Of a stretch of 64,000 bases of DNA, positions 1 to 64,000 are shown one piece after another. Each line of letters starts with the position of its first letter. The stretch's first letter is position 1. The DNA is from Streptomyces sp. NRRL B-24085 (GTDB lineage: Bacteria > Actinomycetota > Actinomycetes > Streptomycetales > Streptomycetaceae). The notes beneath the pieces are model-generated. The model saw nothing but the letters and a program-made list of their open reading frames with translations. It had not been told where the DNA came from and made no database searches. The translations under genes and the position numbers were made by a program. Where the stretch lies: positions 1-64,000 of the forward strand of contig NZ_LJBR01000022.1 of NCBI RefSeq assembly GCF_001282115.1, given 5' to 3'.

Positions 1-324
1 GGACGCCGCCTGTGTGGGGGCGGTGAGAGGTGAACGCGCGGGTTCACATATGTGTGAAGGGGATGCATGCGTGAAAGGTCTGTTGGCTGGTGAACCTAAA
101 GGTCTACACCAAAGCCGTCAAGGGGTGTGACCGGAGAAGTCCGCCGAGGCTGTGCTGAGTTGAGAAGTTGTAGGCGAAGCGGGAGAAGCGGCGACAGCCG
201 GATCGGTCCGCACGACCAAGGGGTCCGCCGCCCGCGACTTTGGTCGACGACGCCGCTACCTCAGGACGACTGCGCGCACCGCCGGGCTGTCCCAGGGTGG
301 AACCTCTTCCAGCAAGGAGGCACC
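1..324. other. Non-coding leader upstream of the beta-helix gene
   Basis: No gene with convincing coding character is seen here. An open frame runs in from 127, but the good ribosome site just before 325 marks the real start. The stretch holds an inverted repeat at 43-58 (ttcaca, 4-nt spacer, tgtgaa) and a possible regulator site at 100-111. It most likely contains the promoter and leader of the downstream gene. Confidence 0.5.
100..111 (+). promoter_or_regulatory. Possible DasR-like (GntR family) site
   Basis: The 12-mer AGGTCTACACCA matches the palindromic DasR consensus TGGTCTAGACCA at 10 of 12 positions. DasR controls chitin and aminosugar genes and other secreted enzymes in Streptomyces. 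The site lies 213 bp upstream of a secreted beta-helix protein, which fits, but a single imperfect match is weak evidence. Confidence 0.3.
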
Positions 325-2319
325 ATGGCGATCTTCCCTACCCGGACCGGGCGGGGCACGGCGGCGCGGGCGACGGTGGCGATCGGACTCACGGTGGCGG
401 CGCTGACTTCACCGGCGGCGGCCTCACCTCCCACGGCGGCGGCCCCCACACAGTTGTACGTGGCCCCCTGGGGCAAGGACTCCTGGCCCGGCACCCTGGA
501 GCGCCCCTTCGTCACACCGGCACGTGCGCAACAGGCCGTACGCGCCCGAGTGCCGCGCATGACGTCGGACCTGGTGGTGAACCTGCGCGCGGGCACGTAC
601 CACCTCAAGGCGCCGCTGCGTCTGTCGGAGGCCGCGGGGGACTCCGGCCGGGGCGGACACCGGGTGATCTACCAGGCGTACGGGTACGGGACACCCCGGC
701 AGGAACAGGTGACCGTCAGCGGGGGCCGCCGGATCTCCGACTGGCGGCCGGACCGACGGCACAAGGGCTTGTGGCGCGCGGACGTGGGCCGGCTCGAGAC
801 CCGCCAGCTCTACGTCGAGGGCCGGCGTGCCGCGCGCCTCAGCCGCGAGGGCTCGGGCTTTGCGGGCACTCTGAAGGCGACCAGGACCGGTTACGTCACC
901 ACCAGCACTGCCCCCCGGACCTGGCAGCGTCCCGGCGACATCGAGTTCGTCTACCGGTCCGGCTACCTCGAAGGCCGCTGCGGAGTGGCGGGCGTCTCCG
1001 CGAGCGGCCGCCGGACCTCCGTCACCATGGACCAGCCGTGCTGGAACCTGGCCCGGACGCTGTACGGGGGCACGGAGTTGCTGGAAGCGCCGAACAGTGT
1101 GGAGAACTCTCCAAGTTTCGTACGCAAGCCCGGCAGCTGGTACCTCGACCGCTCCCGGCCCGGACACCACACCTTGCTCTACCTCCCGCGACCCGGGGAG
1201 GACATGCGCCGCGCCAAGGTGGTCGCCCCGGTCCTGGAGACCCTGCTCACCGGCACCGGCCGACCGGGCCGTCCCCTCCACGACATCGGCCTGCGCGGCC
1301 TCACCTTCGCGTACGCCACCTGGCTGGCGCCCAGTCGGCCCGCCGGGTTTCCCTCCGCATGGAGCATGTACCTGCGGCCCGGCAAGGGGGAGGACGCGAA
1401 GCTGCTCACGGTGCCGGGCACGGTGGCGTTCCGCACCGCCGAGCGGATCACCCTGGAGGGCAACCGGTTCACCCACCTGGGCGCCCAGGCGCTGGAGTTG
1501 TCCCGGAACAGCTCGCACAACGTCGTCGACGGCAACGTCATCACCGATGTCTCCGACGGCGGCATCCTGATGGGGGTGGTCCCGCCCGACGAGAAGGGAA
1601 CCAACCGCGGAAACCGGATCACCAACAACTGGATCCACCACATCGGCGCGGAGTACCACGCGGCCTCCGGCATCTGGGACACCGCCACCCAGCAGACCAC
1701 CATCGCGCACAACCAGGTCGATGACGTGCCCTACACCGGCATCCTCTCCGGGCCCGGCGACGACCTGCGCGGCATCATGCGCCGCAACCGCATCCTGGAC
1801 AACCGCGTCCTCGCGACCAACCAGCTCCTGGAGGACGGCGGCGGCATCTACCTGCGCGGCGAACAGGGCACCTCCTTCGACGACGGGGCCCTCATCAGGG
1901 GCAACGCGGTCACCGACAGCAAGCACGGCGACTGGAACGTCGGCATCTACACGGACGACAGCACCAACTGGGCCACCGTGGACGGCAACACGGTCTACGA
2001 CTACGTCGCCTCCATCGGCGGTTGCAGCGAGGAATGGGGCAACCGCCCCGTCCAGAACGTGCGCTACCGCGGCAACTTCTGGGACGACACCGTACCGGCG
2101 TGGGTCGCGCGACGGGACTACCCCGGCGCGTGGCCCCCGGCCGACGAGGAGAACCCGGAGGAGGGGTGCGGCAACCCCCACCGCCTCACCTTCGCCGACA
2201 ACACCCTGCTCCCTCCCCGCGACCCGGGCCCGGCCTGCACCACCCACACGGCCTGCGCCGCCGTCCTGACGAAGGCCGGCCCGCTTCCGTCCTACCGGGA
2301 GCGCCTGGGCATGCCGTGA
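325..2319 (+). CDS. Secreted right-handed beta-helix repeat protein
   Basis: 664 residues from an ATG preceded by AGGAGG at the right distance; the frame is open further upstream but lacks a comparable start signal. Residues 1-35 form a signal peptide (basic start, hydrophobic stretch, Ala-rich cleavage region), so the protein is exported. The segment after it (LYVAPWGKDSWPGTLERPF) is the typical entry of parallel beta-helix carbohydrate-active proteins (compare VAPxGxDxxPGT). The C-terminal half shows repeated short turns with N-G, N-R and D-G pairs (EGNRF, DGNVI, NRITNN, RGNAV, DGNTV), the coils of a right-handed beta-helix as in pectate-lyase-like and GH-type enzymes. Two Cys near residue 570 and others near the C terminus could form disulfides. 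Likely acts on an extracellular polysaccharide; substrate and catalytic residues cannot be assigned by eye. Ends in a strong hairpin. Confidence 0.8.
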   Translation: MAIFPTRTGRGTAARATVAIGLTVAALTSPAAASPPTAAAPTQLYVAPWGKDSWPGTLERPFVTPARAQQAVRARVPRMTSDLVVNLRAGTYHLKAPLRLSEAAGDSGRGGHRVIYQAYGYGTPRQEQVTVSGGRRISDWRPDRRHKGLWRADVGRLETRQLYVEGRRAARLSREGSGFAGTLKATRTGYVTTSTAPRTWQRPGDIEFVYRSGYLEGRCGVAGVSASGRRTSVTMDQPCWNLARTLYGGTELLEAPNSVENSPSFVRKPGSWYLDRSRPGHHTLLYLPRPGEDMRRAKVVAPVLETLLTGTGRPGRPLHDIGLRGLTFAYATWLAPSRPAGFPSAWSMYLRPGKGEDAKLLTVPGTVAFRTAERITLEGNRFTHLGAQALELSRNSSHNVVDGNVITDVSDGGILMGVVPPDEKGTNRGNRITNNWIHHIGAEYHAASGIWDTATQQTTIAHNQVDDVPYTGILSGPGDDLRGIMRRNRILDNRVLATNQLLEDGGGIYLRGEQGTSFDDGALIRGNAVTDSKHGDWNVGIYTDDSTNWATVDGNTVYDYVASIGGCSEEWGNRPVQNVRYRGNFWDDTVPAWVARRDYPGAWPPADEENPEEGCGNPHRLTFADNTLLPPRDPGPACTTHTACAAVLTKAGPLPSYRERLGMP

Positions 2320-2365
2320 CGGAACGGCACGGCGCAAAAGGCTCTTGGCCGTGCCGTTCCGTCAC
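2316..2365. terminator. Strong bidirectional hairpin terminator
   Basis: Perfect 18-bp inverted repeat (2316-2333 and 2348-2365) with a 14-nt loop, starting at the stop codon of the beta-helix gene and lying 20 bp before the stop of the convergent hydrolase gene. No U tract, as is usual in Streptomyces. Position and symmetry suit termination from both sides. Confidence 0.85.
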
Positions 2366-2385
2366 CGGTTGCGGAGCCCGCGCCG

Positions 2386-3849
2386 CTACGGCGCGATCCC
2401 GACTCCGTCGATCCGGCTCCAGGCCCTCTCCTGCTGGGTTGTCATGGCCGGCCACGTCAGTCCTCCCGGCCGGGGCGCGACGCGGGAGGCGTACGGGAGG
2501 GGGCGGAAGTCCGGGTCGTAGAGGCATCCCGTGCCGTAGGCGCGGTCGTAGAGGGCGCAGGAGGCCGCGACGGACCGGGGTGTGGGCTTCTTGCCCGTGC
2601 GTACCCAAGTGGCCAGCGCGGCGATGGAGTTGGCGTACTCGGCGTTGCTCAGTTCGCTGTGCTCGTGTTCCGTGGTGAAGGTCTGGACGAGGTTCTTCGC
2701 CCGGTGGGCGCCTTCCAGGGTGGCCCGGTAGGCGGCCTCGTGCTCGATGAAGGCGGTGGGATCGTCGGTGGCGTGCAGGGTGAGTACGGGGATGGAGACC
2801 CGGCCGGTGAGGTCGCTGTCGTAGGACAGGTCACGCTGGGCTGCGGGGTCCGCGGAGAAGCGTTCGACACCTGCGTTCAGGGCCTTGTCGTCATGTGAAC
2901 CGGAGTACCGGACGCCCGCGTTGCTGAAGGGGTTCCGGTCGCCGAGCCGGTTGTGCACGATGTCGCGGAAGGTGAACACGGAGAACCGCAGGTGTGATTC
3001 GAGGGTCCGCTCCGGGATACGTGTGACCGCGAGGATGTCGTCGAGGTTGCGCTGCTGAAGAGCGGTGCGTTCCTGGGGCGCCGACGCGTAGCCCGTGCAC
3101 TCCTGCAGGCGGGCCCGCAGGCCCGCGGTGGTCAGGGTGGAGGTGGGCCGCAGTCCCTGCCACAGCGGGTACTGCGGCTCGGTGGGACGGGGCAGGTTCT
3201 GGCAGTAGTACTGGTAGACCACGCGGAGGTCGACGCGGTAGTCGTACCCGCGTGAGCCGCCGCCCAGCACCCCGTTCGTGAGCAGGGCACCGTCGTAGGA
3301 GCCGTGTCGGCCGTACACCTCCACCACCTTGGCGGCGACGTTCCCGCCCCAGGACTGGCCGTGCACATAGGTGCGGCCGGGACGGCCGAACTCGCGCACG
3401 AAGAGTCTGCGCACGTTCTCCGTGTCGGCCGCAGCCATGCGGGTTCCGTAGCCCCCGCGACGGTAGGACGAGCCGGCCCAGGCGTATCCCTGATCCACCA
3501 TCACCGACCAGCGTTCCAGATCGCCGAGGCTCCGCTCGGGGTCGGAACTGTCGCCGAGGTCGGGACCGCCGTGGGCGTGCACGACGAGCGAACCGTTCCA
3601 CCGCTTGGGAACAGCGATCGCGTAGAAGGCACCGTTGGTGTCCTGGCCGGTGTAGCAGGTGGCCTTCTGTGCCAGGTCCGCCGGGCAGGAGACCGGCGCG
3701 GGAGCCGGTTGGGTGGCCGCGTGCGCCGGGCCGATGCCGCTGAGGGTTCCGGCGACGAGACCTGCGATGCTCGCGGTCAGCGTCACGGAGCGTCGTGCGC
3801 GGGACCGGAGGAGACGGGGGAGGAGGCGGGTCCGACCTGAGCGATTCAC
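2386..3849 (-). CDS. Secreted alpha/beta hydrolase (paralogue of the one at 33999-35453)
   Basis: 487 residues from a GTG with GGGAG seven bases upstream; an in-frame ATG six codons earlier (3867) has no ribosome site. A signal peptide covers about the first 45 residues (RRSVTL..., hydrophobic core, cleavage near AHA). The nucleophile elbow GQSWGG puts the catalytic Ser near residue 166. A conserved Asp in LTLHATDDP and a His in TEHEHSE complete a plausible triad. HAHGGP near residue 93 could supply the oxyanion hole. The protein is very similar along its whole length to the hydrolase ending catabolic module 2 (shared blocks SYRRGGYG, HGQSWGGNVAAKV, DLSYDSDLTGR, identical end GVGIAP). Esterase or peptidase activity is likely but the substrate is unknown. 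Divergent from the siderophore importer. Confidence 0.8.
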   Translation of the reverse strand: MNRSGRTRLLPRLLRSRARRSVTLTASIAGLVAGTLSGIGPAHAATQPAPAPVSCPADLAQKATCYTGQDTNGAFYAIAVPKRWNGSLVVHAHGGPDLGDSSDPERSLGDLERWSVMVDQGYAWAGSSYRRGGYGTRMAAADTENVRRLFVREFGRPGRTYVHGQSWGGNVAAKVVEVYGRHGSYDGALLTNGVLGGGSRGYDYRVDLRVVYQYYCQNLPRPTEPQYPLWQGLRPTSTLTTAGLRARLQECTGYASAPQERTALQQRNLDDILAVTRIPERTLESHLRFSVFTFRDIVHNRLGDRNPFSNAGVRYSGSHDDKALNAGVERFSADPAAQRDLSYDSDLTGRVSIPVLTLHATDDPTAFIEHEAAYRATLEGAHRAKNLVQTFTTEHEHSELSNAEYANSIAALATWVRTGKKPTPRSVAASCALYDRAYGTGCLYDPDFRPLPYASRVAPRPGGLTWPAMTTQQERAWSRIDGVGIAP

Positions 3850-4010
3850 AGCAGTGCTCCCGAACATCAGTGGCGCACCGTCGCGCCGAGCGGTGCGATG
3901 TTAGGAACGCGGGCGTCGCCGCACTACGAGTCGCGCGATTGTGTTCATACTGTCCGCGCCCTGAAGGCACGACATCTGACGGCAAGCACCCCACCAGGGA
4001 CATCCTTAAT

Positions 4011-4027
4011 AAGGTTAGGCTAACCTT
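4011..4027 (+). promoter_or_regulatory. Iron box (DmdR/IdeR operator)
   Basis: aaggttaggctaacctt is an 8+1+8 perfect palindrome matching the core of the DmdR/IdeR iron box (TTAGGTTAGGCTAACCTAA). It ends five bases before the GTG of the siderophore ATPase gene. Repression by the iron-loaded DtxR-family regulator is the expected mode. Confidence 0.9.
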
Positions 4028-4032
4028 CGTTT

Positions 4033-4881
4033 GTGAGTTCTGGTGAAGAGACAACCGAGCTGAGCGCGCGGGGCATGACCGTGGCCTACGACGGGACGGA
4101 CGTCGTCCACGACGCGGCCGTCACGCTCCGCCCAGGCGACGTGACCGCACTCGTCGGCCCCAACGGCAGCGGCAAGTCCACCCTGTTGCGCACACTCGCG
4201 CGCCTCCAGCGCGCCCGCACCGGCACGCTCACCCTGAACACCGATGCCGACGGCCCGGCCGACGGACTCGCCCTCAGCGCACGGGAGTTCGCGCGCCGCG
4301 TGGCACTGCTGACCCAGGGCAGGCCCACGCCCAGCGGGCTGACCGTGCGGGACATCGTGGAGTTCGGCCGCTACCCCTACCGCGGCCGCTGGGGCCGTGC
4401 GGACCCCGACGGCCCGGCGGCCGTGCGGCACGCGCTGGCCCTGACCGACGTCGAGGATCTCGCCGACCGGGGAGCCGAACACCTCTCGGGCGGCCAGCTC
4501 CAGCGCGTGTGGCTCGCGAGCTGCCTCGCCCAGGACACCGGCGTCCTCCTCCTCGACGAACCCACCACCTACCTCGACCTGCGCTACCAGGTCGAACTCC
4601 TCGACCTGATCCGCGACCTCGCCGACGACCACGGCATCGCCGTCGGCGTCGTCCTGCACGACCTCGACCAGGCGGCCGCAGTCGCCGACCGCGTCGCCCT
4701 GCTGCACGCCGGACGGATCGTCGCCGACGGCACACCCGCCGAGGTCCTGACCGCCGACCGCCTCAGCGACGTCTACGGCATCCGCGTCGACGTGGACACC
4801 GACCCCCTGACGGGCCGGCTGCGCACCCGCGCGGTCGGCCGCCACCACGCCCGCACCGAAAGGCTCAGTGCCACCTCATGA
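4033..4881 (+). CDS. Iron-siderophore ABC transporter, ATP-binding protein
   Basis: 282 residues, FecE/FepC/FhuC family. It energises uptake of ferric siderophores through the permease encoded two genes on. Visible are Walker A GPNGSGKST near residue 42, signature LSGGQ near 153, and Walker B VLLLDEP near 173 followed by the His-containing H-loop (VVLHDLDQ). The GTG start lies only five bases after the iron box, leaving no room for a ribosome site, so the message may be leaderless. An ATG at 4075 is an alternative but would cut the first beta strand (LSARGMTVAYDG). First gene of a three-gene operon; its stop overlaps the next start (ATGA). Expected to be iron-repressed. Confidence 0.93.
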   Translation: MSSGEETTELSARGMTVAYDGTDVVHDAAVTLRPGDVTALVGPNGSGKSTLLRTLARLQRARTGTLTLNTDADGPADGLALSAREFARRVALLTQGRPTPSGLTVRDIVEFGRYPYRGRWGRADPDGPAAVRHALALTDVEDLADRGAEHLSGGQLQRVWLASCLAQDTGVLLLDEPTTYLDLRYQVELLDLIRDLADDHGIAVGVVLHDLDQAAAVADRVALLHAGRIVADGTPAEVLTADRLSDVYGIRVDVDTDPLTGRLRTRAVGRHHARTERLSATS

Positions 4882-5846
4882 GACGCCCCCTGATCGCCCT
4901 CGCCGCGGCGTGCGCCGCCCTCGCCCTGGCCGGCTGCGGAACGACCGAACCCGCCGCGACGGACACCGAGCCCAGCACCCGGAGCATCACCCTCACCGAC
5001 GCCACGGGCGCCAAGGTGACGCTCGACGGGCCCGCCGAGAAGGTCGTGGCCACCGAGTGGGACGTCGTCGAGCACCTCGTATCGCTCGGTGTCGCCCCCG
5101 TGGGCGTCGCCGACGTCAAGGGCTACACCGCCTGGGACGCCTCCGCCCCGCTGACCGGCACGCCCAAGGACATCGGCACCCGCGGCGAGCCCAGCACGGA
5201 CACCATCGCCTCGCTCTCCCCGGACCTCATCGTCGCCACCACCGACCTGACGCCCGCCGTCGTCACACAGCTGCGGAAGATCGCCCCCGTCCTGGAGATC
5301 CAGTCCGCCGACGCCTCCGACCAGATCGGCCGGATGAAGCAGAACCTCGACCTCATCGCCGAGGCCACCGGCACCACCGACAAGGCCACGAAGGTGAAGC
5401 AGGGCTTCGACGCCAAGATCACCGAGGGGAGGAAGGCCCTCGCCGACGCCCGTCTCGCCGGACACGGGATCGCCTTCGCCGACGCCTACGTCGCCTCCAA
5501 CCAGGTCTCGATACGGCCGTACACCAGCGGCTCGTTGATCGGCGACGTCAACGAGGCGGTCGGCCTGAAGAACGCCTGGACCGTCAAGGGCGACGCGAAG
5601 TACGGGCTCGCCACCACCGACGTCGAGGGCCTCAGCGGACTCGGCGACGTGACCTTCGCCTACATCGGCAACGACAGCGAGAGCGACCCGTTCACGACCG
5701 ACCTCGCCAAGAACGCCGTGTGGAAGGGCCTGCCCTTCGTGAAGAAGGGTGACGTGCACCGACTGCCCGACGGCATCTGGATGTTCGGCGGCCCCACCTC
5801 CATGGAGGCGTACGTGGACGCCCTGGTCGCCGCCCTCACGAAGTAG
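4878..5846 (+). CDS. Iron-siderophore ABC transporter, substrate-binding lipoprotein
   Basis: 322 residues, FecB/FepB-type periplasmic-binding fold (PF01497). The start ATG overlaps the stop of the ATPase gene. The N terminus is a lipoprotein signal with lipobox LAGC around residue 19, anchoring the mature protein outside the membrane. Typical family features follow: a beta strand with DATGAKVTL, then the EKVVATEW segment, a central helix with regularly spaced Lys/Gln (DQIGRMKQNLDLIAEATG), and a C-terminal lobe ending with VDALVAALTK. The ligand cannot be told from sequence. Translationally coupled upstream and four bases from the permease gene downstream. Confidence 0.92.
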   Translation: MRRPLIALAAACAALALAGCGTTEPAATDTEPSTRSITLTDATGAKVTLDGPAEKVVATEWDVVEHLVSLGVAPVGVADVKGYTAWDASAPLTGTPKDIGTRGEPSTDTIASLSPDLIVATTDLTPAVVTQLRKIAPVLEIQSADASDQIGRMKQNLDLIAEATGTTDKATKVKQGFDAKITEGRKALADARLAGHGIAFADAYVASNQVSIRPYTSGSLIGDVNEAVGLKNAWTVKGDAKYGLATTDVEGLSGLGDVTFAYIGNDSESDPFTTDLAKNAVWKGLPFVKKGDVHRLPDGIWMFGGPTSMEAYVDALVAALTK

Positions 5847-5850
5847 CGCC

Positions 5851-7917
5851 ATGACCGTCACCGCACCCGCCGCCCCCGCCGGCTCACCGACCACCGCGGC
5901 CAGGACCGGCGCGAGCGCGGTGACGGCCGCGCTCGTCGCCCTGGTCGCCGTGCTCGCGATCCTCGACATCACCCAGGGCACGGCGGCCGTCGGCACCTCC
6001 GAGGTGTTCAAGGCGCTCACCGGGCGCGCCGAGCCCGGCGACGCCTCGGTCGTGATCGCCTCACGGCTCCCGAGGGCGGCCGCCGGCCTCCTGGTGGGCG
6101 CCGCGCTCGGGATGGCCGGTGCGGCCCTGCAGGCCGTCAGCCGCAACGCGCTCGCCGCGCCCGACACCCTGGCCGTGAACGCCGGTTCGTACCTGGCGCT
6201 GGGGCTGCTCTCCGTCACCGGCGTGTCCCTGCCGCTGCTCGCGTCCTCCGGTGTGGCGTTCGCCGGCGGCCTGGCCGCCGCGGCCGTGGTCCTGTCCCTG
6301 TCCGGTCTGGGCGCGGGCACCGTCCGCCTCGTCCTCGCGGGCAGCGCCCTCACCCTCGGACTGACCTCGCTCACCGAGGGCCTCCTGCTGCTGTTCCCGC
6401 AGGAGACCGACGGCCTCTACCAGTGGAGCCAGGGCAGCATCAGCCAGAACGGCTTCGACGGCGTCGTCCAGATGACCCCCGTCGCCGCGCTCGCCCTGCT
6501 CGGCCTGCTGCTGGTGGCCCGGCGGGTCGACGCCCTGGCCCTCGGCGACCAGGCGGCGCACGGTCTCGGCGTCCCCGTCCGGGCCACCCGGATCACGGTC
6601 GTGGCCCTCGCCGCTCTGCTCTCCGCCGCGGCCGTCACCCTCGCCGGCCCGGTCGGATTCGTCGGCCTGTGCGCCCCCGCCCTCCTACGACCGCTCGCGC
6701 GACGTGTCCGCCCACTGGTCCGTGTCCGGCTGGGGCTGCCCGTGGCCGGACTGCTCGGCGCCGCCCTGGTGCTCGGTGCGGACGTGCTGCTGCGCGCGAC
6801 GGTCTCCGCCGACGCAGCGGTCGCCGTGCCCACCGGCGTCGTCACCAGCCTCCTGGGCGCGCTCTTCCTCGTCGGCATGGCCCGACGGGTCCGCGACACG
6901 GCCACCGCGAGCGCGCCGGAACAGTTGCGGATCGTGGGCCGGGCCGCCTATCTGGCCACTCTCGCGGCCCTGCTCGCCGCCCTCCTCGCCGTGACGGTCG
7001 CGGGAGTGCTCCTCGGCGACACCAAGCTGCTGCTGGGGGACGTCGTCAACTGGGCACGCGGTACGGCCGTCCCGTCCGTCTCGTTCGTGCTGGACACCCG
7101 TGTGCCACGGGTCCTGGCGGCGCTGCTCGCCGGTGCCGCCCTCGCCCTGTCCGGCACCCTGGTCCAGGCCGTCACCCGCAACCCGCTCGCCGAACCGGGC
7201 ATCCTCGGCGTCTCCGGGGGCGCGGCGCTCGGCGCCGTCCTGCTCGTCACCACCGCGTCCTCGCCCGGCTCCTGGGCCGTGGCCTGCGCGGCGTTCGCGG
7301 GAGCCGCGGTCACCGCCTCGGTCGTCTTCGGCCTGGCCGCGCGCGGCGGGTTCGGGCACTACCGGCTGGTCCTCGTCGGCGTAGGGGTGTCCGCCGCCAC
7401 CAGCGCCCTCATCAGCCTGCTGATCGTACTGACGGACCCCTTCAACGCCACCAAGGCCCTGACCTGGCTGTCCGGTTCGACCTACGGCCGTACCCTGCCC
7501 GACGGCCTGCCCGTCGCCGGCGCCCTCGTGCTGGGCGTCGCCGTGGCCGCGGTCCGTCGCACCGAACTGGACCTGGTCTCCCTCGACGACACCACGCCCG
7601 CGCTCCTGGGCCTGCGCCCGGGCCCGGCCCGCCTCGGCTTCCTCGCCACCGCCGTACTGCTCAGCGCCACCGCGGTGGCCGCGGCGGGCACCATCTCCTT
7701 CGTCGGTCTGATCGCCCCCCACGCGGCCCGCGCCCTCGTCGGCCGCCGCCACGCCCGCGTCCTGCCGACGGCGACCCTCCTCGGCGCGACCCTCGTGTGC
7801 ACGGCCGACCTCCTCGGCCGCACTGTCATCGCGCCGGCCCAGCTCGGCGCCGGCCTGATGACAGCGCTCATCGGTACGCCGTACTTCCTGTACCTGCTGG
7901 TGCGGACGCGGCGCTGA
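5851..7917 (+). CDS. Fused double FecCD siderophore permease (FhuB-like)
   Basis: 688 residues, twice the length of a single FecCD permease. Two homologous halves each carry the family blocks: LPRAAAGLLVGAALGMAGA near residue 73 and VPRVLAALLAGAALALSG near 417, each followed by a Q-A-V-S/T-R-N-x-L-A sequence. Conserved GPVGFVGL and GTISFVGLIAPH segments occur in the cytoplasmic loops that contact the ATPase. About 20 membrane helices are expected. One polypeptide therefore replaces the usual permease heterodimer, as in FhuB. The ATG is four bases after the lipoprotein stop. Last gene of the iron-box operon. Confidence 0.93.
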   Translation: MTVTAPAAPAGSPTTAARTGASAVTAALVALVAVLAILDITQGTAAVGTSEVFKALTGRAEPGDASVVIASRLPRAAAGLLVGAALGMAGAALQAVSRNALAAPDTLAVNAGSYLALGLLSVTGVSLPLLASSGVAFAGGLAAAAVVLSLSGLGAGTVRLVLAGSALTLGLTSLTEGLLLLFPQETDGLYQWSQGSISQNGFDGVVQMTPVAALALLGLLLVARRVDALALGDQAAHGLGVPVRATRITVVALAALLSAAAVTLAGPVGFVGLCAPALLRPLARRVRPLVRVRLGLPVAGLLGAALVLGADVLLRATVSADAAVAVPTGVVTSLLGALFLVGMARRVRDTATASAPEQLRIVGRAAYLATLAALLAALLAVTVAGVLLGDTKLLLGDVVNWARGTAVPSVSFVLDTRVPRVLAALLAGAALALSGTLVQAVTRNPLAEPGILGVSGGAALGAVLLVTTASSPGSWAVACAAFAGAAVTASVVFGLAARGGFGHYRLVLVGVGVSAATSALISLLIVLTDPFNATKALTWLSGSTYGRTLPDGLPVAGALVLGVAVAAVRRTELDLVSLDDTTPALLGLRPGPARLGFLATAVLLSATAVAAAGTISFVGLIAPHAARALVGRRHARVLPTATLLGATLVCTADLLGRTVIAPAQLGAGLMTALIGTPYFLYLLVRTRR

Positions 7918-7965
7918 CGACAAGTGGGGTGCAACGAGTCGGACCGCGCTACGGCTCGTGTCCGC

Positions 7966-8613
7966 TCACACCCGCGAGGCCGCGAAGTCGGACAGCGAGG
8001 GCGGAGACGCGTGAGATGCGGTGAGGAGGGCGCCGTGCACGGCGGAGGACGCCGCCCGGGTGGCATAGCGGGCGGTGTCCGGGGGCCACACGTCACGCTC
8101 CTGGTGGATCAGGAGACCGACCGCGCCGTGCACGGCGGAGCACAGCAGTCTGGCGGTCTCGGTGGGACTCTCCACCGGTACTCCGGCGTCGACGCAGGCC
8201 GCGACCTTGTCCCGGAAGTAACGGAAACACGCGTCCGCGTTCTGGCGGCTGGCCTCGGTGGCCTCGCCGTCCATCACCAGCCGGTACTGGGAGGGATGGC
8301 GAAGCCCGAACGTGATGTAGGCGACGCAGGTCTCGTGGAGCGCCGTCACCGGGTCCTGAACCTCCCGGGACACGGCTTCCAGCTCGACGAACAGGGAACT
8401 CCACACCCGCAGGCACGTGGCGTGGACGAGTTCCCGCTTCGATGCGAAGTGGAGGTAGACGGCCGGCGGGGTGACGCGCGCGCTCGTCGCCACCGAGCGG
8501 ATCGTCAGGGCGTCGACGCCACCGGCCTCGAGCAGTTGGCCGGCGATGTCGAGCAACTGCTCGCGCAGCAGGCCGCCCTGGCCCTTGGCGGCACGAACAC
8601 GGGAACCGGTCAC
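7966..8613 (-). CDS. TetR-family transcriptional regulator
   Basis: 215 residues, GTG start. The N-terminal helix-turn-helix is typical (LTIRSVATSARVTPPAVYLHF, residues about 35-56, with the YLHF recognition-helix motif). The C-terminal part resembles the WHG-type ligand domain. It lies 28 bp downstream of a thioesterase gene on the same strand, so both are probably cotranscribed. A dyad upstream of the thioesterase (9072-9093) is a reasonable candidate operator. The ligand is unknown; the thioesterase partner hints at an acyl-CoA. Confidence 0.85.
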   Translation of the reverse strand: MTGSRVRAAKGQGGLLREQLLDIAGQLLEAGGVDALTIRSVATSARVTPPAVYLHFASKRELVHATCLRVWSSLFVELEAVSREVQDPVTALHETCVAYITFGLRHPSQYRLVMDGEATEASRQNADACFRYFRDKVAACVDAGVPVESPTETARLLCSAVHGAVGLLIHQERDVWPPDTARYATRAASSAVHGALLTASHASPPSLSDFAASRV

Positions 8614-8641
8614 AGGAAGAGGCCTTCGGGGAGGAACGACA

Positions 8642-9046
8642 TCAGGGTGTCTTCGTTCTGACGGAGGTGACCACCTGCGTCACCCGGGCGCACAGTTCGC
8701 CTTCGGCGTCGCGCACGTCGACCTCGATGACGGTGTTGCGGCCCACCCGCAGGGGCCGGGCTGTGGCGATGACGTCTGTGCGGGCCGGCCGAAGGAAGTG
8801 CGTGGTCGACTCCACGGTGGCCGGTGCGGCGCCCGCCGGACCGTTCAGGGCGGCGCACACGGCACCGCTCACATCGGCGAGTCCCATCAACGCGCCCCCA
8901 TGGAGGCCACCGCCCACCGTGGAGAGCGACAGATCGTGCGCCAGCGAGGCGCGAACGCCCTCTGCCGTCATCTCGTCGAACACGACTCCGAGGGTCTTGG
9001 CGTACGGCGCGAGCGCATAGACGTCTTCCGCTGCGAGTGTGGGCAC
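8642..9046 (-). CDS. PaaI-type hotdog-fold thioesterase
   Basis: 134 residues, the normal length for this family. The active-site loop and helix GGGLHGGALMGLADVSGA (about residues 44-61) is diagnostic, followed by ESTTHFLRPARTD and a final beta strand. Such enzymes hydrolyse acyl-CoA or aryl-CoA thioesters in the cytoplasm. It precedes the TetR gene and follows the MFS gene on the same strand after 46 bp that contain a dyad, so it probably starts its own transcript. Confidence 0.85.
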   Translation of the reverse strand: MPTLAAEDVYALAPYAKTLGVVFDEMTAEGVRASLAHDLSLSTVGGGLHGGALMGLADVSGAVCAALNGPAGAAPATVESTTHFLRPARTDVIATARPLRVGRNTVIEVDVRDAEGELCARVTQVVTSVRTKTP

Positions 9047-9071
9047 GGGCGGCTCCCATCTGAGTCAGGGA

Positions 9072-9093
9072 CGATAAGTTATCGACGTTAACT
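9072..9093 (-). promoter_or_regulatory. Overlapping dyads, candidate TetR operator
   Basis: Two overlapping inverted repeats sit just upstream of the thioesterase-TetR pair: cgataagttatcg (9072-9084) and agtta, 7-nt spacer, taact (9077-9093). Size and symmetry suit a TetR dimer. It overlaps the last codon of the upstream MFS gene. Assigning it to the adjacent TetR is inference. Confidence 0.45.
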
Positions 9094-10505
9094 CACTTCG
9101 TCAACCGGGGAGTTGCCTGGTCGGAGGGTGTGGAGCCGACGCGGCCCAACGACCGGTCGGCCGTGCACAGAACCAGGAACACGGCGGCCACCCCGATGAG
9201 TGGCCAGGCCATGGCGTGCAGGCCGGCACTGGTGGCGCCGTCCCGGAAGAACACGGCGCTCGCCGCCGCCGAGAACAGGGCGCCGACATACATGAACGTG
9301 CGCAGCAGCCCCGCGGACGAGCCCATGCGGGCCGGGTCGGCCTGGGCGTACAGGGCATTCTGGTTGGCCAGCCCGATCAGCCCGTGCGGGACGCCGACGA
9401 CCGCGCTGAGCGCGACGAGCACCCACACCGGACTGTCGTCGCGCAGGAGCAACAGCGCCGCACAGCCGAGGCATTGCAGGAGTGCTCCGACGACGAGTTT
9501 GCCCCGCACCCGGCCACGGCGCCCGGTGAGCGCGGTGACACCGATGGCCGTCGCCGACAGGGGCAGCAGAAGCAGCCCGGCCTGCGGCGCGCTGAGTCCT
9601 CGGCCCGCCTGGAGCCACTGGCTGTACCCGTAGAAGAAGGCGTACGACGTGGTGTACGCGAGGCACTGCCGGGTGAACGTGGCGAGCAGCGGTGCGTTCC
9701 CGCCGAGGACTCGAAGGTCTATGAACGGCTGGGCGACGGCGAGTTCGCGGCGGACGAACACGGCGCCCGCGGTCAGGCCGAGCACCGGCAGATACCACTG
9801 CGCGACCACTGGGGCCATCAGGAAGAGCATCAACGCGGTCAGTGAACCGGCGAACCACAGCATGCCCGGCACATCCACACGTGTCGTCGCGCCCGAGGGT
9901 GTGGAGCGCGGCAACCACAGTGCACCCAGGACGACGCATATGAGGGACAGCGGCACGTTGATGCCGAAGATGAGATGCCAGCCACCCGCGCCGATCAGCA
10001 GGCCACCGAGGGCCGGACCGACGACCGCGATGACCTGGTTGGAGACCGACAGCGCGGCGAGGACGCCACTCGGGTTCCTCCGGCCGGTGCGCTCGGACTC
10101 GGAGCGCAGCAGCGACATGGACGCGGGGAAGGCCGCCGAGGTGCCGAATCCGAGGAGGACGCGGGAGGCGACCAGTACCCACAGGTTCGGAGCGAGAGTG
10201 CCGAGCAGTCCGGCCAGACCGGCCAGCGCGGTGCCCAGCAGGTAGAGCCGACGCGGACCGAAGACGTCGACGAGCCGGCCGATCACCGGCTGGCCGACGG
10301 CGGTCGCGAGGTAGAGGCCGGAGACGAGCCATGCCGTCTGGGAGGGCGGCACGCCGAAGGCGCGGCCGATGGGCACCAACGCGACCGCGAGCATGGAGGA
10401 GTTGACCGGGTTGAGGACCGAACCCAGGACCATTGGTGCGATCAGGCGACGGTCGAAGCCGCCCCTCTCCGCCCGGCGTTGTCGGCGTGCGGCTGTACGC
10501 GTCAC
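9093..10505 (-). CDS. MFS drug-efflux transporter (DHA2-like, 14 TM)
   Basis: 470 residues from a GTG that overlaps the MarR stop (GTGA), chosen over longer in-frame starts that lie inside the MarR gene. Major facilitator fold with motif A-like VGQPVIGRLVDVFGPRRLYL after helix 2 and the drug-antiporter motif C region (VVGPALGGLLIG) in helix 5. About 14 hydrophobic helices are readable, as in EmrB/QacA-type exporters. Cotranscription with a MarR regulator is the classic layout for a substrate-inducible multidrug pump. The exported compound is unknown. Confidence 0.87.
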   Translation of the reverse strand: MTRTAARRQRRAERGGFDRRLIAPMVLGSVLNPVNSSMLAVALVPIGRAFGVPPSQTAWLVSGLYLATAVGQPVIGRLVDVFGPRRLYLLGTALAGLAGLLGTLAPNLWVLVASRVLLGFGTSAAFPASMSLLRSESERTGRRNPSGVLAALSVSNQVIAVVGPALGGLLIGAGGWHLIFGINVPLSLICVVLGALWLPRSTPSGATTRVDVPGMLWFAGSLTALMLFLMAPVVAQWYLPVLGLTAGAVFVRRELAVAQPFIDLRVLGGNAPLLATFTRQCLAYTTSYAFFYGYSQWLQAGRGLSAPQAGLLLLPLSATAIGVTALTGRRGRVRGKLVVGALLQCLGCAALLLLRDDSPVWVLVALSAVVGVPHGLIGLANQNALYAQADPARMGSSAGLLRTFMYVGALFSAAASAVFFRDGATSAGLHAMAWPLIGVAAVFLVLCTADRSLGRVGSTPSDQATPRLTK

Positions 10506-10987
10506 GCCTGCGCCACCCTGTCGAGCAGCGCCATGGCGGTGATGACCGCCCGGACCTCCTCCTCGGTGCCGTGCTCTTGCAGCGCCCGGGCGAGCCACTC
10601 CTGACGGGCGAGGCGCTCGCCCTTGCGCCGTTCGTGCCCCCGGGTGGTGAGTGCGACCAGTTGCCGGCGTCCGTCCCCGGGGTCCGGGCTGCGCGACACG
10701 AGCCCGGCCTCTTCAAGGGCGATGACCGTCTTGGCCATCGACTGGGGCCGGACGCCTTCGGCGGCGGCGAGATCACTGGCGGAGGCGGGGCCGTTCCTGG
10801 CGAGACGGCGCAGGACGGAACTCTGCGGCGGGGACGGTTCCTTCTCGGTGCTCCGGTCTCGGCCCGACGGTTCCTCGGCCGCTTCCAGGGCGCGCAGTTT
10901 GCGGCGGAGTCGGCCCACCACCACCCAGATGTCGCCGGCCGCCTGAACGGCGGCCTCGGTCAAGACGTCTTCGTCCGCTGGCATCAT
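10502..10987 (-). CDS. MarR-family transcriptional regulator
   Basis: 161 residues. Winged helix-turn-helix visible from about residue 55: SSVLRRLARNGPASASDLA, then the recognition helix QSMAKTVIALEEAGLV and the wing with SPDPGDGRRQLVALT. The DPxDGRR-type wing is the family hallmark. The first gene of a two-gene operon with an MFS pump. A promoter with TTGTAC, 17 bp and TACTCT places the transcription start at or next to the ATG, so the message is probably leaderless, and repeats overlapping that promoter are likely its own operator. Confidence 0.88.
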   Translation of the reverse strand: MMPADEDVLTEAAVQAAGDIWVVVGRLRRKLRALEAAEEPSGRDRSTEKEPSPPQSSVLRRLARNGPASASDLAAAEGVRPQSMAKTVIALEEAGLVSRSPDPGDGRRQLVALTTRGHERRKGERLARQEWLARALQEHGTEEEVRAVITAMALLDRVAQA

Positions 10988-10993
10988 GCCCTC

Positions 10994-11036
10994 AGAGTAA
11001 ATAGACAGCCCAGGCTGTACAACCTTGGCTGTACAA
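10994..11036 (-). promoter_or_regulatory. Promoter and repeated operator of the MarR-MFS operon
   Basis: On the minus strand -35 TTGTAC (11022-11017) and -10 TACTCT (10999-10994) are separated by 17 bp, with the MarR ATG at 10987. The 10-mer ggctgtacaa occurs twice in direct orientation (11013-11022 and 11027-11036), 14 bp apart, and acagcc-ca-ggctgt forms a dyad at 11005-11018. The repeats cover the -35 box, as expected for autorepression. Confidence 0.65.
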
Positions 11037-11112
11037 ATGTGTCGCGTTCACCGCACCGGTCCGTCGGCGGTGCTGTCGAGGACATCGCGGGTCCGATCTG
11101 CGGGCGCTGCCA

Positions 11113-11961
11113 TCAGTCGCGCGACCTGTGGACCTGCGTTTCGAGGAACCGCTGGACCACGGGGAGGACCGCGAAGTGGTTGTGGTCGGTGCCGGGCACG
11201 ATGTCGAGACGGGCGTCGATGCCGTGATCGCGCCAGTTGGCGCGCAGCGCGTTGATGCGTTCGACCCGGTCGGTCCCCGTGGCCGCGGACAAAGGCCCGT
11301 CGTCCGGGGCGAGTTCGGCCGAGTCGGTGTCGTCCTCGCCGACGACGAGTTGCACGGGAAGGCCGCGCAGGGCTGCCGGATCGGCGTCCGTCCCGAACTG
11401 CTCCTTCATGTCGGCCGTGCCGTGCCACCACGTCGTGCTGGGGTCGAGGAGGGTGACGCGCCCGGGCGCGCCCACCGACAGGCTCGCCAGCCGGTCCGGG
11501 TGGAGGTAGGCGAAGCGATGGGCGAACTGGCCGCCGCCGGAGAAGCCGTGGAGGTGGAAGCGGTCGGTGCGCACATGCCAGCGGGCCGCGACCTCGTCGA
11601 CCATGGCGAGGAGGACCTCGTCGGGGCGGAATCCGGCAGGGGACAGGAGCTTGTAGCTGTCCACGTCGTTCGGGCCGGTGATCCCGGCGGGGAAGAGCGG
11701 GACGAGGACGACGCAGTTGTGGCGTTCGGCGAAGTCGGCGAAGGCGTCGCGGAGTGTCTCGGCGCGGCGCCGCGTTCCGTGGACGGTGACCACCAGCGGG
11801 ACGGGCGGGCCGTCGGGGGCGTGCCCGGTGGGGACGTAGAGGCAGTAGGAGAAGCGGGGGTCGTCGGTGAGGGCGAAGAAAGCCGTGGGGCCGGTGAGGA
11901 AAGTGATCCCGGGGTGTCCGGCGGGCAGGTCCCAGGGAGCCAGGGGGCGTTCGGCGGTCAT
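11113..11961 (-). CDS. Cytoplasmic alpha/beta hydrolase of catabolic module 1
   Basis: 282 residues, no signal peptide. The nucleophile elbow HGFSGGGQFAHR puts the catalytic Ser near residue 148. VTVHGTRR upstream forms the HG oxyanion loop. The Asp in LVVGEDDTDS and the His in VPGTDHNHF complete the triad. The arrangement recalls the esterase/PHB-depolymerase-like (LpqC-type) group. Its ATG overlaps the stop of the DUF4387-like gene (ATGA), so it is the last gene of the GntR-controlled operon. It probably hydrolyses an ester or lactone formed in, or fed into, the pathway. It is unrelated in detail to the large secreted hydrolases elsewhere in this window. Confidence 0.82.
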   Translation of the reverse strand: MTAERPLAPWDLPAGHPGITFLTGPTAFFALTDDPRFSYCLYVPTGHAPDGPPVPLVVTVHGTRRRAETLRDAFADFAERHNCVVLVPLFPAGITGPNDVDSYKLLSPAGFRPDEVLLAMVDEVAARWHVRTDRFHLHGFSGGGQFAHRFAYLHPDRLASLSVGAPGRVTLLDPSTTWWHGTADMKEQFGTDADPAALRGLPVQLVVGEDDTDSAELAPDDGPLSAATGTDRVERINALRANWRDHGIDARLDIVPGTDHNHFAVLPVVQRFLETQVHRSRD

Positions 11962-12290
11962 GCGTGCTGCTCCTTGTCCGCGTCGCTCACGGCGAGGTCC
12001 ATCAACGGGGCGTACTGCTGGCCCGCGTAGCAGTCGCTGTCGCGCAGGTCGCCCTGGACCGTCGGGCGGGGGAGGGAGACCTTCACGGCGAGAGCCAGCG
12101 GGTGGTTGACGAGCAGGATGTCGGCGGGGTCGGCGCCGTAGAGGTCGGCGAAGAGTTGCCTGTTGAGGAAGCCGCCGGCGACGAGGGCGTCATAGGCGGC
12201 CTGGTCGTGGCACATGAAGTCGAAGGTGAGGGTGAAGGGGCCGGCGTTCTTGGAACGCACGAGGGAGCAGTAGTCGAGCAGAGTGGTCAT
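11958..12290 (-). CDS. DUF4387-like small partner protein of AtuA (module 1)
   Basis: 110 residues. It carries VRSKNAGPF near residue 11, shared exactly with the partner protein of module 2 at 33547, and a common layout (LYGxDxxD, then VKxSxPRP near residue 80). This matches the DUF4387 family, small proteins usually encoded beside AtuA-family proteins. No catalytic motif is recognisable; a subunit or partner role for the AtuA-like protein is inferred from the strict pairing. Three bases separate it from the AtuA stop and it overlaps the hydrolase start, so all three are translationally coupled. Confidence 0.82.
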   Translation of the reverse strand: MTTLLDYCSLVRSKNAGPFTLTFDFMCHDQAAYDALVAGGFLNRQLFADLYGADPADILLVNHPLALAVKVSLPRPTVQGDLRDSDCYAGQQYAPLMDLAVSDADKEQHA

Positions 12291-12293
12291 GGG

Positions 12294-13655
12294 TCACAGC
12301 TCCTCGGTGGTGGTGCGGAACAATTCCGTGGGACTGACGCCGGTGACGACGTGGTTGAGGGTGAACCGGTAGAGGGGGCCCCGGTCCGTCTCGGGCGGGG
12401 AGTACGGGTAGGCGAGAGTAGAGACCAGCCCGTCGTATTCCGGGATGGGCAGGTGGCTGCTGGCATGCGCGACGAAGGTGGCGACCGCGTGGGCGGTTGC
12501 CTGGTCGGGCGCCGTCACCGTGATGAGGACACCGAGTTCGCGGGGATGCAGCGGTTCCGGTTCCGCGGCGGCCAGTACCGCCCCGTCGCCGTAGAGGCGG
12601 AAGTCGATGTCGACGTCGTCGGGGTCCACGGTGCCGCCGAACACGTCGAGGATCTTGTCCGCGAAGTACTTCTGGGCGAAGGGGAGCAGGTCGGGCAGGC
12701 GCCGGATGACCACCTGGTCGCGCACTCCTCCGACGATGACGGTCTGGTAGCCGACGAGTTGGGCTCCTTCGAGCTTGTTGGTGTAGCCGTCCGCGGGGAC
12801 GAAGCGTGCTCCGCGCGCCCGGACGGTGCGTTCGTCGACCGCCTCGTAGGTGGCTTCGCTGGTGTCGAGGACGCCCGAGGGTTCCGCGACGTGATACGGG
12901 TCGGCGTTCTCGTACAGCGTGTGGGCGGCCACGGAGCGCGGGGTGAGGCGGCTGCCTTCGGCGAGCGTGGTGACGTCGAAGTGGTCGTCCCGCAGGTGTA
13001 CGAGCAGGCCGTTGGCGGAGGGGGGTATGGCGCAGGCCGCGCCGCATTCGATGGTCTTGGCCATGTGCCAGGTCAGACCGGGATCGGCGCCGAGCATGCG
13101 GGGGAGCGCGGCGAAGAGCGCGGTGTCGCTGGCGCGTCCGGCCAGGACGACGTCGCAGCCGGCTGCCAGGGCCTCCTGGATGGGCTCGACACCCATCATG
13201 GCCACGGTGTGACTGCGGGTGAACAGCTCCCGGTCGATCTCGGGGGCGTGCGGCAGCGGGCGGAGCCGTCCGGCGTCGTAGAGCTGCTGGAGCCGCTCGC
13301 CCGGCTGGTCGGAGTAGATCAGCGCCAGTTTGAAGTGCAAGTCCTCCGCCGCCGCGATGTCGCGCACGAGGGCGGCCACGCGGTCGACTCCCGTGTCACG
13401 GCCGCTGGTGCCGCAGGACCCGATGATCAGTGGCACGCCCAGCTCGTCGCGGGCCTTGAGCAACAGGCGCAGGTCGCGGGCGACGGCCTGGTCGGAGAGT
13501 TTGGGGTGTCCCGAGCCGAGCGCGGCCGGACCCGAGTCGGTCGATCCGGCGTCACACGCGATGACGTGCGGGCGGGCCTCGACGCCGCGTCGGAAGGCGG
13601 CGGCGTCGAAGCCGGCGCCGAGTGCACCGGTCGGTGCGAGGATGCGCAGTTCCAT
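12294..13655 (-). CDS. AtuA-family (DUF1446) protein, module 1
   Basis: 453 residues from an ATG (MELRILAPTGALGAGF). Family signatures: DAGSTDSGP near residue 35, GSCGTSGRDTGVDR near 78, VVLAGRASDTALF near 170, and IECGAACA near 200. The homologue at 32169 shares every one of these blocks. AtuA was named from the acyclic terpene (citronellol/geraniol) utilisation cluster of Pseudomonas, but its reaction is not established, and the CoA-carboxylase and dehydrogenase genes of that pathway are absent here. I therefore infer only a role in breakdown of an organic acid-type compound. It sits between the MFS importer and the DUF4387-like partner. Confidence 0.85.
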   Translation of the reverse strand: MELRILAPTGALGAGFDAAAFRRGVEARPHVIACDAGSTDSGPAALGSGHPKLSDQAVARDLRLLLKARDELGVPLIIGSCGTSGRDTGVDRVAALVRDIAAAEDLHFKLALIYSDQPGERLQQLYDAGRLRPLPHAPEIDRELFTRSHTVAMMGVEPIQEALAAGCDVVLAGRASDTALFAALPRMLGADPGLTWHMAKTIECGAACAIPPSANGLLVHLRDDHFDVTTLAEGSRLTPRSVAAHTLYENADPYHVAEPSGVLDTSEATYEAVDERTVRARGARFVPADGYTNKLEGAQLVGYQTVIVGGVRDQVVIRRLPDLLPFAQKYFADKILDVFGGTVDPDDVDIDFRLYGDGAVLAAAEPEPLHPRELGVLITVTAPDQATAHAVATFVAHASSHLPIPEYDGLVSTLAYPYSPPETDRGPLYRFTLNHVVTGVSPTELFRTTTEEL

Positions 13656-13687
13656 GGGGGTCCATGTCCTTAGTGAGGGGTGGTTGT

Positions 13688-15022
13688 TCAGTGCGTGGAA
13701 GGCGCGATGCGGCGGGCCAGGCGGGTGAAGACGGCGAAGGTGACGGTGGCGAACACCGCGCCGTTCAGGAGCATGAAGCGCCAGCCGGTCGCGTCGACAG
13801 TGAGGCCGAGCAGGGCGGGGCCGAGCGCCGCGCCGGTGGACGAGGCGACGGTGTACAGGCCGGTGTAGGTGCCCAGGACATGTCTGCTGGGGGCGAGGTT
13901 CCACAGCGCGACGAGGGCGTTGACGGCGAAGGACGCGTAGCCCACGGAGGCGATCGCCATGGAGACGACCGTGCCGGGAACCGTGGGGACGCAGAATCCG
14001 ATGAGCAGACCGATGATGAAGACGCCGACGCCGTAGCGCATGGCGCGCACCTGGCCCAGACGGGACGAGGTGTAGGCGAGCGGGACGACACAGAGCAGGA
14101 AGGCGACGGCGCCGGGGAGGGCGAGTCCGCCGGCCGAGCCGCGGGACAGGCCGAGGGACTCGGTGCCGTACGGCGTCAGCAGCGCGCGCAGGGCCGACCA
14201 CATGCCGGCGAAGCAGAAGATGCCGAGCATGAGCAGGGCCCGGGCGCGGGACGGGTCGCGCGCCATGTCCCTGATGACGGCCCAGGGTGAGGCGAAGTCG
14301 TCGGAGGGCGGTGTGACGCGGGGGCGCGGTTCGGCGGCGGAAGCCGGCTCGGTGGGCGACGGCTTGGCGGTGCGGTGCCGGCGGCCCAGGAAGAACCAGG
14401 ACGTGGCGAGAAGGAGCAGCATGAGGACGGGCGGGATGGCGAACGCCAGGGTGATGCTGCGGTCTACGACGAGAAGGCTGATCAGGGACGAGACGACGAT
14501 CGTGAGACTGACGCCCGCCTTGACGAATCCCTGTGCCTTGCCTCGCTGGGAAGGGGCGACGTAGTCGGAGACCAGGGTCTCCGTGATGCCCTTGAACGCG
14601 TTGGCCATGGCCGCGAAGCCGATGACGCACAGCAGGAGCAAGGGCAGACTGTGCGTCCAGGGGATCAGGGCGAAGGGCACCGAGGCCAGGGCGGCTCCGG
14701 TCAGGATGATCGCCCACCGGCCCTTTCCGTCGCGTGCGCGACGGTCGGACAGGAACCCCGTCCAGGGCTGGATCAGGACCCCGAGCAGGTTGTCCATACC
14801 CATGATCAACCCGACCAGGCCGGCCGAGGCGATGTAGTGCCGCAACTCGGAGGGGACCTGCGCGTCGTAGAAGTTCCAGACCGATTCCTGGGCGAAGACG
14901 GCCAGGGTCACCCACAGGACCGTCGTGGCGCTCATCCGCCGTGGGGTGGCTGGCCCTTTCTCGACCGGGGTGCTTGCGGGGGTGTCCTCCAGAGGCTCGG
15001 GCTGAGGTGCGATGTGGGGCAT
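13688..15022 (-). CDS. MFS transporter of module 1
   Basis: 444 residues from an ATG with AAAGGAG seven bases upstream; an ATG 24 bp earlier lies inside the operator and lacks this signal. Twelve membrane helices are expected. The N terminus LAVFAQESVWNFYDAQVP and the following MGMDNLLGVLIQPWTG are nearly repeated in the MFS of module 2 (29805). The family resembles GPH-type or sugar/acid importers more than drug pumps, and import of the pathway substrate is the natural reading. First structural gene after the GntR regulator, with palindromes directly upstream. Confidence 0.85.
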   Translation of the reverse strand: MPHIAPQPEPLEDTPASTPVEKGPATPRRMSATTVLWVTLAVFAQESVWNFYDAQVPSELRHYIASAGLVGLIMGMDNLLGVLIQPWTGFLSDRRARDGKGRWAIILTGAALASVPFALIPWTHSLPLLLLCVIGFAAMANAFKGITETLVSDYVAPSQRGKAQGFVKAGVSLTIVVSSLISLLVVDRSITLAFAIPPVLMLLLLATSWFFLGRRHRTAKPSPTEPASAAEPRPRVTPPSDDFASPWAVIRDMARDPSRARALLMLGIFCFAGMWSALRALLTPYGTESLGLSRGSAGGLALPGAVAFLLCVVPLAYTSSRLGQVRAMRYGVGVFIIGLLIGFCVPTVPGTVVSMAIASVGYASFAVNALVALWNLAPSRHVLGTYTGLYTVASSTGAALGPALLGLTVDATGWRFMLLNGAVFATVTFAVFTRLARRIAPSTH

Positions 15023-15037
15023 GGCGGCTCCTTTGCC

Positions 15038-15053
15038 ATATGCCATAGCATAT
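15038..15053 (-). promoter_or_regulatory. GntR operator, copy 1 (before the MFS gene)
   Basis: atatgc-cata-gcatat is a perfect 6+4+6 palindrome 16 bp upstream of the MFS start. Read on the minus strand it contains ATGCTATGGCAT, sharing the TGCTA(T/C)(A/G)GC core with the two other copies nearby. Confidence 0.65.
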
Positions 15054-15122
15054 TCATTCTAAGTCACCCCGCCTGCCGGTCGGTCGCCGAGGCGGAAGTG
15101 CGCAGGTTTGCGTCCCCCGCCT

Positions 15123-15139
15123 AGCTATTTGCTATAGCT
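15123..15139 (-). promoter_or_regulatory. GntR operator, copy 2
   Basis: agctat, 5-nt spacer, atagct is a perfect inverted repeat located between the GntR gene and the MFS gene. It contains ATTTGCTATAGC, matching copy 3 at 11 of 12 positions. Confidence 0.6.
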
Positions 15140-15181
15140 CAAGCGGTAGTGGGTGACCAATGCGGTGGCGGCTTCCTTCTC

Positions 15182-15901
15182 TCAGTGCGAGAAACGCGCC
15201 GTGAGCAGGGAGGAACTCGACGACCGGCTGTGCGCGGTCATCAGCTCTTCCGCCCGCCTGCCGTCTCCGGCGGCGATGGCGTCGTAGATGGCGCGGTGCT
15301 GGTGGTAGCGCGCATCCACGGCGCTGCGCCGTTCGTCGCTGACCTCGGACAGGACGCTGTCGCGTCGTTCGTCCGCGCCGAAGGCGTCGACCATGTGCAG
15401 CATCTGCAGGAGTGTGGCGTTCCCGCTGGCCTCGTCCACCAGGCCGTGGAACCGCCGCATGCAGTGCAGGATCTCCTCGATCAGCTTCCGCTCCTCCTCG
15501 CTGCCGGGAGCCAGTCCGGCCGCCCGGCCGCGCAGGCGGTCCGCCTCGTCCAGGGCGGCACGCATCCGCGCCCGCTGCTCCGCGGTCGACTTCTCCGCGG
15601 CCAGCCGGGCGGCCAGAGCGCGAAGCGAGTCCCCGATCATGGAGAACTCCCGCAACTCCTCGTCCGCGTACTTCGCGATGCGCACGGACCGCGGGCCGGT
15701 CCTCTCCACCAGCCGGTCCTGCTCCAGCCGGCGCAACGCCTCACGTACCGGTGTCGCGCTGATGTCGAGGGATTCGGCCAGCCCCCGCTCGGTCACCTTC
15801 TGGCCCCGTTCGAGGACGCCCGAGACGATCGCCTCACGGATCGCCGTGTACGCCTGATCGCCCAGGGTCGCGGAGATCGTGAGCTGCGGAAGCTGTGCCA
15901 T
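15182..15901 (-). CDS. GntR-family regulator (FadR/FCD type) of module 1
   Basis: 239 residues from an ATG (MAQLPQLTISATLGDQAY); the frame stays open upstream but the extension runs through the operator. The N-terminal winged helix is clear: YTAIREAIVSGVLERGQKV, then LAESLDISATPVREALRRLE (about residues 42-61). The C-terminal all-helical FCD domain has the metal-ligand His pattern (MRRFHGLVDEASGN, RYHQHRAIYDAI, LMTAH). FCD proteins usually sense small organic acids bound to a metal. It is encoded just upstream of its presumed targets on the same strand, with one candidate site in its own promoter and two before the MFS gene. Confidence 0.88.
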   Translation of the reverse strand: MAQLPQLTISATLGDQAYTAIREAIVSGVLERGQKVTERGLAESLDISATPVREALRRLEQDRLVERTGPRSVRIAKYADEELREFSMIGDSLRALAARLAAEKSTAEQRARMRAALDEADRLRGRAAGLAPGSEEERKLIEEILHCMRRFHGLVDEASGNATLLQMLHMVDAFGADERRDSVLSEVSDERRSAVDARYHQHRAIYDAIAAGDGRRAEELMTAHSRSSSSSLLTARFSH

Positions 15902-15912
15902 GGGCAGTACGG

Positions 15913-15926
15913 TATTTGCTACAGCA
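15913..15926 (-). promoter_or_regulatory. GntR operator, copy 3 (autoregulatory)
   Basis: tatttgctacagca lies 12 bp upstream of the GntR ATG and shares ATTTGCTA(T/C)AGC with copy 2. Its position suggests autorepression. Confidence 0.55.
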
Positions 15927-16146
15927 GAATTGTCAACCGGTTGCGGGCATGTGAGTTCCGACCGAGTCCTGGCGGCAGGCGAAGGCCACCACCGGACAAC
16001 CGTCAAGGAACGCTCAGCTTCACGGCGGGCCGACCGTCAAGTGCCGTCTGAATGATGGGCCGGGACATCCCGGAATCCGGTCAGGGCCTCAGCGCCCGGC
16101 CGGACGGGCGGTGACGGCAGGGCTGTCGGACCGAGAAGAAGGCCCC

Positions 16147-16827
16147 GTGAACAAGGTGATCGTCGCAGGCGGGCCGTCCCTGGTACGGACGGCGCTGACC
16201 AGGGTGATCGATGCGAGCGACACCCTGAGGGCGGTCGGCACCGCCGCCCACAGCGAGGAACTCGCAGACCTGCTCGACGCCGACGTCGACGCGGACGTCG
16301 TCCTCCTCGACCGCTCCCTCCACACCGGGCGACAGGGCGGCTTCACGGCCCTGGTGACCGAGATCTGCGCCGTGACCCGGACCGTCGTCTTCGGCGCTCC
16401 CAGCGCTCAGGAGGTCGATGCCCAGGTGCGTGCCGGCGCCACAGGTGTCCTCGGCGCGGATGTCAGCGCCGCCCAGCTCGTCGCCGCGCTGGAGACCGTG
16501 TGCCGGGGTGGGCTCGTCGTCGCCCTGGGCACGGCACCGGCCGTCAACAGGGCACAGGCTCGGGTCACGCCCGAACTCACCCGGGACCTCTCCGTCCGGG
16601 AACGCGAGATCCTCATCTTGCTGTCGAGCGGTCAGGACACTGCCTCCATCGCCCGCGACCTCGGTCTCAGCCCCCTCACCGTGAAGACCCACATCACCAA
16701 CATGCTGAGCAAGCTGGGAATCCGCCGACGCGGACACCTGATCGCCTTCGCCTACGAGAGCGGGCTGATCGTGCCGGGCATCACACCCACCAGTTTCATC
16801 CCGCCCCCGCTGTGCGCACCTTCGTAG
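16147..16827 (+). CDS. Atypical LuxR-type response regulator
   Basis: 226 residues from a GTG with GAAGAAGG four bases upstream; another GTG at 16111 is less well placed. The N-terminal half is receiver-like with the expected phospho-acceptor in VVLLDRSL. The paired acidic residues that normally follow strand 1 are replaced by Gly (VIVAGGPSL), and the conserved Lys near the receiver end is missing (GVLGAD). The C-terminal helix-turn-helix is a canonical LuxR/GerE domain (LSVREREILILLSSG, then LSPLTVKTHITNMLSKLGI). No histidine kinase gene is adjacent. Output is probably independent of classical phosphorylation. Confidence 0.85.
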   Translation: MNKVIVAGGPSLVRTALTRVIDASDTLRAVGTAAHSEELADLLDADVDADVVLLDRSLHTGRQGGFTALVTEICAVTRTVVFGAPSAQEVDAQVRAGATGVLGADVSAAQLVAALETVCRGGLVVALGTAPAVNRAQARVTPELTRDLSVREREILILLSSGQDTASIARDLGLSPLTVKTHITNMLSKLGIRRRGHLIAFAYESGLIVPGITPTSFIPPPLCAPS

Positions 16828-16874
16828 CCCGGTGTGAGACCCCGTCGGGCTCTGTCCACCGGCGCGTGCTGCTC

Positions 16875-18749
16875 CTACCCCTCGCGTGTGCCCTGGTACA
16901 TCTCGTCGATGAGGTGCCGGTAGGCGTGCTCGACCACCGGCCGCTTCACTTTCAGGCTCGGAGTGATCTCGCCCCGGTCCACCTCCAGGTCGCGGGGCAG
17001 CAGGCGGAACTTCCTGATCGTCTGCCACCGCTGAAGACCGGCGTTGAGTTGCCGCACGTACCCGTCGATCAGCTCGACCGTGCCGGGCGCCGCAACGACC
17101 TCCTCGTACGACGTCCCCTCCAGGCCGTTCTCCCGGGCCCACTGGAGGATCGACGGCCCGTCGAGCGCGATCAGGGCGGTGCAGAAGTTCCGGTCGGCGC
17201 CGTGGACGAGGATGTTCGACACGTACGGGCACACCGCCTTGAACTGCCCCTCGACCTCGGCCGGGGCGATGTACTTGCCGCCGGACGTCTTGATGAGGTC
17301 CTTCTTGCGGTCCGTGATCCGCAGATAGCCGTCGTTCGAGAGTTCGCCTATGTCGCCGGTGTGGAACCAGCCGTCCGCCTCCAGGACCTCGGCGGTCTTC
17401 TCCGGCAGCCCGTGGTAGCCCTCCATGATCCCGGGGCCCCGCAGCAGGATCTCCCCGTCGTCCGCGATCCGGACCTCCGTGCCGGGCAGCGGCCTGCCGA
17501 CCGTGCCGGTGCGGTAGCCGTCGGCGGGGTTGACGAAAGCGGCGGCCGAGGACTCGGTGAGGCCGTAGCCCTCCAGGATGCGGATGCCGGCCCCGGAGAA
17601 GAAGTAGCCGATCTCCGGGGCGAGGGACGCCGACCCGGAGACGCAGACGCGCAGACGCCCTCCGAGGGCCTGGCGGAGCTTGGCGTGGACGAGCCTGTCG
17701 GCGACCGCGTGCTTGACGCTCAGGCCCGCCGAGACGGAAGCGGAGCCGGAGTTGCGGAAGTTGTCCTGACTGACCTCGGCGTACTCGCGGGCCACCCCGG
17801 CGGCCCACCGGAAGATCCTGAACTTGGCGCCACCGGCCGCACGGGCCTTTGCCGCGACCCCGTTGTAGACCTTCTCGAAGATGCGTGGCACGGCAGCCAT
17901 GTACGTGGGCCGGACCACCGGAAGGTTCTCGGTGATCCTGTCGGCGCGGCCGTCGACGGCGATGACATGACCGACCTCGATGTGGGTGGAGGTCAGCGCC
18001 TTGCCGAAGACGTGCGAGAGCGGCAGCCACAGGTACTCCACGTCGGTGGCGCGGAGCAGTCTCGTGGCGGCGGTCGCCTTGGCCATGTACGCCCAGTTGT
18101 CGTGCGGCAGCCGCACGCCCTTGGGGCGGCCGGTGGTGCCGGAGGTGTAGATGAGGGTGGCGAGCTGGTCCCTGGTGATCGCGCCGACCCGCTCCTTGAT
18201 CAGGTCGGGGTCCTTCTCCAGGCGGGCGGCGCCACGGGCCTCCAGATCGGCGAGGGTGAGCACGAAGTCGCTCGACTCCACGCCCGCCGGGTCGATCAGC
18301 ACGACATGGGTGAGCGCGGGCAGCTCACCGCGCTTCTCGACGGCCTTGGCGAGCTGGGCCGCGTCCTCCGCGATCAGCACCCGGCTGCCTGAGTCGGAGA
18401 GGATGTACGCCGATTCGTCGGCGTTGGTCTGCGGATAGACGGTGGTGGTCGCCGCGCCGGCGCACATGATGCCGAGGTCCGCGAGGATCCAGTCGATCCG
18501 GGTCGAGGAGGCCAACGCCACCCGTTCCTCGGGGCGCACCCCCAGCTCGATCAGACCGGCCGCGATGTCGTGGACCCGCTCGGCGGCCTGCGCCCACGTG
18601 AGCGACTTCCAGGCGTCCGGGCCCTCGCCGCCGGACGGCGGGGCCGGGTAACGATAGGCCTCGGCGTCCGGGGTGAGCGCGACGCGCTCCAGGAAGAGGC
18701 CCGCGACGGACGGTGGACGGTCCCCTGTGGGCGTCTGTGTGTTGTGCAC
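16875..18749 (-). CDS. Long-chain fatty acid-CoA ligase (FadD15-like)
   Basis: 624 residues, GTG start with GGAGG six bases upstream. ANL superfamily adenylating enzyme: P-loop YTSGTTGRPKG near residue 202, A5 motif EGYGLTESS near 399, A7 motif WFHTGDIGELSNDGYLRITD near 470, and Lys-bearing ITPSLKVKR close to the C terminus. The lid region RKKDLIKTSGGKYIAP is typical of the long-chain acyl-CoA synthetase branch common in actinomycetes. Converts a free fatty acid, ATP and CoA to acyl-CoA. It stands alone, convergent with the LuxR-type regulator, and has no visible operon partner. Confidence 0.93.
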   Translation of the reverse strand: MHNTQTPTGDRPPSVAGLFLERVALTPDAEAYRYPAPPSGGEGPDAWKSLTWAQAAERVHDIAAGLIELGVRPEERVALASSTRIDWILADLGIMCAGAATTTVYPQTNADESAYILSDSGSRVLIAEDAAQLAKAVEKRGELPALTHVVLIDPAGVESSDFVLTLADLEARGAARLEKDPDLIKERVGAITRDQLATLIYTSGTTGRPKGVRLPHDNWAYMAKATAATRLLRATDVEYLWLPLSHVFGKALTSTHIEVGHVIAVDGRADRITENLPVVRPTYMAAVPRIFEKVYNGVAAKARAAGGAKFRIFRWAAGVAREYAEVSQDNFRNSGSASVSAGLSVKHAVADRLVHAKLRQALGGRLRVCVSGSASLAPEIGYFFSGAGIRILEGYGLTESSAAAFVNPADGYRTGTVGRPLPGTEVRIADDGEILLRGPGIMEGYHGLPEKTAEVLEADGWFHTGDIGELSNDGYLRITDRKKDLIKTSGGKYIAPAEVEGQFKAVCPYVSNILVHGADRNFCTALIALDGPSILQWARENGLEGTSYEEVVAAPGTVELIDGYVRQLNAGLQRWQTIRKFRLLPRDLEVDRGEITPSLKVKRPVVEHAYRHLIDEMYQGTREG

Positions 18750-18876
18750 TACTTCCTCCGGATATCGGTGGGGCTGCGGTCGGGGTGATCAGACCTGAGC
18801 GGTTGGGGAGCGGCGGCCCATGGGGCATGCGCCGGCCGTGAAAGGGCAGCGGGCCTGAGTGCCACGGACGTCGCAG

Positions 18877-18933
18877 GACGGCTGCGGGTCCGTCGTGGCC
18901 GGTCGCGCAGTTCCCCGCGTCCTTGGGTGCGCC
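18877..18933. repeat. Probable degenerate Streptomyces intergenic repeat
   Basis: The stretch running through tggccggtcgcgcagttccc resembles a short sequence that recurs between genes in many Streptomyces genomes (the ggtcgcgcagttccccgcg type). Recognition is from memory of such sequences, not from a search. It lies in the 287-bp gap between the acyl-CoA ligase and the sensor kinase, which otherwise shows no feature. Confidence 0.4.
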
Positions 18934-19036
18934 ATGTGGATGTGCTCGTGCAGCCGCGTACGGCGGGAAGGGGACGGCAGGTCGGGGTGCCCGGCGGCTG
19001 GTGAGGGTCAGCCGGCCGGGTGCCGTGGGCGGACCG

Positions 19037-20452
19037 TCAAGGGCGACGGCCGCGCGGGAGCCGGATGGTGACGGTGGTTCCGACCCCCACCTGCGAGTCC
19101 ACGTCCACCTGTCCGTGGTGGGCGTGGACGATGGCTTCCACGATGGCCAGGCCGAGACCGGAACCGCCGTACGCGCGGCTGCGGCTGGCCTCCGCGCGCC
19201 AGAAACGCTCGAAGACGCGGGGCAGGTCCTCGGCCGCGATTCCCGGGCCGTCGTCGACGACACTCAGTTCCACGGTCTCCCGGCTCAGGGCGACCTCGAC
19301 GCGCACGGCGGTCTGAGCCGGAGTGTGCTGGACCGCGTTGCCGACGAGGTTGCGCAGGACCTGTTGCAGACGGGCGGCGTCGCCGACGACGGCGGCAGGC
19401 GGTGCGGGTGCCATGGCGATGTCGCGCTGGGGGTAGATGATCTGGGCGTCCTCGACGACGCCGGCGGCCAGGACGGTGATGTCCACGTCGTCCTGCTCGA
19501 CCGGGCGGCCGGCGTCCAGGCGGGCGAGCAGTGCGAGATCCTCCACGAGCAGGCGCATCCGCCCCACTTCGTTCTCGATGTGCTCGAGCGCGGTCTCCAG
19601 GCCCGGTCCGGAAAGGCCGCCCTGGCGGTGCAGGTCGAGCCAGCCGGAGATGGTGGACAGGGGAGTGCGCAGTTCATGGGAGGTGTCGGCGGCCAGCGAG
19701 CGGACGGTCGCCTCCGCTCGGGCCTGCGCGTCGAACGCCCGGTTGACCGCCTTGGCCAGCAGGTCGGCCTCGCTGCCGTTGCGATGGGTGGGCAGCCGTT
19801 CGGTCAGGGAGCCCGCGGCGATGGCGTCGGCGCTGCGGGCCATACGGGCGAGCGGGCGCATGCCCAGCCGCAGAACCACGACGGACAGCCCGAGCAGCAC
19901 CAGTAACGCGCCGCCGATCAATGCCAGTTGGCGTCCGATGAGCGCGTCGGTGGTGGCGTCGTCGACGGATGTGTCGATGGTGAGGATGACGGCCGCCGGT
20001 GCCACGGTGCCTTCAGCGGGCCCGCGGTCGATGACCAGTCCGGGGCTCGGGATGCGTACGGCGCTGAGATCACCGCCCTCCACGGTGACCACACTTCCCG
20101 TCGGCGCCGTCGCGCTGAAGGCGGCCACCTCGGTGGCGGCCCGGGACGCTGAGCCGGTGCTCAGCAGGACCCTGTTGTCCTCGTCGACGGCCACCGTGCC
20201 CAGGGGCGAGCCGAGAAGTGCGCCGAGCTGGTCGGCGTCGGCGGTCTGCGGTCCCTGACGGATGACCCGCGCCAGGCGCGCCGCGTTGGCCTTGAGGGTG
20301 TCCTCGTTGCGTCGGTCCAGGAAGTCCTCCAGGAGAAAGGCGCTGATGACGGCGCTGGCGACAAGGCCGACGACGAGGAGGACCGCCAGGCCGGCGAGCA
20401 GGCGCAGACGGACGCTGGAGGAGGCCCAGGGAAGACGGCCGCTCAGTCTCAT
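19037..20452 (-). CDS. Sensor histidine kinase (two-component system 1)
   Basis: 471 residues from an ATG overlapping the regulator stop (ATGA). Two membrane helices (about residues 13-38 and 175-197) flank an extracellular sensor loop of roughly 135 residues. A HAMP domain follows (RPLARMARSADAIAAGSLTERL). The phospho-acceptor is the His in DTSHELRTPLSTI. The catalytic domain shows the N box (NLVGNAVQHTP), G1 (VVDDGPGI), F box (FERFW) and G2 (GSGLGLAIVEAI). It phosphorylates the OmpR-type regulator encoded immediately upstream. The MMPL exporter upstream on the same strand is the likely target or partner. The signal is unknown. Confidence 0.92.
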   Translation of the reverse strand: MRLSGRLPWASSSVRLRLLAGLAVLLVVGLVASAVISAFLLEDFLDRRNEDTLKANAARLARVIRQGPQTADADQLGALLGSPLGTVAVDEDNRVLLSTGSASRAATEVAAFSATAPTGSVVTVEGGDLSAVRIPSPGLVIDRGPAEGTVAPAAVILTIDTSVDDATTDALIGRQLALIGGALLVLLGLSVVVLRLGMRPLARMARSADAIAAGSLTERLPTHRNGSEADLLAKAVNRAFDAQARAEATVRSLAADTSHELRTPLSTISGWLDLHRQGGLSGPGLETALEHIENEVGRMRLLVEDLALLARLDAGRPVEQDDVDITVLAAGVVEDAQIIYPQRDIAMAPAPPAAVVGDAARLQQVLRNLVGNAVQHTPAQTAVRVEVALSRETVELSVVDDGPGIAAEDLPRVFERFWRAEASRSRAYGGSGLGLAIVEAIVHAHHGQVDVDSQVGVGTTVTIRLPRGRRP

Positions 20453-21171
20453 GTGTCGTCCTGCTCTCGGAGGGTGTAGCCGACGCCGCGCACGGTACGC
20501 AGCAGCGGCGTCCGGCCCTGGTCGATCTTGCGCCGCAGGTTGGAGACGAAACGCTCGACGACCACGGAGTCCCCGCCGAAGTCGTACTGCCACACGGCCT
20601 CCAGGATCTGGGCGCGGGAGAGGACCTGCCCCTGGTGACTGAGCAGGTAGTGCAACAGCCGGTACTCGGTGGGAGACAGTTCGACGAGCTGTCCGCCCCG
20701 GCGGACCTCGTGACGCAGGTCGTCGAGCGTGAGGTCGTCACAGGACAGGCGTGTCTCCTCGGCGGCGGCGGGCGCTCCGCCCCGGGCGCGGCGCAGCAGG
20801 GCCTGCAGGCGGGCGCCGACCTCGACGACGCTGAAGGGTTTGGTGACGTAGTCGTCGCCTCCCAGGCGCAGCCCTCGTACGCGGTCCTCGACGGCGTCGC
20901 GCGCGGTGAGGAAGAGGACGGGGACGTCGATGGCACGGGAGCGCAGGAGTTGGAGGATCTCGAAGCCGTCGGCGCCGGGGAGCATCACGTCGAGGACGAT
21001 GACGTCCGGAGGGCGGCGGGCGACCTGGTCGAGGGCCTCGCTCAGGTCGCCGGCCGTTTCGACGTCGAATCCGGCGAACTCCAGTGCCGAGATCAGCAGG
21101 CGCCTGATACCGGGATCGTCGTCGACGACGAGGACGCGGTCGGCGGTGGCCGGCGTGTTGTCGGCGTTCAT
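20449..21171 (-). CDS. OmpR-type response regulator (two-component system 1)
   Basis: 240 residues from an ATG with AGGAG upstream; a longer in-frame start at 21264 adds only a low-complexity Pro/Ala stretch. The receiver domain is complete: acidic DDD in VLVVDDDPG, phospho-acceptor Asp in VIVLDVMLPG, Thr in FLTARD and Lys in DDYVTKPF. A winged-helix output domain ends the protein (VELSPTEYRLLHYLL, VWQYDFGGDSVVVERFVSNLRRKI). Translationally coupled to the kinase and 100 bp downstream of the MMPL gene, so the three probably form one operon. Confidence 0.93.
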   Translation of the reverse strand: MNADNTPATADRVLVVDDDPGIRRLLISALEFAGFDVETAGDLSEALDQVARRPPDVIVLDVMLPGADGFEILQLLRSRAIDVPVLFLTARDAVEDRVRGLRLGGDDYVTKPFSVVEVGARLQALLRRARGGAPAAAEETRLSCDDLTLDDLRHEVRRGGQLVELSPTEYRLLHYLLSHQGQVLSRAQILEAVWQYDFGGDSVVVERFVSNLRRKIDQGRTPLLRTVRGVGYTLREQDDT

Positions 21172-21271
21172 GTGTGCTCCTGGTGGCGGCAGCGGAAGAC
21201 CGGGGTCTGCCGCTGCCGCCGGTGGGGCCGATCCGGGTGTCCCGGTAGCGGCGCTGCTGGTCATGGTGTGG

Positions 21272-23536
21272 TCACAGGTGTGCGGGGGTTGATTCCTTGG
21301 CGGGGGCGTGCGGGGCCGCCGGCCGGGGGGCGTGGAAGTTCTCGCCCTCGACGTCGAGACGGGGCAGCACCCGGTCGAGGCGTCGTGGCAGCCACCAGGC
21401 CCGGTCCCCGAGGAGCGCCAGCACCGCCGGCACCAGGGTCATGCGGACCAGGAAGGCGTCCACCATGACTCCGAAGGCCAGGGCGAAGGCGATCGGCATG
21501 ATGTCGGCGTCGTGGGAGAACAGGAAGCTGACGAACACCGAGATCATGATGAGTGCCGCAGAAGCTACCACACGGGCGGAGTTGCGGGCCCCGTTGAGGA
21601 TGGCCGCGCGGGCGTCACGGTGGCGGTTGTAGTCCTCCCGTACGGCGGAGACGAGGAACACCTCGTAGTCCATGGCCAGCCCGAAGAGCACGGACATCAC
21701 GATGATGGGCACAAAGCTGGCCACCGGGCCCTCGCTGGGTACGCCCAGCACTCCGGCCAGCCAGCCCCACTGGAAGACCGCGACGGTGGCACCGAAGGCG
21801 GCGCCCACGGACAGCAGGAACCCGAGGGTCGCCTTGACCGGGATGGCGATCGACCGGAAGGCGATCATCAGCAGGAGCAGGGAGAGGCCGACGACGACGA
21901 TCACGAACGGCACGAGCGCGCCGCTGAGCTTGTCGGAGACGTCGATGCTGACCGCGGTCATACCGGTGACGGCCACGTAGGAGCCGCTGGACTGTGCCAG
22001 TGGCTGCATCTGGGTGCGCAGCCGGGCCACGAGGCCGCTGGTCTCCTCGGACCGCGGTCCGCTCTCGGGGATGACCTGGATCCTGGCCGCCGTGGCGTCC
22101 TCGGCCAGGTCGACACCGCTGACGTCCGCGATGCCGTCGACCTTCCCGAGCTCGTCCTCGACGGCGGCGGCCGTGGAGTTGGCGGTGGCGGGGTCGTCGT
22201 TCTCGACGAGTACGACGAGGGGGCCGTTGGCGCCGGGACCGAAGGCGTCACCGATCACGTCGTAGGCCTGGCGGCTGGAACTGCTCGTGTCGCTGGAACC
22301 CTCGTCGGTGAGCGCCAGCTTCAGCTCCATGCCGGGAACGGCCAGGGCGATCAGCACGGCGGTTCCCAGGATGAGGTTGCGCACAGGGTGGCGCAGCACG
22401 CCCTCGGTCCAGCGCACGCCCATCGTGGCCGTCCGGCCGTCGTGTGCCGCCGACCTCATGGCGCGCCTACGGCCGATCAGGGGCAGGAACCGGCGGCGCC
22501 GGACCGCTGCCCGGGGTGCCCGGAGTGCTCGGGGGGTGAGCCGGTGGCCGGCCATCGCCATCAGGGCGGGCAGCAGGGTCAGGGCGGTGATCACGGCGAC
22601 GGCGACCGCTCCCGCCGAGGCCAGTCCCATCGAGGTAAGCATCGGTACGCCGGCCACCGACAGACCGGCGAGCGCGATCAGGACGGTGGCTCCGGCGAAC
22701 ACGACGGCGCTGCCCGCGGTGGCGGTGGCCCTGGCGATGGACTCCTTGACCGGCATACCCGCACCCAGTTGGGCGCGATGGCGGGAGACGATGAACAGGG
22801 CGTAGTCGATACCGACGGCGAGCCCCAGCATGATCGCCAGGGTGGGCGCGTTGTCGGAGACGTCGAACACCGTGGCCAGGCCCATCATCGCGGCCACCGT
22901 TCCGACGATGCCGAGAATCGCGGTGAGCAGGGGCAGACCGGCGGCGAGGAGCGACCCGAACGTGATCACCAGGATGATCAGCGCCACGCCCAGACCGAGC
23001 AGTTCACCGGGCCCCACGGGCGGGTGCGAGGTCTCGTACGGCTCACCGCCGTAGATGGTCCGCAGGCCTGCCCGCTCCGCCGACGCCCCGGCGGCCCTCA
23101 CCGCGTCCAGCGTGCCCTCCGGCACGTCGTCGGCCTCCTTGGTGGTGAACGTGACCTCGGCCACCGCGGTGCGCCCGTCCCCGGAGACGGTGTCGTCCCG
23201 CGCCGGGTCGCTGACCTCGCTCACCCCCGGCACGCGGCCCGTGGCGTCCAGGGTGGCCTTCAGGGAGTCCCGCAGATCCGGCTCGGTCACCTTGTGCCCA
23301 GCCGGCGCCTGGAACACGATCCGCGCCGACTGCGCATCGGGCTCGGGGAAGTGCCGTTCCATCTTCGTCAGCGCCGTCTGGGCCGGGGAGCCGGGAATGG
23401 AGCTGCTGTCGGCGAAGGAGCCGGCGAAGGAAACCCCGAGACCGACCACCGCGAGGAGGCCCAGGAGCCACCCGGTCAACATCGTGCGCCAACGGCGAGC
23501 GCCGAACGCGCCCAGCCGGTACAAGAGCGTAGCCAT
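21272..23536 (-). CDS. MMPL-family RND-type membrane exporter
   Basis: 754 residues from an ATG preceded by GAGGGA; a GTG five codons earlier is weaker. Two homologous halves each have one N-terminal helix, a large extracellular loop and a bundle of five helices. TM4-like motifs GLAVGIDYALFIVSRHR near residue 240 and GLAMDYEVFLVSAVREDY near 620 carry the conserved Asp-Tyr pair of proton-driven MMPL transporters. Family members export lipids, siderophores or hydrophobic metabolites. First gene of a probable operon with a two-component system; the substrate is not evident. Confidence 0.9.
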   Translation of the reverse strand: MATLLYRLGAFGARRWRTMLTGWLLGLLAVVGLGVSFAGSFADSSSIPGSPAQTALTKMERHFPEPDAQSARIVFQAPAGHKVTEPDLRDSLKATLDATGRVPGVSEVSDPARDDTVSGDGRTAVAEVTFTTKEADDVPEGTLDAVRAAGASAERAGLRTIYGGEPYETSHPPVGPGELLGLGVALIILVITFGSLLAAGLPLLTAILGIVGTVAAMMGLATVFDVSDNAPTLAIMLGLAVGIDYALFIVSRHRAQLGAGMPVKESIARATATAGSAVVFAGATVLIALAGLSVAGVPMLTSMGLASAGAVAVAVITALTLLPALMAMAGHRLTPRALRAPRAAVRRRRFLPLIGRRRAMRSAAHDGRTATMGVRWTEGVLRHPVRNLILGTAVLIALAVPGMELKLALTDEGSSDTSSSSRQAYDVIGDAFGPGANGPLVVLVENDDPATANSTAAAVEDELGKVDGIADVSGVDLAEDATAARIQVIPESGPRSEETSGLVARLRTQMQPLAQSSGSYVAVTGMTAVSIDVSDKLSGALVPFVIVVVGLSLLLLMIAFRSIAIPVKATLGFLLSVGAAFGATVAVFQWGWLAGVLGVPSEGPVASFVPIIVMSVLFGLAMDYEVFLVSAVREDYNRHRDARAAILNGARNSARVVASAALIMISVFVSFLFSHDADIMPIAFALAFGVMVDAFLVRMTLVPAVLALLGDRAWWLPRRLDRVLPRLDVEGENFHAPRPAAPHAPAKESTPAHL

Positions 23537-23623
23537 CAAAGATTCCCTCACTGTGCGGAAGACGACCCGTCACATCCTTCTGAGGGGACTTGACGACCGC
23601 CGCACGCGGAACTTGAGGGTTTT

Positions 23624-23650
23624 CTGACGGTTAGGCTCCGGTGCCGTCAG
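23624..23650 (-). terminator. Weak hairpin after the LysR gene
   Basis: ctgacgg and ccgtcag (7 bp perfect) enclose a 13-nt loop that overlaps the LysR stop codon at 23647-23649. On the minus strand it is followed by AAAACCC, not a U tract. It may separate the LysR transcript from the MMPL operon. Confidence 0.4.
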
Positions 23651-24651
23651 GCAGGCCGGGCACCGGACAGGGGCCGGCCGGTGCCCGGGGTGACCGCCGA
23701 CTGATCCCCGGCGTGGTCCAGTCGCAGCGGGAGCCGCGCGGCGAGGTGGTCGATGAGGGCGCTGACGCGTCGCGGGACATGCCCGTCCTCCTCCAGGAGG
23801 GCGTAGATGTCGGCGGCCGGTGTCGACAGGTGCGGCAGGACCCGCACGAGCTCGCCGCGCTCCAGATGCGGCCTGACATGCCACTCCGAGCGCATGATCA
23901 CACCACGGCCCTCCAGGGCCCAGCCGGTCACCACGTCACCGTCGTTGCTGGACAGGCTGCCGTGCACCCGCACATGCCGGGGGCGGTCCGCGTCCCCGAA
24001 GCGCCAGAGCGCGAAGTCGCTCTCGTTCTCCCGCAGCACGATGCAGTTGTGCCGGGCCAGGTCCTCGATGCTGTCCGGGGTGCCGTGCTCGGCGAGGTAG
24101 GACGGCGCCGCGCACGGCACGCGCCGGTTCCTGGCCAGCCGCCGCATGCGCAGCGAGGAGTCGGGCGGCATGCCCACATGCACGGCCACGTCGAACTCAC
24201 GCCGGTGGGGCCGCAGCGGCAGCGCGGACGTCTGCAACCGGACGTGCAGTTCCGGGTGGGCCGCGGCGAACTCGCCGAGCAGTGGCGCGATGTGCGCGCG
24301 ACCGAGACCGAGCGTGGCCTCGACGACCACGGACCCGCGCAAGCCCCCGGCCGTGTCGGTGATCGTGTCCTCCAGCTCGCGCACCTGGTCCAGGATCGCC
24401 TCGACGCGCGCCGCGTAGAGCTCGCCCTCCGACGTGAGCACGAGTCGGCGGGCACCGCGCTGCACGAGCCGGACGTCCAGGCGGCGCTCCAGCGCGCTGA
24501 GGCGCTTGCTGACGACGGGCAGCGAGCAGCCGAGTTCTCGCGACGCGGCGGTCAGCGTCTCGCTCGACGCGACCACGTGGAAGAACTGCAGGTCGTCCAC
24601 GGCTGAACGGCTCTTGGAGGAGGGGCGACCAGAACGCCGGGGGCTTTCCAT
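23647..24651 (-). CDS. LysR-family transcriptional regulator of module 2
   Basis: 334 residues. The helix-turn-helix spans about residues 20-75: DDLQFFHVVASSETLTAASR, then SLPVVSKRLSALERRL. A periplasmic-binding-type effector domain follows (RGSVVVEATLGLGRAHIAPLL onward). The first 17 residues (basic and Ser-rich) precede the usual family start, so a GTG at 24600 is a possible alternative. Transcribed divergently from the tartrate/malate-type dehydrogenase with a 148-bp intergenic region, the standard LysR arrangement; it is expected to activate the large plus-strand cluster in response to a pathway intermediate. Confidence 0.88.
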   Translation of the reverse strand: MESPRRSGRPSSKSRSAVDDLQFFHVVASSETLTAASRELGCSLPVVSKRLSALERRLDVRLVQRGARRLVLTSEGELYAARVEAILDQVRELEDTITDTAGGLRGSVVVEATLGLGRAHIAPLLGEFAAAHPELHVRLQTSALPLRPHRREFDVAVHVGMPPDSSLRMRRLARNRRVPCAAPSYLAEHGTPDSIEDLARHNCIVLRENESDFALWRFGDADRPRHVRVHGSLSSNDGDVVTGWALEGRGVIMRSEWHVRPHLERGELVRVLPHLSTPAADIYALLEEDGHVPRRVSALIDHLAARLPLRLDHAGDQSAVTPGTGRPLSGARPA

Positions 24652-24662
24652 GGGGGAAAACG

Positions 24663-24711
24663 TACCTTGCCATTAACGCCCTTGTAACGACTGTCACCGC
24701 TGGCCAAGGTA
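24663..24711. promoter_or_regulatory. Divergent control region between LysR and dehydrogenase genes
   Basis: The inverted arms taccttg (24663-24669) and caaggta (24705-24711) flank the middle of the intergenic gap. No classical short T-N11-A box stands out. Binding by the LysR protein is plausible from position only. Confidence 0.35.
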
Positions 24712-24799
24712 GGACCCAGCCGCGCCGTGACCGGAATGCCTCTGGACGGAGTGCCCGTCACCGGCCTTGCGCATCAATCCGTGGACTGGGAGTGAACTC

Positions 24800-25957
24800 G
24801 TGCCGCACAGCTATCGCATCGCAGCGATTCCGGGCGACGGGATCGGACGCGAGGTCGTCCCGGAGGGGCTGCGGTGCCTGCGGGCCGCAGCCGAGACGCA
24901 CGGGTTCGCACTCGACGTCACCGAGTTCGACTTCGCCAGCGCCGACTACTGGTTGAAACACGGCACGATGCTGCCGGAGAACTGGCGAGACGTACTCGGA
25001 GAGTTCGACGCGATCTTCTTCGGCGCGGTCGGATGGCCGGAGGTGGTCCCGGACCATGTCTCGTTGTGGGGCAGCCTGCTCCAGTTGCGCCGGGGCTTCG
25101 ACCAGTACGTCAATCTGCGTCCCGTCCGGCTGCTGCGCGGTGTGCGCAGTCCGCTGCGTGACCACCAGCCGGGCGACATCGACTTCTACGTGGTGCGGGA
25201 GAACACCGAGGGGGAGTACTCCAGCATCGGCGGCCGGATCTTCGAGGGCACCGACCGCGAGACGGTGGTGCAGGAGACGGTCATGACGCGCACCGGCGTC
25301 GACCGTGTCCTGCGCTACGCCTTCGAACTCGCCTCGTCCCGGCCGGGCAAGCACCTGACGTGGGCGACGAAGAGCAACGGGATCTCGATCTCCATGCCCT
25401 ACTGGGACGAGCGCGCGACCGAGATGGCCGCCCGGTACCCCGAGGTGACCGCGGACAAGGACCACATCGACATCCTGACCGCGAAGTTCGTCCTCCAGCC
25501 CGACCGGTACGACGTGGTGGTCGCCAGCAACCTGTTCGGCGACATCCTCTCCGACCTCGGCCCGGCCTGCACCGGGACGATCGGCATCGCGCCCAGCGCG
25601 AACATCAACCCCGACCGCTCCTTCCCCAGTCTCTTCGAGCCGGTGCACGGTTCGGCTCCGGACATCGCCGGTCTCGGTGTCGCCAACCCTGTCGGGCAGA
25701 TCTGGAGCGGCGCCATGATGCTCAGCCACCTCGGCGAGCACGAGGCGGCCGCGCACGTCGTGGCCGCGATCGAGAGCGTTCTGGACGAGCGGCCCGAGGT
25801 GGTCACCCCCGACCTCGGGGGCACGGGGACCACCGTCGGGCTCGGCAAGGCCATCGCGGCGCGGATCACCGCGGGCTCCCCCGCCGGCCCCGGCGGGGGA
25901 GCGACGACCGGTGACGCCGCCGGCCACGCGGTCGAAGAGGGGGTCGCGGCGTCATGA
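24800..25957 (+). CDS. Tartrate/D-malate dehydrogenase-like beta-decarboxylating dehydrogenase
   Basis: 385 residues from a GTG with GGGAG seven bases upstream. Belongs to the isocitrate/isopropylmalate dehydrogenase superfamily: IPGDGIGREVVPEG at the N terminus, VRENTEGEYS near residue 130, the metal-binding NLFGDILSDLGP near 250, and EPVHGSAPDIAG near 285. The sequence around FYVVRENTEGEYSS and ATKSNGI resembles tartrate dehydrogenase and D-malate dehydrogenase. Expected to oxidise a 2-hydroxy-dicarboxylic acid with NAD and Mn or Mg, often with loss of CO2. The C terminus has a Gly/Ala-rich tail of about 20 residues. First gene of the module 2 operon; overlaps the next by ATGA. Confidence 0.85.
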   Translation: MPHSYRIAAIPGDGIGREVVPEGLRCLRAAAETHGFALDVTEFDFASADYWLKHGTMLPENWRDVLGEFDAIFFGAVGWPEVVPDHVSLWGSLLQLRRGFDQYVNLRPVRLLRGVRSPLRDHQPGDIDFYVVRENTEGEYSSIGGRIFEGTDRETVVQETVMTRTGVDRVLRYAFELASSRPGKHLTWATKSNGISISMPYWDERATEMAARYPEVTADKDHIDILTAKFVLQPDRYDVVVASNLFGDILSDLGPACTGTIGIAPSANINPDRSFPSLFEPVHGSAPDIAGLGVANPVGQIWSGAMMLSHLGEHEAAAHVVAAIESVLDERPEVVTPDLGGTGTTVGLGKAIAARITAGSPAGPGGGATTGDAAGHAVEEGVAAS

Positions 25958-27633
25958 CCAGACCTGTCTCCGATCCGGTCGGCCTCGAAGTGCGCTGGGA
26001 CCGGCTCGCCGCCGCCACCGACGAGGCGGCCTCCACGATGCTGCGCACGGCGTTCTCCACGATCATCCGTGAGTCCAACGACTACACCGTCGTCCTGATG
26101 GACCGCACGGGCCGCACCATGGCCGAGTCACGGGCCGGCATCCCCGCCTTCGCCGCCCTGATGAGCTCGCTGACCGCACTGGTCCTCGAACGGTTCCCCG
26201 CGGACCAGTGGCAGGACGGCGACAGCGTCATCACGAACGACCCGTGGATCGCCACCGGGCACCTGCCCGACATCGCCATGATCTCGCCGGTCTTCCACCG
26301 GGGCCGGCTCGTCGCGTTCGCGGGCACCGTGGCGCACTCACCGGACATCGGCGGCACCCCCTCGATGAGCGCGACCGAGCTCCTGTCCGAGGGGATCCTG
26401 ATTCCGCCGCTGCGGCTGTTCCGGGCCGGACGCGTCGAGCAGGGTGTCAAGGACCTGCTGTTGGCGAACGTACGGCTGGCGGACCAGGTGTGGGGCGACC
26501 TGGAGGCGCAGGCCGCGGCCCACGCCGTGTGCCGCCGGCGTGCCCAGGAGTTCCTCGACGACTTCCGCGAGCCGCACTTCGAGGCGTTCGCGGCCCAGGT
26601 CCACGCGGTGACCGACGAGGCGATGCGGGCGGGCGTCCGCGACCTGCCCGACGGTGTCTACCGCGCCGCCCTGGACGCGGACGGCGTCGAGGGCCACCCC
26701 ACGCACATCGAGTGCGCGGTGACCGTGCGCGGCGAGGAGGTGGAGATCGACTACACCGGCAGCTCCCCCCAGGTGCCCTTCGCGACGAACTCGACGCTGA
26801 ACTACACCCGCGCCTACTCCATGTATCCGCTGAAGATCCTGCTGGACCCGTCCACGCGCACCAACTGGGGCTCCTACCGGTCCATCCAGGTCACCGCTCC
26901 GGAGGGCACGATCGTCAACCCGAGATTTCCCGCGCCCGTCGTGGCACGGCACCTCACCGGGCACCTCCTGTCCTGTGCGGTGTACCAGGCACTGGCCCCG
27001 GTGCTGCCCGACCGTGTCATCGCGGACAGCGGCGGTGCCCCCGCCCTGCGGGTGCGCTTCGCCGGGGTCGACGACTCCGGGCGGCCGTTCAGCCTGATGC
27101 TGTTCGCCAACGCGGGCATGGGCGCGTCCAAGGAGTCGGACGGGCTGTCCGCCACCGCCTTCCCGACCAACTCGGGAGGCGGCAGCATCGAGGCCCTGGA
27201 GGCCGCGTCGCCGCTGCACTTCCTCCGCAAGGAGCTGCGTACCGGATCGGGCGGGCGGGGCCGGCGCCGTGGAGGCCTGGGCCAGACCGTCGAGGTCCGC
27301 AACCCCACGAGCCGACCGGTGCAGATGGTGCTGCTCGGAGACCGCGAACGGCACCCGGCGCTCGGACTGGCCGGCGGGGAACCCGGCGCCACCGCCCAGG
27401 TCGTGCTGGACTCCGGCGAGCGTGTCCCCCTGAAGTCGATCTCACGGCTGGCCCCCGGCTCGTCGGTGGTCATCTCCTTCGCCGGCGGCGGCGGCTTCGG
27501 CCGGCCCGAGGAGCGCGAGCCCGAACTCCTGGTCGCCGACGAGATCGCCGGCTACACCCTCCCGGCCGGCCGGCAGAACCCGTACACGGCGCCGACGGCG
27601 GTCGGCAGCGCACATGAGGAGGCGGGCCGATGA
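25954..27633 (+). CDS. Hydantoinase B/oxoprolinase family subunit
   Basis: 559 residues. Typical HyuB blocks: TAFSTIIRESNDYTVVLMD near residue 30, NDPWIATGHLPDIAMISP near 91, IDYTGSSPQVP near 265, and the C-terminal GGGGFGRPEERE. With HyuA it forms an ATP-dependent hydrolase of cyclic amides (hydantoins, oxoproline, lactams) or an ATP-dependent carboxylase of ketones such as acetone; sequence alone does not tell which. The start overlaps the dehydrogenase stop and the stop overlaps the HyuA start, so equal synthesis of the subunits is expected. A separate gamma subunit, as in acetone carboxylase, is not seen. Confidence 0.9.
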   Translation: MTRPVSDPVGLEVRWDRLAAATDEAASTMLRTAFSTIIRESNDYTVVLMDRTGRTMAESRAGIPAFAALMSSLTALVLERFPADQWQDGDSVITNDPWIATGHLPDIAMISPVFHRGRLVAFAGTVAHSPDIGGTPSMSATELLSEGILIPPLRLFRAGRVEQGVKDLLLANVRLADQVWGDLEAQAAAHAVCRRRAQEFLDDFREPHFEAFAAQVHAVTDEAMRAGVRDLPDGVYRAALDADGVEGHPTHIECAVTVRGEEVEIDYTGSSPQVPFATNSTLNYTRAYSMYPLKILLDPSTRTNWGSYRSIQVTAPEGTIVNPRFPAPVVARHLTGHLLSCAVYQALAPVLPDRVIADSGGAPALRVRFAGVDDSGRPFSLMLFANAGMGASKESDGLSATAFPTNSGGGSIEALEAASPLHFLRKELRTGSGGRGRRRGGLGQTVEVRNPTSRPVQMVLLGDRERHPALGLAGGEPGATAQVVLDSGERVPLKSISRLAPGSSVVISFAGGGGFGRPEEREPELLVADEIAGYTLPAGRQNPYTAPTAVGSAHEEAGR

Positions 27634-29702
27634 GCCGCACGGTCAGGATCGGCGTCGACGTCGGCGGAACGTTCACCGATCTGCTGCTGCACGACCCGCA
27701 CCGGCAATTGATCAGGCCGGGAAAGCTGCCCACCACACCCCATGCCCCCAACGAAGCCATCACCGCGGGGATCGCCCGCCTGCTGGAGGAGACGTCCACG
27801 GCCCCCGCAGCCGTCGCCGGCATCGTGCACGGCACCACGCTGGTGACGAACACCCTGCTGGAACGCACGGGAGCGGTCGTCGGCCTGCTCACCACCAGCG
27901 GGTTCAGCGACTCCCTCGAAATGGGACGGGAGACGAGGTTCGACACCACCGACCTGCACGCCCGGCCCGCCCAGCCGCTGGTGCCGCGCCATCTGCGCCG
28001 CGGGGTGCCCGGAAGGCTCGCCGCCAACGGTGAGGAACTCGAACCGCTCGACGAGCATGCCGTCCTCGCGGCGGTGCGGGAACTGGTGGACCAGGGCATC
28101 GAGGCACTGGCCGTGGCCTTCATGCACTCCTACCGCGACGCCGGGCACGAACACCGGGTGCGGGACCTGGTCGCGCGTGCCCACCCCGACCTGCCCGTCA
28201 CGCTCTCCAGCGCCGTCGCCCCGGTCATCGGCGAGTACGAGCGGGCCGGCACCGCCTGCCTGAACGCGTATGTGCAGCCCTTGATGTCGCGCTACCTCGA
28301 CGATCTGCGCGACGACCTGACCGCTTTGGGGATCGACGCGCCCCTGCGCATCATGCTCTCCGGCGGTGGTGTCACGACTCTTGAGGACGCCAAGCGGTTC
28401 CCCGTACGGCTGCTGGAGTCGGGCCCCGCGGCCGGTGCCATCGCCGCCGCCGCGGTCGCCCGGACGCTGGGGGAGCAGGACGTCGTCTCCTTCGACATGG
28501 GCGGGACCACCGCGAAGATCGCGGTGGTCCAGGGGGGCAGGCCTAGGCTCAAGCACGACTTCGAGGCGGGGCGCGTCGACAAGTTCAAGCCCGGCTCGGG
28601 GCTTCCGGTGCGGCTGACCGTCGTCGACATGATCGAGATCGGTTCGGGAGGCGGCTCGATCGCGGCACCCGACCCGCTCGGACTGCTCAAGGTGGGACCG
28701 CGCAGCGCCGGTTCGGTGCCCGGCCCCGTCGCCTACGGGCGGGGAGGCGAGCGGCCCACCGTGACGGACGCCGACCTGATCCTCGGCTGTCTCGACGCGG
28801 ACAACTTCCTCGGCGGTGAGATGAGGCTGCGTACCCGCGAGGCCCACAAGGCGCTGACGCGTGAGGTGGCGGGTCCGCTGGGACTCGACACGGTCGACGC
28901 CGCCGCCGGGATCGTCGAGGTGGTCACCGAAAGCATGGCCGCCGCCGCCCGCATGCACCTGTCCGAACAGGGCAAGGACCCCGCCGACTTCGCCCTGCTG
29001 GCCTTCGGCGGAGCGGGACCCGCCCATGCCTACGGGCTGGCGAAGTCGCTGAAGATCCCCAAGGTGATCGTGCCGATGCGGGCCGGAGTGATGTCCGCCT
29101 GCGGACTCCTGGCCGCGGCTCCCACGGTCGACGAGGTCCGCAGCCTGCCCTCGCCCCTCGCCGACGTCGACTGGGACCGGGTGGCCGCGCTGTACGACGA
29201 GATGGCGACCAGGGCCACCGAAACGCTCCAGCCGGGCGACCCGGAACTGGTCCGGGTCCACCGCTCGGCCGACATGCGCTACCTCGGCCAGGGCTTCGAG
29301 ATCGAGGTCGACGTGGCCGAACAGGACTTCGGTCCGCACGGTCTCGGACGCATCCGGAGCGCCTTCGAGTCGACGTACCGGGCCGTGTTCGGTCGCTCCC
29401 TCGAAGGTGCCTTGGAGGTCGTGAACTGGCGGCTCTCCATGCGGCTGCCCGGTCATGAACTGTCGACGGAGGGCGGCCCCGCGGGAGGGGGTGAGGCGCG
29501 CCGCGGTGTCCGTTCGGTCTGGTTTCCGGGACACGGGCCGCTCGAGACCACTGTGTGGAACCGCTACGAGCTCACGCCGGGCACCGAGCTGGCAGGTCCG
29601 GCGATCTTCGAGGAGCGTGAATCGTCCTGCTCCTTCGGGCCGGACTGCCGCATCCGGGTCACCGACGACCTGACCCTCGTGGTCGAGCTCGACCGGGCCT
29701 GA
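27630..29702 (+). CDS. Hydantoinase A/oxoprolinase family subunit
   Basis: 690 residues, ASKHA-fold ATPase subunit. Phosphate-binding blocks are clear: RIGVDVGGTFTDLLLHD at the N terminus and VSFDMGGTTAKIAVVQ near residue 287, with ALLAFGGAGPAHAYGLAKSL near 455. The HGTTLVTNTLLER segment near 70 is also typical. Pairs with HyuB in the preceding gene (ATGA overlap) to drive ATP-dependent ring opening or carboxylation. In this cluster the likely substrate is a cyclic or ketone intermediate of the unknown pathway. About 100 bp separate it from the transporter gene. Confidence 0.9.
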   Translation: MSRTVRIGVDVGGTFTDLLLHDPHRQLIRPGKLPTTPHAPNEAITAGIARLLEETSTAPAAVAGIVHGTTLVTNTLLERTGAVVGLLTTSGFSDSLEMGRETRFDTTDLHARPAQPLVPRHLRRGVPGRLAANGEELEPLDEHAVLAAVRELVDQGIEALAVAFMHSYRDAGHEHRVRDLVARAHPDLPVTLSSAVAPVIGEYERAGTACLNAYVQPLMSRYLDDLRDDLTALGIDAPLRIMLSGGGVTTLEDAKRFPVRLLESGPAAGAIAAAAVARTLGEQDVVSFDMGGTTAKIAVVQGGRPRLKHDFEAGRVDKFKPGSGLPVRLTVVDMIEIGSGGGSIAAPDPLGLLKVGPRSAGSVPGPVAYGRGGERPTVTDADLILGCLDADNFLGGEMRLRTREAHKALTREVAGPLGLDTVDAAAGIVEVVTESMAAAARMHLSEQGKDPADFALLAFGGAGPAHAYGLAKSLKIPKVIVPMRAGVMSACGLLAAAPTVDEVRSLPSPLADVDWDRVAALYDEMATRATETLQPGDPELVRVHRSADMRYLGQGFEIEVDVAEQDFGPHGLGRIRSAFESTYRAVFGRSLEGALEVVNWRLSMRLPGHELSTEGGPAGGGEARRGVRSVWFPGHGPLETTVWNRYELTPGTELAGPAIFEERESSCSFGPDCRIRVTDDLTLVVELDRA

Positions 29703-29804
29703 ACCGTCCGGCGACCGGTCCGGGGAACGGCCTCCCCCCACGCCAACACCGACAAACCATCCAGTAGCTGCCCGATATGGTGGCGGCGTGAAGGGACGAC
29801 CCTT

Positions 29805-31079
29805 ATGACGACGGTGTCAGTAGGGCAGCGCACACGAACCCGGCGCATCACGTTCCTGGTCGCTCTCGCGGTCTTCGCACAGGAGTCGACCTGGAACTTC
29901 TACGAATCCCAGGTTCCGCCGCTCCTGCGGGAGCATCTCACCAGCACGGCCGTGGTGGGTCTGCTGATGGGCATGGACAACCTGCTCGGCATCTTCATCC
30001 AGCCGTGGATCGGCAACCGGTCCGATCGGACGCGGACCTCCTGGGGCCGGCGGATGCCCTACCTGGTGGTGGGGATGCCGATCGCCGCCACGCTCTTCAT
30101 CCTCATCCCGCACAGTGCGGGATCGTTGCCGCTGCTGATCGTGGTGCTGTTCTCGTACGCGCTCGTCGCCAACACCTTCAAGCCGATCGCCGAGGCGCTC
30201 GTACCGGACTTCATCGCACCCGAGCGGCGAAGCCGGGCCAACGCGGTGGTCAAGATCGCCTCCAGCATCACGGCCATCGTTGCCGCGCTCATCAGCATCT
30301 TCCTGGTCGACAACCATCTGAGCCTGGCGTTCGCGATCCCCGCGATCATCATGCTGATCTCGATCGGGGTGCTCGCGGCCACCGTGCGCGACAACCGGTC
30401 TCCGGCCTACCAGGCCGCGGTGGCGGAGAGCGATGAGGAGCACGGTGCCGAGCGCACCGAGCCACGGGTCCGGGACACCTTCGTCGAGATCCTCAAGGAC
30501 ACCGATCGCAGCCGGCTGCTGCTGCTCCTCGCGATCCTCCTCTTCGGCAGCGCGTGGGCCGCGTCCCGGTCGCTGATCACGCCGTACGGGATGGAAGCCC
30601 TGGACATGTCACGGGGAGCCGCCGGCGGTCTCACCCTGCCCAGCGGCATCGCCTTCATCCTGGCGGCGTATCCGGCAGCCGTGCTCGCAGAGCGGTACGG
30701 ACGGCTCCGGGTCATGGCTGTGGGCATGTCGGTCTTCGCCGGCTCCATGGTGCTGGGGACGATCGTCCAGACCTCCATGGGAACCACCGTGGCCCTGTGT
30801 CTCGCGGCGGCCGGCGCGACCTGCTTCCTGGTCAACGCGGTGGTCGTCCTGTGGAACCTCGCACCCTCGGCACGGGTCTTCGGGACGTACGCCGGCATGT
30901 ACACCGTCGGCTGGGCCGGCGGCGGCTTCCTGGGCCCGGCGGTGGTCGGCGGCATGGTCGACATCACCGGCTGGCCCCTGATGCTCATCGACATCGCCCT
31001 CGTCGCCGCGCTGTCGATCGTCGTCGTAGCCAGGATCGGTGTGCTCCAGCGGCGCACCGGCCTGACCCTCGCCAAGTAA
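29805..31079 (+). CDS. MFS transporter of module 2
   Basis: 424 residues, ATG. Twelve helices expected. The start of the fold, LAVFAQESTWNFYESQVPP, and MGMDNLLGIFIQPWIGNRSD closely repeat the MFS of module 1, and similarity continues to the end, so the two are paralogues. Motif A-like loop with RSDRTRTSWGRRMP. Import of the pathway substrate is likely. The short 102-bp gap after HyuA holds no obvious terminator, so it is probably read from the same transcript. Confidence 0.85.
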   Translation: MTTVSVGQRTRTRRITFLVALAVFAQESTWNFYESQVPPLLREHLTSTAVVGLLMGMDNLLGIFIQPWIGNRSDRTRTSWGRRMPYLVVGMPIAATLFILIPHSAGSLPLLIVVLFSYALVANTFKPIAEALVPDFIAPERRSRANAVVKIASSITAIVAALISIFLVDNHLSLAFAIPAIIMLISIGVLAATVRDNRSPAYQAAVAESDEEHGAERTEPRVRDTFVEILKDTDRSRLLLLLAILLFGSAWAASRSLITPYGMEALDMSRGAAGGLTLPSGIAFILAAYPAAVLAERYGRLRVMAVGMSVFAGSMVLGTIVQTSMGTTVALCLAAAGATCFLVNAVVVLWNLAPSARVFGTYAGMYTVGWAGGGFLGPAVVGGMVDITGWPLMLIDIALVAALSIVVVARIGVLQRRTGLTLAK

Positions 31080-31139
31080 CCGCCCATCCCCGCAGCGCGG
31101 CGCGCGCCCAGCGCCAGACGCGGCCAGAGACGAGGAACC

Positions 31140-32126
31140 GTGCCCCGCATCCTGATCACCACCGACTACCTGTGGCCCGACGACGAAGTCGATCACTATC
31201 TCCGGGCACACGGCCACACGACGGTGCACGCCCCGCTGGTCGGCCGAGAAGGTCCCGAGCGGCTCATCGCCGCCCTCGACGGGATCGACGCGGCGCTCGT
31301 CGGCCACGATCCGCTGACCGCCCAGGTCCTCTCCGCAGCTCCCCGCCTGCGCGTCGTCGTGCGCACCGGCGTCGGCTACGACTCGATCGACGTCGCCGCC
31401 GCGGGCAGGCTCGGCATCACGGTGAGCAACCTGCCGGGCATCAACGCCAACGCCGTGGCCGAGTACACCCTCGGTCTGCTGCTGGCGGCCGCGCGGCGCC
31501 TGGTGCAGAGCGCGGCGGGCGTCGCAGCCGGCCGGTGGCCGAGGGAGGACGGTCACGAGCTGCGCGGGTCGACGCTCGGCCTGATCGGATACGGGGCGGC
31601 AGCGCGCGCCGTGGTGCCGCTGGCGCGGGCCTTCGGCATGGACGTGCTTTGCACCACCGGTGTGCCCGAGGACCAACGCTCGGACCCGTCGGTGCGGTTC
31701 GTCGCGCTCCCCGAGCTGCTGGCGGCATCCGACTACGTATCGGTGCACACCGCGCTGACGAACCGCACACGCGGTCTCCTGGACGCCTCCGCCTTCCGGC
31801 GGATGAAACCGACGGCGGTGCTGGTGAACACCGCGCGGGGGGCCGTCGTCGACGAACAGGCCCTCGCCGATGCCGTGCGCACCGGCGAGATCGCCGCGGC
31901 GGCGCTCGACGTGGTGAGCGAGGAGCCGCTCCCGGCCGACAGCCCGCTGCGGGACGTCGACGGAATCGTCGTCTTCTCCCACCTCGCGGGCCAGACCGCC
32001 GAAGCCCGTGCCGCAGCCGGCCTCGAAGGCGCGGCCGAGGTCGTGGCCGCCCTCGCGGGCCGCCCCCGGTTCGCGGTGAACGCCCACCTGCTGCCGCACG
32101 CCCCCACCGTCCGGGCCGACGGGTGA
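31140..32126 (+). CDS. D-isomer specific 2-hydroxyacid dehydrogenase
   Basis: 328 residues from a GTG with GAGG upstream. NAD-binding Rossmann motif GLIGYGAAARA near residue 148. The catalytic triad of the family is complete: Arg in NTARGAVVDEQAL near 235, Glu in VVSEEPLP near 264, and His in FSHLAGQT near 285. It interconverts a 2-keto acid and a D-2-hydroxy acid. Together with the tartrate-type dehydrogenase it points to hydroxy-acid chemistry in this cluster. Sits between the MFS and AtuA genes. Confidence 0.88.
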   Translation: MPRILITTDYLWPDDEVDHYLRAHGHTTVHAPLVGREGPERLIAALDGIDAALVGHDPLTAQVLSAAPRLRVVVRTGVGYDSIDVAAAGRLGITVSNLPGINANAVAEYTLGLLLAAARRLVQSAAGVAAGRWPREDGHELRGSTLGLIGYGAAARAVVPLARAFGMDVLCTTGVPEDQRSDPSVRFVALPELLAASDYVSVHTALTNRTRGLLDASAFRRMKPTAVLVNTARGAVVDEQALADAVRTGEIAAAALDVVSEEPLPADSPLRDVDGIVVFSHLAGQTAEARAAAGLEGAAEVVAALAGRPRFAVNAHLLPHAPTVRADG

Positions 32127-32168
32127 CACCCGCCCGCCACGTGCCCGGTACCGACAAGAAAGAGGAAC

Positions 32169-33554
32169 ATGGACAACGAACGGGTCGACCAGGTCAAGGT
32201 CCTGGCACCGACCGGCATGCTTGGAGCCGGCTTTCCCGAGGCCACGATCGAACGCGGTCTGGCGCTCGGAGCCGACGTCATCTCCGTCGACGCGGGCAGC
32301 ACCGACTCCGGCCCCTACTACCTCGGCGCGTCGCAGCCCAAGACCACCCGCGCGGCGGTCGCCCGGGACCTGCGGGTCCTGCTCAAGGCGGCGGCGGGCG
32401 CCGGTATCCCACTGATCGTCGGCTCGTGCGGCACCAGCGGCACCGACTCCGGTGTCGACTGGGTCGCCGGCATCGTCGCCGACATCCTGGCGGCAGAGGG
32501 ACTCCGGCTGCGGGTCGCGCGCATCTACAGCGAGCAGTCGGCCGGCGAGCTCCTCGAGCGGCTGGACGAGGGCCGGATCCATGCGCTGCCCCCGCTCGGC
32601 GAACTGGAGCCGGAGACGTTGCAGAGCTGCGCTCACATCGTGGGCGCGATGGGACACGAGCCGATCGTCGCCGCGCTGGAGGCCGGTGCGCAGGTCGTGC
32701 TCGCCGGCCGGGCCACGGACACCGCCATCGCCGCCGCCTATCCGCTGATGAAGGGAATGCCGGCCGGACCGGCCTGGCACGCCGCCAAGATCATCGAGTG
32801 TGGCGGTCAGTGCACCAGCAATCCCCGCTCTGGTGGGGTCCTGGCCACCGTCGACGCCGACGGCTTCACCATCGAGCCGCTCGACCCGACGGCGGCCTGC
32901 ACACCGATCCTGGTCGCCGCCCACATGCTCTACGAGACCGTGGACCCGTTCCAGATGCGCGAGCCGGACGGCACCCTGGACGTGCGTGAGGCCGTCTACA
33001 CCGCCCTGGACGACCGCACGGTACGGGTCGAGGGCTCGCGGTTCCATGTCGCCGACCAGCACACCATCAAGCTCGAAGGCGCCCGGATCACCGGCTACGA
33101 GACCATGTCGTTCAGCGCGATCCGCGACCCGCACATCCTCGCGAACATCGACGACTGGGCCGATCTCATGCGGACGATGATCCGGCAGCGGGTGGAGCAG
33201 ACGATCGGCCTCGGCGAGGACAAGTACGCCTTCGACCTGCGCCTCTACGGGCACAACGCCATCCTCGGCGATCTCGAACCGGCAGCGGGCCCACCTCGCG
33301 AGGTGGGAGTCATGCTCCTCGTCAACGCGCCGGACCAGAGCACCGCCACCGCCGTCGCGAAGATCGCCAACCCGTTGATGCTCCATCTGCCGACGGCCGA
33401 CATGGACTACCTGCCGAGCCTGGCGTTCGCCACCTCACCGGCCGAGGTCGAGCGCGGTCCGGCGTACGAGTTCGTGCTCAACCACGTCGTCGACACCCTC
33501 GCCCCCACCGACATGTTCCGCACCGAGATCGAGGAGCCCGCCCACCATGGCTGA
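32169..33554 (+). CDS. AtuA-family (DUF1446) protein, module 2
   Basis: 461 residues, ATG with AAAGAGG upstream. Shares all signature blocks with the module 1 protein: VLAPTGMLGAGF, DAGSTDSGP near residue 40, GSCGTSGTDSGVDW near 86, VVLAGRATDTAIA near 178, and IECGGQC near 208. The C-terminal part (REVGVMLLVNAPDQSTATAVA, then NHVVDTLAPTDMFRTEIEE) also aligns with it. The reaction is unknown. Its last 8 bp overlap the DUF4387-like gene, which reinforces a two-protein functional unit. Confidence 0.87.
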   Translation: MDNERVDQVKVLAPTGMLGAGFPEATIERGLALGADVISVDAGSTDSGPYYLGASQPKTTRAAVARDLRVLLKAAAGAGIPLIVGSCGTSGTDSGVDWVAGIVADILAAEGLRLRVARIYSEQSAGELLERLDEGRIHALPPLGELEPETLQSCAHIVGAMGHEPIVAALEAGAQVVLAGRATDTAIAAAYPLMKGMPAGPAWHAAKIIECGGQCTSNPRSGGVLATVDADGFTIEPLDPTAACTPILVAAHMLYETVDPFQMREPDGTLDVREAVYTALDDRTVRVEGSRFHVADQHTIKLEGARITGYETMSFSAIRDPHILANIDDWADLMRTMIRQRVEQTIGLGEDKYAFDLRLYGHNAILGDLEPAAGPPREVGVMLLVNAPDQSTATAVAKIANPLMLHLPTADMDYLPSLAFATSPAEVERGPAYEFVLNHVVDTLAPTDMFRTEIEEPAHHG

Positions 33555-33876
33555 GACCGCCCCCACCACCCTGGGCGACCTGGCGCACGAGGTCCGGTCC
33601 AAGAACGCCGGGCCGTTCTGGGTCACCATGGAGCTGTTCTTGCGGGACGCGGACGGCTATCGCATCGCCGCCGACGAGACTTACCTCAACGAGGGCACGG
33701 TCGCCCGGCTCTACGGACTCGACGAGGCCGACGTACTGATGTTCCGCATCCCGTCGCTCAACGTCGTCAAGATCTCCTTCCCGCGTCCCGTCAGCCAGGC
33801 GTCGCTGCGCGACCGTGACGTCCACTCCGGTCAGCACCACGTGCCGCTGGCGGTTCTCCCCTTGCCCACCACCTGA
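33547..33876 (+). CDS. DUF4387-like small partner protein of AtuA (module 2)
   Basis: 109 residues. Contains VRSKNAGPF near residue 16, LYGLDEADV and VKISFPRP near 77, the same three blocks as the protein at 11958-12290. It overlaps the AtuA gene by 8 bp in another frame, giving tight coupling. No catalytic motif is recognised. Probably a subunit or regulator of the AtuA-like protein. Confidence 0.83.
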   Translation: MAETAPTTLGDLAHEVRSKNAGPFWVTMELFLRDADGYRIAADETYLNEGTVARLYGLDEADVLMFRIPSLNVVKISFPRPVSQASLRDRDVHSGQHHVPLAVLPLPTT

Positions 33877-33998
33877 CACCCGGGCGCCATGACGGTCACG
33901 GCCGGTGCCGGCTCACACCCGGCCCCGCGGCGACCCTCGAACTCACCTGCGGGACACGGTCCTTCACATGTCCCCCAAGCACCTGAAGGAGCAGTTCC

Positions 33999-35453
33999 TT
34001 GACCACACCTGCCGTGCCCGAACCCGGTCCGCGTCCTCGGCACCGCGGCCGCCGTCCGGCCGTGCTGGCGGCACTGCTCGCCGCCGCTGTCGTGGGCACG
34101 CTCGGCAGCGCGCCCGCCGCCCCGGCCGACACCGCGCGCCCCACTCCCGCCGCCTGCCCGGGGCGCCTGGCGCACAAGGCGGACTGCTACACCGGCCGGG
34201 ACGCCAACGGCGCCTACTACACGATGGCCGTGCCCAAGCACTGGAACGGCTCCCTCGTCGTCCACGCCCACGGCGGCCCCGACTTCTCCTACGACGAGTC
34301 CACCACCACCGAGGACCTGGAACGCTGGGCGGTGATGGTCGACGAGGGCTACGCCTGGGCGGGCTCCTCGTACCGGCGCGGCGGTTACGGGGTCCGGATG
34401 GCCGCCGCCGACACGGACAACGTACGCCGTCTGTTCGTCGGCCGGTTCGGCCGCCCCGACCACACGTATCTGCACGGCCAGTCCTGGGGCGGCAACGTGG
34501 CCGCCAAGGTCACCGAGACCTACGGCGGACAGCGTGGCGCCTACGACGGAGTCCTGCTGACCAACGGTTTCCTGGCTGGCGGCTCGCGCGGCTACGACAC
34601 ACGTGTGGACCTGCGCACGGTGTACCAGTACTACTGCCGCAACCTGCCCCGCCCCACCGAGCCGCAGTACCCGCTCTGGCAAGGACTGCCCGCGGACTCC
34701 CCGATGACTCCCGAGGAGGTCCACGGCCGACTCCAGGAGTGCACCGGCATCGACTCCCACCCGGCCGATCGGACCGCGAAGCAGCAGCGCAACCTCGACG
34801 ACATCCTGGCCGTCACCCGCATCCCGGAACGGTCCCTGGCCACGAACATGCAGTATGCGGCCTTCCTCGTCCGGGACATCGTGTCCAGCCGGCTCGACGG
34901 CCGCAACCCGTTCGGCAACCGCGGGGTGCGCTACGACGGTTCGCACGACGACAAGGCGCTCAACGCCGGTGTGGAGCGCTTCTCGTCCGACCCCGGCGCG
35001 CGCCGCGACCTCTCCTACGACAGCGACCTCACCGGACGGATCACACTCCCGGTCCTCACGCTGCACGCGATCGACGACCCACAGGTCTTCGTCGAGCACG
35101 AGGCCGCCTACCGCGCCACGGTCCAGGCCGCCGGCCGCGGTGAGAACCTCGTCCAGACCTTCACCAGGGAGAGCGACCACAGCGAGCTCAGCGACGCCGA
35201 GTACGCCAACTCCCTTGCGGCCCTCGCCACATGGGCCCGCACCGGCCGGAAACCCACGCCCAGTTCGATCGCGCGTTCCTGCGCCGCGTTCGACACCACC
35301 TACGGCGGCGGCTGCTTCTACGATCCGGCATTCCGCCCCGCCCCGTTCGCCACCCAGGTCCGCCCCCGGCCCGGTGGTCTCCACTGGCCCGCCATGTCCG
35401 CCGCACAGGAAAAGGCGTGGAGCCGGATCGAGGGTGTCGGCATCGCACCCTGA
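33999..35453 (+). CDS. Secreted alpha/beta hydrolase ending module 2
   Basis: 484 residues from a TTG with AAGGAG eight bases upstream. Residues 1-44 form a signal peptide (PRPRHRGRRP, then an Ala/Leu-rich core). Nucleophile elbow HGQSWGGNVAAKV puts Ser near residue 162; the Asp in LTLHAIDDP and the His in ESDHSELS complete the triad. Several Cys at matched positions in the 2386-3849 paralogue (CPG, CYTG, QECTG, RSCA, GGCFYD) suggest conserved disulfides. It may release the acid or alcohol used by module 2 from an extracellular ester or polymer. Stops before a strong hairpin that closes the cluster. Confidence 0.82.
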   Translation: MTTPAVPEPGPRPRHRGRRPAVLAALLAAAVVGTLGSAPAAPADTARPTPAACPGRLAHKADCYTGRDANGAYYTMAVPKHWNGSLVVHAHGGPDFSYDESTTTEDLERWAVMVDEGYAWAGSSYRRGGYGVRMAAADTDNVRRLFVGRFGRPDHTYLHGQSWGGNVAAKVTETYGGQRGAYDGVLLTNGFLAGGSRGYDTRVDLRTVYQYYCRNLPRPTEPQYPLWQGLPADSPMTPEEVHGRLQECTGIDSHPADRTAKQQRNLDDILAVTRIPERSLATNMQYAAFLVRDIVSSRLDGRNPFGNRGVRYDGSHDDKALNAGVERFSSDPGARRDLSYDSDLTGRITLPVLTLHAIDDPQVFVEHEAAYRATVQAAGRGENLVQTFTRESDHSELSDAEYANSLAALATWARTGRKPTPSSIARSCAAFDTTYGGGCFYDPAFRPAPFATQVRPRPGGLHWPAMSAAQEKAWSRIEGVGIAP

Positions 35454-35466
35454 AGCCGCTCGGCGG

Positions 35467-35496
35467 CCACGGGCCGGGTCCGTCCCCGGCCCGTGG
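35467..35496. terminator. Strong bidirectional hairpin terminator
   Basis: Perfect 12-bp inverted repeat (ccacgggccggg and its complement) with a 6-nt loop, 13 bp after the hydrolase stop and 20 bp before the stop of the convergent small membrane protein gene. Closes both transcripts. Confidence 0.85.
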
Positions 35497-35516
35497 TCGA
35501 ACGCGGAGAAGTCCCG

Positions 35517-35894
35517 TCACGGTCCGGTCGGGATGGCCGGGGAAGCCGGGTCGGGTGCCTCCCCGCTGGTGGTCCCCGGAGGAGGCGGAACCGACTTGGC
35601 GGGGGAAGCCGGTGCCGGGGACGTGGAAGGGCTCACTGAATGCGGGGGCGTGACGCCCGGTCGGACCGGGCGGTCCGAAGAACCGTTCGTGACGGCGAAC
35701 AAGGCGCACGCGGCAGCCGCGGCCACGCCCAGCAACACGATGGCGGTCCGTCGCAGGGGAAGACGCCACCGCGGGGGAGTGGCCGGAAGGCGGGCGGGCC
35801 GCAGGTGTCCCAGTTCGACGGTGTCGGCCCGGGCGGCCAGAGCCTCGCGCAGCCGGTCCTCGATCGAGTCGTGGTCGATCTGGTTGCCGCTCAT
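35517..35894 (-). CDS. Small single-pass membrane protein, possible anti-sigma partner
   Basis: 125 residues. The N-terminal 46 residues are charged (SIEDRLREALAARADTVELG), followed by one membrane helix (TAIVLLGVAAAAACALFAV, about 50-68) and a Pro/Ser/Thr-rich extracytoplasmic tail. This layout, directly downstream of an ECF-like sigma gene on the same strand, suggests a sigma-controlling or cell-surface signalling role. No zinc-binding HxxxCxxC motif of classical anti-sigma factors is present, so that role is only inferred. Confidence 0.7.
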   Translation of the reverse strand: MSGNQIDHDSIEDRLREALAARADTVELGHLRPARLPATPPRWRLPLRRTAIVLLGVAAAAACALFAVTNGSSDRPVRPGVTPPHSVSPSTSPAPASPAKSVPPPPGTTSGEAPDPASPAIPTGP

Positions 35895-35962
35895 CGCCGG
35901 TTCTCGGCAAGGTGCCGGCGGTGGGAAGGACGCGAGCGCGGCTGACAGGGACGGTCGTTCAT
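35891..35962 (-). CDS. Possible 23-residue coupled ORF between sigma gene and membrane protein
   Basis: An ATG overlaps the sigma factor stop (ATGA) and the TGA of this ORF overlaps the ATG of the next gene in the same way. GGAGGA lies at the correct distance upstream, inside the sigma gene. The product would be a basic 23-mer (MNDRPCQPRSRPSHRRHLAE and three more residues). GC at third positions is about 73 percent, lower than in neighbours, so it may serve only to couple translation. Confidence 0.4.
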   Translation of the reverse strand: MNDRPCQPRSRPSHRRHLAENRR

Positions 35963-36612
35963 CGCGGTATCTCCTCCAGGTGTCTGCCGAGGGCGTCCAG
36001 GGCCCGGCTGGCGGTCGACTTGACCGTCCCGCGCGAGACGCCGAGGGTATCGGCGATCTGCGCTTCGGTGAGGTCGGCCCAGTAGCGCAGCACCAGCACC
36101 TCGCGTTGCCGACGGGTCAGGCGCTGCAACGCGTCGATCACTTCCTGATGTGTCTCGGCGAGGAGCACGCTGTGGTCGGCTGACGGGAGTTGGCGTTCAC
36201 GCTCGGGTATGTAGGCGCGTGCCGTACGGCGTCGACGCAGCACGGAGCGGGCCCCATTGACCACGCTGGTGCGCAGGTACGCCTCAGGGTCCTCCAAGGT
36301 CGCGAGCCGACGGCCGTGGCGGCGCAGGAGCGCGGTGAAGGCGTCCTGCACCACGTCCTCCGCCGTGGGCAGATCGTCCACCAGGAGCAGTGCCAGTCGC
36401 ACCAGCGGCAGCCGACGGTGGTGGTAGAGCTCGCTGAAGCCGTGCTCGTCCCCGGCTGCGGCCGTGCGGGAGGACAGGGCCGCGAACACCCTGTTCCCGC
36501 CGTCCTTCTGATGAGTCACCGACCGCGGGACGAGTCCGCCCCGCATCAGTCCGCGGATGTTCTGCCACCAGGTGACCGACGGTGCGGCGGTGGGGATCGT
36601 CGCTGTTCTCAC
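35959..36612 (-). CDS. ECF-type RNA polymerase sigma factor (SigE family)
   Basis: 217 residues from a GTG with AGGAG close upstream. Region 2 is seen at about residues 60-110 (FSELYHHRRLPLVRLALLLV, then AEDVVQDAFTALLRR) and region 4 at 150-205 (LTRRQREVLVLRYWADLTEA, then SRGTVKSTASRALDAL). The lack of regions 1 and 3 and the short length define the group. It probably directs transcription of envelope or stress genes. The repeat-protein gene upstream and the membrane protein downstream are on the same strand; a strong hairpin separates it from the former. Confidence 0.9.
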   Translation of the reverse strand: MRTATIPTAAPSVTWWQNIRGLMRGGLVPRSVTHQKDGGNRVFAALSSRTAAAGDEHGFSELYHHRRLPLVRLALLLVDDLPTAEDVVQDAFTALLRRHGRRLATLEDPEAYLRTSVVNGARSVLRRRRTARAYIPERERQLPSADHSVLLAETHQEVIDALQRLTRRQREVLVLRYWADLTEAQIADTLGVSRGTVKSTASRALDALGRHLEEIPR

Positions 36613-36635
36613 GTGTCTCCTGGACGTCGCGGTAC

Positions 36636-36670
36636 CGGTCTGTCCACCCGCACGGCGGGTGGACAGACCG
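36636..36670 (-). terminator. Perfect 16-bp hairpin between repeat-protein gene and sigma gene
   Basis: cggtctgtccacccgc and its exact complement enclose a 3-nt loop. It lies 88 bp after the repeat-protein stop and 23 bp before the sigma start. Most likely the terminator of the former; because it is so near the sigma gene it could also be a leader structure limiting sigma expression. Confidence 0.75.
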
Positions 36671-36758
36671 TGCTGCCGACCTGAGCCGGGCAGCGTGCCT
36701 TCACGTGGTGCCGCCGACCGGACGAGGGCCGGTCAGCGAGCAGAAGCGCCGGAGGACC

Positions 36759-37286
36759 TCAGTGGGCCGGAGTCGCGGGCCGCTGCGCCGGCTGGGCGGG
36801 CTTGGCGTCCTTCGGGACGTCCGTCTCCGACCCGGGCACGTAAGGCTGGGCCGGCTTGGCGTCCTTCGGGACGTCCGTCTCGGACCCGGGCACGTAAGGC
36901 TGGGCGGGCTTGGCGTCCTTCGGGACGTCCGTCTCCGACCCGGGCACGTAAGGCTGGGCCGGCTTGGCGTCCTTCGGGACGTCCGTCTCGGACCCGGGCA
37001 CGTAAGGCTGGGCCGGCTTGGCGCTCTTCGGGACGTCCGTCTCCGAGGTGAGGGCGGGCGTCTCCGAACCGGACACGTAAGGCTTGGCGTGCTTCCCGGC
37101 GGAGGTGGACGCCGCGGGCGAGCCGGAGTGCGCCTTCTCGGCCTCGGGGGCATCCGGCGCGTTGGTGTCGGCGTGGGCCGTGAAGGCTCCACCGAGGGCC
37201 AGCGCGGCGCCCACGACGGAGACGCCCAGCGCGGCGCGAAGCCGACCCGGACGCAGACTGCGGACAGCGGCGTGACGTACAGACAT
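36759..37286 (-). CDS. Secreted Pro/Lys/Asp repeat protein
   Basis: 175 residues from an ATG with GAGG upstream. A signal peptide spans about 1-40 (RPGRLRAALGVSVVGAALAL, cleavage near AHA). After an Ala/Ser-rich linker come four near-identical 18-residue units of the type SETDVPKDAKPAQPYVPG and one degenerate leading unit. No sortase motif, membrane anchor or Cys is seen. Low-complexity repeats of this kind suit a wall-associated or secreted spacer, but the function is unknown. A single-gene transcript upstream of an ECF sigma gene, bounded by a strong hairpin. Confidence 0.8.
   Translation of the reverse strand: MSVRHAAVRSLRPGRLRAALGVSVVGAALALGGAFTAHADTNAPDAPEAEKAHSGSPAASTSAGKHAKPYVSGSETPALTSETDVPKSAKPAQPYVPGSETDVPKDAKPAQPYVPGSETDVPKDAKPAQPYVPGSETDVPKDAKPAQPYVPGSETDVPKDAKPAQPAQRPATPAH
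36793..37008 (-). repeat. Tandem repeat: 4 x 54 bp organised as 2 x 108 bp
   Basis: Four 54-bp units begin at 36793, 36847, 36901 and 36955. Units 1 and 3 are identical, as are 2 and 4, while the two types differ only by synonymous changes (CCC/CCG for Pro, TCG/TCC for Ser). So 36793-36900 and 36901-37008 are a perfect 108-bp duplication. A longer degenerate unit follows at 37009-37083. Confidence 0.95.
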
Positions 37287-37488
37287 TCTCGGTCCTCGAA
37301 TCATCGGTCTCAATGGGACTGACCGTCCGTCATGGATGGCTTGCCATGCGGCGGCCCTCTGCTGGAGGCGCATCCACTCCGACAGACGTCCGAAGGACTT
37401 GGGGGTTGCGGGTCGGACGGGACCTATACAGGGGAACTTCAGTGATCTGGGTCACTGGCTCAGGGTCCGGTTGTCCAGCCCGCAGAGG

Positions 37489-37914
37489 TCACCGCTCGCA
37501 GTCGGGGCCGTCACGCCACAGCTCGTCGGCCGTGCCGGCCGCGAGGTGGCGGGCGTAGGTCTCGACCTTCACGTGGATGATGTCGAGGGCTTCCTGCAGT
37601 TCCGCCACCTGCTGCTGCACCTTCGCCTCGTGCCGCCGCAGGATCTCGAAACGCTGTGACACGGTTCCGTCCCCTTCCTGCGCGAGCTGGGCGTAGCGGC
37701 GGATCTCCGGCAGGGGCATGCCGGAGGCGCGCAGCTTCATGCACACCTTGAGCCAGGCCACGTCCTCATCGGTGAAGACACGTTGCCCGGCCGCGTTGCG
37801 CCGTACGGCGGTGAGCAGTTCTTCCTGCTCGTAGAAGCGCAGGGTGTGTGCGGGCAGGCCGGTGAGTGCGCTGACCTCGCCGATAGTCAGGAGGGATTTC
37901 TCGGCATTCGTCAT
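37489..37914 (-). CDS. MerR-family transcriptional regulator
   Basis: 141 residues from an ATG; a GTG three codons earlier (37923) is possible. The N-terminal winged helix is canonical: LTIGEVSALTGLPAHTLRFYEQEELL, with RFYE at the end of the helix-turn-helix. A long coiled-coil dimerisation helix follows (HEAKVQQQVAELQEALDII, about 95-115). The C-terminal effector part is short and has a single Cys near the end, so the four-Cys iron-sulfur cluster of SoxR is absent. A -10-like TAAGGT seven bases before the ATG suggests a leaderless message. Divergent from an SDR gene whose promoter has the MerR-type 19-bp spacer. Confidence 0.9.
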   Translation of the reverse strand: MTNAEKSLLTIGEVSALTGLPAHTLRFYEQEELLTAVRRNAAGQRVFTDEDVAWLKVCMKLRASGMPLPEIRRYAQLAQEGDGTVSQRFEILRRHEAKVQQQVAELQEALDIIHVKVETYARHLAAGTADELWRDGPDCER

Positions 37915-37932
37915 GCTCCCCACCTTACGAGC

Positions 37933-37963
37933 TTGCCCTCAAGTCGACTTGAACTCCTAGCGT
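37933..37963 (+). promoter_or_regulatory. MerR-type promoter with 19-bp spacer and central dyad
   Basis: -35 TTGCCC (37933-37938) and -10 TAGCGT (37958-37963) are 19 bp apart, the overlong spacing typical of MerR-activated promoters. The spacer holds the perfect 14-bp palindrome tcaagtcgacttga (37939-37952), close in form to SoxR-type boxes. It faces the SDR gene. Confidence 0.8.
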
Positions 37964-37988
37964 GGAGGTCATCGATGAAAGGAGCGTC

Positions 37989-38825
37989 ATGTCCACCACA
38001 TGGTTCATCACTGGTACTTCTTCTGGTTTCGGGCGTCTTCTCACCGAGGAGCTGCTGGCCCGCGGTGACAGGGTCGCCGCGACCGTGCGCCGCCCGGAGA
38101 CACTGGACGACCTGCGTGCCCGGTACGGTGACCGGCTCTGGCCGGCCCGGCTCGACGTCACCGACGGCGAACAGGTGCGCCGGGTCGTGGCCGACGCCTT
38201 CAAGGAGCTCGGCACGATCGACGTGGTCGTCAACAACGCGGGATACGGCGTCTTCGCCGCGGTGGAAGAGGCCACCGACGAACAGATCCGACGCGTGATC
38301 GACACCAACCTCCTCGGGTCGATCCACGTCATCCGCGCAGCGCTGCCGCATCTGCGCGCCCAGGGGCACGGACGCATCGTGCAGGTGTCCACCGCCGGCG
38401 GCCAGACCACCTACCCGAACTTCAGCTACTACCACGCCTCGAAGTGGGGCATCGAAGGCTTCTGCGAGACGGTGGCTCGCGAGATCGCGCCGTTCGGCAT
38501 CGGCCTGACCATCGTCGAACCCGGCGCGACACCCACCGGATTCGCCGGGGCCCTCGACACCGCGCCCGTGATGCCGGAGTACGAGAACACCCCGGCGGGT
38601 GAGGTGCGGCGGGCCATCGCATCGGGCGACTTCCCGCTGCCGAACGACCCGCACAAGATCACGCGGGCCATGATCGACCTCGTCGACTCGGGCGCCACGC
38701 CGCTGCGCCTTCCCCTAGGGTCCGACACCTACGAAGACGTACGGGCATCGCTCGTCGCCCGCCTCGCCGAACACGACGCCCATCGCGACACCGCACTCGG
38801 CGTGGTGAACGGGGATCCCCGGTGA
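37989..38825 (+). CDS. Short-chain dehydrogenase/reductase (SDR)
   Basis: 278 residues from an ATG with AAAGGAG five bases upstream. Classical SDR: cofactor motif TGTSSGFG near residue 9, NNAG near 85, catalytic Ser in VQVSTAGG near 137 and YxxxK as YHASK near 151. An Arg in the TVRRPE segment after strand 2 favours NADP(H). Substrate unknown. It is the likely target of the divergent MerR regulator, an arrangement often seen for oxidoreductases induced by reactive or toxic small molecules. Confidence 0.92.
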   Translation: MSTTWFITGTSSGFGRLLTEELLARGDRVAATVRRPETLDDLRARYGDRLWPARLDVTDGEQVRRVVADAFKELGTIDVVVNNAGYGVFAAVEEATDEQIRRVIDTNLLGSIHVIRAALPHLRAQGHGRIVQVSTAGGQTTYPNFSYYHASKWGIEGFCETVAREIAPFGIGLTIVEPGATPTGFAGALDTAPVMPEYENTPAGEVRRAIASGDFPLPNDPHKITRAMIDLVDSGATPLRLPLGSDTYEDVRASLVARLAEHDAHRDTALGVVNGDPR

Positions 38826-38910
38826 CGGTCGGGCACGACATGAGTGCCGTGGAAGGCAGCGGTCCTGCGGTGCTGTTCACCCACCCCTGACGCCGGCCCG
38901 GCTCCCACTG

Positions 38911-40104
38911 TCAGGGGAACGCCAGCCGGACCGCGAGTCCCCCGGTGGGCCGGGGTTCGGCGGTCAGGGTCGCGTGATGGGACGACGCGATGGAAGCGGC
39001 GATGGACAGGCCGAGACCGTGGCCGGTTCCGGCGGTGCGGTCGGGGGCGAGGCGGCGGAAGGGCTCGAAGAGGTCCGGCACCCGGCGGGCGGGGACGTGC
39101 GGGCCGGTGTTGGCCACGGTCACGGCGCGCTCCTCGACGTGTACGAGTACGTGGCCACCCGGATGGTTGTACTGCACGGCGTTGCGGATGACGTTGGCGA
39201 GCAGGTGGCGCAGGAGGACGGGGTCACCGCGGACGGTCCGGGGGGTGTCGGCCGTGACGCGGATGTCCACCTGCCGGCGTTCGGCCTGTGGAGCGAGTTG
39301 AGCGGTGACCAGCCGGGCGGCGAGGGCCAGGTCGACGCTCTCGGTCACGGCCGGTCCGCGGTCGCTGCGGGCCAGGAGCAGCAGCGCGTCGATGAGTTGC
39401 TCGGCTTCACGGTTGGTGGACAGCAGGTCGTCGCGGACTTCGACGAGGTGGTCGGGGAGCGGGTCGGCGAGACCGACCTGCAGGGTGGTCCGCTGGGCGG
39501 CGAGGGGCGTCTTGAGTTCATGGGAGGCGTTGGCGACGAAACGGCGTTGACTGTCGAACGACTTCTCCAGCCGGTCGAGCACGGCGTCGAAGGTGTCGGC
39601 GAGGCGGTGCAGCTCGTCGTCGGGGCCGGTGAGGGCCAGGCGCTGGTGCAGGTTCTCCTCGCTGATGCGGCGCGCGGTCTCGGTCATCGAGGCGACCGGG
39701 CGCAGAGCCCTCCCGGCCAGCCACCAGCCGGCCAGCGCGGCGAGGAGGGCCAGGAAGAGGAGGCCGACGGCGGACCAGAGGACCATCTGGCGCAGGGCGG
39801 TGTCCTGCACGGCCTGGATGGTCTGGTCGATCTTCTGGATCTGAGCCGTGGCCCACGGTGCTCCGGGCCGTGTAGGTCCGGGCCCCACGGGACGGGCGGA
39901 CGGATGGAGGGCGACGTCACCGGCGGGCGTGTCCGCGTATGTGACGGCGAGGCCCTGCACCTGCTGGGCCGTCCCGTGGCGCGCGAGCAGGACGACGAAC
40001 GCGAGCAGGGCCACGCCGGTGAGCAGGAACAGGGTGAAGATGGCTGCGGCGAGGCGGGCACGGAAGGGGAGTCGGCCCAGGAACGCGCGCGGGTTCAGTC
40101 GCAC
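38911..40104 (-). CDS. Sensor histidine kinase (two-component system 2)
   Basis: 397 residues from a GTG inside the end of the regulator gene (10-bp overlap); the frame runs on upstream only as a shadow of that gene. Two membrane helices (about 16-40 and 105-130) with a short extracellular loop of about 65 residues, HAMP (RPVASMTETARRISEENLHQ), His box NASHELKTPLAA near 190, N box NVIRNAVQYNHPGG and G2 GHGLGLSIAASIA. The short sensor loop is typical of kinases that sense membrane or ABC-transporter state. Divergent from an FtsX-type ABC exporter, which it probably controls. Confidence 0.9.
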   Translation of the reverse strand: MRLNPRAFLGRLPFRARLAAAIFTLFLLTGVALLAFVVLLARHGTAQQVQGLAVTYADTPAGDVALHPSARPVGPGPTRPGAPWATAQIQKIDQTIQAVQDTALRQMVLWSAVGLLFLALLAALAGWWLAGRALRPVASMTETARRISEENLHQRLALTGPDDELHRLADTFDAVLDRLEKSFDSQRRFVANASHELKTPLAAQRTTLQVGLADPLPDHLVEVRDDLLSTNREAEQLIDALLLLARSDRGPAVTESVDLALAARLVTAQLAPQAERRQVDIRVTADTPRTVRGDPVLLRHLLANVIRNAVQYNHPGGHVLVHVEERAVTVANTGPHVPARRVPDLFEPFRRLAPDRTAGTGHGLGLSIAASIASSHHATLTAEPRPTGGLAVRLAFP

Positions 40105-40757
40105 AGCCGGTACCCCTGCCCCGTGTCGACGGTGATGAGGCCGGGGTCCCCGAGTTTGCCGCGCAGCCGGCTGACGGTGGCACGGACCGCGCTGGTCTGC
40201 GGGGTGAGGTGCTCGTCCCAGAGGGTGCGGACGATCTCGTGGTGCGCGACGGGGGCTCCTTGGGCCTCGACCAACAGGTGGAGGACCGCGAACTCCTTGG
40301 GTGTCAGGGCCAGCGGGCGGCCCTCGATGGACGCCTCGCGCCTCGACGGGTCCGTCGTGACGCCGCCGTGCCGCATCACGGACGACCGCGGAGTGGGCGC
40401 CCGACGGCTCAACGCCCGTACACGAGCGACGAGTTCGCTGAAGTCGAAGGGCTTGGTCAGGTAGTCGTCGGCGCCGAGAGTGGTCAGTCCGTAGACGCGG
40501 TCGGTGATGTCGCCCGCCGCGGTGAGCATGAGGATCCGCGGGGGATCGTCGAGTTCCCGCAGGCGTCGGCACACCTCGTCCCCGCTCATGACCGGCAGGT
40601 CGCGGTCGAGGATCAGGACGTCGTACGCCGTCAGCAGACACATCCGCTCGGCGGCGTCGCCGGTGTGGGTGACGTCGACCGCCATCGCCTCGCGGCGCAG
40701 ACCGACCGCGACGGCACGGGCGAGCACGCGGTGGTCCTCGGCTACCAGAACTCTCAT
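40095..40757 (-). CDS. OmpR-type response regulator (two-component system 2)
   Basis: 220 residues. Complete receiver: acidic EDH in VLVAEDHRV, phospho-acceptor Asp in VLILDRDLPVM near residue 51, Thr in MLTAAGD and Lys in DDYLTKPF near 101. A winged-helix output domain follows (LALTPKEFAVLHLLV near 155, TSAVRATVSRLRGKL). 134 bp of intergenic DNA separate it from the divergent ABC operon. tgtaag (40791-40796) and tgtaac (40844-40849) there are possible half-sites, seen only by eye. Confidence 0.93.
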   Translation of the reverse strand: MRVLVAEDHRVLARAVAVGLRREAMAVDVTHTGDAAERMCLLTAYDVLILDRDLPVMSGDEVCRRLRELDDPPRILMLTAAGDITDRVYGLTTLGADDYLTKPFDFSELVARVRALSRRAPTPRSSVMRHGGVTTDPSRREASIEGRPLALTPKEFAVLHLLVEAQGAPVAHHEIVRTLWDEHLTPQTSAVRATVSRLRGKLGDPGLITVDTGQGYRLCD

Positions 40758-40891
40758 GGCCCCATGAAACCAAGGCGGCGTTTGCGGTCGTGTAAGGACG
40801 ACGGCGTCCCACCCGGCGCAGTCACAGCCTGCCCTTATGCCGCTGTAACGCGTTTATCCCCCTGCAAAGGACCGGCTGCTCCACTGGCCGC

Positions 40892-42163
40892 ATGAATTTC
40901 GTCAAGCGGGCCGGGATGAGCCTGCGTGCCAGGAAATCCCGCACCGCCGCCCTGCTCGGCATCTTCGTCGTGATCTGTTGCCTGCTCCTGGGCGGGTTCC
41001 TGCTTGAGGCGGCCGCCGCACGCCTGGAGGCCGAGGCGCAGCGCACGATCGGTGTCGATGTGACGATCGCAGGCAAGCGGCTGACCCCGGCTTTGGCGGA
41101 CCGTCTCGGCTCCGAGCCACCCGTGACGCGCTACAACCCGCTGCTCCCGCTGACCGCGGGTGCGCACGGTTTCGACCCGCTCGTCTCGCCACAGCCGAAA
41201 CCGCGCCCAGACCGCGGCGGTGACGGTGAAGGGGGGCCGCTGGCGCTGCGAGGTGTGCGGGACCTGGGCATGCTGCTGCCCTTCTCGTTCGGATCGACGA
41301 AGATCACCTCCGGGCGTGGCATCGTCCTGCAGGACGCCGACCGCGCGGTCGCGGTGATCGAGGAACGCCTCGCCGCGAAGAACGGTCTCAAGGTCGGCGA
41401 CACGATCCAGGTGGGGTCGGCAGACGGCAAGCGCAACGTCTCCATGCAAGTTCTCGGCGTGTTCCGGGACCCCAGGCAGGACCCGTCGCAGTGGACACCC
41501 TCGGACGAGCTGCCCGGCAACACCCTCTACGTGCCGACGGCCGTCGTGGAGAGGCTCGGCGGCGGTGCGGCCGGTCTCGACGAAGTGGTCTTCAGGATCG
41601 GTTCACCGGAGCAGGCCGAGCGTCTGCACGCCGAGACGAAGAGGCTGCTCGGCACCGGAGACTTCGACTTCCGCGTCAACGACAAGGCGTACCGGGACCA
41701 GGTCCGTCCCGTGCAACGGGTGGGTGCCTTCGCCGGTCTGATCGTCTGGGTCATCGCCCTTGCCGGTGCCCTGACCCTCGGCCTGGTGGTGATGCTCCAG
41801 ATCCGGGAGCGGCGCCACGAGCTCGGAGTGCTGCTGTCGATGGGCGAGAAGAAGTGGAAGCTCGTCTTTCAGCACGTCGTCGAGGCCGCGGTGGTGTGCC
41901 TGCCCGCCATCGCTGTCGCCGCACTGGCCGGGCATGCCGCCGGACCGTCCCTCGGCGGCGCCCTGCTCGACCGCCCGCCACGGAACACCGTGGCGGCGGG
42001 GGTGCCGGACGCGGAAGTCGCCCCTCCCACGGTCCGCGTCGATCCCGCCGACGTAGGAAAAGTCGCCGGCCTCGGCCTCGGCATCTGTCTGGTCTCCACT
42101 GCCGTCCCGGGCCTCGGGATCCTCCGCCTGCACCCCCGCTCGATCCTGGCCGACAGCGAATAG
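40892..42163 (+). CDS. FtsX/MacB-type ABC transporter permease 1
   Basis: 423 residues. One N-terminal membrane helix (ARKSRTAALLGIFVVICCLL), a large extracytoplasmic domain of about 240 residues, then three C-terminal helices with the FtsX-type loop GVLLSMGEKKWKLVFQ near residue 313. The N terminus MNFVKRAG is shared with the next gene, so the two arose by tandem duplication. Forms the membrane part of a MacB/BceB-like exporter or peptide-sensing complex with the ATPase at 43575. Likely controlled by the divergent two-component system. Confidence 0.88.
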   Translation: MNFVKRAGMSLRARKSRTAALLGIFVVICCLLLGGFLLEAAAARLEAEAQRTIGVDVTIAGKRLTPALADRLGSEPPVTRYNPLLPLTAGAHGFDPLVSPQPKPRPDRGGDGEGGPLALRGVRDLGMLLPFSFGSTKITSGRGIVLQDADRAVAVIEERLAAKNGLKVGDTIQVGSADGKRNVSMQVLGVFRDPRQDPSQWTPSDELPGNTLYVPTAVVERLGGGAAGLDEVVFRIGSPEQAERLHAETKRLLGTGDFDFRVNDKAYRDQVRPVQRVGAFAGLIVWVIALAGALTLGLVVMLQIRERRHELGVLLSMGEKKWKLVFQHVVEAAVVCLPAIAVAALAGHAAGPSLGGALLDRPPRNTVAAGVPDAEVAPPTVRVDPADVGKVAGLGLGICLVSTAVPGLGILRLHPRSILADSE

Positions 42164-42194
42164 GCCGCCGGCCCGAACCCAGAAAGCCGTACTC

Positions 42195-43568
42195 ATGAAC
42201 TTCGTCAAACGCGCAGGTCTCAGCCTGTGGGCCCGCAAAGGCCGAACGCTGATCACCTTCGCCACCTTCCTGGTCATCTCCCTCATGGTGCTGGCCGGCG
42301 TACTGATCAACGCGGCGACCGCCCGGGCCGAGCTGGACGCCGAAAGATCGGTGGGCGCAGAAGTCACGCTCGCCATGGACCCGCAGGCTCAGGGAAACAT
42401 GGGCCAAGCGCCGACGATCGACTCCGCGGTGGTCGAAAGGATCGGCGAGCTGCCCCAAGTCGAGAAGTACACCTACTCCATGTGGGACCGGGTGCTCCTC
42501 GAAGGAGACGTCGGACTCGTCACCGACGGCGTGGAGGGTTTCATGGGCCCCGGCGGCACCGCGGGCATCGGCCTCCTCGACTCCTCACTGCTCAGCGACT
42601 TCCGCAGCGGCACGTTCAAGCTTGTCTCCGGAAAACACCTGACCGCCGCCGACCAGGACAAGAAGCAGATCCTGATCGAGGAGCGCCTGGCCCGGAAGAA
42701 CCGCCTCAGGACCGGCGACAAGGTGACCCTGACGGGCAACGACGAGAAGACGACGGGGCGGTTCACCGTGGCCGGCATCTTCCGCGACCCGCGCCCTGCC
42801 ACCGAACCGGAGCCCGAGTACGGCGTCAACCCGGCCAACATGATCTACGGCACCGTCGGTGGCTTCGCCACCCTCAACCCCTCCGGTGGCGGCGCCCGGC
42901 AGATCACCAGGGCCGGCTTCCTCCTCAGGGACCCCGACGACCAGGAGGCGTTCAGGGACGAGGCCGAAAGGCTGGCCGGCGCCGCGCTGGAGGGCTTCGA
43001 GCTCGACGTCAACGACAAGGCCGTGCAGCAGATGACCGGACCGCTCAAGAGCATCAGCTCCACCGCCACCCTCGCCATGTGGCTGATCGGCCTCGCGGGC
43101 GCCGCCGTCCTCGCCCTCCTCGTCAACCTCGCCGTCAAGCAGCGCCGCAGAGAGTACGGCGTGCTGTTGTCCATGGGGGAGAGGAAGTGGAAGCTCATCA
43201 CCCAGCAGGCCTTGGAGATCACCGCGGTGGCCGCTCTGGCCATCGCGCTCGGTTCCGCGTTCGCTCCCCGCCTGACGCAAAGCGCGGGACAGTCACTGCT
43301 CGGCAGGGAAGCCGCCTCGGCCCGGCAGAAGATCGACGCCTGGCAGCCGCCCCCGCCGGGCAGCACCGGCCTCGACGAGGGCATCGACCCCGACGACCAG
43401 CCGGTCGAGAACGCCGATCCCGTCGACAGGATCACCGTGGTGCTCAAGCCCGCGAACCTCGCCACCGTCGGCGGCGTCGGACTCGGGATCGGCCTGCTCG
43501 CCGCCGCGATCCCGGCAGCCTCCGTGCTGCGCCTCAGCCCCCGCTCCATCCTCACGAACGGCAAGTGA
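42195..43568 (+). CDS. FtsX/MacB-type ABC transporter permease 2
   Basis: 457 residues. Same architecture and N terminus (MNFVKRAGLSLWARKGRT) as permease 1, with the loop GVLLSMGERKWKLITQ near residue 323. It contains a longer charged loop before the last helix (LDEGIDPDDQPVENADPVDR). Two different permeases plus one ATPase imply a heterodimeric exporter. 31 bp after permease 1 and 6 bp before the ATPase gene, so operonic. Confidence 0.88.
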   Translation: MNFVKRAGLSLWARKGRTLITFATFLVISLMVLAGVLINAATARAELDAERSVGAEVTLAMDPQAQGNMGQAPTIDSAVVERIGELPQVEKYTYSMWDRVLLEGDVGLVTDGVEGFMGPGGTAGIGLLDSSLLSDFRSGTFKLVSGKHLTAADQDKKQILIEERLARKNRLRTGDKVTLTGNDEKTTGRFTVAGIFRDPRPATEPEPEYGVNPANMIYGTVGGFATLNPSGGGARQITRAGFLLRDPDDQEAFRDEAERLAGAALEGFELDVNDKAVQQMTGPLKSISSTATLAMWLIGLAGAAVLALLVNLAVKQRRREYGVLLSMGERKWKLITQQALEITAVAALAIALGSAFAPRLTQSAGQSLLGREAASARQKIDAWQPPPPGSTGLDEGIDPDDQPVENADPVDRITVVLKPANLATVGGVGLGIGLLAAAIPAASVLRLSPRSILTNGK

Positions 43569-43574
43569 TCCGCC

Positions 43575-44282
43575 ATGACCAATGCCACCGAGACCCCGCC
43601 CGTCCTCCGTCTCGACCGGGTCGGTTACACGTACTCGGATCAGCGTCGCCGCACCACGGTGCTCCGGGACATCGACCACTCCTTCGAACGCGGCACGTTC
43701 TACACGATCCTGGGCCCCTCAGGCAGCGGCAAGACCACCCTGCTCAGCCTCGCCAGCGGCCTCGACACCCCGACGAGCGGCACCATCAGCTTCGAAGGCC
43801 GGGACCTCAAGGAGCTGGGCCTGGGGCGCTACCGCAACAAGCACGCCGCCACGGTCTTCCAGCAGTACAACCTCCTCACCTACATGACGGCCCTGCAGAA
43901 CGTCGTCTGCGCCATGGAGATCACCGACGTCAGGCCCGCCCAGGGCAGCCGCAGGGCCCGCGCCCTTCGCCTGCTGGACGACCTCGGACTGGACAGGTCG
44001 ATGGCCACCCGCAGCGTCATGAGGTTGTCCGGCGGGCAGCAGCAGCGCGTCGCCATCGCCCGCGCACTGGCCTGCGACGTCGACATCCTCTTCGCCGACG
44101 AACCCACCGGGAATCTCGACGAGGACACCGCCCAGGGCATCATCGACACCTTCCGAGACCTCGCACACGAACAGAACAAGTGCGTGGTCGTCGTCACCCA
44201 CTCCCAGCACCTGGCCGCCCAGTCCGACCGCGTACTCACCCTCCGCAAGGGCAGGTTGACCGAGCAGGTGAACAGGCGATGA
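43575..44282 (+). CDS. LolD/MacB-type ABC transporter ATP-binding protein
   Basis: 235 residues. Walker A GPSGSGKTT near residue 45, Q-loop VFQQYNLL near 95, signature LSGGQQQRVAIARAL near 152 and Walker B DILFADEPTGNLDEDT near 172, then H-loop VVVTHS. The EPTGNLD sequence places it in the MacB/LolD/FtsE group that works with FtsX-type permeases. Last gene of the operon, followed by a strong hairpin. Confidence 0.94.
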   Translation: MTNATETPPVLRLDRVGYTYSDQRRRTTVLRDIDHSFERGTFYTILGPSGSGKTTLLSLASGLDTPTSGTISFEGRDLKELGLGRYRNKHAATVFQQYNLLTYMTALQNVVCAMEITDVRPAQGSRRARALRLLDDLGLDRSMATRSVMRLSGGQQQRVAIARALACDVDILFADEPTGNLDEDTAQGIIDTFRDLAHEQNKCVVVVTHSQHLAAQSDRVLTLRKGRLTEQVNRR

Positions 44283-44288
44283 CCGGCG

Positions 44289-44319
44289 GGCGGCACCCGC
44301 GGATCTCGCGGGTGCCGCC
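44289..44319. terminator. Strong bidirectional hairpin terminator
   Basis: Perfect 13-bp inverted repeat (ggcggcacccgcg and complement) with a 5-nt loop, 6 bp after the ATPase stop and 31 bp before the convergent glycosidase stop. Confidence 0.85.
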
Positions 44320-44350
44320 GGCCATCAGGAGCGTGCTGTGAACCGGTCGG

Positions 44351-46009
44351 CTACGCCGGGATGTTCCACTTCTGGGTGTTGAGGCCGTTGCAGTCGTAGA
44401 TCTGCAGTTGGGTGCCGTTGGCCGTGGCGCCTGCCGGGATGTCCAGGCAGCGGCCGGACTGCGGATTGCGCAGGGACCCGTCCGTCTGGCGCTGCCACTG
44501 CTGACCGCCGACGCCGTTGCAGTCCCACAGGTGCACCTTGGTGGCGTTGGCCGTGCCGTTGCCGATGATGTCCAGGCACTTGCCGAAGGCCCGCAGAGTG
44601 CCGTCGGGCGCGACCGACCAGCGCTGACCGGTCGCGGTACCGCAGTCCCAGAGCTGCACCGCGTTGCCGTTGGCGCTGGTGTTGGTGTTCACGTCGAGGC
44701 ACTTGCCGGCGACGTGCGAAGTGGTGACCTGCCCGACCGGGCCGCCGAGGCTGCCGGTGTTGAAGCGGACCTGGCACTGGTTGCCGGTACCCAGCCAGGT
44801 CGCGGTCAGGTACAGGAAGGTGGTGCCGTCCGCTCGGGGTGTGATCGGTGAGCTGTATCCCGGGCAGGAGGGCTCACCGGGGTTGTAGCCGCCGGTCGGG
44901 TCGGTCCTGACGGGGGCCTCGATCTCGGTCCAGTTGCCCGAGCCGAGGTTGGTGTTGGCCAGGATGACGTTCCCGGACTCACCCATGACGGCCTTGTTGC
45001 CGGTGGGGCCGGTGACGACGCGCTGTCCGGACATCAGCAGGGTGCCGTTGGGGCCGCCTCCCGACTGCCAGGCCAGGTACGGCGTGTGCAGCAACTGCCG
45101 GCCGTCGCTGGTCTGCACCAGTGTGCCCGGTGAGTTGGTAGGCGCCCAGTTCAGGCCGTCCGCGCTGGTCTTGGTGTACACCTCGCAGGCGTGGTCGGCG
45201 TCGGTGGCGTCCCGGCACAGCTCGTAGGCCATCATGAACGTGCCGTTGGGCAGCGGGACGACGATCGACATGCCGGGACGGGCCAGGTTGTCCGCGGGGA
45301 AGGCGACGTCCTGGGTGAGGGTGGAGCTCCAGGTCTGTCCACCGTTGGTCGAGGTGTAGTGGCCGATGACCTGGTTGTTGGTCGCGGTGTTGGCGGGCCG
45401 TTCGTCGGAGATGAAGCAGGCCAGCGTGTTGTTCGGGGCGAGCAGGAACCACGGTTCCCAGATGCCGTGGCCGATGGTGTTGGGCTGGCCGCTGCTCTGG
45501 GTGCAGTTGGACAGGTACTGCCAGCTCTGGCCGTGGTTCGTGCTCTTGAAGACCTCGATCTTCTGCGCACTGTAGTTGCCCGCGCTCCAGGCGGTGCCGG
45601 CGGCGAGCAGGTCGCCGGCGTTGAGCCCGTTGGCGGTGCGGGGCACCTCGTACAGGACGGGTGCCTCCAGGGCCCAGCCGGAGGTGTTCGAGGTGATCGT
45701 GGAGATGGGGTTGGCACTCCAGGTCTGGCCGCCGTTGGTGCTGCGGTAGACCGGCAGGGAGCTGGGGGCGCCCTGGTTGCGCCGGGCGAACGTGGCCAGC
45801 ATGGTCTGGCCCGAGGAGCCGTCGTGGTTCAGGCGGATGGCTCTCGGATAGCTGTTGTCGCCCTGGGGGTGAGCGGCCAGGTCCGGGGAGGAGAGGACCT
45901 GGCCTGCCGGGGCGGCGGAGACGGGTGATGCCCACAGCGACAGCAGCGCGGCCAGCAGGGTGAGGATGCCGAGGGCGGCCAGGGATCTCGGAGGTGCGGT
46001 GATACGCAC
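44351..46009 (-). CDS. Secreted BNR-repeat (sialidase-fold) glycosidase with ricin domain
   Basis: 552 residues from a GTG with AAAGGAG seven bases upstream. A signal peptide spans about 1-37 (LAALGILTLLAALLSL, ending SAAPA). The catalytic part has repeated Asp-box-like turns: RSTNGGQTW, KSTNHGQSW and TSTNGGQTW. GIWEPWFLLAPNNTLACF resembles exo-arabinanase GH93 as well as sialidase-like enzymes; which applies is not settled by eye. Residues from about 425 form a ricin-type beta-trefoil with three GKCLD/GRCLD and Q-x-W repeats (GQRW, GQQW, TQKW), a carbohydrate-binding module. Likely attacks an extracellular glycan whose products enter through the ABC importer of the same cluster. Confidence 0.85.
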   Translation of the reverse strand: MRITAPPRSLAALGILTLLAALLSLWASPVSAAPAGQVLSSPDLAAHPQGDNSYPRAIRLNHDGSSGQTMLATFARRNQGAPSSLPVYRSTNGGQTWSANPISTITSNTSGWALEAPVLYEVPRTANGLNAGDLLAAGTAWSAGNYSAQKIEVFKSTNHGQSWQYLSNCTQSSGQPNTIGHGIWEPWFLLAPNNTLACFISDERPANTATNNQVIGHYTSTNGGQTWSSTLTQDVAFPADNLARPGMSIVVPLPNGTFMMAYELCRDATDADHACEVYTKTSADGLNWAPTNSPGTLVQTSDGRQLLHTPYLAWQSGGGPNGTLLMSGQRVVTGPTGNKAVMGESGNVILANTNLGSGNWTEIEAPVRTDPTGGYNPGEPSCPGYSSPITPRADGTTFLYLTATWLGTGNQCQVRFNTGSLGGPVGQVTTSHVAGKCLDVNTNTSANGNAVQLWDCGTATGQRWSVAPDGTLRAFGKCLDIIGNGTANATKVHLWDCNGVGGQQWQRQTDGSLRNPQSGRCLDIPAGATANGTQLQIYDCNGLNTQKWNIPA

Positions 46010-46112
46010 GGAGCGACTCCTTTGCGGGTGGGTGTCGGGTGGTGCACAGGCTGGTGGGCGCCGCGGACGCACATGACGACCGCGGCGAGGCTCGGTGGGC
46101 GGGCGGGATCCC

Positions 46113-48194
46113 TCAACTGCTCGGGCGGGCCAGGGGATCGTCCCCGACGTGCAGTGCGGTTCGGGTGTCCACATCGAGTGCGGTGCGAGCCACGACCGTG
46201 CTGTCCGCCACGAGGGCCAGGTGCAGCCGCCCACTGGTCCAGCCTTCGGGCAGCGTGGCGGCGACGGTGACCGGCTCTCCGAGGACGTACGGCTTGGCTT
46301 CGGCGCGGCAGCCGGGCACCGGGTCGCCGGGGGAGGGGGGAGTGGGGGCGTACACGGGTGTCCACGCGGCGTGCAGGAGGCCTTCGACGGGGGCGGAGCC
46401 ATGGTGGGAGACGCGGACGTCGACGGTGAACCGTCGTGTGCCGGTGAGCAGGTCGCGCCCGGGGGCGACGGGGGTGATGTCCAGGACGAGCGTGGTGGGT
46501 GCGTTCACATGGGCGGGCTCGACACCGGCCAGGTCCTTGGGCCGACGGTGGAAGTCGAGCAGGCCGGCGCTTTCGTGCTCGATGTCGTACAGCTCGGTGT
46601 AGACGTATCCGGCGAGCCGGTCGTGGCGGCGCAGTTCCTGGGTCTGCCAGCGCAGGTGCCAGGCGCGCTCCAGACCGGTGAAGCCGCCGCCGTATTCGCC
46701 GTTGAGGTTGGGCAGGCCGCGCAGGGGCTGTCCGGGGACGGCGAGCTTCTTGTGCACGACGAAGTCGGGGCTGAGTCGGACGGGGAAGTCGTCCCGGCGC
46801 CCTGACAGGAGGTCGTCGACCGTGGTCGCCCAGGAGGCGGCGCTCTCGTCGTAGTAGTGCCAGTCGAGCAGATCGGTCCTGACATGGGTCCAGCCGGAGT
46901 TGTCGACGACCGGCCGGGTCGGGTCGAGGGCTTTGAGCCGGTCGTAGGCGTCGGCGACCGCCTGCTGCTTGGCCGGGTCGCCGGGGAGGTCCCAGTCGAG
47001 GCCCCATTCCTCGTTGTACAGGCCCCAGATGACGATGGCGGGGGAGTTGCCGTCGCGGTCCACCATCGGCTCGATCTGCTGGGCGAACCGAGCTGTCGAG
47101 GCCGGCGAGAAGCGTCCGGGGGAGGCGGGTTCGGCCCACAGGAGCATGCCGAGGGTGTCGGCGTGGTGGATGTAGCGGGGGTCCTCCAGCTTCAGGTGTT
47201 TGCGTACGAGGTTGTAGCCGGCGTCCGCGGCGATCTCCAGGTCCTTGCGCAGGGCCGCGTCATCGGGAGCGGTGATACCGGTGTCGGGCCAGTAGCCCTG
47301 GTCCAGCACACCGCGCACGAACAGGCGGCGCCCGTTGAGGCGCAGCGTCTCGCCGTCGACGCTGATCGAGCGCAGCCCGGTGTAGCCGGAGACGCGGTCA
47401 CTGCCGTGGGCGCTGCTGAGCTCGGCGTCGACGTGGTACAGGTGGGGGTCTTCGGGAGACCACAACCGGGGTGCTTCCAGGGGAAGTTCGCCAATGACGC
47501 GCCCGTCAGGGCCGACGTCCAGGGTGAAGGTCCGGCCCTCCTCGCGCACGCGCAGGTTCAGGCGGGCGGTGTCCAGGCCCGGGCCCCGTACGTCGGCTTC
47601 GACGCTGATGCCGGCCAGGTCCGGTGCGGGGCGCAGCCGCAGGGCGGTGAGATGGGTGAGAGGGCGGGGGGTGAGCCACACGCTCTGCCAGATACCGGAC
47701 GACGGGGTGAAGCAGACGCCGTCGTAGTCGTCGCGGGGCATGCTGCGCTGTTTGCCGTGGACGATGTCCAGCTTGTCGGCGGGTGCGTGCACCCGGACGA
47801 CGAGTTCCTGCTCGCCTTCGCGGAGAGCGTCCGTGACATCCGTGGAGAAGGGGGTGTAGCCGCCTTCGTGACGCGCCACCTCGACGCGGTTGACCCAGAC
47901 GGTGGCCTGGTGGTGGACGGCGCCGAAATGCAGGATGACGCGCTGCCCCTGCCAGTCGGCGGGCACGGTGAACGTACGGCGGTACCAGGCCCTTTGCAGC
48001 CAGTGCGCGGCGATCCCCGAGGCGGGTGTCTCCCACGCGAAGGGCACGGTGATGTGCTGGTCGTAGCCGTCGGCGTGGTCCGGGGTGTGCCGGCCCGAGG
48101 GGTCGGCCCTGAAGTCCCAGGTGCCGTTGAGACTGACCCAGGCGTGTGAGCGGTCGAAGTGGGGGTGCGGATACTCGGGTCGGGGCGTGGGCAT
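46113..48194 (-). CDS. GH2 family glycoside hydrolase (cytoplasmic)
   Basis: 693 residues, no signal peptide. GH2 modules in order: sugar-binding jelly roll (WVSLNGTWDFRADPSG, then WYRRTFTVPADW), immunoglobulin-like domain, and TIM barrel from about residue 300 (LRLNGRRLFVRGVLDQGYW). Acid/base Glu in WGLYNEEWG near 405 and likely nucleophile Glu in NLNGEYGGG near 525. Beta-galactosidase, beta-glucuronidase or related activity is possible. It is expected to cleave oligosaccharides after import. Downstream of the two ABC permease genes. Confidence 0.88.
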   Translation of the reverse strand: MPTPRPEYPHPHFDRSHAWVSLNGTWDFRADPSGRHTPDHADGYDQHITVPFAWETPASGIAAHWLQRAWYRRTFTVPADWQGQRVILHFGAVHHQATVWVNRVEVARHEGGYTPFSTDVTDALREGEQELVVRVHAPADKLDIVHGKQRSMPRDDYDGVCFTPSSGIWQSVWLTPRPLTHLTALRLRPAPDLAGISVEADVRGPGLDTARLNLRVREEGRTFTLDVGPDGRVIGELPLEAPRLWSPEDPHLYHVDAELSSAHGSDRVSGYTGLRSISVDGETLRLNGRRLFVRGVLDQGYWPDTGITAPDDAALRKDLEIAADAGYNLVRKHLKLEDPRYIHHADTLGMLLWAEPASPGRFSPASTARFAQQIEPMVDRDGNSPAIVIWGLYNEEWGLDWDLPGDPAKQQAVADAYDRLKALDPTRPVVDNSGWTHVRTDLLDWHYYDESAASWATTVDDLLSGRRDDFPVRLSPDFVVHKKLAVPGQPLRGLPNLNGEYGGGFTGLERAWHLRWQTQELRRHDRLAGYVYTELYDIEHESAGLLDFHRRPKDLAGVEPAHVNAPTTLVLDITPVAPGRDLLTGTRRFTVDVRVSHHGSAPVEGLLHAAWTPVYAPTPPSPGDPVPGCRAEAKPYVLGEPVTVAATLPEGWTSGRLHLALVADSTVVARTALDVDTRTALHVGDDPLARPSS

Positions 48195-48250
48195 GGGCGG
48201 GTGTGCTCCGATCGTGAGCCGAGGAGGGGCCGGGGTGACACGGCCGGGCG

Positions 48251-49114
48251 TCAGCCCTTGACGCTGCCGGCGAGGATTCCGTTGATGAAGTGGCGTTGCA
48301 GCAGGACGAACAGCAGCAGGACGGGCAGCATCGCGATGCTTCCGGCGGCCAGCAGTTCGCCCCAGACGGTGCTGAAGTCGGCGCCGATGCGGTTGCCGGT
48401 GACGTTCTGGGCGAGCGTGGCCAGGACGACCTGGAGGGTCTGGTGGCTCTCGTCGTTGACGGCGACCACGGGCCACACGAAGTCGTTGTAGACGTTCATC
48501 GCGGTGAGCACACCGAGTGCGGCCAGACCCGGCCTGATGACCGGCACCACGATGCTGGTGAAGATCCGCAGCTCGCTCGCGCCGTCGATGCGTCCGGCGG
48601 CGAGGAGTTCGTCGGGGACCGCCGCGATGGTCTGCCGCATCCAGAAGATGCTGAAGGCGTCGATGCTGCCGGGCAGGATGAGTGCCTGGTAGGTGTTGAC
48701 CCAGCCGAGCTGGCTCATCTCCAGCAGCAGCGGGATGATCAGCACCAGGGTGGGCAGCATCAGCGTGAGCATGAGGACGCCGAAGAGCAGGTTCTTGCCG
48801 ACGAAGCGGTACTTGGCGAAGGCGTAGCCGGCCAGTGGACAGAAACACATGGTCATCGCGCCTTTGACGGCGACGACGAGCACGGTGTTGAGGAAGCCGG
48901 TGCCGACCGGGACGTCGTGGAACATCGCCCGGTAGTTGTCGAGGGTGGCCGAACCGGGGGAGAACGACAGGGGTGCGCGGACGATGTCGTTCGGCGGCTT
49001 GAAGGAAGAACTGATCGCCCACCAGATGGGATAGACGAACATCAGGGCCAGGCCGGCGAGAACGGCGTACTGCAAAGGCCCGGGGCGCGGCTGGGACAGG
49101 CTCTTGTCCTTCAT
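48251..49114 (-). CDS. Carbohydrate ABC transporter permease (MalG type)
   Basis: 287 residues, six membrane helices. The cytoplasmic EAA loop is visible as LLAAGRIDGASELRIFTSIVVP near residue 175, where it docks the ATPase. N-terminal FVYPIWWAISSSFKP and the C terminus with LQRHFINGILAGSVKG are typical for the CUT1 family. Three bases after the partner permease. No ATPase gene is in the cluster, so a shared MsiK-type ATPase encoded elsewhere is likely, as usual in Streptomyces. Confidence 0.92.
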   Translation of the reverse strand: MKDKSLSQPRPGPLQYAVLAGLALMFVYPIWWAISSSFKPPNDIVRAPLSFSPGSATLDNYRAMFHDVPVGTGFLNTVLVVAVKGAMTMCFCPLAGYAFAKYRFVGKNLLFGVLMLTLMLPTLVLIIPLLLEMSQLGWVNTYQALILPGSIDAFSIFWMRQTIAAVPDELLAAGRIDGASELRIFTSIVVPVIRPGLAALGVLTAMNVYNDFVWPVVAVNDESHQTLQVVLATLAQNVTGNRIGADFSTVWGELLAAGSIAMLPVLLLFVLLQRHFINGILAGSVKG

Positions 49115-49117
49115 GAG

Positions 49118-50044
49118 TCACTCGTCTCGGGAGCGCAGCAGGCGTACGGACAGCAGGGACAGGGCGAAGACCAGCAGGACGAGCAGGAAGGAGTTCGCTG
49201 CTCCGGTGCCGAGGTCGGACGACGTGATGTGGTTGTAGAGGTAGAGGCCGCCGGTCGTGGTGGACCCGTAGGGGCCGCCCTGGGTGACCACGAAGGGCTC
49301 GGCGAACATCTGGAACACCGCGAGGGTCTGGACGACGATCAGGAAGGCGATGCTGCGCCGCACCAGCGGCAGTGTCAGCGACCAGAACTGCCGTCTGCGC
49401 GAGGCCCCGTCGAGCGCTGCGGCCTCGTACACGTCGGCGGGCACGGCCTGAAGTCCCGCGAGCAGGATGATGATCGCGAAGCCGGTGGTCTTCCACAGGA
49501 ACAGCAGCGCAAGGGTGGGTTTGGCCCAGGCGGTCGAGGTCAGCCAGGCGACCTCGGGCAGACCCACCGTCTGGAACAGGTGGTTGACCAGCCCGTAGTC
49601 GGTGTCGAAGACCACGATCCAGACCTGGGCCATGGCCACCAGCGGTGTGACGAAGGGAGCGATGAAGGCCACCCGGAACATGCCCCGCAGCCTCAGTCGC
49701 GCGTTGGCGAGCAGGACCGCTGCGGCGAGCCCGCCGATGATCTGCACGGGAACGATCAGCAGCCACATCACGGTGCTGTTGCCCAGCGACGACCAGAACT
49801 CCGGACTGGTCAGCAGATAGCTGTAGTTGTCGAGCCCGATGAAGCGCGCCTCGCCCGCGCCCTTCCAGTCGGTGAAGCTCAACTGGAGGGCGAAGACCAG
49901 TGGGTAGAGGCCGAACGCGGCGAACACGAGGTAGAAGGGAGCGACGAACAGGTAGGGCGCCAGGAGAGGCCGGCGACGGGTGCGCGGTGGCGGCGGTGCC
50001 GTTCGTTCCTCGCGGTGCACGGGGGTCAGCGTGGCCGGTGTCAT
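49118..50044 (-). CDS. Carbohydrate ABC transporter permease (MalF type)
   Basis: 308 residues from an ATG overlapping the binding-protein stop (ATGA). Six helices; N-terminal LLAPYLFVAPFYLVFAAFGL and LSFTDWKG mark the CUT1 MalF-type subunit. The EAA loop is VYEAAALDGASRRRQFWSLT near residue 205. Pairs with the MalG-type permease to form the sugar channel. Confidence 0.92.
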   Translation of the reverse strand: MTPATLTPVHREERTAPPPPRTRRRPLLAPYLFVAPFYLVFAAFGLYPLVFALQLSFTDWKGAGEARFIGLDNYSYLLTSPEFWSSLGNSTVMWLLIVPVQIIGGLAAAVLLANARLRLRGMFRVAFIAPFVTPLVAMAQVWIVVFDTDYGLVNHLFQTVGLPEVAWLTSTAWAKPTLALLFLWKTTGFAIIILLAGLQAVPADVYEAAALDGASRRRQFWSLTLPLVRRSIAFLIVVQTLAVFQMFAEPFVVTQGGPYGSTTTGGLYLYNHITSSDLGTGAANSFLLVLLVFALSLLSVRLLRSRDE

Positions 50045-51402
50045 GCGCGGTCCACGAGGTTGCGCTGGATCTTGCGGGTGGAGTCGTCGATGACGTCGTC
50101 GGGGGTCATCTTCCCTTCCATCAGCCGCTGGAGGTTGTTGCCCAGATAGTCGACCGACTTGTTCCACCAGGCCGGGATCGGGGCGGCGGCCGGGATGCCG
50201 TCGGCCGCCTCCACGGCGACTTTCCACAGGTCCTGGCCGCCGAGCGCCTCCACCGGCTGGAACAGTGGCTCGGCGGCTCTGCGTGCGGGCGTGTAGCTGG
50301 GCACCGAGGTGTTGAGTCCGCCGGGGTAGATGCTGGACGGCCCGTAGACCGCGCTGTATCCGGGCTGCTTGAAGCACAGGAACTCGTAGAGCAGCCAGGC
50401 CAGTTCGGGGTTCTTCGCCTTCGCCGGGATGATGAAGCTGCTGCCGCCCATCGCCCCGCTGCGGGCTCCGCCGGCGGTCCAGGCGGGCAACTGGGTGGCC
50501 CGCCACTTCCCCTTGGTCTTCTTCAGCAACTGCTGGGGGGCGAACGACCACCACACGGCCCAGGGCACCAGTGCCTGCCGGCCGTCCTCCAGGGCGGCGA
50601 GGTCGGCCTGCTTGAGGTACTCGGCGTGCGTCGCCAGGTCGTCCTGTACGGCCGATCGGACCCAGGAGAGGATGGTGCGGTACTCCTTGGAGTCCAGTCG
50701 CACCTTGCCTTCGGCGTCGGCGAGGCTGGTGCCCTGCTGGTTGGCGAGCATCTCCAGCCACAGCTGTCCCAGGAAGGGGTCCTTCTCCAGGTGGATGGGG
50801 CGTGCCTTGGGGTTTCTCTCCTTCAGGGCCCGTGCCGCGTCCAGGAGATCGTCGTACGTCGTGAGGCGCGCCGGGTCGACTCCGGCGTCCTCCAGCAGAT
50901 CCTCGCGGTACCAGAGCAGACCCGGGTCCAGGTCCCATGGGACACCGTAGATCCGCCCGCCGACGGTGTTGACCGACAGCTTGTAGGGCGAGGTCTGCTT
51001 GCGGTACGGGGCGATCAGTTCCGTCAGGTCGTACAGGTGCTCCGCCTGGCTGCCGATCTTCGCGTCGTCCCAGAAGCTGCCGTCCGGCAGGTCCGCCCCG
51101 GTGATGAGGGTGTTGGCGAGCTTGGCGTCGATGTCGACGGCCTGATGGTTCACCTTCACGTTCGGATGAGCTTTGCGGAACTCGTCAATGGCGGCGTCGA
51201 AGACCTTGAACAGGTCGCCCGAGCGGTTCCAGATGGTGATCTCACCCTTGGCCGAGGCGCTGGGCGTCCCGGTGAGCCTGCGCGGCCCGCTGCCGGAGGA
51301 ACCAGGAGCGCACGCGGCGAGCGGGCTGGCGCCGACGGCGAGGGCGCCGGCTCCCAGAGCGCCGCGCAGGACGCTGCGGCGCGGAACGGACGGTGTGGAC
51401 AT
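50041..51402 (-). CDS. Carbohydrate-binding lipoprotein of ABC transporter
   Basis: 453 residues. The N terminus combines a twin-arginine motif (RRSVLRG) with lipobox LAAC near residue 31, so it is probably exported folded through Tat and lipid-anchored. The mature part has the family 1 extracellular binding-protein fold (ITIWNRSGDLFKVFDAAIDE, then VPWDLDPGLLWYREDLLEDA). First gene of the operon and divergent from LacI; two operator copies lie upstream. Confidence 0.9.
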   Translation of the reverse strand: MSTPSVPRRSVLRGALGAGALAVGASPLAACAPGSSGSGPRRLTGTPSASAKGEITIWNRSGDLFKVFDAAIDEFRKAHPNVKVNHQAVDIDAKLANTLITGADLPDGSFWDDAKIGSQAEHLYDLTELIAPYRKQTSPYKLSVNTVGGRIYGVPWDLDPGLLWYREDLLEDAGVDPARLTTYDDLLDAARALKERNPKARPIHLEKDPFLGQLWLEMLANQQGTSLADAEGKVRLDSKEYRTILSWVRSAVQDDLATHAEYLKQADLAALEDGRQALVPWAVWWSFAPQQLLKKTKGKWRATQLPAWTAGGARSGAMGGSSFIIPAKAKNPELAWLLYEFLCFKQPGYSAVYGPSSIYPGGLNTSVPSYTPARRAAEPLFQPVEALGGQDLWKVAVEAADGIPAAAPIPAWWNKSVDYLGNNLQRLMEGKMTPDDVIDDSTRKIQRNLVDRA

Positions 51403-51491
51403 CAGCGCGGCTCCTCGGAGGGGAAGCGGTCACCGGGACGTGCGGTGCCTGTACGGAACTGTCGTCGCGGCGACGTGAAGGCGGCGCCGGA

Positions 51492-51536
51492 TTGCAACGA
51501 TGCAGAGATGATGCGCGCCCTTTTGCAACGATGCAA
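51492..51536. promoter_or_regulatory. Two LacI-type operators in the divergent promoter region
   Basis: ttgcaacgatgcaa at 51523-51536 has perfect 5-bp arms (TTGCA/TGCAA) around ACGA. A 13-bp copy, ttgcaacgatgca, lies at 51492-51504. They are 31 bp apart start to start, about three helical turns, so bound dimers would face the same side. The TTGCAA-type half-site is typical for LacI-family operators in actinomycetes. Confidence 0.8.
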
Positions 51537-51621
51537 TACCCGAGTAACATTCTCTTGCCGATGCAGACACGTCCGGTCGGACGGAGTCGGCGGACCGAGG
51601 GGCAGCGAAGAGGAGACATGG

Positions 51622-52635
51622 ATGGCCGGCGCAACGCTCCGTGACGTCGCCAAGCGGGCGGGCGTCTCGATCCGCACCGTGTCCAACGTGGTCAACGCGT
51701 CGGTGCCCGTCTCCGAGGAGCTGAGAACCCGGGTGGAGGCGGCACTGGAGGAGCTCGACTACCGGCCCAACCTGGTCGCGCGCAACCTCCGCCGAGGCCG
51801 CACCGGCATGCTGGCCCTCGTCGTGCCGGAACTCGACGTCCCCTACTTCGCGGAGCTGGCCCGCGAGGTCATCACCGCGGCCCGAGCGCACGGTTACGTC
51901 GTCATGCTCGACCAGACCGACGGCGACGGCGATCGGGAACGCGAACTGCTCGGCCGTGACTCCCGGGCCACCATGTTCGACGGGCTGCTGCTGAGCCCGC
52001 TGAGCATCTCGGCGGACGAACTGCGCGAGCGCGCCAACCGTGTGCCCGTGGTCCTCCTGGGCGAACACATCTTCAACGGCGACTTCCACCATGTGGCCAT
52101 CGACAACGTCGCTGCCGCCCGCGAGGCCACCAACCACCTTGTCGCGCTGGGGCGTCGGCGCATCGCCGCCATCGGTGACCAGCCCTACAGCACCGGCGAA
52201 ACCGCGCAACTGCGTACGATCGGCTACCGCCAAGCCCTGGAGAGGGCGGGACTGCCCGTCGACGAGAGCCTCGTCGTGCCCACCCCGCGCTTCCACCGCC
52301 ACCTGGGCGCGCGGGCCATGGAGCAGCTCCTGGCCCTGCCCGAGCCGCCCGACGCCGTCTTCTGCTACAACGACCTTCTTGCCATCGGCGCGATGCACGC
52401 CGTCGCCCGCGCGGGACTCCGGGTGCCCGAGGACGTCGCCGTGATCGGCGTCGACGGCATCCAGGAAGGCGAGTACAGCTCGCCGACGCTCACCACCATC
52501 GCGCCTGACAAGGCGCACATCGCTGGGCTGGCCGTCCGTACCCTGGCCGGCATCATCGAGGGCACGGCACCCTCGCCGAGCGAGGCGCGGGCGCCGTACC
52601 GGCTGCTGATCAGGGGGAGCACCGTGGCGGAGTGA
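51622..52635 (+). CDS. LacI-family transcriptional regulator
   Basis: 337 residues from an ATG with AGGAG six bases upstream. N-terminal helix-turn-helix and hinge: TLRDVAKRAGVSIRTVSNVV and YRPNLVARNLRRGRTG. The effector domain is the periplasmic-binding-like fold of the family (ALVVPELDVPYFAELAREVI; VAVIGVDGIQEGEYSSPTLT). Divergent from the sugar ABC/glycosidase operon, with two operators in between. It should repress the operon until an inducing oligosaccharide binds. Confidence 0.93.
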   Translation: MAGATLRDVAKRAGVSIRTVSNVVNASVPVSEELRTRVEAALEELDYRPNLVARNLRRGRTGMLALVVPELDVPYFAELAREVITAARAHGYVVMLDQTDGDGDRERELLGRDSRATMFDGLLLSPLSISADELRERANRVPVVLLGEHIFNGDFHHVAIDNVAAAREATNHLVALGRRRIAAIGDQPYSTGETAQLRTIGYRQALERAGLPVDESLVVPTPRFHRHLGARAMEQLLALPEPPDAVFCYNDLLAIGAMHAVARAGLRVPEDVAVIGVDGIQEGEYSSPTLTTIAPDKAHIAGLAVRTLAGIIEGTAPSPSEARAPYRLLIRGSTVAE

Positions 52636-52638
52636 GTC

Positions 52639-53622
52639 CTACCGGTTGGGACCCGTTGCGGCGGACCGCTCAGCCGCCGGGGAGGCCGTGCTCGCGGTGC
52701 GGCGGAACTCGCTCGGGTTGAGGCCCCGGACCCGTTTGAACGCCGCACTGAATCCGAACGGGTCGGCGTACCCCACCGCGCGGGCGATGTCCGCGACGGT
52801 CGCGGACCGCCGCTCGACCAGCAGATCTGCCGCGAGCGTCATACGCCAGCGGGTGAGGTAGGTCAGCGGCGGCTCGCCGACCAGCTCGGCGAACCGCTTG
52901 GCCAACGTCGAACGCGACACCCCGACGCGTTCGGCCAGCGCGGCGACCGTCCAGGGTGCCGCCGGCTCGGCGTGCAGCAGGCGCAGCGCGTCACCGACCA
53001 CCGGGTCCCGCTGGGCGGCCCACCAGGCAGGGGGCTCACCGCCGGGGCGGTCGAACCACTCGCGCAGCGTGCAGACCAGCATCCAGTCCAGCAGGCGGTC
53101 GAGCACCGCCTGCTGGCCCGGCGCGTCGACGGCGACCTCGGCGGCGAGGTGCTCCAGTACGGCGTCACCGGTCCCCCCGGCGCCCACGCGGAGCACGACG
53201 GGCAGCGCGTCGAGCAGTTGGCGGCTGATCTCACCGTGCAGAGGGTAGGCGCCGACGATCAGGGTCGCCGTTCCGTGGCCGCAAGTGGCGTCCGCGCAGT
53301 GGTCGTTCCAGCCGCGCCGGTGCCGGGTCCCACCCCGTTCGGGGGCCGCGCAGTGTTCGCCGCATGCGATCGGTTCGGCCTGCGTACTGAGCTCGTCGAC
53401 GAAGGAGAACGGCGCCGGGCCGCGTACGACGATCGTCTCGCGGGCGCGCAGCGGCTCGGGTGGGTGGTGCTCCGGCACGATCCAGCCCGCCCCGGTGAGG
53501 ACGGTGCACAAGGTCAGCGGCGCGCCGTCCACGAAACGAAGTGCCCAGGGCGGGGACAGGGTCGAACTGCCGAACAACGAGCCGTGGGCTCGTACTCCAC
53601 GGATCAGATCGCTGAACACGTC
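52639..53622 (-). CDS. AraC-family regulator with cupin N-terminal domain
   Basis: 327 residues from a GTG (VDVFSDLIRGVRA), matching where family members usually begin; an ATG at 53655 would add 11 residues. The N-terminal cupin-like domain has a Cys/His-containing loop (ACGEHC, DATCGHG). The C-terminal AraC domain has two helix-turn-helices (TVAALAERVGVSRSTLAKRF near 215; VADIARAVGYADPFGFSAAF near 270). Divergent from a PPOX-like protein, likely its target. Ends three bases from the LacI stop, convergent. Confidence 0.87.
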   Translation of the reverse strand, partial: DVFSDLIRGVRAHGSLFGSSTLSPPWALRFVDGAPLTLCTVLTGAGWIVPEHHPPEPLRARETIVVRGPAPFSFVDELSTQAEPIACGEHCAAPERGGTRHRRGWNDHCADATCGHGTATLIVGAYPLHGEISRQLLDALPVVLRVGAGGTGDAVLEHLAAEVAVDAPGQQAVLDRLLDWMLVCTLREWFDRPGGEPPAWWAAQRDPVVGDALRLLHAEPAAPWTVAALAERVGVSRSTLAKRFAELVGEPPLTYLTRWRMTLAADLLVERRSATVADIARAVGYADPFGFSAAFKRVRGLNPSEFRRTASTASPAAERSAATGPNR

Positions 53623-53707
53623 CACCTCAGCGAGGTTAGACGAACACACAGGCATTTCGGCTTTTCACCCATGGGTTCGTCCAGGTCGTCCGTGTTCAAT
53701 CGGCGTC

Positions 53708-54148
53708 ATGAGCAACAGGACTGGGATGAGCACCGACACCCTGACCCCCGAGGACCTCGCCTTCCTCCGACGCCCCCTGCACGGGTTCCTGACCGTGGCC
53801 GGCGGACCGCTCCCGCCACAGCCCCGACCGGTGTGGTTCGAGGCCACCGCCGACGGCACGATCCAACTGGCCACGGCCCCGGACTCGCTCAAAGTGCGGC
53901 GCCTGAGCCGTGACCCGCGCGCCTCCATTGTCGTCGCCACCCCGGTGGGCGAACGCGAGCGCTGGCTGTCGGTCGCCGGCCGCACCACGGTGGAACCCGA
54001 GGGCGCCCACGACCTCTGCGCCCGCCTGGCCGCCCGCTACTGGGACCTCGACGACCCGGCCCGCGCCGAAGCGCTCGCCGCGATGCTGGCCACCGAACAG
54101 GTCCGTGTCGTCATCCATCCGGAGACGGTGAGTCGGTACGTGAACTGA
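53708..54148 (+). CDS. Pyridoxamine-phosphate-oxidase-like (FMN split-barrel) protein
   Basis: 146 residues from the first ATG; a second ATG six codons on has an AGGA upstream. The sequence runs LAFLRRPLHGFLTVAGG, VWFEATADGTIQLATAPD and KVRRLSRDPRASIVVATP, the PPOX/F420-binding split-barrel pattern found in small reductases of actinomycetes. Binding of FMN or F420 cannot be told apart by eye. Paired divergently with an AraC regulator. Confidence 0.82.
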   Translation: MSNRTGMSTDTLTPEDLAFLRRPLHGFLTVAGGPLPPQPRPVWFEATADGTIQLATAPDSLKVRRLSRDPRASIVVATPVGERERWLSVAGRTTVEPEGAHDLCARLAARYWDLDDPARAEALAAMLATEQVRVVIHPETVSRYVN

Positions 54149-54197
54149 GCCCCGCAACCGCTTCGTCGGCGCCTCACCGAACGCCCCCTCAGAACTC

Positions 54198-55037
54198 CTA
54201 CCGATCGAAGGCCTGTGTGCCGAGCACGGCGAGCAGTTCCAGTTTGGCGACGGAGTCCGTCCCGAGGGCGGGGGTGAACCAGAGCAGCCGTTGGCGTCCG
54301 TCCTCGCTGAACAGGTTCAGGCAGTTGACGTCGAGCAGTCCGAGTTCCGGATGCATCAGACGCTTTCTGTCGTGCCGTCGGAACGACACATCGTGCTGGG
54401 CCCAGTGTGCGCAGAACTCGGGGCTGCGCGCGCTCAACGCCGCGATCATCGCCCGGACATCGGGGTCGGCGCCGCGCCGGGCCGAGGCCGCCCGCAGGTC
54501 GGCCACGAAGGAGCGGGTGTGCTCGGCGTGGTCCTCGGGCGGGTAGAGCGCCCGTGCCTCAGGGTCGGTGAACCACCGGTACAGGAAACTTGCGGTCCAT
54601 CCGGTCGTGGACGGCGGTGGACCGAGCAGCGCACGAGCCGCAGGGTTCTGTACGAGCATGACGCGCAGGTCGGTGACCACCTGGGCCGGCGTGCCGCCCA
54701 GACGATGCATCAGGTCCAGCATCCCCGGATGGACGTGGTCGGCCGGACTGCCGGACGGCGGCAGCGGACGGCCCGCCAGGGAGAACAGGTAGTCGCGCTC
54801 GTCCCGGCTCAGTCGGAGTGCCCGGGCGAGCGCGGCGAGCATGTGCTCCGAGGGCTGGACGCCCGCCCCGCGCTCCAGCTCGATGTAGTAGTCGACCGAG
54901 ACACCGGCCAACTGGGCGACTTCTTCACGGCGAAGACCCGTTACACGGCGGCGCGGCCCGGTCGGCAGGCCGACGTCCCCGGGGCGGATGCGATCACGGC
55001 GTGACCTCAGAAAGTCGCCCAGTTCTGGAAGATTCAC
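54198..55037 (-). CDS. XRE-type regulator with MmyB-like ligand domain
   Basis: 279 residues from a GTG (VNLPELGDFLRSRRDRI). N-terminal Cro/XRE helix-turn-helix: GLRREEVAQLAGVSVDYYIE (about 34-53) and LERGAGVQPSEHMLAALARAL. The rest is the MmyB-like domain (LLGPPPSTTGW; WFTDPEARALYPP; AQHDVSFRRHDRKRLMHPE), which in relatives binds fatty acids or similar ligands. Such regulators in Streptomyces usually control a neighbouring oxidoreductase. It lies downstream of the XdhC-type chaperone gene. Confidence 0.88.
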   Translation of the reverse strand: MNLPELGDFLRSRRDRIRPGDVGLPTGPRRRVTGLRREEVAQLAGVSVDYYIELERGAGVQPSEHMLAALARALRLSRDERDYLFSLAGRPLPPSGSPADHVHPGMLDLMHRLGGTPAQVVTDLRVMLVQNPAARALLGPPPSTTGWTASFLYRWFTDPEARALYPPEDHAEHTRSFVADLRAASARRGADPDVRAMIAALSARSPEFCAHWAQHDVSFRRHDRKRLMHPELGLLDVNCLNLFSEDGRQRLLWFTPALGTDSVAKLELLAVLGTQAFDR

Positions 55038-55149
55038 ACCACCACCCTGACCCGAAGACACGCGGCTTTCCAGGGGTTGCCGACCCCTGGGTGGGCGGAC
55101 CCGGTGGCTCGACGGCCCGTGGACCCGTTTCCCGTGCCTCTCTGGTGAG

Positions 55150-56289
55150 TTACGGCGCCGTCGCGTAATCGGGCAGAGGATGTGCGGGAGGGTGAATGCG
55201 GCCCGTGCCGTGGGACAGGGGCAGGCCCGTACCGTGGTTGGTGTGGGCGATGATCTCCGCTGTGATGGAGACGGCGGTCTCCTCGGGAGTGCGGGCACCG
55301 AGGTCCAGGCCGATCGGTGAGTGCAGACGGGCGAGTTGCTCCTCGGACACGCCGGCTTCCCGCAGCAAACCGACACGTTGGCCGTGGGTGCGTCGGGAGC
55401 CCATGGCGCCGACATAGCCGACGGGGAGGGCGAGCGCCAGCCTCAGCAGGGGGATGTCGAACTTGGCGTCGTGGGTCAGGACGCAGACGGCGGTGCGGGC
55501 GTCGGTCTCGGTGTCCGCGAGGTAGCGGTGCGGCCAGGCGGTGACGATCTCGTCGGCGTGCGGAAAGCGCGCCGGCGTGGCGAACACGGGGCGGGCGTCG
55601 CAGACGGTGACCTGGTAGCCGAGGAAGCGGCCGGCCTGGCTGAGGGCGGCGGCGAAGTCGACGGCGCCGAAGATCAGCATGCGGGGACGGTGGGCGTGGG
55701 TGTGGACGAGGAGCGTCAACCTGGTGGGGCACGTGTCGGCTTCGCCGCCGACCTCGATGCGCGCGGTGCGTCCCGCACGCAGGAGGGCTCGGGCATGCGC
55801 CACGACCGTCTTGTCCTCGTCCGCACCGCCGAGGGTGCCGTCGTGGGGTTCGTCGGCGGGGACGTGGAGGGTGCGGCCGAGGAGGTGGTCGGGGCCGTCG
55901 ACGACGTGGGCCACGGCGCAGGAGCGGTCCGCGAGCACGGCCTCCAGGGTGGCGGCGAGGTGTGTCTCGGCAGCGGGCTCCACGCGTTGGACCAGGACCT
56001 CGATCTCGCCACCGCAGGTCAGGCCGACGGCGAAGGCGTCGTCGTCGGAGTAGCCGAAGCGGGTGCGGGCTGGTGGCCCGCCCTGTGCGAGGACGTGCCG
56101 GCACAGTTCGTAGACCGCCGCTTCGACACAGCCGCCGGAGACGTTCCCGACCGCGGTGCCCTCGATGTCGACGGCGAGGGCGGTGCCTACGGGCAGGGGT
56201 GCGCTGCCGCTGACCTGGGTGACGGTGGCGAGGGCGAAGGGGCGGGCCCTGCCGTACCACTGGTGCAGTGTGTCCGCGATGTTCAGCAT
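55150..56289 (-). CDS. XdhC/PaoD-type molybdenum cofactor maturation chaperone
   Basis: 379 residues from an ATG (MLNIADTLHQWYGRARPF). The N-terminal XdhC/CoxI domain has FALATVTQVSGSAPLPVGTA and the family Cys in GNVSGGCVE near residue 47. The C-terminal Rossmann-like part has MLIFGAVDFAAALSQ, then YVGAMGSRRTHGQR near 300. Such proteins bind, sulfurate and insert the molybdenum cofactor into xanthine-dehydrogenase-family enzymes. Encoded 167 bp downstream of the large molybdenum subunit gene on the same strand. Confidence 0.88.
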   Translation of the reverse strand: MLNIADTLHQWYGRARPFALATVTQVSGSAPLPVGTALAVDIEGTAVGNVSGGCVEAAVYELCRHVLAQGGPPARTRFGYSDDDAFAVGLTCGGEIEVLVQRVEPAAETHLAATLEAVLADRSCAVAHVVDGPDHLLGRTLHVPADEPHDGTLGGADEDKTVVAHARALLRAGRTARIEVGGEADTCPTRLTLLVHTHAHRPRMLIFGAVDFAAALSQAGRFLGYQVTVCDARPVFATPARFPHADEIVTAWPHRYLADTETDARTAVCVLTHDAKFDIPLLRLALALPVGYVGAMGSRRTHGQRVGLLREAGVSEEQLARLHSPIGLDLGARTPEETAVSITAEIIAHTNHGTGLPLSHGTGRIHPPAHPLPDYATAP

Positions 56290-56456
56290 GGGCGGCTTTC
56301 CGTGAGATAGGTGTGCCATCAGGGGCCACCGCCGCGCCTCGGGGAAGCGGCTGCGGCGGTGGCCCTGGTGTCCGGCGGTGTGGCGTCGCGCAGCGCCGGA
56401 GCCCGGGAGCCCGGAAGCCCGGGGTGGTCCGGTGAATGCACCGGCCACCCGGAGGC

Positions 56457-58643
56457 TCAGAGCAGTGCTTCGGCGGTGATGGGCAGGTGGCGGATGCGGC
56501 GGCCGGTGGCGTTGAACACCGCGTTGGCGATGGCGGGGGCCACTCCGACGATGACGATCTCGCCCAGGCCCTTGACTCCGATCGGGTCGGCCTCGAAGTC
56601 CTCCCCCTCGATGTAGATCGCCTTCAACTCGGGCATGTCGGCGTGGGTCGGCACCAGGTAGTCGGCCAGGTTGGCGTTGACGATCCTGCCGTCGCGGTGG
56701 TCGGTGACCGTGTGTTCGAGGAGCGCCTGGCCGATACCGCCGGTCATGGCTCCGATGGCCTGGCTGTCGGCGAGTCTCGGGTTGATGATCCGGGCGGCGT
56801 CGTACACACCGAGCATGCGCCGGACCCGTACCAGGCCGAGTCGGGCGTCGACGGCCACTTCCGCGAACGTGGCGGCGTAGGCGTAGTAGGAGAACTTCTC
56901 CGATTCCGGCGCCCCGGCGTACGAGCCGAGCGCTTCGAGGTGGGTGAGGTCGTGGCGGGCGAGGAGCACCCGGTAGGTCTCCCCGCGAGTGGGCTCGTCC
57001 TTCACGTACAGCCGGCCGCCGCGCACCACGACGTCGGCGGGGGAGACACCGTACAGCGGTGAGTCCTCGTCCTTGACCGCGAGTGTGACCGCCTGCCCGC
57101 GCAGCTTGTCGCAGCCGTCCTGGACGGCGGATCCGATGCTGGCCATGGTCCGCGAGCCGTGGTGGCCGGGAGCCGGCGGCAGGACGGAGTCACCGAGCCG
57201 GAAGGTGACCTGGCGCATGGTCAGGCCCAGCGCGTCGGCGGCGACCTGCGTCATCGACGTGGCCGTGCCCGGGCCCATGTCGCTGGTCGCGGACTGGACC
57301 AGGGCGGTGCCGTCGGCGTCGAGTCGGACCGAGGCCTGGGCCGCGCTGCGCGCGGTGTCGTAGACACCGGCGGCCATCCCCATGCCGATGAGCCAGTCAC
57401 CGTCGCGCGTCGAGCGGGGCTCTGGGTTGCGCCGGTGCCAGCCGAACTCCCGGGCACCCGTGCGGTAGCAGTCGCGCAGGCGGCGGGTGGAGAACGGCAG
57501 TTGGGTGGACTGGTCGGCCGAGGGTTCGTTGCGCAGCCGCAACTCGATCGGGTCCAGGCCCAGTTCGTGGGCGAGTTCGTCCATCGCCGTCTCGACGCAG
57601 AACGCCCCGCTGGAGTAGCCGGGGCCACGCATCCAGGTGGGCGTGTTCACGTCCAGCGGCACATGCGCGTACAGCTGGCGGACGTTGGGCGTGCTGTAGA
57701 GCATCCGCCCGGCGGCGAGAACGTCCTCGCTGTGCCTTTCGTAGCGGGAGGACTCGGTGCGGACGTCGTGCGTCGACGCGGTCAGGCGTCCCCGCCGGTC
57801 GCTGCCCAGCCGCAGTTCGTACTCGTATGCGGGCCGGTATCCCACGCCGAAGTACGTCTGCCTGCGGGTGAGGACGAGCTTCACGGGGCGCTTCACCTCG
57901 CGGGCGGCCAGGGCTGCGATGGAGGTGTGCACCCAGGTCCGGCCACCGCTGCCGAAGGCGCCGCCGACGGCCGGTGAGATGACGCGGACGTCCTCGGGAT
58001 CCATGCCGAACTCGGCGGCCATCGTCTCGGCGGTGCCCTGCACGTGCTGGGTCTTCTCCCAGAGCGTGAGCTTGTGACCTTCCCAGCGGGCGACGGTTCC
58101 GGCCGGCTCCATCGGGTTGTGGTGGTTGCGGGCCATCCGGTACGACAGGTCCAGCTTGACGTCGGAGGTCTTCAGGGCCTCGTCCGCTTCGCCGCGTGCG
58201 TAGGTCTCGGGATCGTCCGCGGGGTCGGCGACGCCGATGTCGGTCGAGGGCGGCTGGGTGTCGTAGGAGACCCGCACCAGGCTCGCGGCGTGCTGCGCGA
58301 CCTCCAGCGTGGTCGCCACCACGACCGCGACGGGCTGTCCGAAGAACCGGACGCGGTCGTCCTGGAATGGGCGCAGCGCCTCACCCGGTGGGAATCCCGG
58401 CGCCCGGGGCGGCAGTTCGGGCGCGTTGAGATGGCTGATCACCTTCAGGACTCCGGTCAGGGCTTCGGCGGCACGCGCGTCGACACCGGTGACACGGCCG
58501 CGTCCGACACTGCTGTCGACGACGACCGCGTGCACGACCCCGTCGGGGTTGTTGTCCGCGGCGTACTTCGTCCTCCCGGTGACCCTAAGACGTGCGTCGA
58601 CCCGGGGCGCCGGCGCCCCGACGGCCGCCTGTGGCTGGCTCAT
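56457..58643 (-). CDS. paoC: Aldehyde oxidoreductase, molybdenum cofactor subunit (PaoC-like)
   Basis: 728 residues from an ATG overlapping the FAD-subunit stop (ATGA). Xanthine dehydrogenase family: N-terminal RVTGRTKYAADN, cofactor-binding GGAFGSGGRTW near residue 250, MRGPGYSSGAFCVETAMDEL near 360, DMGPGTATSMTQVAADALGL near 470, and the catalytic Glu in GVKGLGEIVIVG near 700. The closest pattern is the YagR/PaoC group, which oxidises aldehydes to acids. Substrate identity is inferred from the family only. Confidence 0.88.
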   Translation of the reverse strand: MSQPQAAVGAPAPRVDARLRVTGRTKYAADNNPDGVVHAVVVDSSVGRGRVTGVDARAAEALTGVLKVISHLNAPELPPRAPGFPPGEALRPFQDDRVRFFGQPVAVVVATTLEVAQHAASLVRVSYDTQPPSTDIGVADPADDPETYARGEADEALKTSDVKLDLSYRMARNHHNPMEPAGTVARWEGHKLTLWEKTQHVQGTAETMAAEFGMDPEDVRVISPAVGGAFGSGGRTWVHTSIAALAAREVKRPVKLVLTRRQTYFGVGYRPAYEYELRLGSDRRGRLTASTHDVRTESSRYERHSEDVLAAGRMLYSTPNVRQLYAHVPLDVNTPTWMRGPGYSSGAFCVETAMDELAHELGLDPIELRLRNEPSADQSTQLPFSTRRLRDCYRTGAREFGWHRRNPEPRSTRDGDWLIGMGMAAGVYDTARSAAQASVRLDADGTALVQSATSDMGPGTATSMTQVAADALGLTMRQVTFRLGDSVLPPAPGHHGSRTMASIGSAVQDGCDKLRGQAVTLAVKDEDSPLYGVSPADVVVRGGRLYVKDEPTRGETYRVLLARHDLTHLEALGSYAGAPESEKFSYYAYAATFAEVAVDARLGLVRVRRMLGVYDAARIINPRLADSQAIGAMTGGIGQALLEHTVTDHRDGRIVNANLADYLVPTHADMPELKAIYIEGEDFEADPIGVKGLGEIVIVGVAPAIANAVFNATGRRIRHLPITAEALL

Positions 58644-59620
58644 TCGGTGCCTCCTACGATGCGCAGCTGGCGTTCGACGGTGCGTTTGAGGAGCTCGGTC
58701 TTGAAGCCGTTGTGCTTGAGGGGGCGCGCCCCGTCCGGCGCGTGCTCGGCGGCCTGGGCCCACAGCCGGTCGGAGGGGCGTTCGCCGATGAGGTGGCGTT
58801 CTACGGCGGGCAGTTTCCAGGGCACCGTGCCCACGCCGCCGGCGGCCACCTTGGCCTCGCGGATCACTCCGCCGCTGATGTGCAGGGCGACGGCCGCCGA
58901 GGTGAGGGCGAACTCGTAGGACTGCCGGTCGCGCACTTTCAGGTAGCCGGACCTCAGCGGGCGCGGGAGGGCCGGGATCTGTACGGCTGTTATCAACTCG
59001 CCCGGCCGGACGTCCTGTTCGCGGTCCGGGGTGTTGCCCGGCCGGAGCAGGAAGTCGCTGAAGGGCAGGCTGCGTTCACCGTCCGGCCCCAGCAGGTGCA
59101 CGGTTGCTTCCAGGGCCGCGAAGGCCACGGCCACGTCTGAGGGGTGGGTGGCCACGCAGGCGTCCGAGGTGCCCAGGATCGCGTGGCCGCGGTTGTAGCC
59201 GTGCCGTGCGGCGCAACCGGCGCCGAGCTCGCGCTTGTTGCAGGGGGCGGTCACGTCACGGAAGTAAGGGCACCGGGTGCGCTGCATGATGTTGCCGCCG
59301 ATGGTGGCCATGTTCCGCAACTGGGCCGAGGCGCTCAGCTCCAACGCCTGCGAGACGACGGGGAACAGGGCCCGAAGGCCCCGGTGGGCCGCCGCATCGG
59401 ACATTCTCACCAGCGCGCCGATGCGCAGCCCCCCGCTCTTGGTGACGGTGATCTCGCCCAGGGGCAGGGGACTGATGTCGATCAGCGAGCCGGGGTGTTC
59501 GACGGTCTCCCGCATCAGGTCGACGAGGGTGGTGCCGCCGGCGATGTAACGCCCGCCGCGCCGACCGGCACGAAGCGCTTCTCGCGTGGTGGTGGCCTTG
59601 GTGTAGGTGAAGGGATGCAT
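58640..59620 (-). CDS. paoB: Aldehyde oxidoreductase, FAD subunit (PaoB-like)
   Basis: 326 residues. FAD-binding blocks YIAGGTTLVDLMRETVEHPG near residue 24 and MATIGGNIMQRTRCPYFRD near 108. The insert with four Cys (RCPYFRDVTAPCNKRELGAG, CAARHG, then SDACVATHPSD) is characteristic of the PaoB/YagS branch and holds an extra [4Fe-4S] cluster not found in ordinary xanthine dehydrogenase flavin subunits. Receives electrons from the 2Fe-2S subunit. 12 bp after paoA. Confidence 0.88.
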   Translation of the reverse strand: MHPFTYTKATTTREALRAGRRGGRYIAGGTTLVDLMRETVEHPGSLIDISPLPLGEITVTKSGGLRIGALVRMSDAAAHRGLRALFPVVSQALELSASAQLRNMATIGGNIMQRTRCPYFRDVTAPCNKRELGAGCAARHGYNRGHAILGTSDACVATHPSDVAVAFAALEATVHLLGPDGERSLPFSDFLLRPGNTPDREQDVRPGELITAVQIPALPRPLRSGYLKVRDRQSYEFALTSAAVALHISGGVIREAKVAAGGVGTVPWKLPAVERHLIGERPSDRLWAQAAEHAPDGARPLKHNGFKTELLKRTVERQLRIVGGTE

Positions 59621-59632
59621 GGGAACCGGTCC

Positions 59633-60274
59633 TCACTTCCTGCCCGCGGCCTGCTCGATCGCGCGCTCGATCTTCACGTAGCAACCGCAGCGGCACAGGT
59701 TGCCGCTCATCCACTCCCGGATCTCTTCCGCGGAACCGGTGTGTCCTTCCTGGATGCATCCGACACCGGACACGATCTGCCCCGGTGTGCAGAAGCCGCA
59801 CTGGTAGGCGTCCTGGTCGATGAACGCCTGTTGCAGTGGATGCAGCCGGTCGCCGTTCTCCAGACCTTCGACCGTGGTGACCTCGGCGCCCTCCAGCCGC
59901 ACCGCCAACGTCAGGCACGAGTTGACCCGGCGTCCGTCGACCAGCACCGTGCAGGCGCCGCACGCCCCGGCGTTGCAGCCCTTCTTGGCACCGGTCAGGC
60001 CCAGGTGCTCACGCAACAGGTCGAGGAGCGAGGTGCGGTTGTCGATCGCGACGGTGTGCCGGACGCCGTTGACCGTCAAGGAGACGCGGCTGCCGGGAGC
60101 CGCCTCGGCAGCCGCCGCTTCGGCGCCGGGTGCAGGCGGCCCGGCGACCAGGCCGCCGGCCACGACCGTTCCGCCGATGGCCGTGCTCGTGGCGATGAAG
60201 GTACGTCGCGAGGGTACGGAGGGGGACACAGGCGGGTCGGAGGTCAAGGCCGGGTCGGGACGTTCGGTGGACAT
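59633..60274 (-). CDS. paoA: Aldehyde oxidoreductase, 2Fe-2S subunit with Tat signal (PaoA-like)
   Basis: 213 residues from an ATG with GGGAG upstream. The twin-arginine signal SRRTFIATST near residue 22 is followed by a Gly/Ala/Val-rich core, so the assembled enzyme is exported folded. The first cluster is bound by CNAGACGACTVLVDG; the second by QCGFCTPGQIV and NLCRCGCYVKI. This is the YagT/PaoA layout. First gene of the paoABC-chaperone operon. Function: transfers electrons from the molybdenum site. Confidence 0.88.
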   Translation of the reverse strand: MSTERPDPALTSDPPVSPSVPSRRTFIATSTAIGGTVVAGGLVAGPPAPGAEAAAAEAAPGSRVSLTVNGVRHTVAIDNRTSLLDLLREHLGLTGAKKGCNAGACGACTVLVDGRRVNSCLTLAVRLEGAEVTTVEGLENGDRLHPLQQAFIDQDAYQCGFCTPGQIVSGVGCIQEGHTGSAEEIREWMSGNLCRCGCYVKIERAIEQAAGRK

Positions 60275-60929
60275 GTCCACGCTCCCTCGGTGTGGGTACG
60301 GGCGGTCGTGACGGGTGGGGTGGCGGTCGCGTTGACGGCGTGGGTGCACCGGCGGCTGCGACGCGCTGTTCGCGATGACGAGAGGCAGCCGAGAGTGTGG
60401 GGCCTCGGCCGTCGGGGCGGAATCGGTGACCGGGTGCCTCGCGCTCGCGGGCAGGTGACTCCGGACTCGGCACGGGGCACGGGGCAGTCCTCCCTGGCCC
60501 GGGACCGGGGCGAGTCACTCGCGTCACGCATGGGGGACCGATTCAGGAACACCCACCCAGCCTCACCGCTTGACTCACCGTCATCCAGCGGTTGGTGTAC
60601 CAACCATGTTCATGTCCGCGGCAGCGTCATAGCGCTGCGGCTGTGCGTCGTGACGAGAAAACGCCGTGCTGCCTGTTGGGCAGGGGGATCGCAGGACGCG
60701 ATCGTCGCCCTCGCGGGGGACACGCCCTCAGAGACATCCGTCGGGCAGGCCAAGGCCTCCCGTAGCGAGGATCCCTACGTCTACGAGAGGCCGAAGAAGA
60801 CCACGAAGAGGCAGCGGGCCAAGAAGGCAGCGGCGAAGAACACCGCCAAGAGGATGTCGGCACGCCGATCACGCGGCGCCCGAATGCTCCTGAGCCGGCA
60901 AGGACACCATGTCCTCAGCTTGCCCCCCG
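60275..60929. other. 655-bp region with no supported gene
   Basis: Upstream of paoA and downstream of the ferritin-like gene (both minus strand). It holds a palindrome (60590-60605) and, at 60766-60880, a plus-strand stretch rich in Lys/Arg codons (PKKTTKRQRAKKAAAKNTAK) with G or C at most third positions. The opposite strand there would encode a hydrophobic run ending in FVVFFGLS. Neither frame has a convincing start signal, so I leave it unassigned. Confidence 0.45.
60590..60605. promoter_or_regulatory. Orphan 7+2+7 palindrome, TetR-operator-like
   Basis: ggttggt-gt-accaacc is a perfect inverted repeat. A TTGACT box lies at 60570-60575, so the palindrome would cover the -10 region of a plus-strand promoter. 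No regulator gene is adjacent, and a plus-strand transcript would meet only an 8-codon ORF (ATG at 60606). Confidence 0.45.
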
Positions 60930-62066
60930 CTAGGACAGCGCGTGGAACTGGGGGCCGTACGTGCTCCGGCTTCCGGGGATCTGGGTCTCCATGAGCCGCA
61001 CGGCGGGCTCCTCCAGGGCGCGCATGGCGTGGACGGCCGCGCCCAGGGCGCGGGGCCCGCCGTCGGACCAGGCCGCGTCGAGGGAGGTCAGCAGGGTGGT
61101 GTACGTGTTGTCGAACCGGTCCAGGAGCTGCCGCACAGGTGCCGCCGGCCGGGGCCAGCCGCCCGCCGGGACCCGAGCCATGGGGCGTGCGTCCGGGAAG
61201 GGAACGGGTGCCCCGGTGAACGCCCAGCCCTCGGCGGTCTGGCGCAGCTGGCGGCCGTGGTAGATCTCGGCGAAGGCGTAGTAGTGCGCCGGGTGGTCGT
61301 CGGTGAAGGAGTCGGCCGGGGAACTGCTCGTGCCCTCGCCCTGTTCCCTGATGATGTCGATGGAGCGCTCCACGTCGGCGAGGGTCTCGACGGGCCGCAG
61401 CTCGTCGGGGCCGATGCGCGCGTTCAGTTGCCCACGGCCCGACAACTCCGGGTTCTCGGACCGGAAGCCCTCCAGCACGGCGCCGTAGAACGCGCCGACG
61501 GTGTGCGTGACGCTGTCGCTGAGGGCGAGCGGCTCCTCGGGGGCCTCGATGGTCATCATCATCTGCACCAGGGACTTGGTGAGACCGGACAAGTACACGG
61601 TCACGCCGGACCGTACGCCGCCGGGCAGCGGGCCGGGATAGGTGGGCGCCGCCGCCCTGATCCGCGGCTGCCCGCCCACCGCCACGAGCAGGTTGCACAC
61701 CACGCCCAGGTGGTACATCTCGTCGTCGATGACGCGCCGGATCAGTCGCGCGGCCTGCGAGCCGCGGTCCCCGATCGACCACCAGCCGCACAGGTAGGGC
61801 GGGATGGTGGACAGCTCCAGCTCCACGGCGACTTGGAGCGCCGAACGGAGCCAGTCGATGCCACGACCGGCCTCCGGGACGGCCAGCAGACGGGCCACGG
61901 CACCGGGTGGCGCCGGCTCGGACGGTCCGCCGCTCGGGCCCGCTGCGGCCGACGCGGGTGCGGCGGCCGCGATGGCCGGCGCACCGGCCGCCACGGCAGT
62001 GGTGGCCAGGAAACTCCTGCGCTTCAACGCAGCCCCGGCTTCTGGCCTCTCCACGTCTTCCCTCAC
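60930..62066 (-). CDS. Tat-exported ferritin-like protein (VioB-type fold)
   Basis: 378 residues from a GTG; an ATG at 62114 would add 16 residues. The twin-arginine motif KRRSFLATTAVAAG precedes an Ala-rich signal. The mature N-terminal half resembles the ferritin-like domain (PF12902) found in VioB and iminophenylpyruvate dimer synthase: Glu in ALQVAVELELSTIPPYL, then ExxH in DDEMYHLGVV, and later acidic/His helices (ENPELSGRGQ, DDHPAHYYAFAEIYHG). A diiron or other metal site is therefore likely. Substrate unknown. Export of such a protein is noteworthy since VioB-type enzymes are normally cytoplasmic. Confidence 0.75.
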   Translation of the reverse strand: MREDVERPEAGAALKRRSFLATTAVAAGAPAIAAAAPASAAAGPSGGPSEPAPPGAVARLLAVPEAGRGIDWLRSALQVAVELELSTIPPYLCGWWSIGDRGSQAARLIRRVIDDEMYHLGVVCNLLVAVGGQPRIRAAAPTYPGPLPGGVRSGVTVYLSGLTKSLVQMMMTIEAPEEPLALSDSVTHTVGAFYGAVLEGFRSENPELSGRGQLNARIGPDELRPVETLADVERSIDIIREQGEGTSSSPADSFTDDHPAHYYAFAEIYHGRQLRQTAEGWAFTGAPVPFPDARPMARVPAGGWPRPAAPVRQLLDRFDNTYTTLLTSLDAAWSDGGPRALGAAVHAMRALEEPAVRLMETQIPGSRSTYGPQFHALS

Positions 62067-62283
62067 ATCATCACCCTCGCCTCGCGGTCGCGGCCCCGGC
62101 CATGCTGAAGGCATGCGGGGTCCTCGGATCAGCTCGCGAAGCTAGCAGGCATCGCCGCAGATGAGAGGCTTGACGGGCGGGTGCCGGAGCACCGCCACCC
62201 TGTCAGGCCAACCCTGCCCGGCGCCGATCCCCAGGGAGCAGCGCCGCGCTGATCACCACCGTCGGCCGACCTGCTCGACCGGC

Positions 62284-62304
62284 GAGCGCCCAGGCGGGGC
62301 GCTC
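62284..62304 (-). terminator. Hairpin terminator after the sigma factor gene
   Basis: gagcgccc and gggcgctc (8 bp perfect) around a 5-nt loop, 27 bp downstream of the sigma factor stop on the minus strand and 218 bp before the ferritin-like gene start. Confidence 0.6.
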
Positions 62305-62331
62305 ACCGTCTGTCCGGAGCCTAGGTCCCGC

Positions 62332-63333
62332 TCACAGCTCTTCGGGACCGGGCAGCGAGGCGGGAAGGCCGAACGACGGGAACAGCGCACCGTCCAGGAA
62401 GACCACGATCCGGGCGATCAGGCCGTTTCGGATCTCCAGTACGTGGATGCCGTGCGGGACGAAGGAGCCGTCCCCCGCCGGGCTGTAGGTCGCCACCGCC
62501 GGGCAGCCGTTCGCCGAGGTGGCGAGGGAGCGGTGCGGCCGGGTGAAGGCCCGACGGTTCAGGTGGTCCACGACGGCCGCGCGGCCCAGGAACCAGGTCG
62601 GGATCGGCGGCATCTCGTACTCGATGTCCGAGCGCAGCAGCTCCGCCAGAGCGGCGGTGTCCGAAGTCTCGAAAGCACGCAGGTACTGCCGCATGATCTT
62701 CTCGTCGAGCGCCGCGTCGGCCGTGGAGCGCGACGCCGTCTCCTCCTCGTCCGGCATGTCCTGGGCCAGCGTCTCGCGGGCGCGCTGAAGCAGGCTGCGG
62801 GCGGCGGTGACGGAGATCCCGAGGAACTCGGCCGCCTCGGCGGGACGGAAGGCGACCACGTCGACGAGGATCAGGACGGCGCGCTGCCGGGCGGGCAGCC
62901 GCTGGAAGGCGGCGATGAGGGCGAGCCGGGTGCTGTCGCGGAGCGCCGCTATGCCGGCGGGATCGTCCTGCGGGGTGCCGATACGGTGCGTGGGGATCGG
63001 CCCGAGCCACGGCAGCGCGTCCGCCCGCGACAGGTCGGCGGTCTCAGGGCTCTCCGTCGCGGCGCCCAGACCTGAGGGCAGGACGCGCCGGTGGTTGCTC
63101 CGCAGGGCGCTCAGACAGGCGTTGGTCGCGATCCGGTACAGCCAGGTGCGCAGCGACGACCGTTCGTCGAAGTTGTCGTATCCGCGCCAGGCCCGGAGCA
63201 GCGTCTCCTGAAGGAGGTCCTCGGCGTCCTGGAAGGACCCGAGCATGCGGTAGCAGTGCGCGAGCAGTTCCTGCTGGTACGGGTCGGCGAGCCGGGTGAA
63301 CTCGTCGCCCGTGCGGCGGTTCTCAACGGACAC
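62332..63333 (-). CDS. ECF sigma factor with C-terminal SnoaL-like domain
   Basis: 333 residues, longer than a plain ECF factor. Region 2: ELLAHCYRMLGSFQDAEDLL and QETLLRAWRGYDNFDERSSL at about 22-60. Region 4: LPARQRAVLILVDVVAFRPA and LGISVTAARSLLQRARETL at about 145-190. Residues 205-333 form an NTF2/SnoaL-like domain (MRQYLRAFETSDTAALAELL; YEMPPIPTWFLGRAAVVDHL), which in this group (SigX5/SigJ-like) takes part in self-control in place of an anti-sigma factor. Its start overlaps the upstream MFS gene by 11 bp, so the two are cotranscribed. Confidence 0.9.
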   Translation of the reverse strand: MSVENRRTGDEFTRLADPYQQELLAHCYRMLGSFQDAEDLLQETLLRAWRGYDNFDERSSLRTWLYRIATNACLSALRSNHRRVLPSGLGAATESPETADLSRADALPWLGPIPTHRIGTPQDDPAGIAALRDSTRLALIAAFQRLPARQRAVLILVDVVAFRPAEAAEFLGISVTAARSLLQRARETLAQDMPDEEETASRSTADAALDEKIMRQYLRAFETSDTAALAELLRSDIEYEMPPIPTWFLGRAAVVDHLNRRAFTRPHRSLATSANGCPAVATYSPAGDGSFVPHGIHVLEIRNGLIARIVVFLDGALFPSFGLPASLPGPEEL

Positions 63334-64000
63334 CGAGTTCCTCCTGGGCGGTGGGAGCGGCCGGGCGCTGCGGGGTTCGCCGCGCGCTGGGTGTGCGGCC
63401 CGGGGTGAGGATGCCCGCGGCGGCCCCGGCGAACGCGAGCACCGCGGACGTGATGACGGCCGCCGCGAAGCCGTCCGCGAACTGCTCCGGCGACCGGTCG
63501 CTGCCGTGGGCCGCGAACACCGCGGCGAGGACGGCGATGCCCAGGGCGCCGCCGAGTTGGCGCACGGTGCTGAAGGTGCCGCCAGCCTTGCCCATCGCCT
63601 GCGGTGGCACCGACGTCATCACCGCGCTCTGCTGGGCGGGGATGGCCATCGACGTCCCGAGGCCCGAGATGACCAGCGCGGCGACCGAGGAGGCGTAGGG
63701 GTCGTGCTGGTGCGCGTTGACGCCCAGCCACACCAGTCCCGCGCCCTGGAGGAACAGCCCCGACGAGATCAGCCACCGCGGGCCGATACGGTCCTGCAAC
63801 CGCCCGGCGAGGGGGGCGACGAAGAACAGCGGCACCGTCCACGGCAGGAACCTGACCCCGGCGCCCAGAGGCGAGTGGCCGAGCGAGACCTGGAGGTACT
63901 GGGCGAGGAAGAAGACCGTGCTGAACAGGGACGCGGTCAGCAGGAGGGTGGAGAGGTTGCCGGCGGCGAAGGCGGGGACGCGGAACAGGCGCATCGGCAG
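63323..64000 (-). CDS. MFS drug-efflux transporter (DHA2-like), C-terminal part only
   Basis: At least 226 codons; the start lies beyond the right edge of the window. What is visible are about six membrane helices (LFSTVFFLAQYLQVSLGHSP; VRFLPWTVPLFFVAPLAGRL; AALVISGLGTSMAIPAQQSA) and a loop with GGTFSTVRQLGGALGIAVLA, typical of the second half of EmrB/QacA-type 14-helix exporters. An ATG at 63994 is internal to the fold, not the real start. Overlaps the sigma gene by 11 bp, which suggests sigma-linked control of the pump. Confidence 0.85.
   Translation of the reverse strand: MPMRLFRVPAFAAGNLSTLLLTASLFSTVFFLAQYLQVSLGHSPLGAGVRFLPWTVPLFFVAPLAGRLQDRIGPRWLISSGLFLQGAGLVWLGVNAHQHDPYASSVAALVISGLGTSMAIPAQQSAVMTSVPPQAMGKAGGTFSTVRQLGGALGIAVLAAVFAAHGSDRSPEQFADGFAAAVITSAVLAFAGAAAGILTPGRTPSARRTPQRPAAPTAQEELGVR

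Follow-up and report, generated by a model that had tools for sequence, protein, structure and literature searches.

In a 64,000-nt stretch of the genome of Streptomyces sp. NRRL B-24085 (hereafter the window), three short and similar sequences lie around a gene for a GntR-type regulator and the MFS-AtuA operon next to it. The question raised by this locus is whether these sequences are the binding sites of that regulator and how far the corresponding regulon extends, both within this genome and in related actinomycetes.

Sites in the window and in the whole genome

The three sequences named in the original prediction were all present by direct reading: atatgccatagcatat at 15038–15053, agctat-ttgct-atagct at 15123–15139, and tatttgctacagca at 15913–15926. 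The proposed core TGCTA(T/C)(A/G)GC also fits each of these sequences, in the case of the first as TGCTATGGC on the minus strand. A single 16-base palindrome, ATTTGCTATAGCAAAT, is common to these candidate operators, designated here O1, O2, and O3, and each of them deviates from its ideal form at three of the 16 letters. On the minus strand, O1 (15914–15929; TTCTGCTGTAGCAAAT; 24.6 bits) is located in the gntR promoter; O2 (15127–15142; TTGAGCTATAGCAAAT; 23.2 bits) between gntR and the MFS gene, 112 nt upstream of the MFS start; and O3 (15038–15053; ATATGCTATGGCATAT; 25.5 bits) 5' of the MFS ribosome-binding site (AAAGGAG, 15028–15034, minus strand; GGCAAAGGAGCC is conserved in relatives). The minus-strand order of O1, gntR, O2, O3, and the genes for MFS, AtuA, DUF4387, and an alpha/beta-hydrolase agrees with the prediction of two sites before MFS-AtuA and one before gntR.

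The frame of the second repeat had to be shifted. The predicted agctat-N5-atagct is present as a sequence, but the site aligned to the palindrome is O2 as delimited above, and the predicted repeat is composed of half of O2 plus an extra half-site 7 bp off, which is likewise conserved. This extra half-site, TAGC, extends to position 15124 on the minus strand. Both O2 and O3 of the window possess such an addition 7 bp from one half (GCTATAGCAAATAGC and GCTATGGCATATGGC). Among 95 distinct sites, GC at the 7-bp offset on either side was found in 35, vs. 3 to 27 at nine other offsets. Extra half-sites at 7–12 nt from the site centre are known for the GntR family (PMC4494728).

The source genome comprises 8,963,402 bases in 692 contigs. 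With up to three mismatches allowed, the complete 8.96-Mb sequence contains three matches to ATTTGCTATAGCAAAT, namely O1, O2, and O3, and one match to its reversed control. Thus, the motif is not scattered over the genome, and at this threshold the regulon is local. For the 14-base core TTTGCTATAGCAAA, also at up to three mismatches, three matches were found in the window vs. 0.04 expected, and none of 100 shuffles reached three. The matrix behind the bit scores given above was derived from 33 sites at other loci, after exclusion of the seven loci most similar to the window (84–95% identity); the next place in the window scored 9.7 bits, and the top score over 60 first-order simulated windows was 17.6 bits.

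The suggestion that the motif could serve as a search pattern for other regulon members was borne out in part. The whole-genome scan at three mismatches or fewer revealed no wider regulon in strain NRRL B-24085, since this genome has only the three sites; across species, the search did lead to further members near gntR.

Conservation of the sites across actinomycetes

Relatives of the regulator were detected in 19 of 293 genomes of the order at E ≤ 1e-20, including that of the window itself, and the species collection contributed 27 loci; the closest ones belong to Streptomyces. The two sources were pooled to give 38 distinct gntR upstream regions. A site of at least 14 bits within 90 nt was present in 36 of these 38 regions, down to 38% protein identity, in members of the genera Streptomyces, Nonomuraea, Thermocatellispora, Actinomadura, and Acrocarpospora. 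Phylogenetic footprinting over five genera strongly supports the prediction that the repeats are sites of the adjacent GntR. Locus L010 has a 13-bit site 5' of gntR, with the promoter boxes intact. L021, the most divergent of the homologues compared (34% identity), lacks a site in its gntR upstream region, and the recognition helix of its regulator differs from that of the window GntR.

The gntR promoter of the window consists of a –35 box, TTGACA (15931–15936, minus strand; at least five of six letters in 31 of 36 relatives), and a –10 box, TACCGT (15909–15914, minus strand; TANNNT there in 24 of 36), separated by 16 nt. The ATG follows 7 nt after the –10 box, which suggests a leaderless gntR message. 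Across the gntR upstream regions, the TTGACA box lies no more than 14 nt before the site in those 31 cases, TANNNT stands exactly at the site end in those 24, and both are combined in 23 of 36. The distance from the site centre to the gntR start codon is 20 nt in 22 of the 38 regions and 19 nt in three. In most gntR upstream regions, then, the operator occupies the promoter spacer between –35 and –10. Exceptions are L041, L042, and L020, with a site before gntR and no TTGACA box, and the Acrocarpospora loci (L044–L048), where the –10 box, if present, is located elsewhere.

The paired sites on the MFS side are conserved in close relatives, most of which also retain the extra half-site beside O2 and O3. 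Ten loci, including the window, carry two sites 5' of a gntR-adjacent MFS gene. In seven of the ten, a distance of 24 nt separates the centre of O3 from the start of the MFS gene; at L027, L098, and L026, where this start was only estimated from the homology match, the values are –6, 12, and 0, respectively. The position of O2 in the ten loci varies from about 40 to 164 nt upstream of the MFS start. No conserved –35 and –10 boxes were found at O2 and O3 among the compared relatives. DNA looping of fixed phase between the two sites is unsupported, given that relatives differ widely in the O2–O3 distance (40 to 152 bp).

Two further arrangements were observed. At locus L030 (Streptomyces olindensis, approximately 5720–6013), the MFS gene is absent (no tblastn match) except for a short remnant of its start; both operators and the AtuA and DUF4387 genes are retained. 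Loci L082, L083, L084, and L099 show a window-like layout of two sites 5' of a gene for an ABC binding protein, i.e., another type of transporter, with one site in a TTGACA promoter approximately 200–250 nt upstream and one just before the ribosome-binding site.

The cross-species scan covered 33 genome handles with the regulator, a subset of the loci, of which G232 and G297 are apparently the same genome. The palindrome at three mismatches or fewer occurred at 72 places, vs. 41 for the reversed control; at least one place was found in 29 of the 33 genomes, and four had none at this threshold. Within about 20 kb of gntR lay 48 of the 72 places; one was at a second AtuA/gntR cluster, and the 23 located elsewhere showed no excess over the control. 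A phylum-wide scan at no more than one mismatch gave a match in 8 of 396 genomes.

A set of 38 loci, biased in that they were picked around gntR relatives or around palindrome matches, contained 95 sites scoring 16 bits or more, 17 of them without a marker gene in reach. With sites between divergent genes scored for both, the numbers near gene starts were 27 for gntR, 21 for MFS, 6 for AtuA, and 4 for gntR paralogues; ABC binding proteins of two types accounted for 16 and 4, MMPL proteins of two types for 7 and 2, and 2-hydroxyacid dehydrogenase, esterase, and tannase-like protein genes for 2 each. A regulator, an importer, and AtuA/DUF4387 form the common thread of these loci; some also hold genes for a 2-hydroxyacid dehydrogenase, an RraA-like aldolase, or an FAD dehydrogenase.

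In Nonomuraea and Thermocatellispora, the same operator also accompanies a second GntR-FCD paralogue, at or close to the beginning of that gene (L086, 2942; L088, 4774; L094, 9400; L095, 11390), so two paralogues may share sites. An MMPL transporter and an OmpR-type two-component system (19037–23551 in the window) are encoded near gntR in the window and in many relatives. The operator is present 5' of the MMPL gene in other species and absent before that of the window.

The operon and its probable regulator

The genes downstream of O2 and O3 are all on the minus strand. They encode an MFS transporter of 444 aa (13688–15022; Pfam MFS_1, E 5.9e-34), an AtuA-family protein of 453 aa (12294–13655), a DUF4387 protein of 110 aa (11958–12290; Pfam E 1.1e-28), and an alpha/beta-hydrolase resembling PHB depolymerase, LpqC, and poly(aspartic acid) hydrolase (11113–11961; 6ve6, E 1e-9; 3d0k, E 2.3e-9). 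The latter, whose Pfam match is under the cut-off (E 5.1e-4), is an esterase-like protein encoded by the last gene of the likely operon.

The only PDB match of AtuA at E ≤ 1 is chain A of 9erq/9evf, entitled 'Citramalate lyase, subunit A (cmlA)', which covers residues 3–438 of 453 (9erq_A, E 7.9e-86). For DUF4387, the best match is the other chain of this complex, chain B or 'subunit B (cmlB)', at E 1e-13 (9erq_B), the next match being at 0.31. The two genes are 3 nt apart. Both subunits of CmlA/CmlB have homologues encoded by adjacent genes of the operon in the window; the known pair is titled for citramalate, and that of the window is a predicted lyase of this type. No publication on the 9erq/9evf structure was found in a literature search for citramalate lyase, so this name rests on the title of the PDB entry. 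AtuA and DUF4387 are best read as the two subunits of a putative lyase that acts on citramalate or a hydroxy-acid like it. The name AtuA derives from terpene use. Since the two proteins match both subunits of one citramalate lyase complex, a hydroxy-acid is the likely inducer, not a terpene. Most likely, the inducer would be the substrate or a close C4–C6 (hydroxy)carboxylic acid; citramalate itself is the first, though tentative, candidate for this role.

Few genomes of the genus (12 of 150) contain a DUF4387 gene, and that of strain NRRL B-24085 has two copies, both in the window. The second belongs to a paralogous module at 23647–33852, in which no operator of the ATTTGCTATAGCAAAT type is present. 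It comprises a LysR-type regulator (23647–24651; best model TtdR, under its cut-off), a tartrate dehydrogenase (24767–25957, over the cut-off), hydantoinase B- and A-like proteins, a 2-hydroxyacid dehydrogenase, DUF4387, an MFS protein 44% identical to the first one over 403 aa, and an AtuA protein with 48% identity over 452 aa (9erq_A, E 1.9e-88). Control of the second MFS-AtuA-DUF4387 module (24767–33852) by the same sites was rejected: the best place, at 27679, scored 9.5 bits and lies inside the ORF of the hydantoinase A-like protein.

The regulator itself (239 aa; 15182–15901, minus strand) combines an N-terminal GntR winged helix-turn-helix (PF00392, E 6.7e-16) with a C-terminal all-helical FCD ligand domain (PF07729, E 1.3e-12), both over the cut-off. 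In 49 aligned sequences, in which the same genome is sometimes represented twice, His-152, His-202, and His-224 of the FCD metal site are conserved in 46, 49, and 47, respectively. Histidines of this kind are common in the FadR subfamily, and PMC6608401 gives TM0439 and HypR as examples of such a metal site. The conserved histidines would fit a carboxylate bound at the metal.

The likeness to the FadR subfamily, as outlined in PMC4494728, includes the GntR helix-turn-helix joined to FCD, a palindromic operator with A/T flanks, a site 5' of the regulator's own gene, and extra half-sites beside the palindrome. A palindromic operator near its own gene is a typical trait of this subfamily. The operator core differs: the subfamily consensus in that source is TKGT/ACMA with a GT/AC pair, whereas the core here is TGCT-AT-AGCA, and the box TGCT/AGCA lacks this pair. 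The pair is described there as common and not as defining, BioR and NanR being deviations. C and G occupy the GT/AC positions in 52 of 52 collected sites, a partly circular figure given that the sites were picked by likeness to the palindrome.

Arg-45 in the recognition helix of FadR contacts a G (Table 1 of PMC4494728). The matching residue is Ala-49 in the window GntR and Pro in many relatives; over the 49 sequences, Ala was found in 28 and Pro in 20, and Arg occurs once, in L021, whose gntR upstream region lacks a site. We hypothesize that the change at this position may be tied to the altered operator core. As a sufficient cause of the motif, Ala was rejected. A pattern search placed the recognition helix in 24 of 30 FCD matches of the same genome; 15 of these helices have Arg, 4 have Ala (the window GntR and three others), and 5 have other residues, including L128, which looks spurious. 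Since three other FCD proteins share Ala and the operator occurs nowhere else in the genome at up to three mismatches, this residue alone is insufficient.

Proposed mode of action and alternative explanations

Because the sites are unique in the genome and conserved before gntR relatives, O1, O2, and O3 are very probably operators of the adjacent GntR-FCD protein, through which it would repress its own gene and the MFS-AtuA-DUF4387-esterase operon. A GntR dimer on O1, between the –35 and –10 boxes, would exclude RNA polymerase from the gntR promoter, and GntR bound to O2 and O3 would prevent transcription from starting at the MFS gene or from reading through into it. A ligand in the FCD pocket would release the dimer and allow expression of the operon. 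The MFS protein may then take up the substrate, which AtuA and DUF4387 would cleave as a two-subunit lyase like CmlAB.

Several other explanations were weighed against this one. The sites are short, each with three mismatches to the ideal palindrome, and could in principle be alike by chance; their uniqueness in the genome, the shuffles, the simulated windows, and the conservation rule this out, and we give it practically no weight. Regulators other than GntR are encoded close by in the window, i.e., a LuxR-type (16111–16827), an OmpR-type (20449–21264), and the LysR-type protein (23647–24651), and one of them might bind the sites. This is quite improbable, as the site accompanies gntR in, e.g., the Acrocarpospora loci and L094, where no such marker gene was found (the marker sought being a response regulator only), and its distance to the start of gntR is 19–20 nt in 25 of the 38 regions. 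Even less probable is that the palindromes act in RNA as short leader hairpins: O3 is palindromic and stands directly 5' of a ribosome-binding site, but O1 would not be transcribed from the gntR promoter because it lies between –35 and –10.

GntR could also bind the sites and activate MFS-AtuA, or repress itself and activate the operon. The location of O2, well before the MFS start, is possible for an activator too, and some FCD regulators bind far upstream, according to the discussion of HypR in PMC6608401. We nevertheless consider activation unlikely; O3 stands between the promoter region and the ribosome-binding site and O1 within the promoter spacer, positions typical of repression.

Among the closest known systems is HypR of Streptomyces coelicolor (PMC6608401). 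HypR is likewise an FCD regulator of a Streptomyces with a nearby catabolic operon, and it is an auto-repressor with a site over its own –10 region. It differs from the window GntR in binding CTNTGC(A/C)ATGTCAC, in having further sites elsewhere in the genome, and in its link to hydroxyproline use. No description of the present operator, or of GntR control of AtuA/DUF4387, was found in the open literature searched. The operator set adds an ordinary, if new, case to a familiar type of gene switch, and its interest is moderate, residing in the link to citramalate lyase and in the unusual operator core. A broader reading, which we put forward with reservation, is that these regulators could form a GntR group with a DNA code of its own (TGCTATAGCA, Ala or Pro in place of the recognition-helix Arg that normally reads the G of GT/AC, and a nearly invariant GPR wing), which would control an inducible pathway of the citramalate-lyase type, coupled in several actinomycetes both to an MMPL exporter and to a two-component system.

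The comparison over five actinomycete genera backs this predicted regulator–operator pair, which has a clear promoter layout. The pair is a naturally occurring test case for DNA recognition by FadR-type regulators without the usual arginine, and it yields a concrete hypothesis on the ligand for genes whose family name still refers to terpene use. Should the inducer be confirmed, the pair could be used as a sensor for citramalate-type acids, and the AtuA/DUF4387 pairs of soil actinomycetes would be tied to the breakdown of hydroxy-dicarboxylates.
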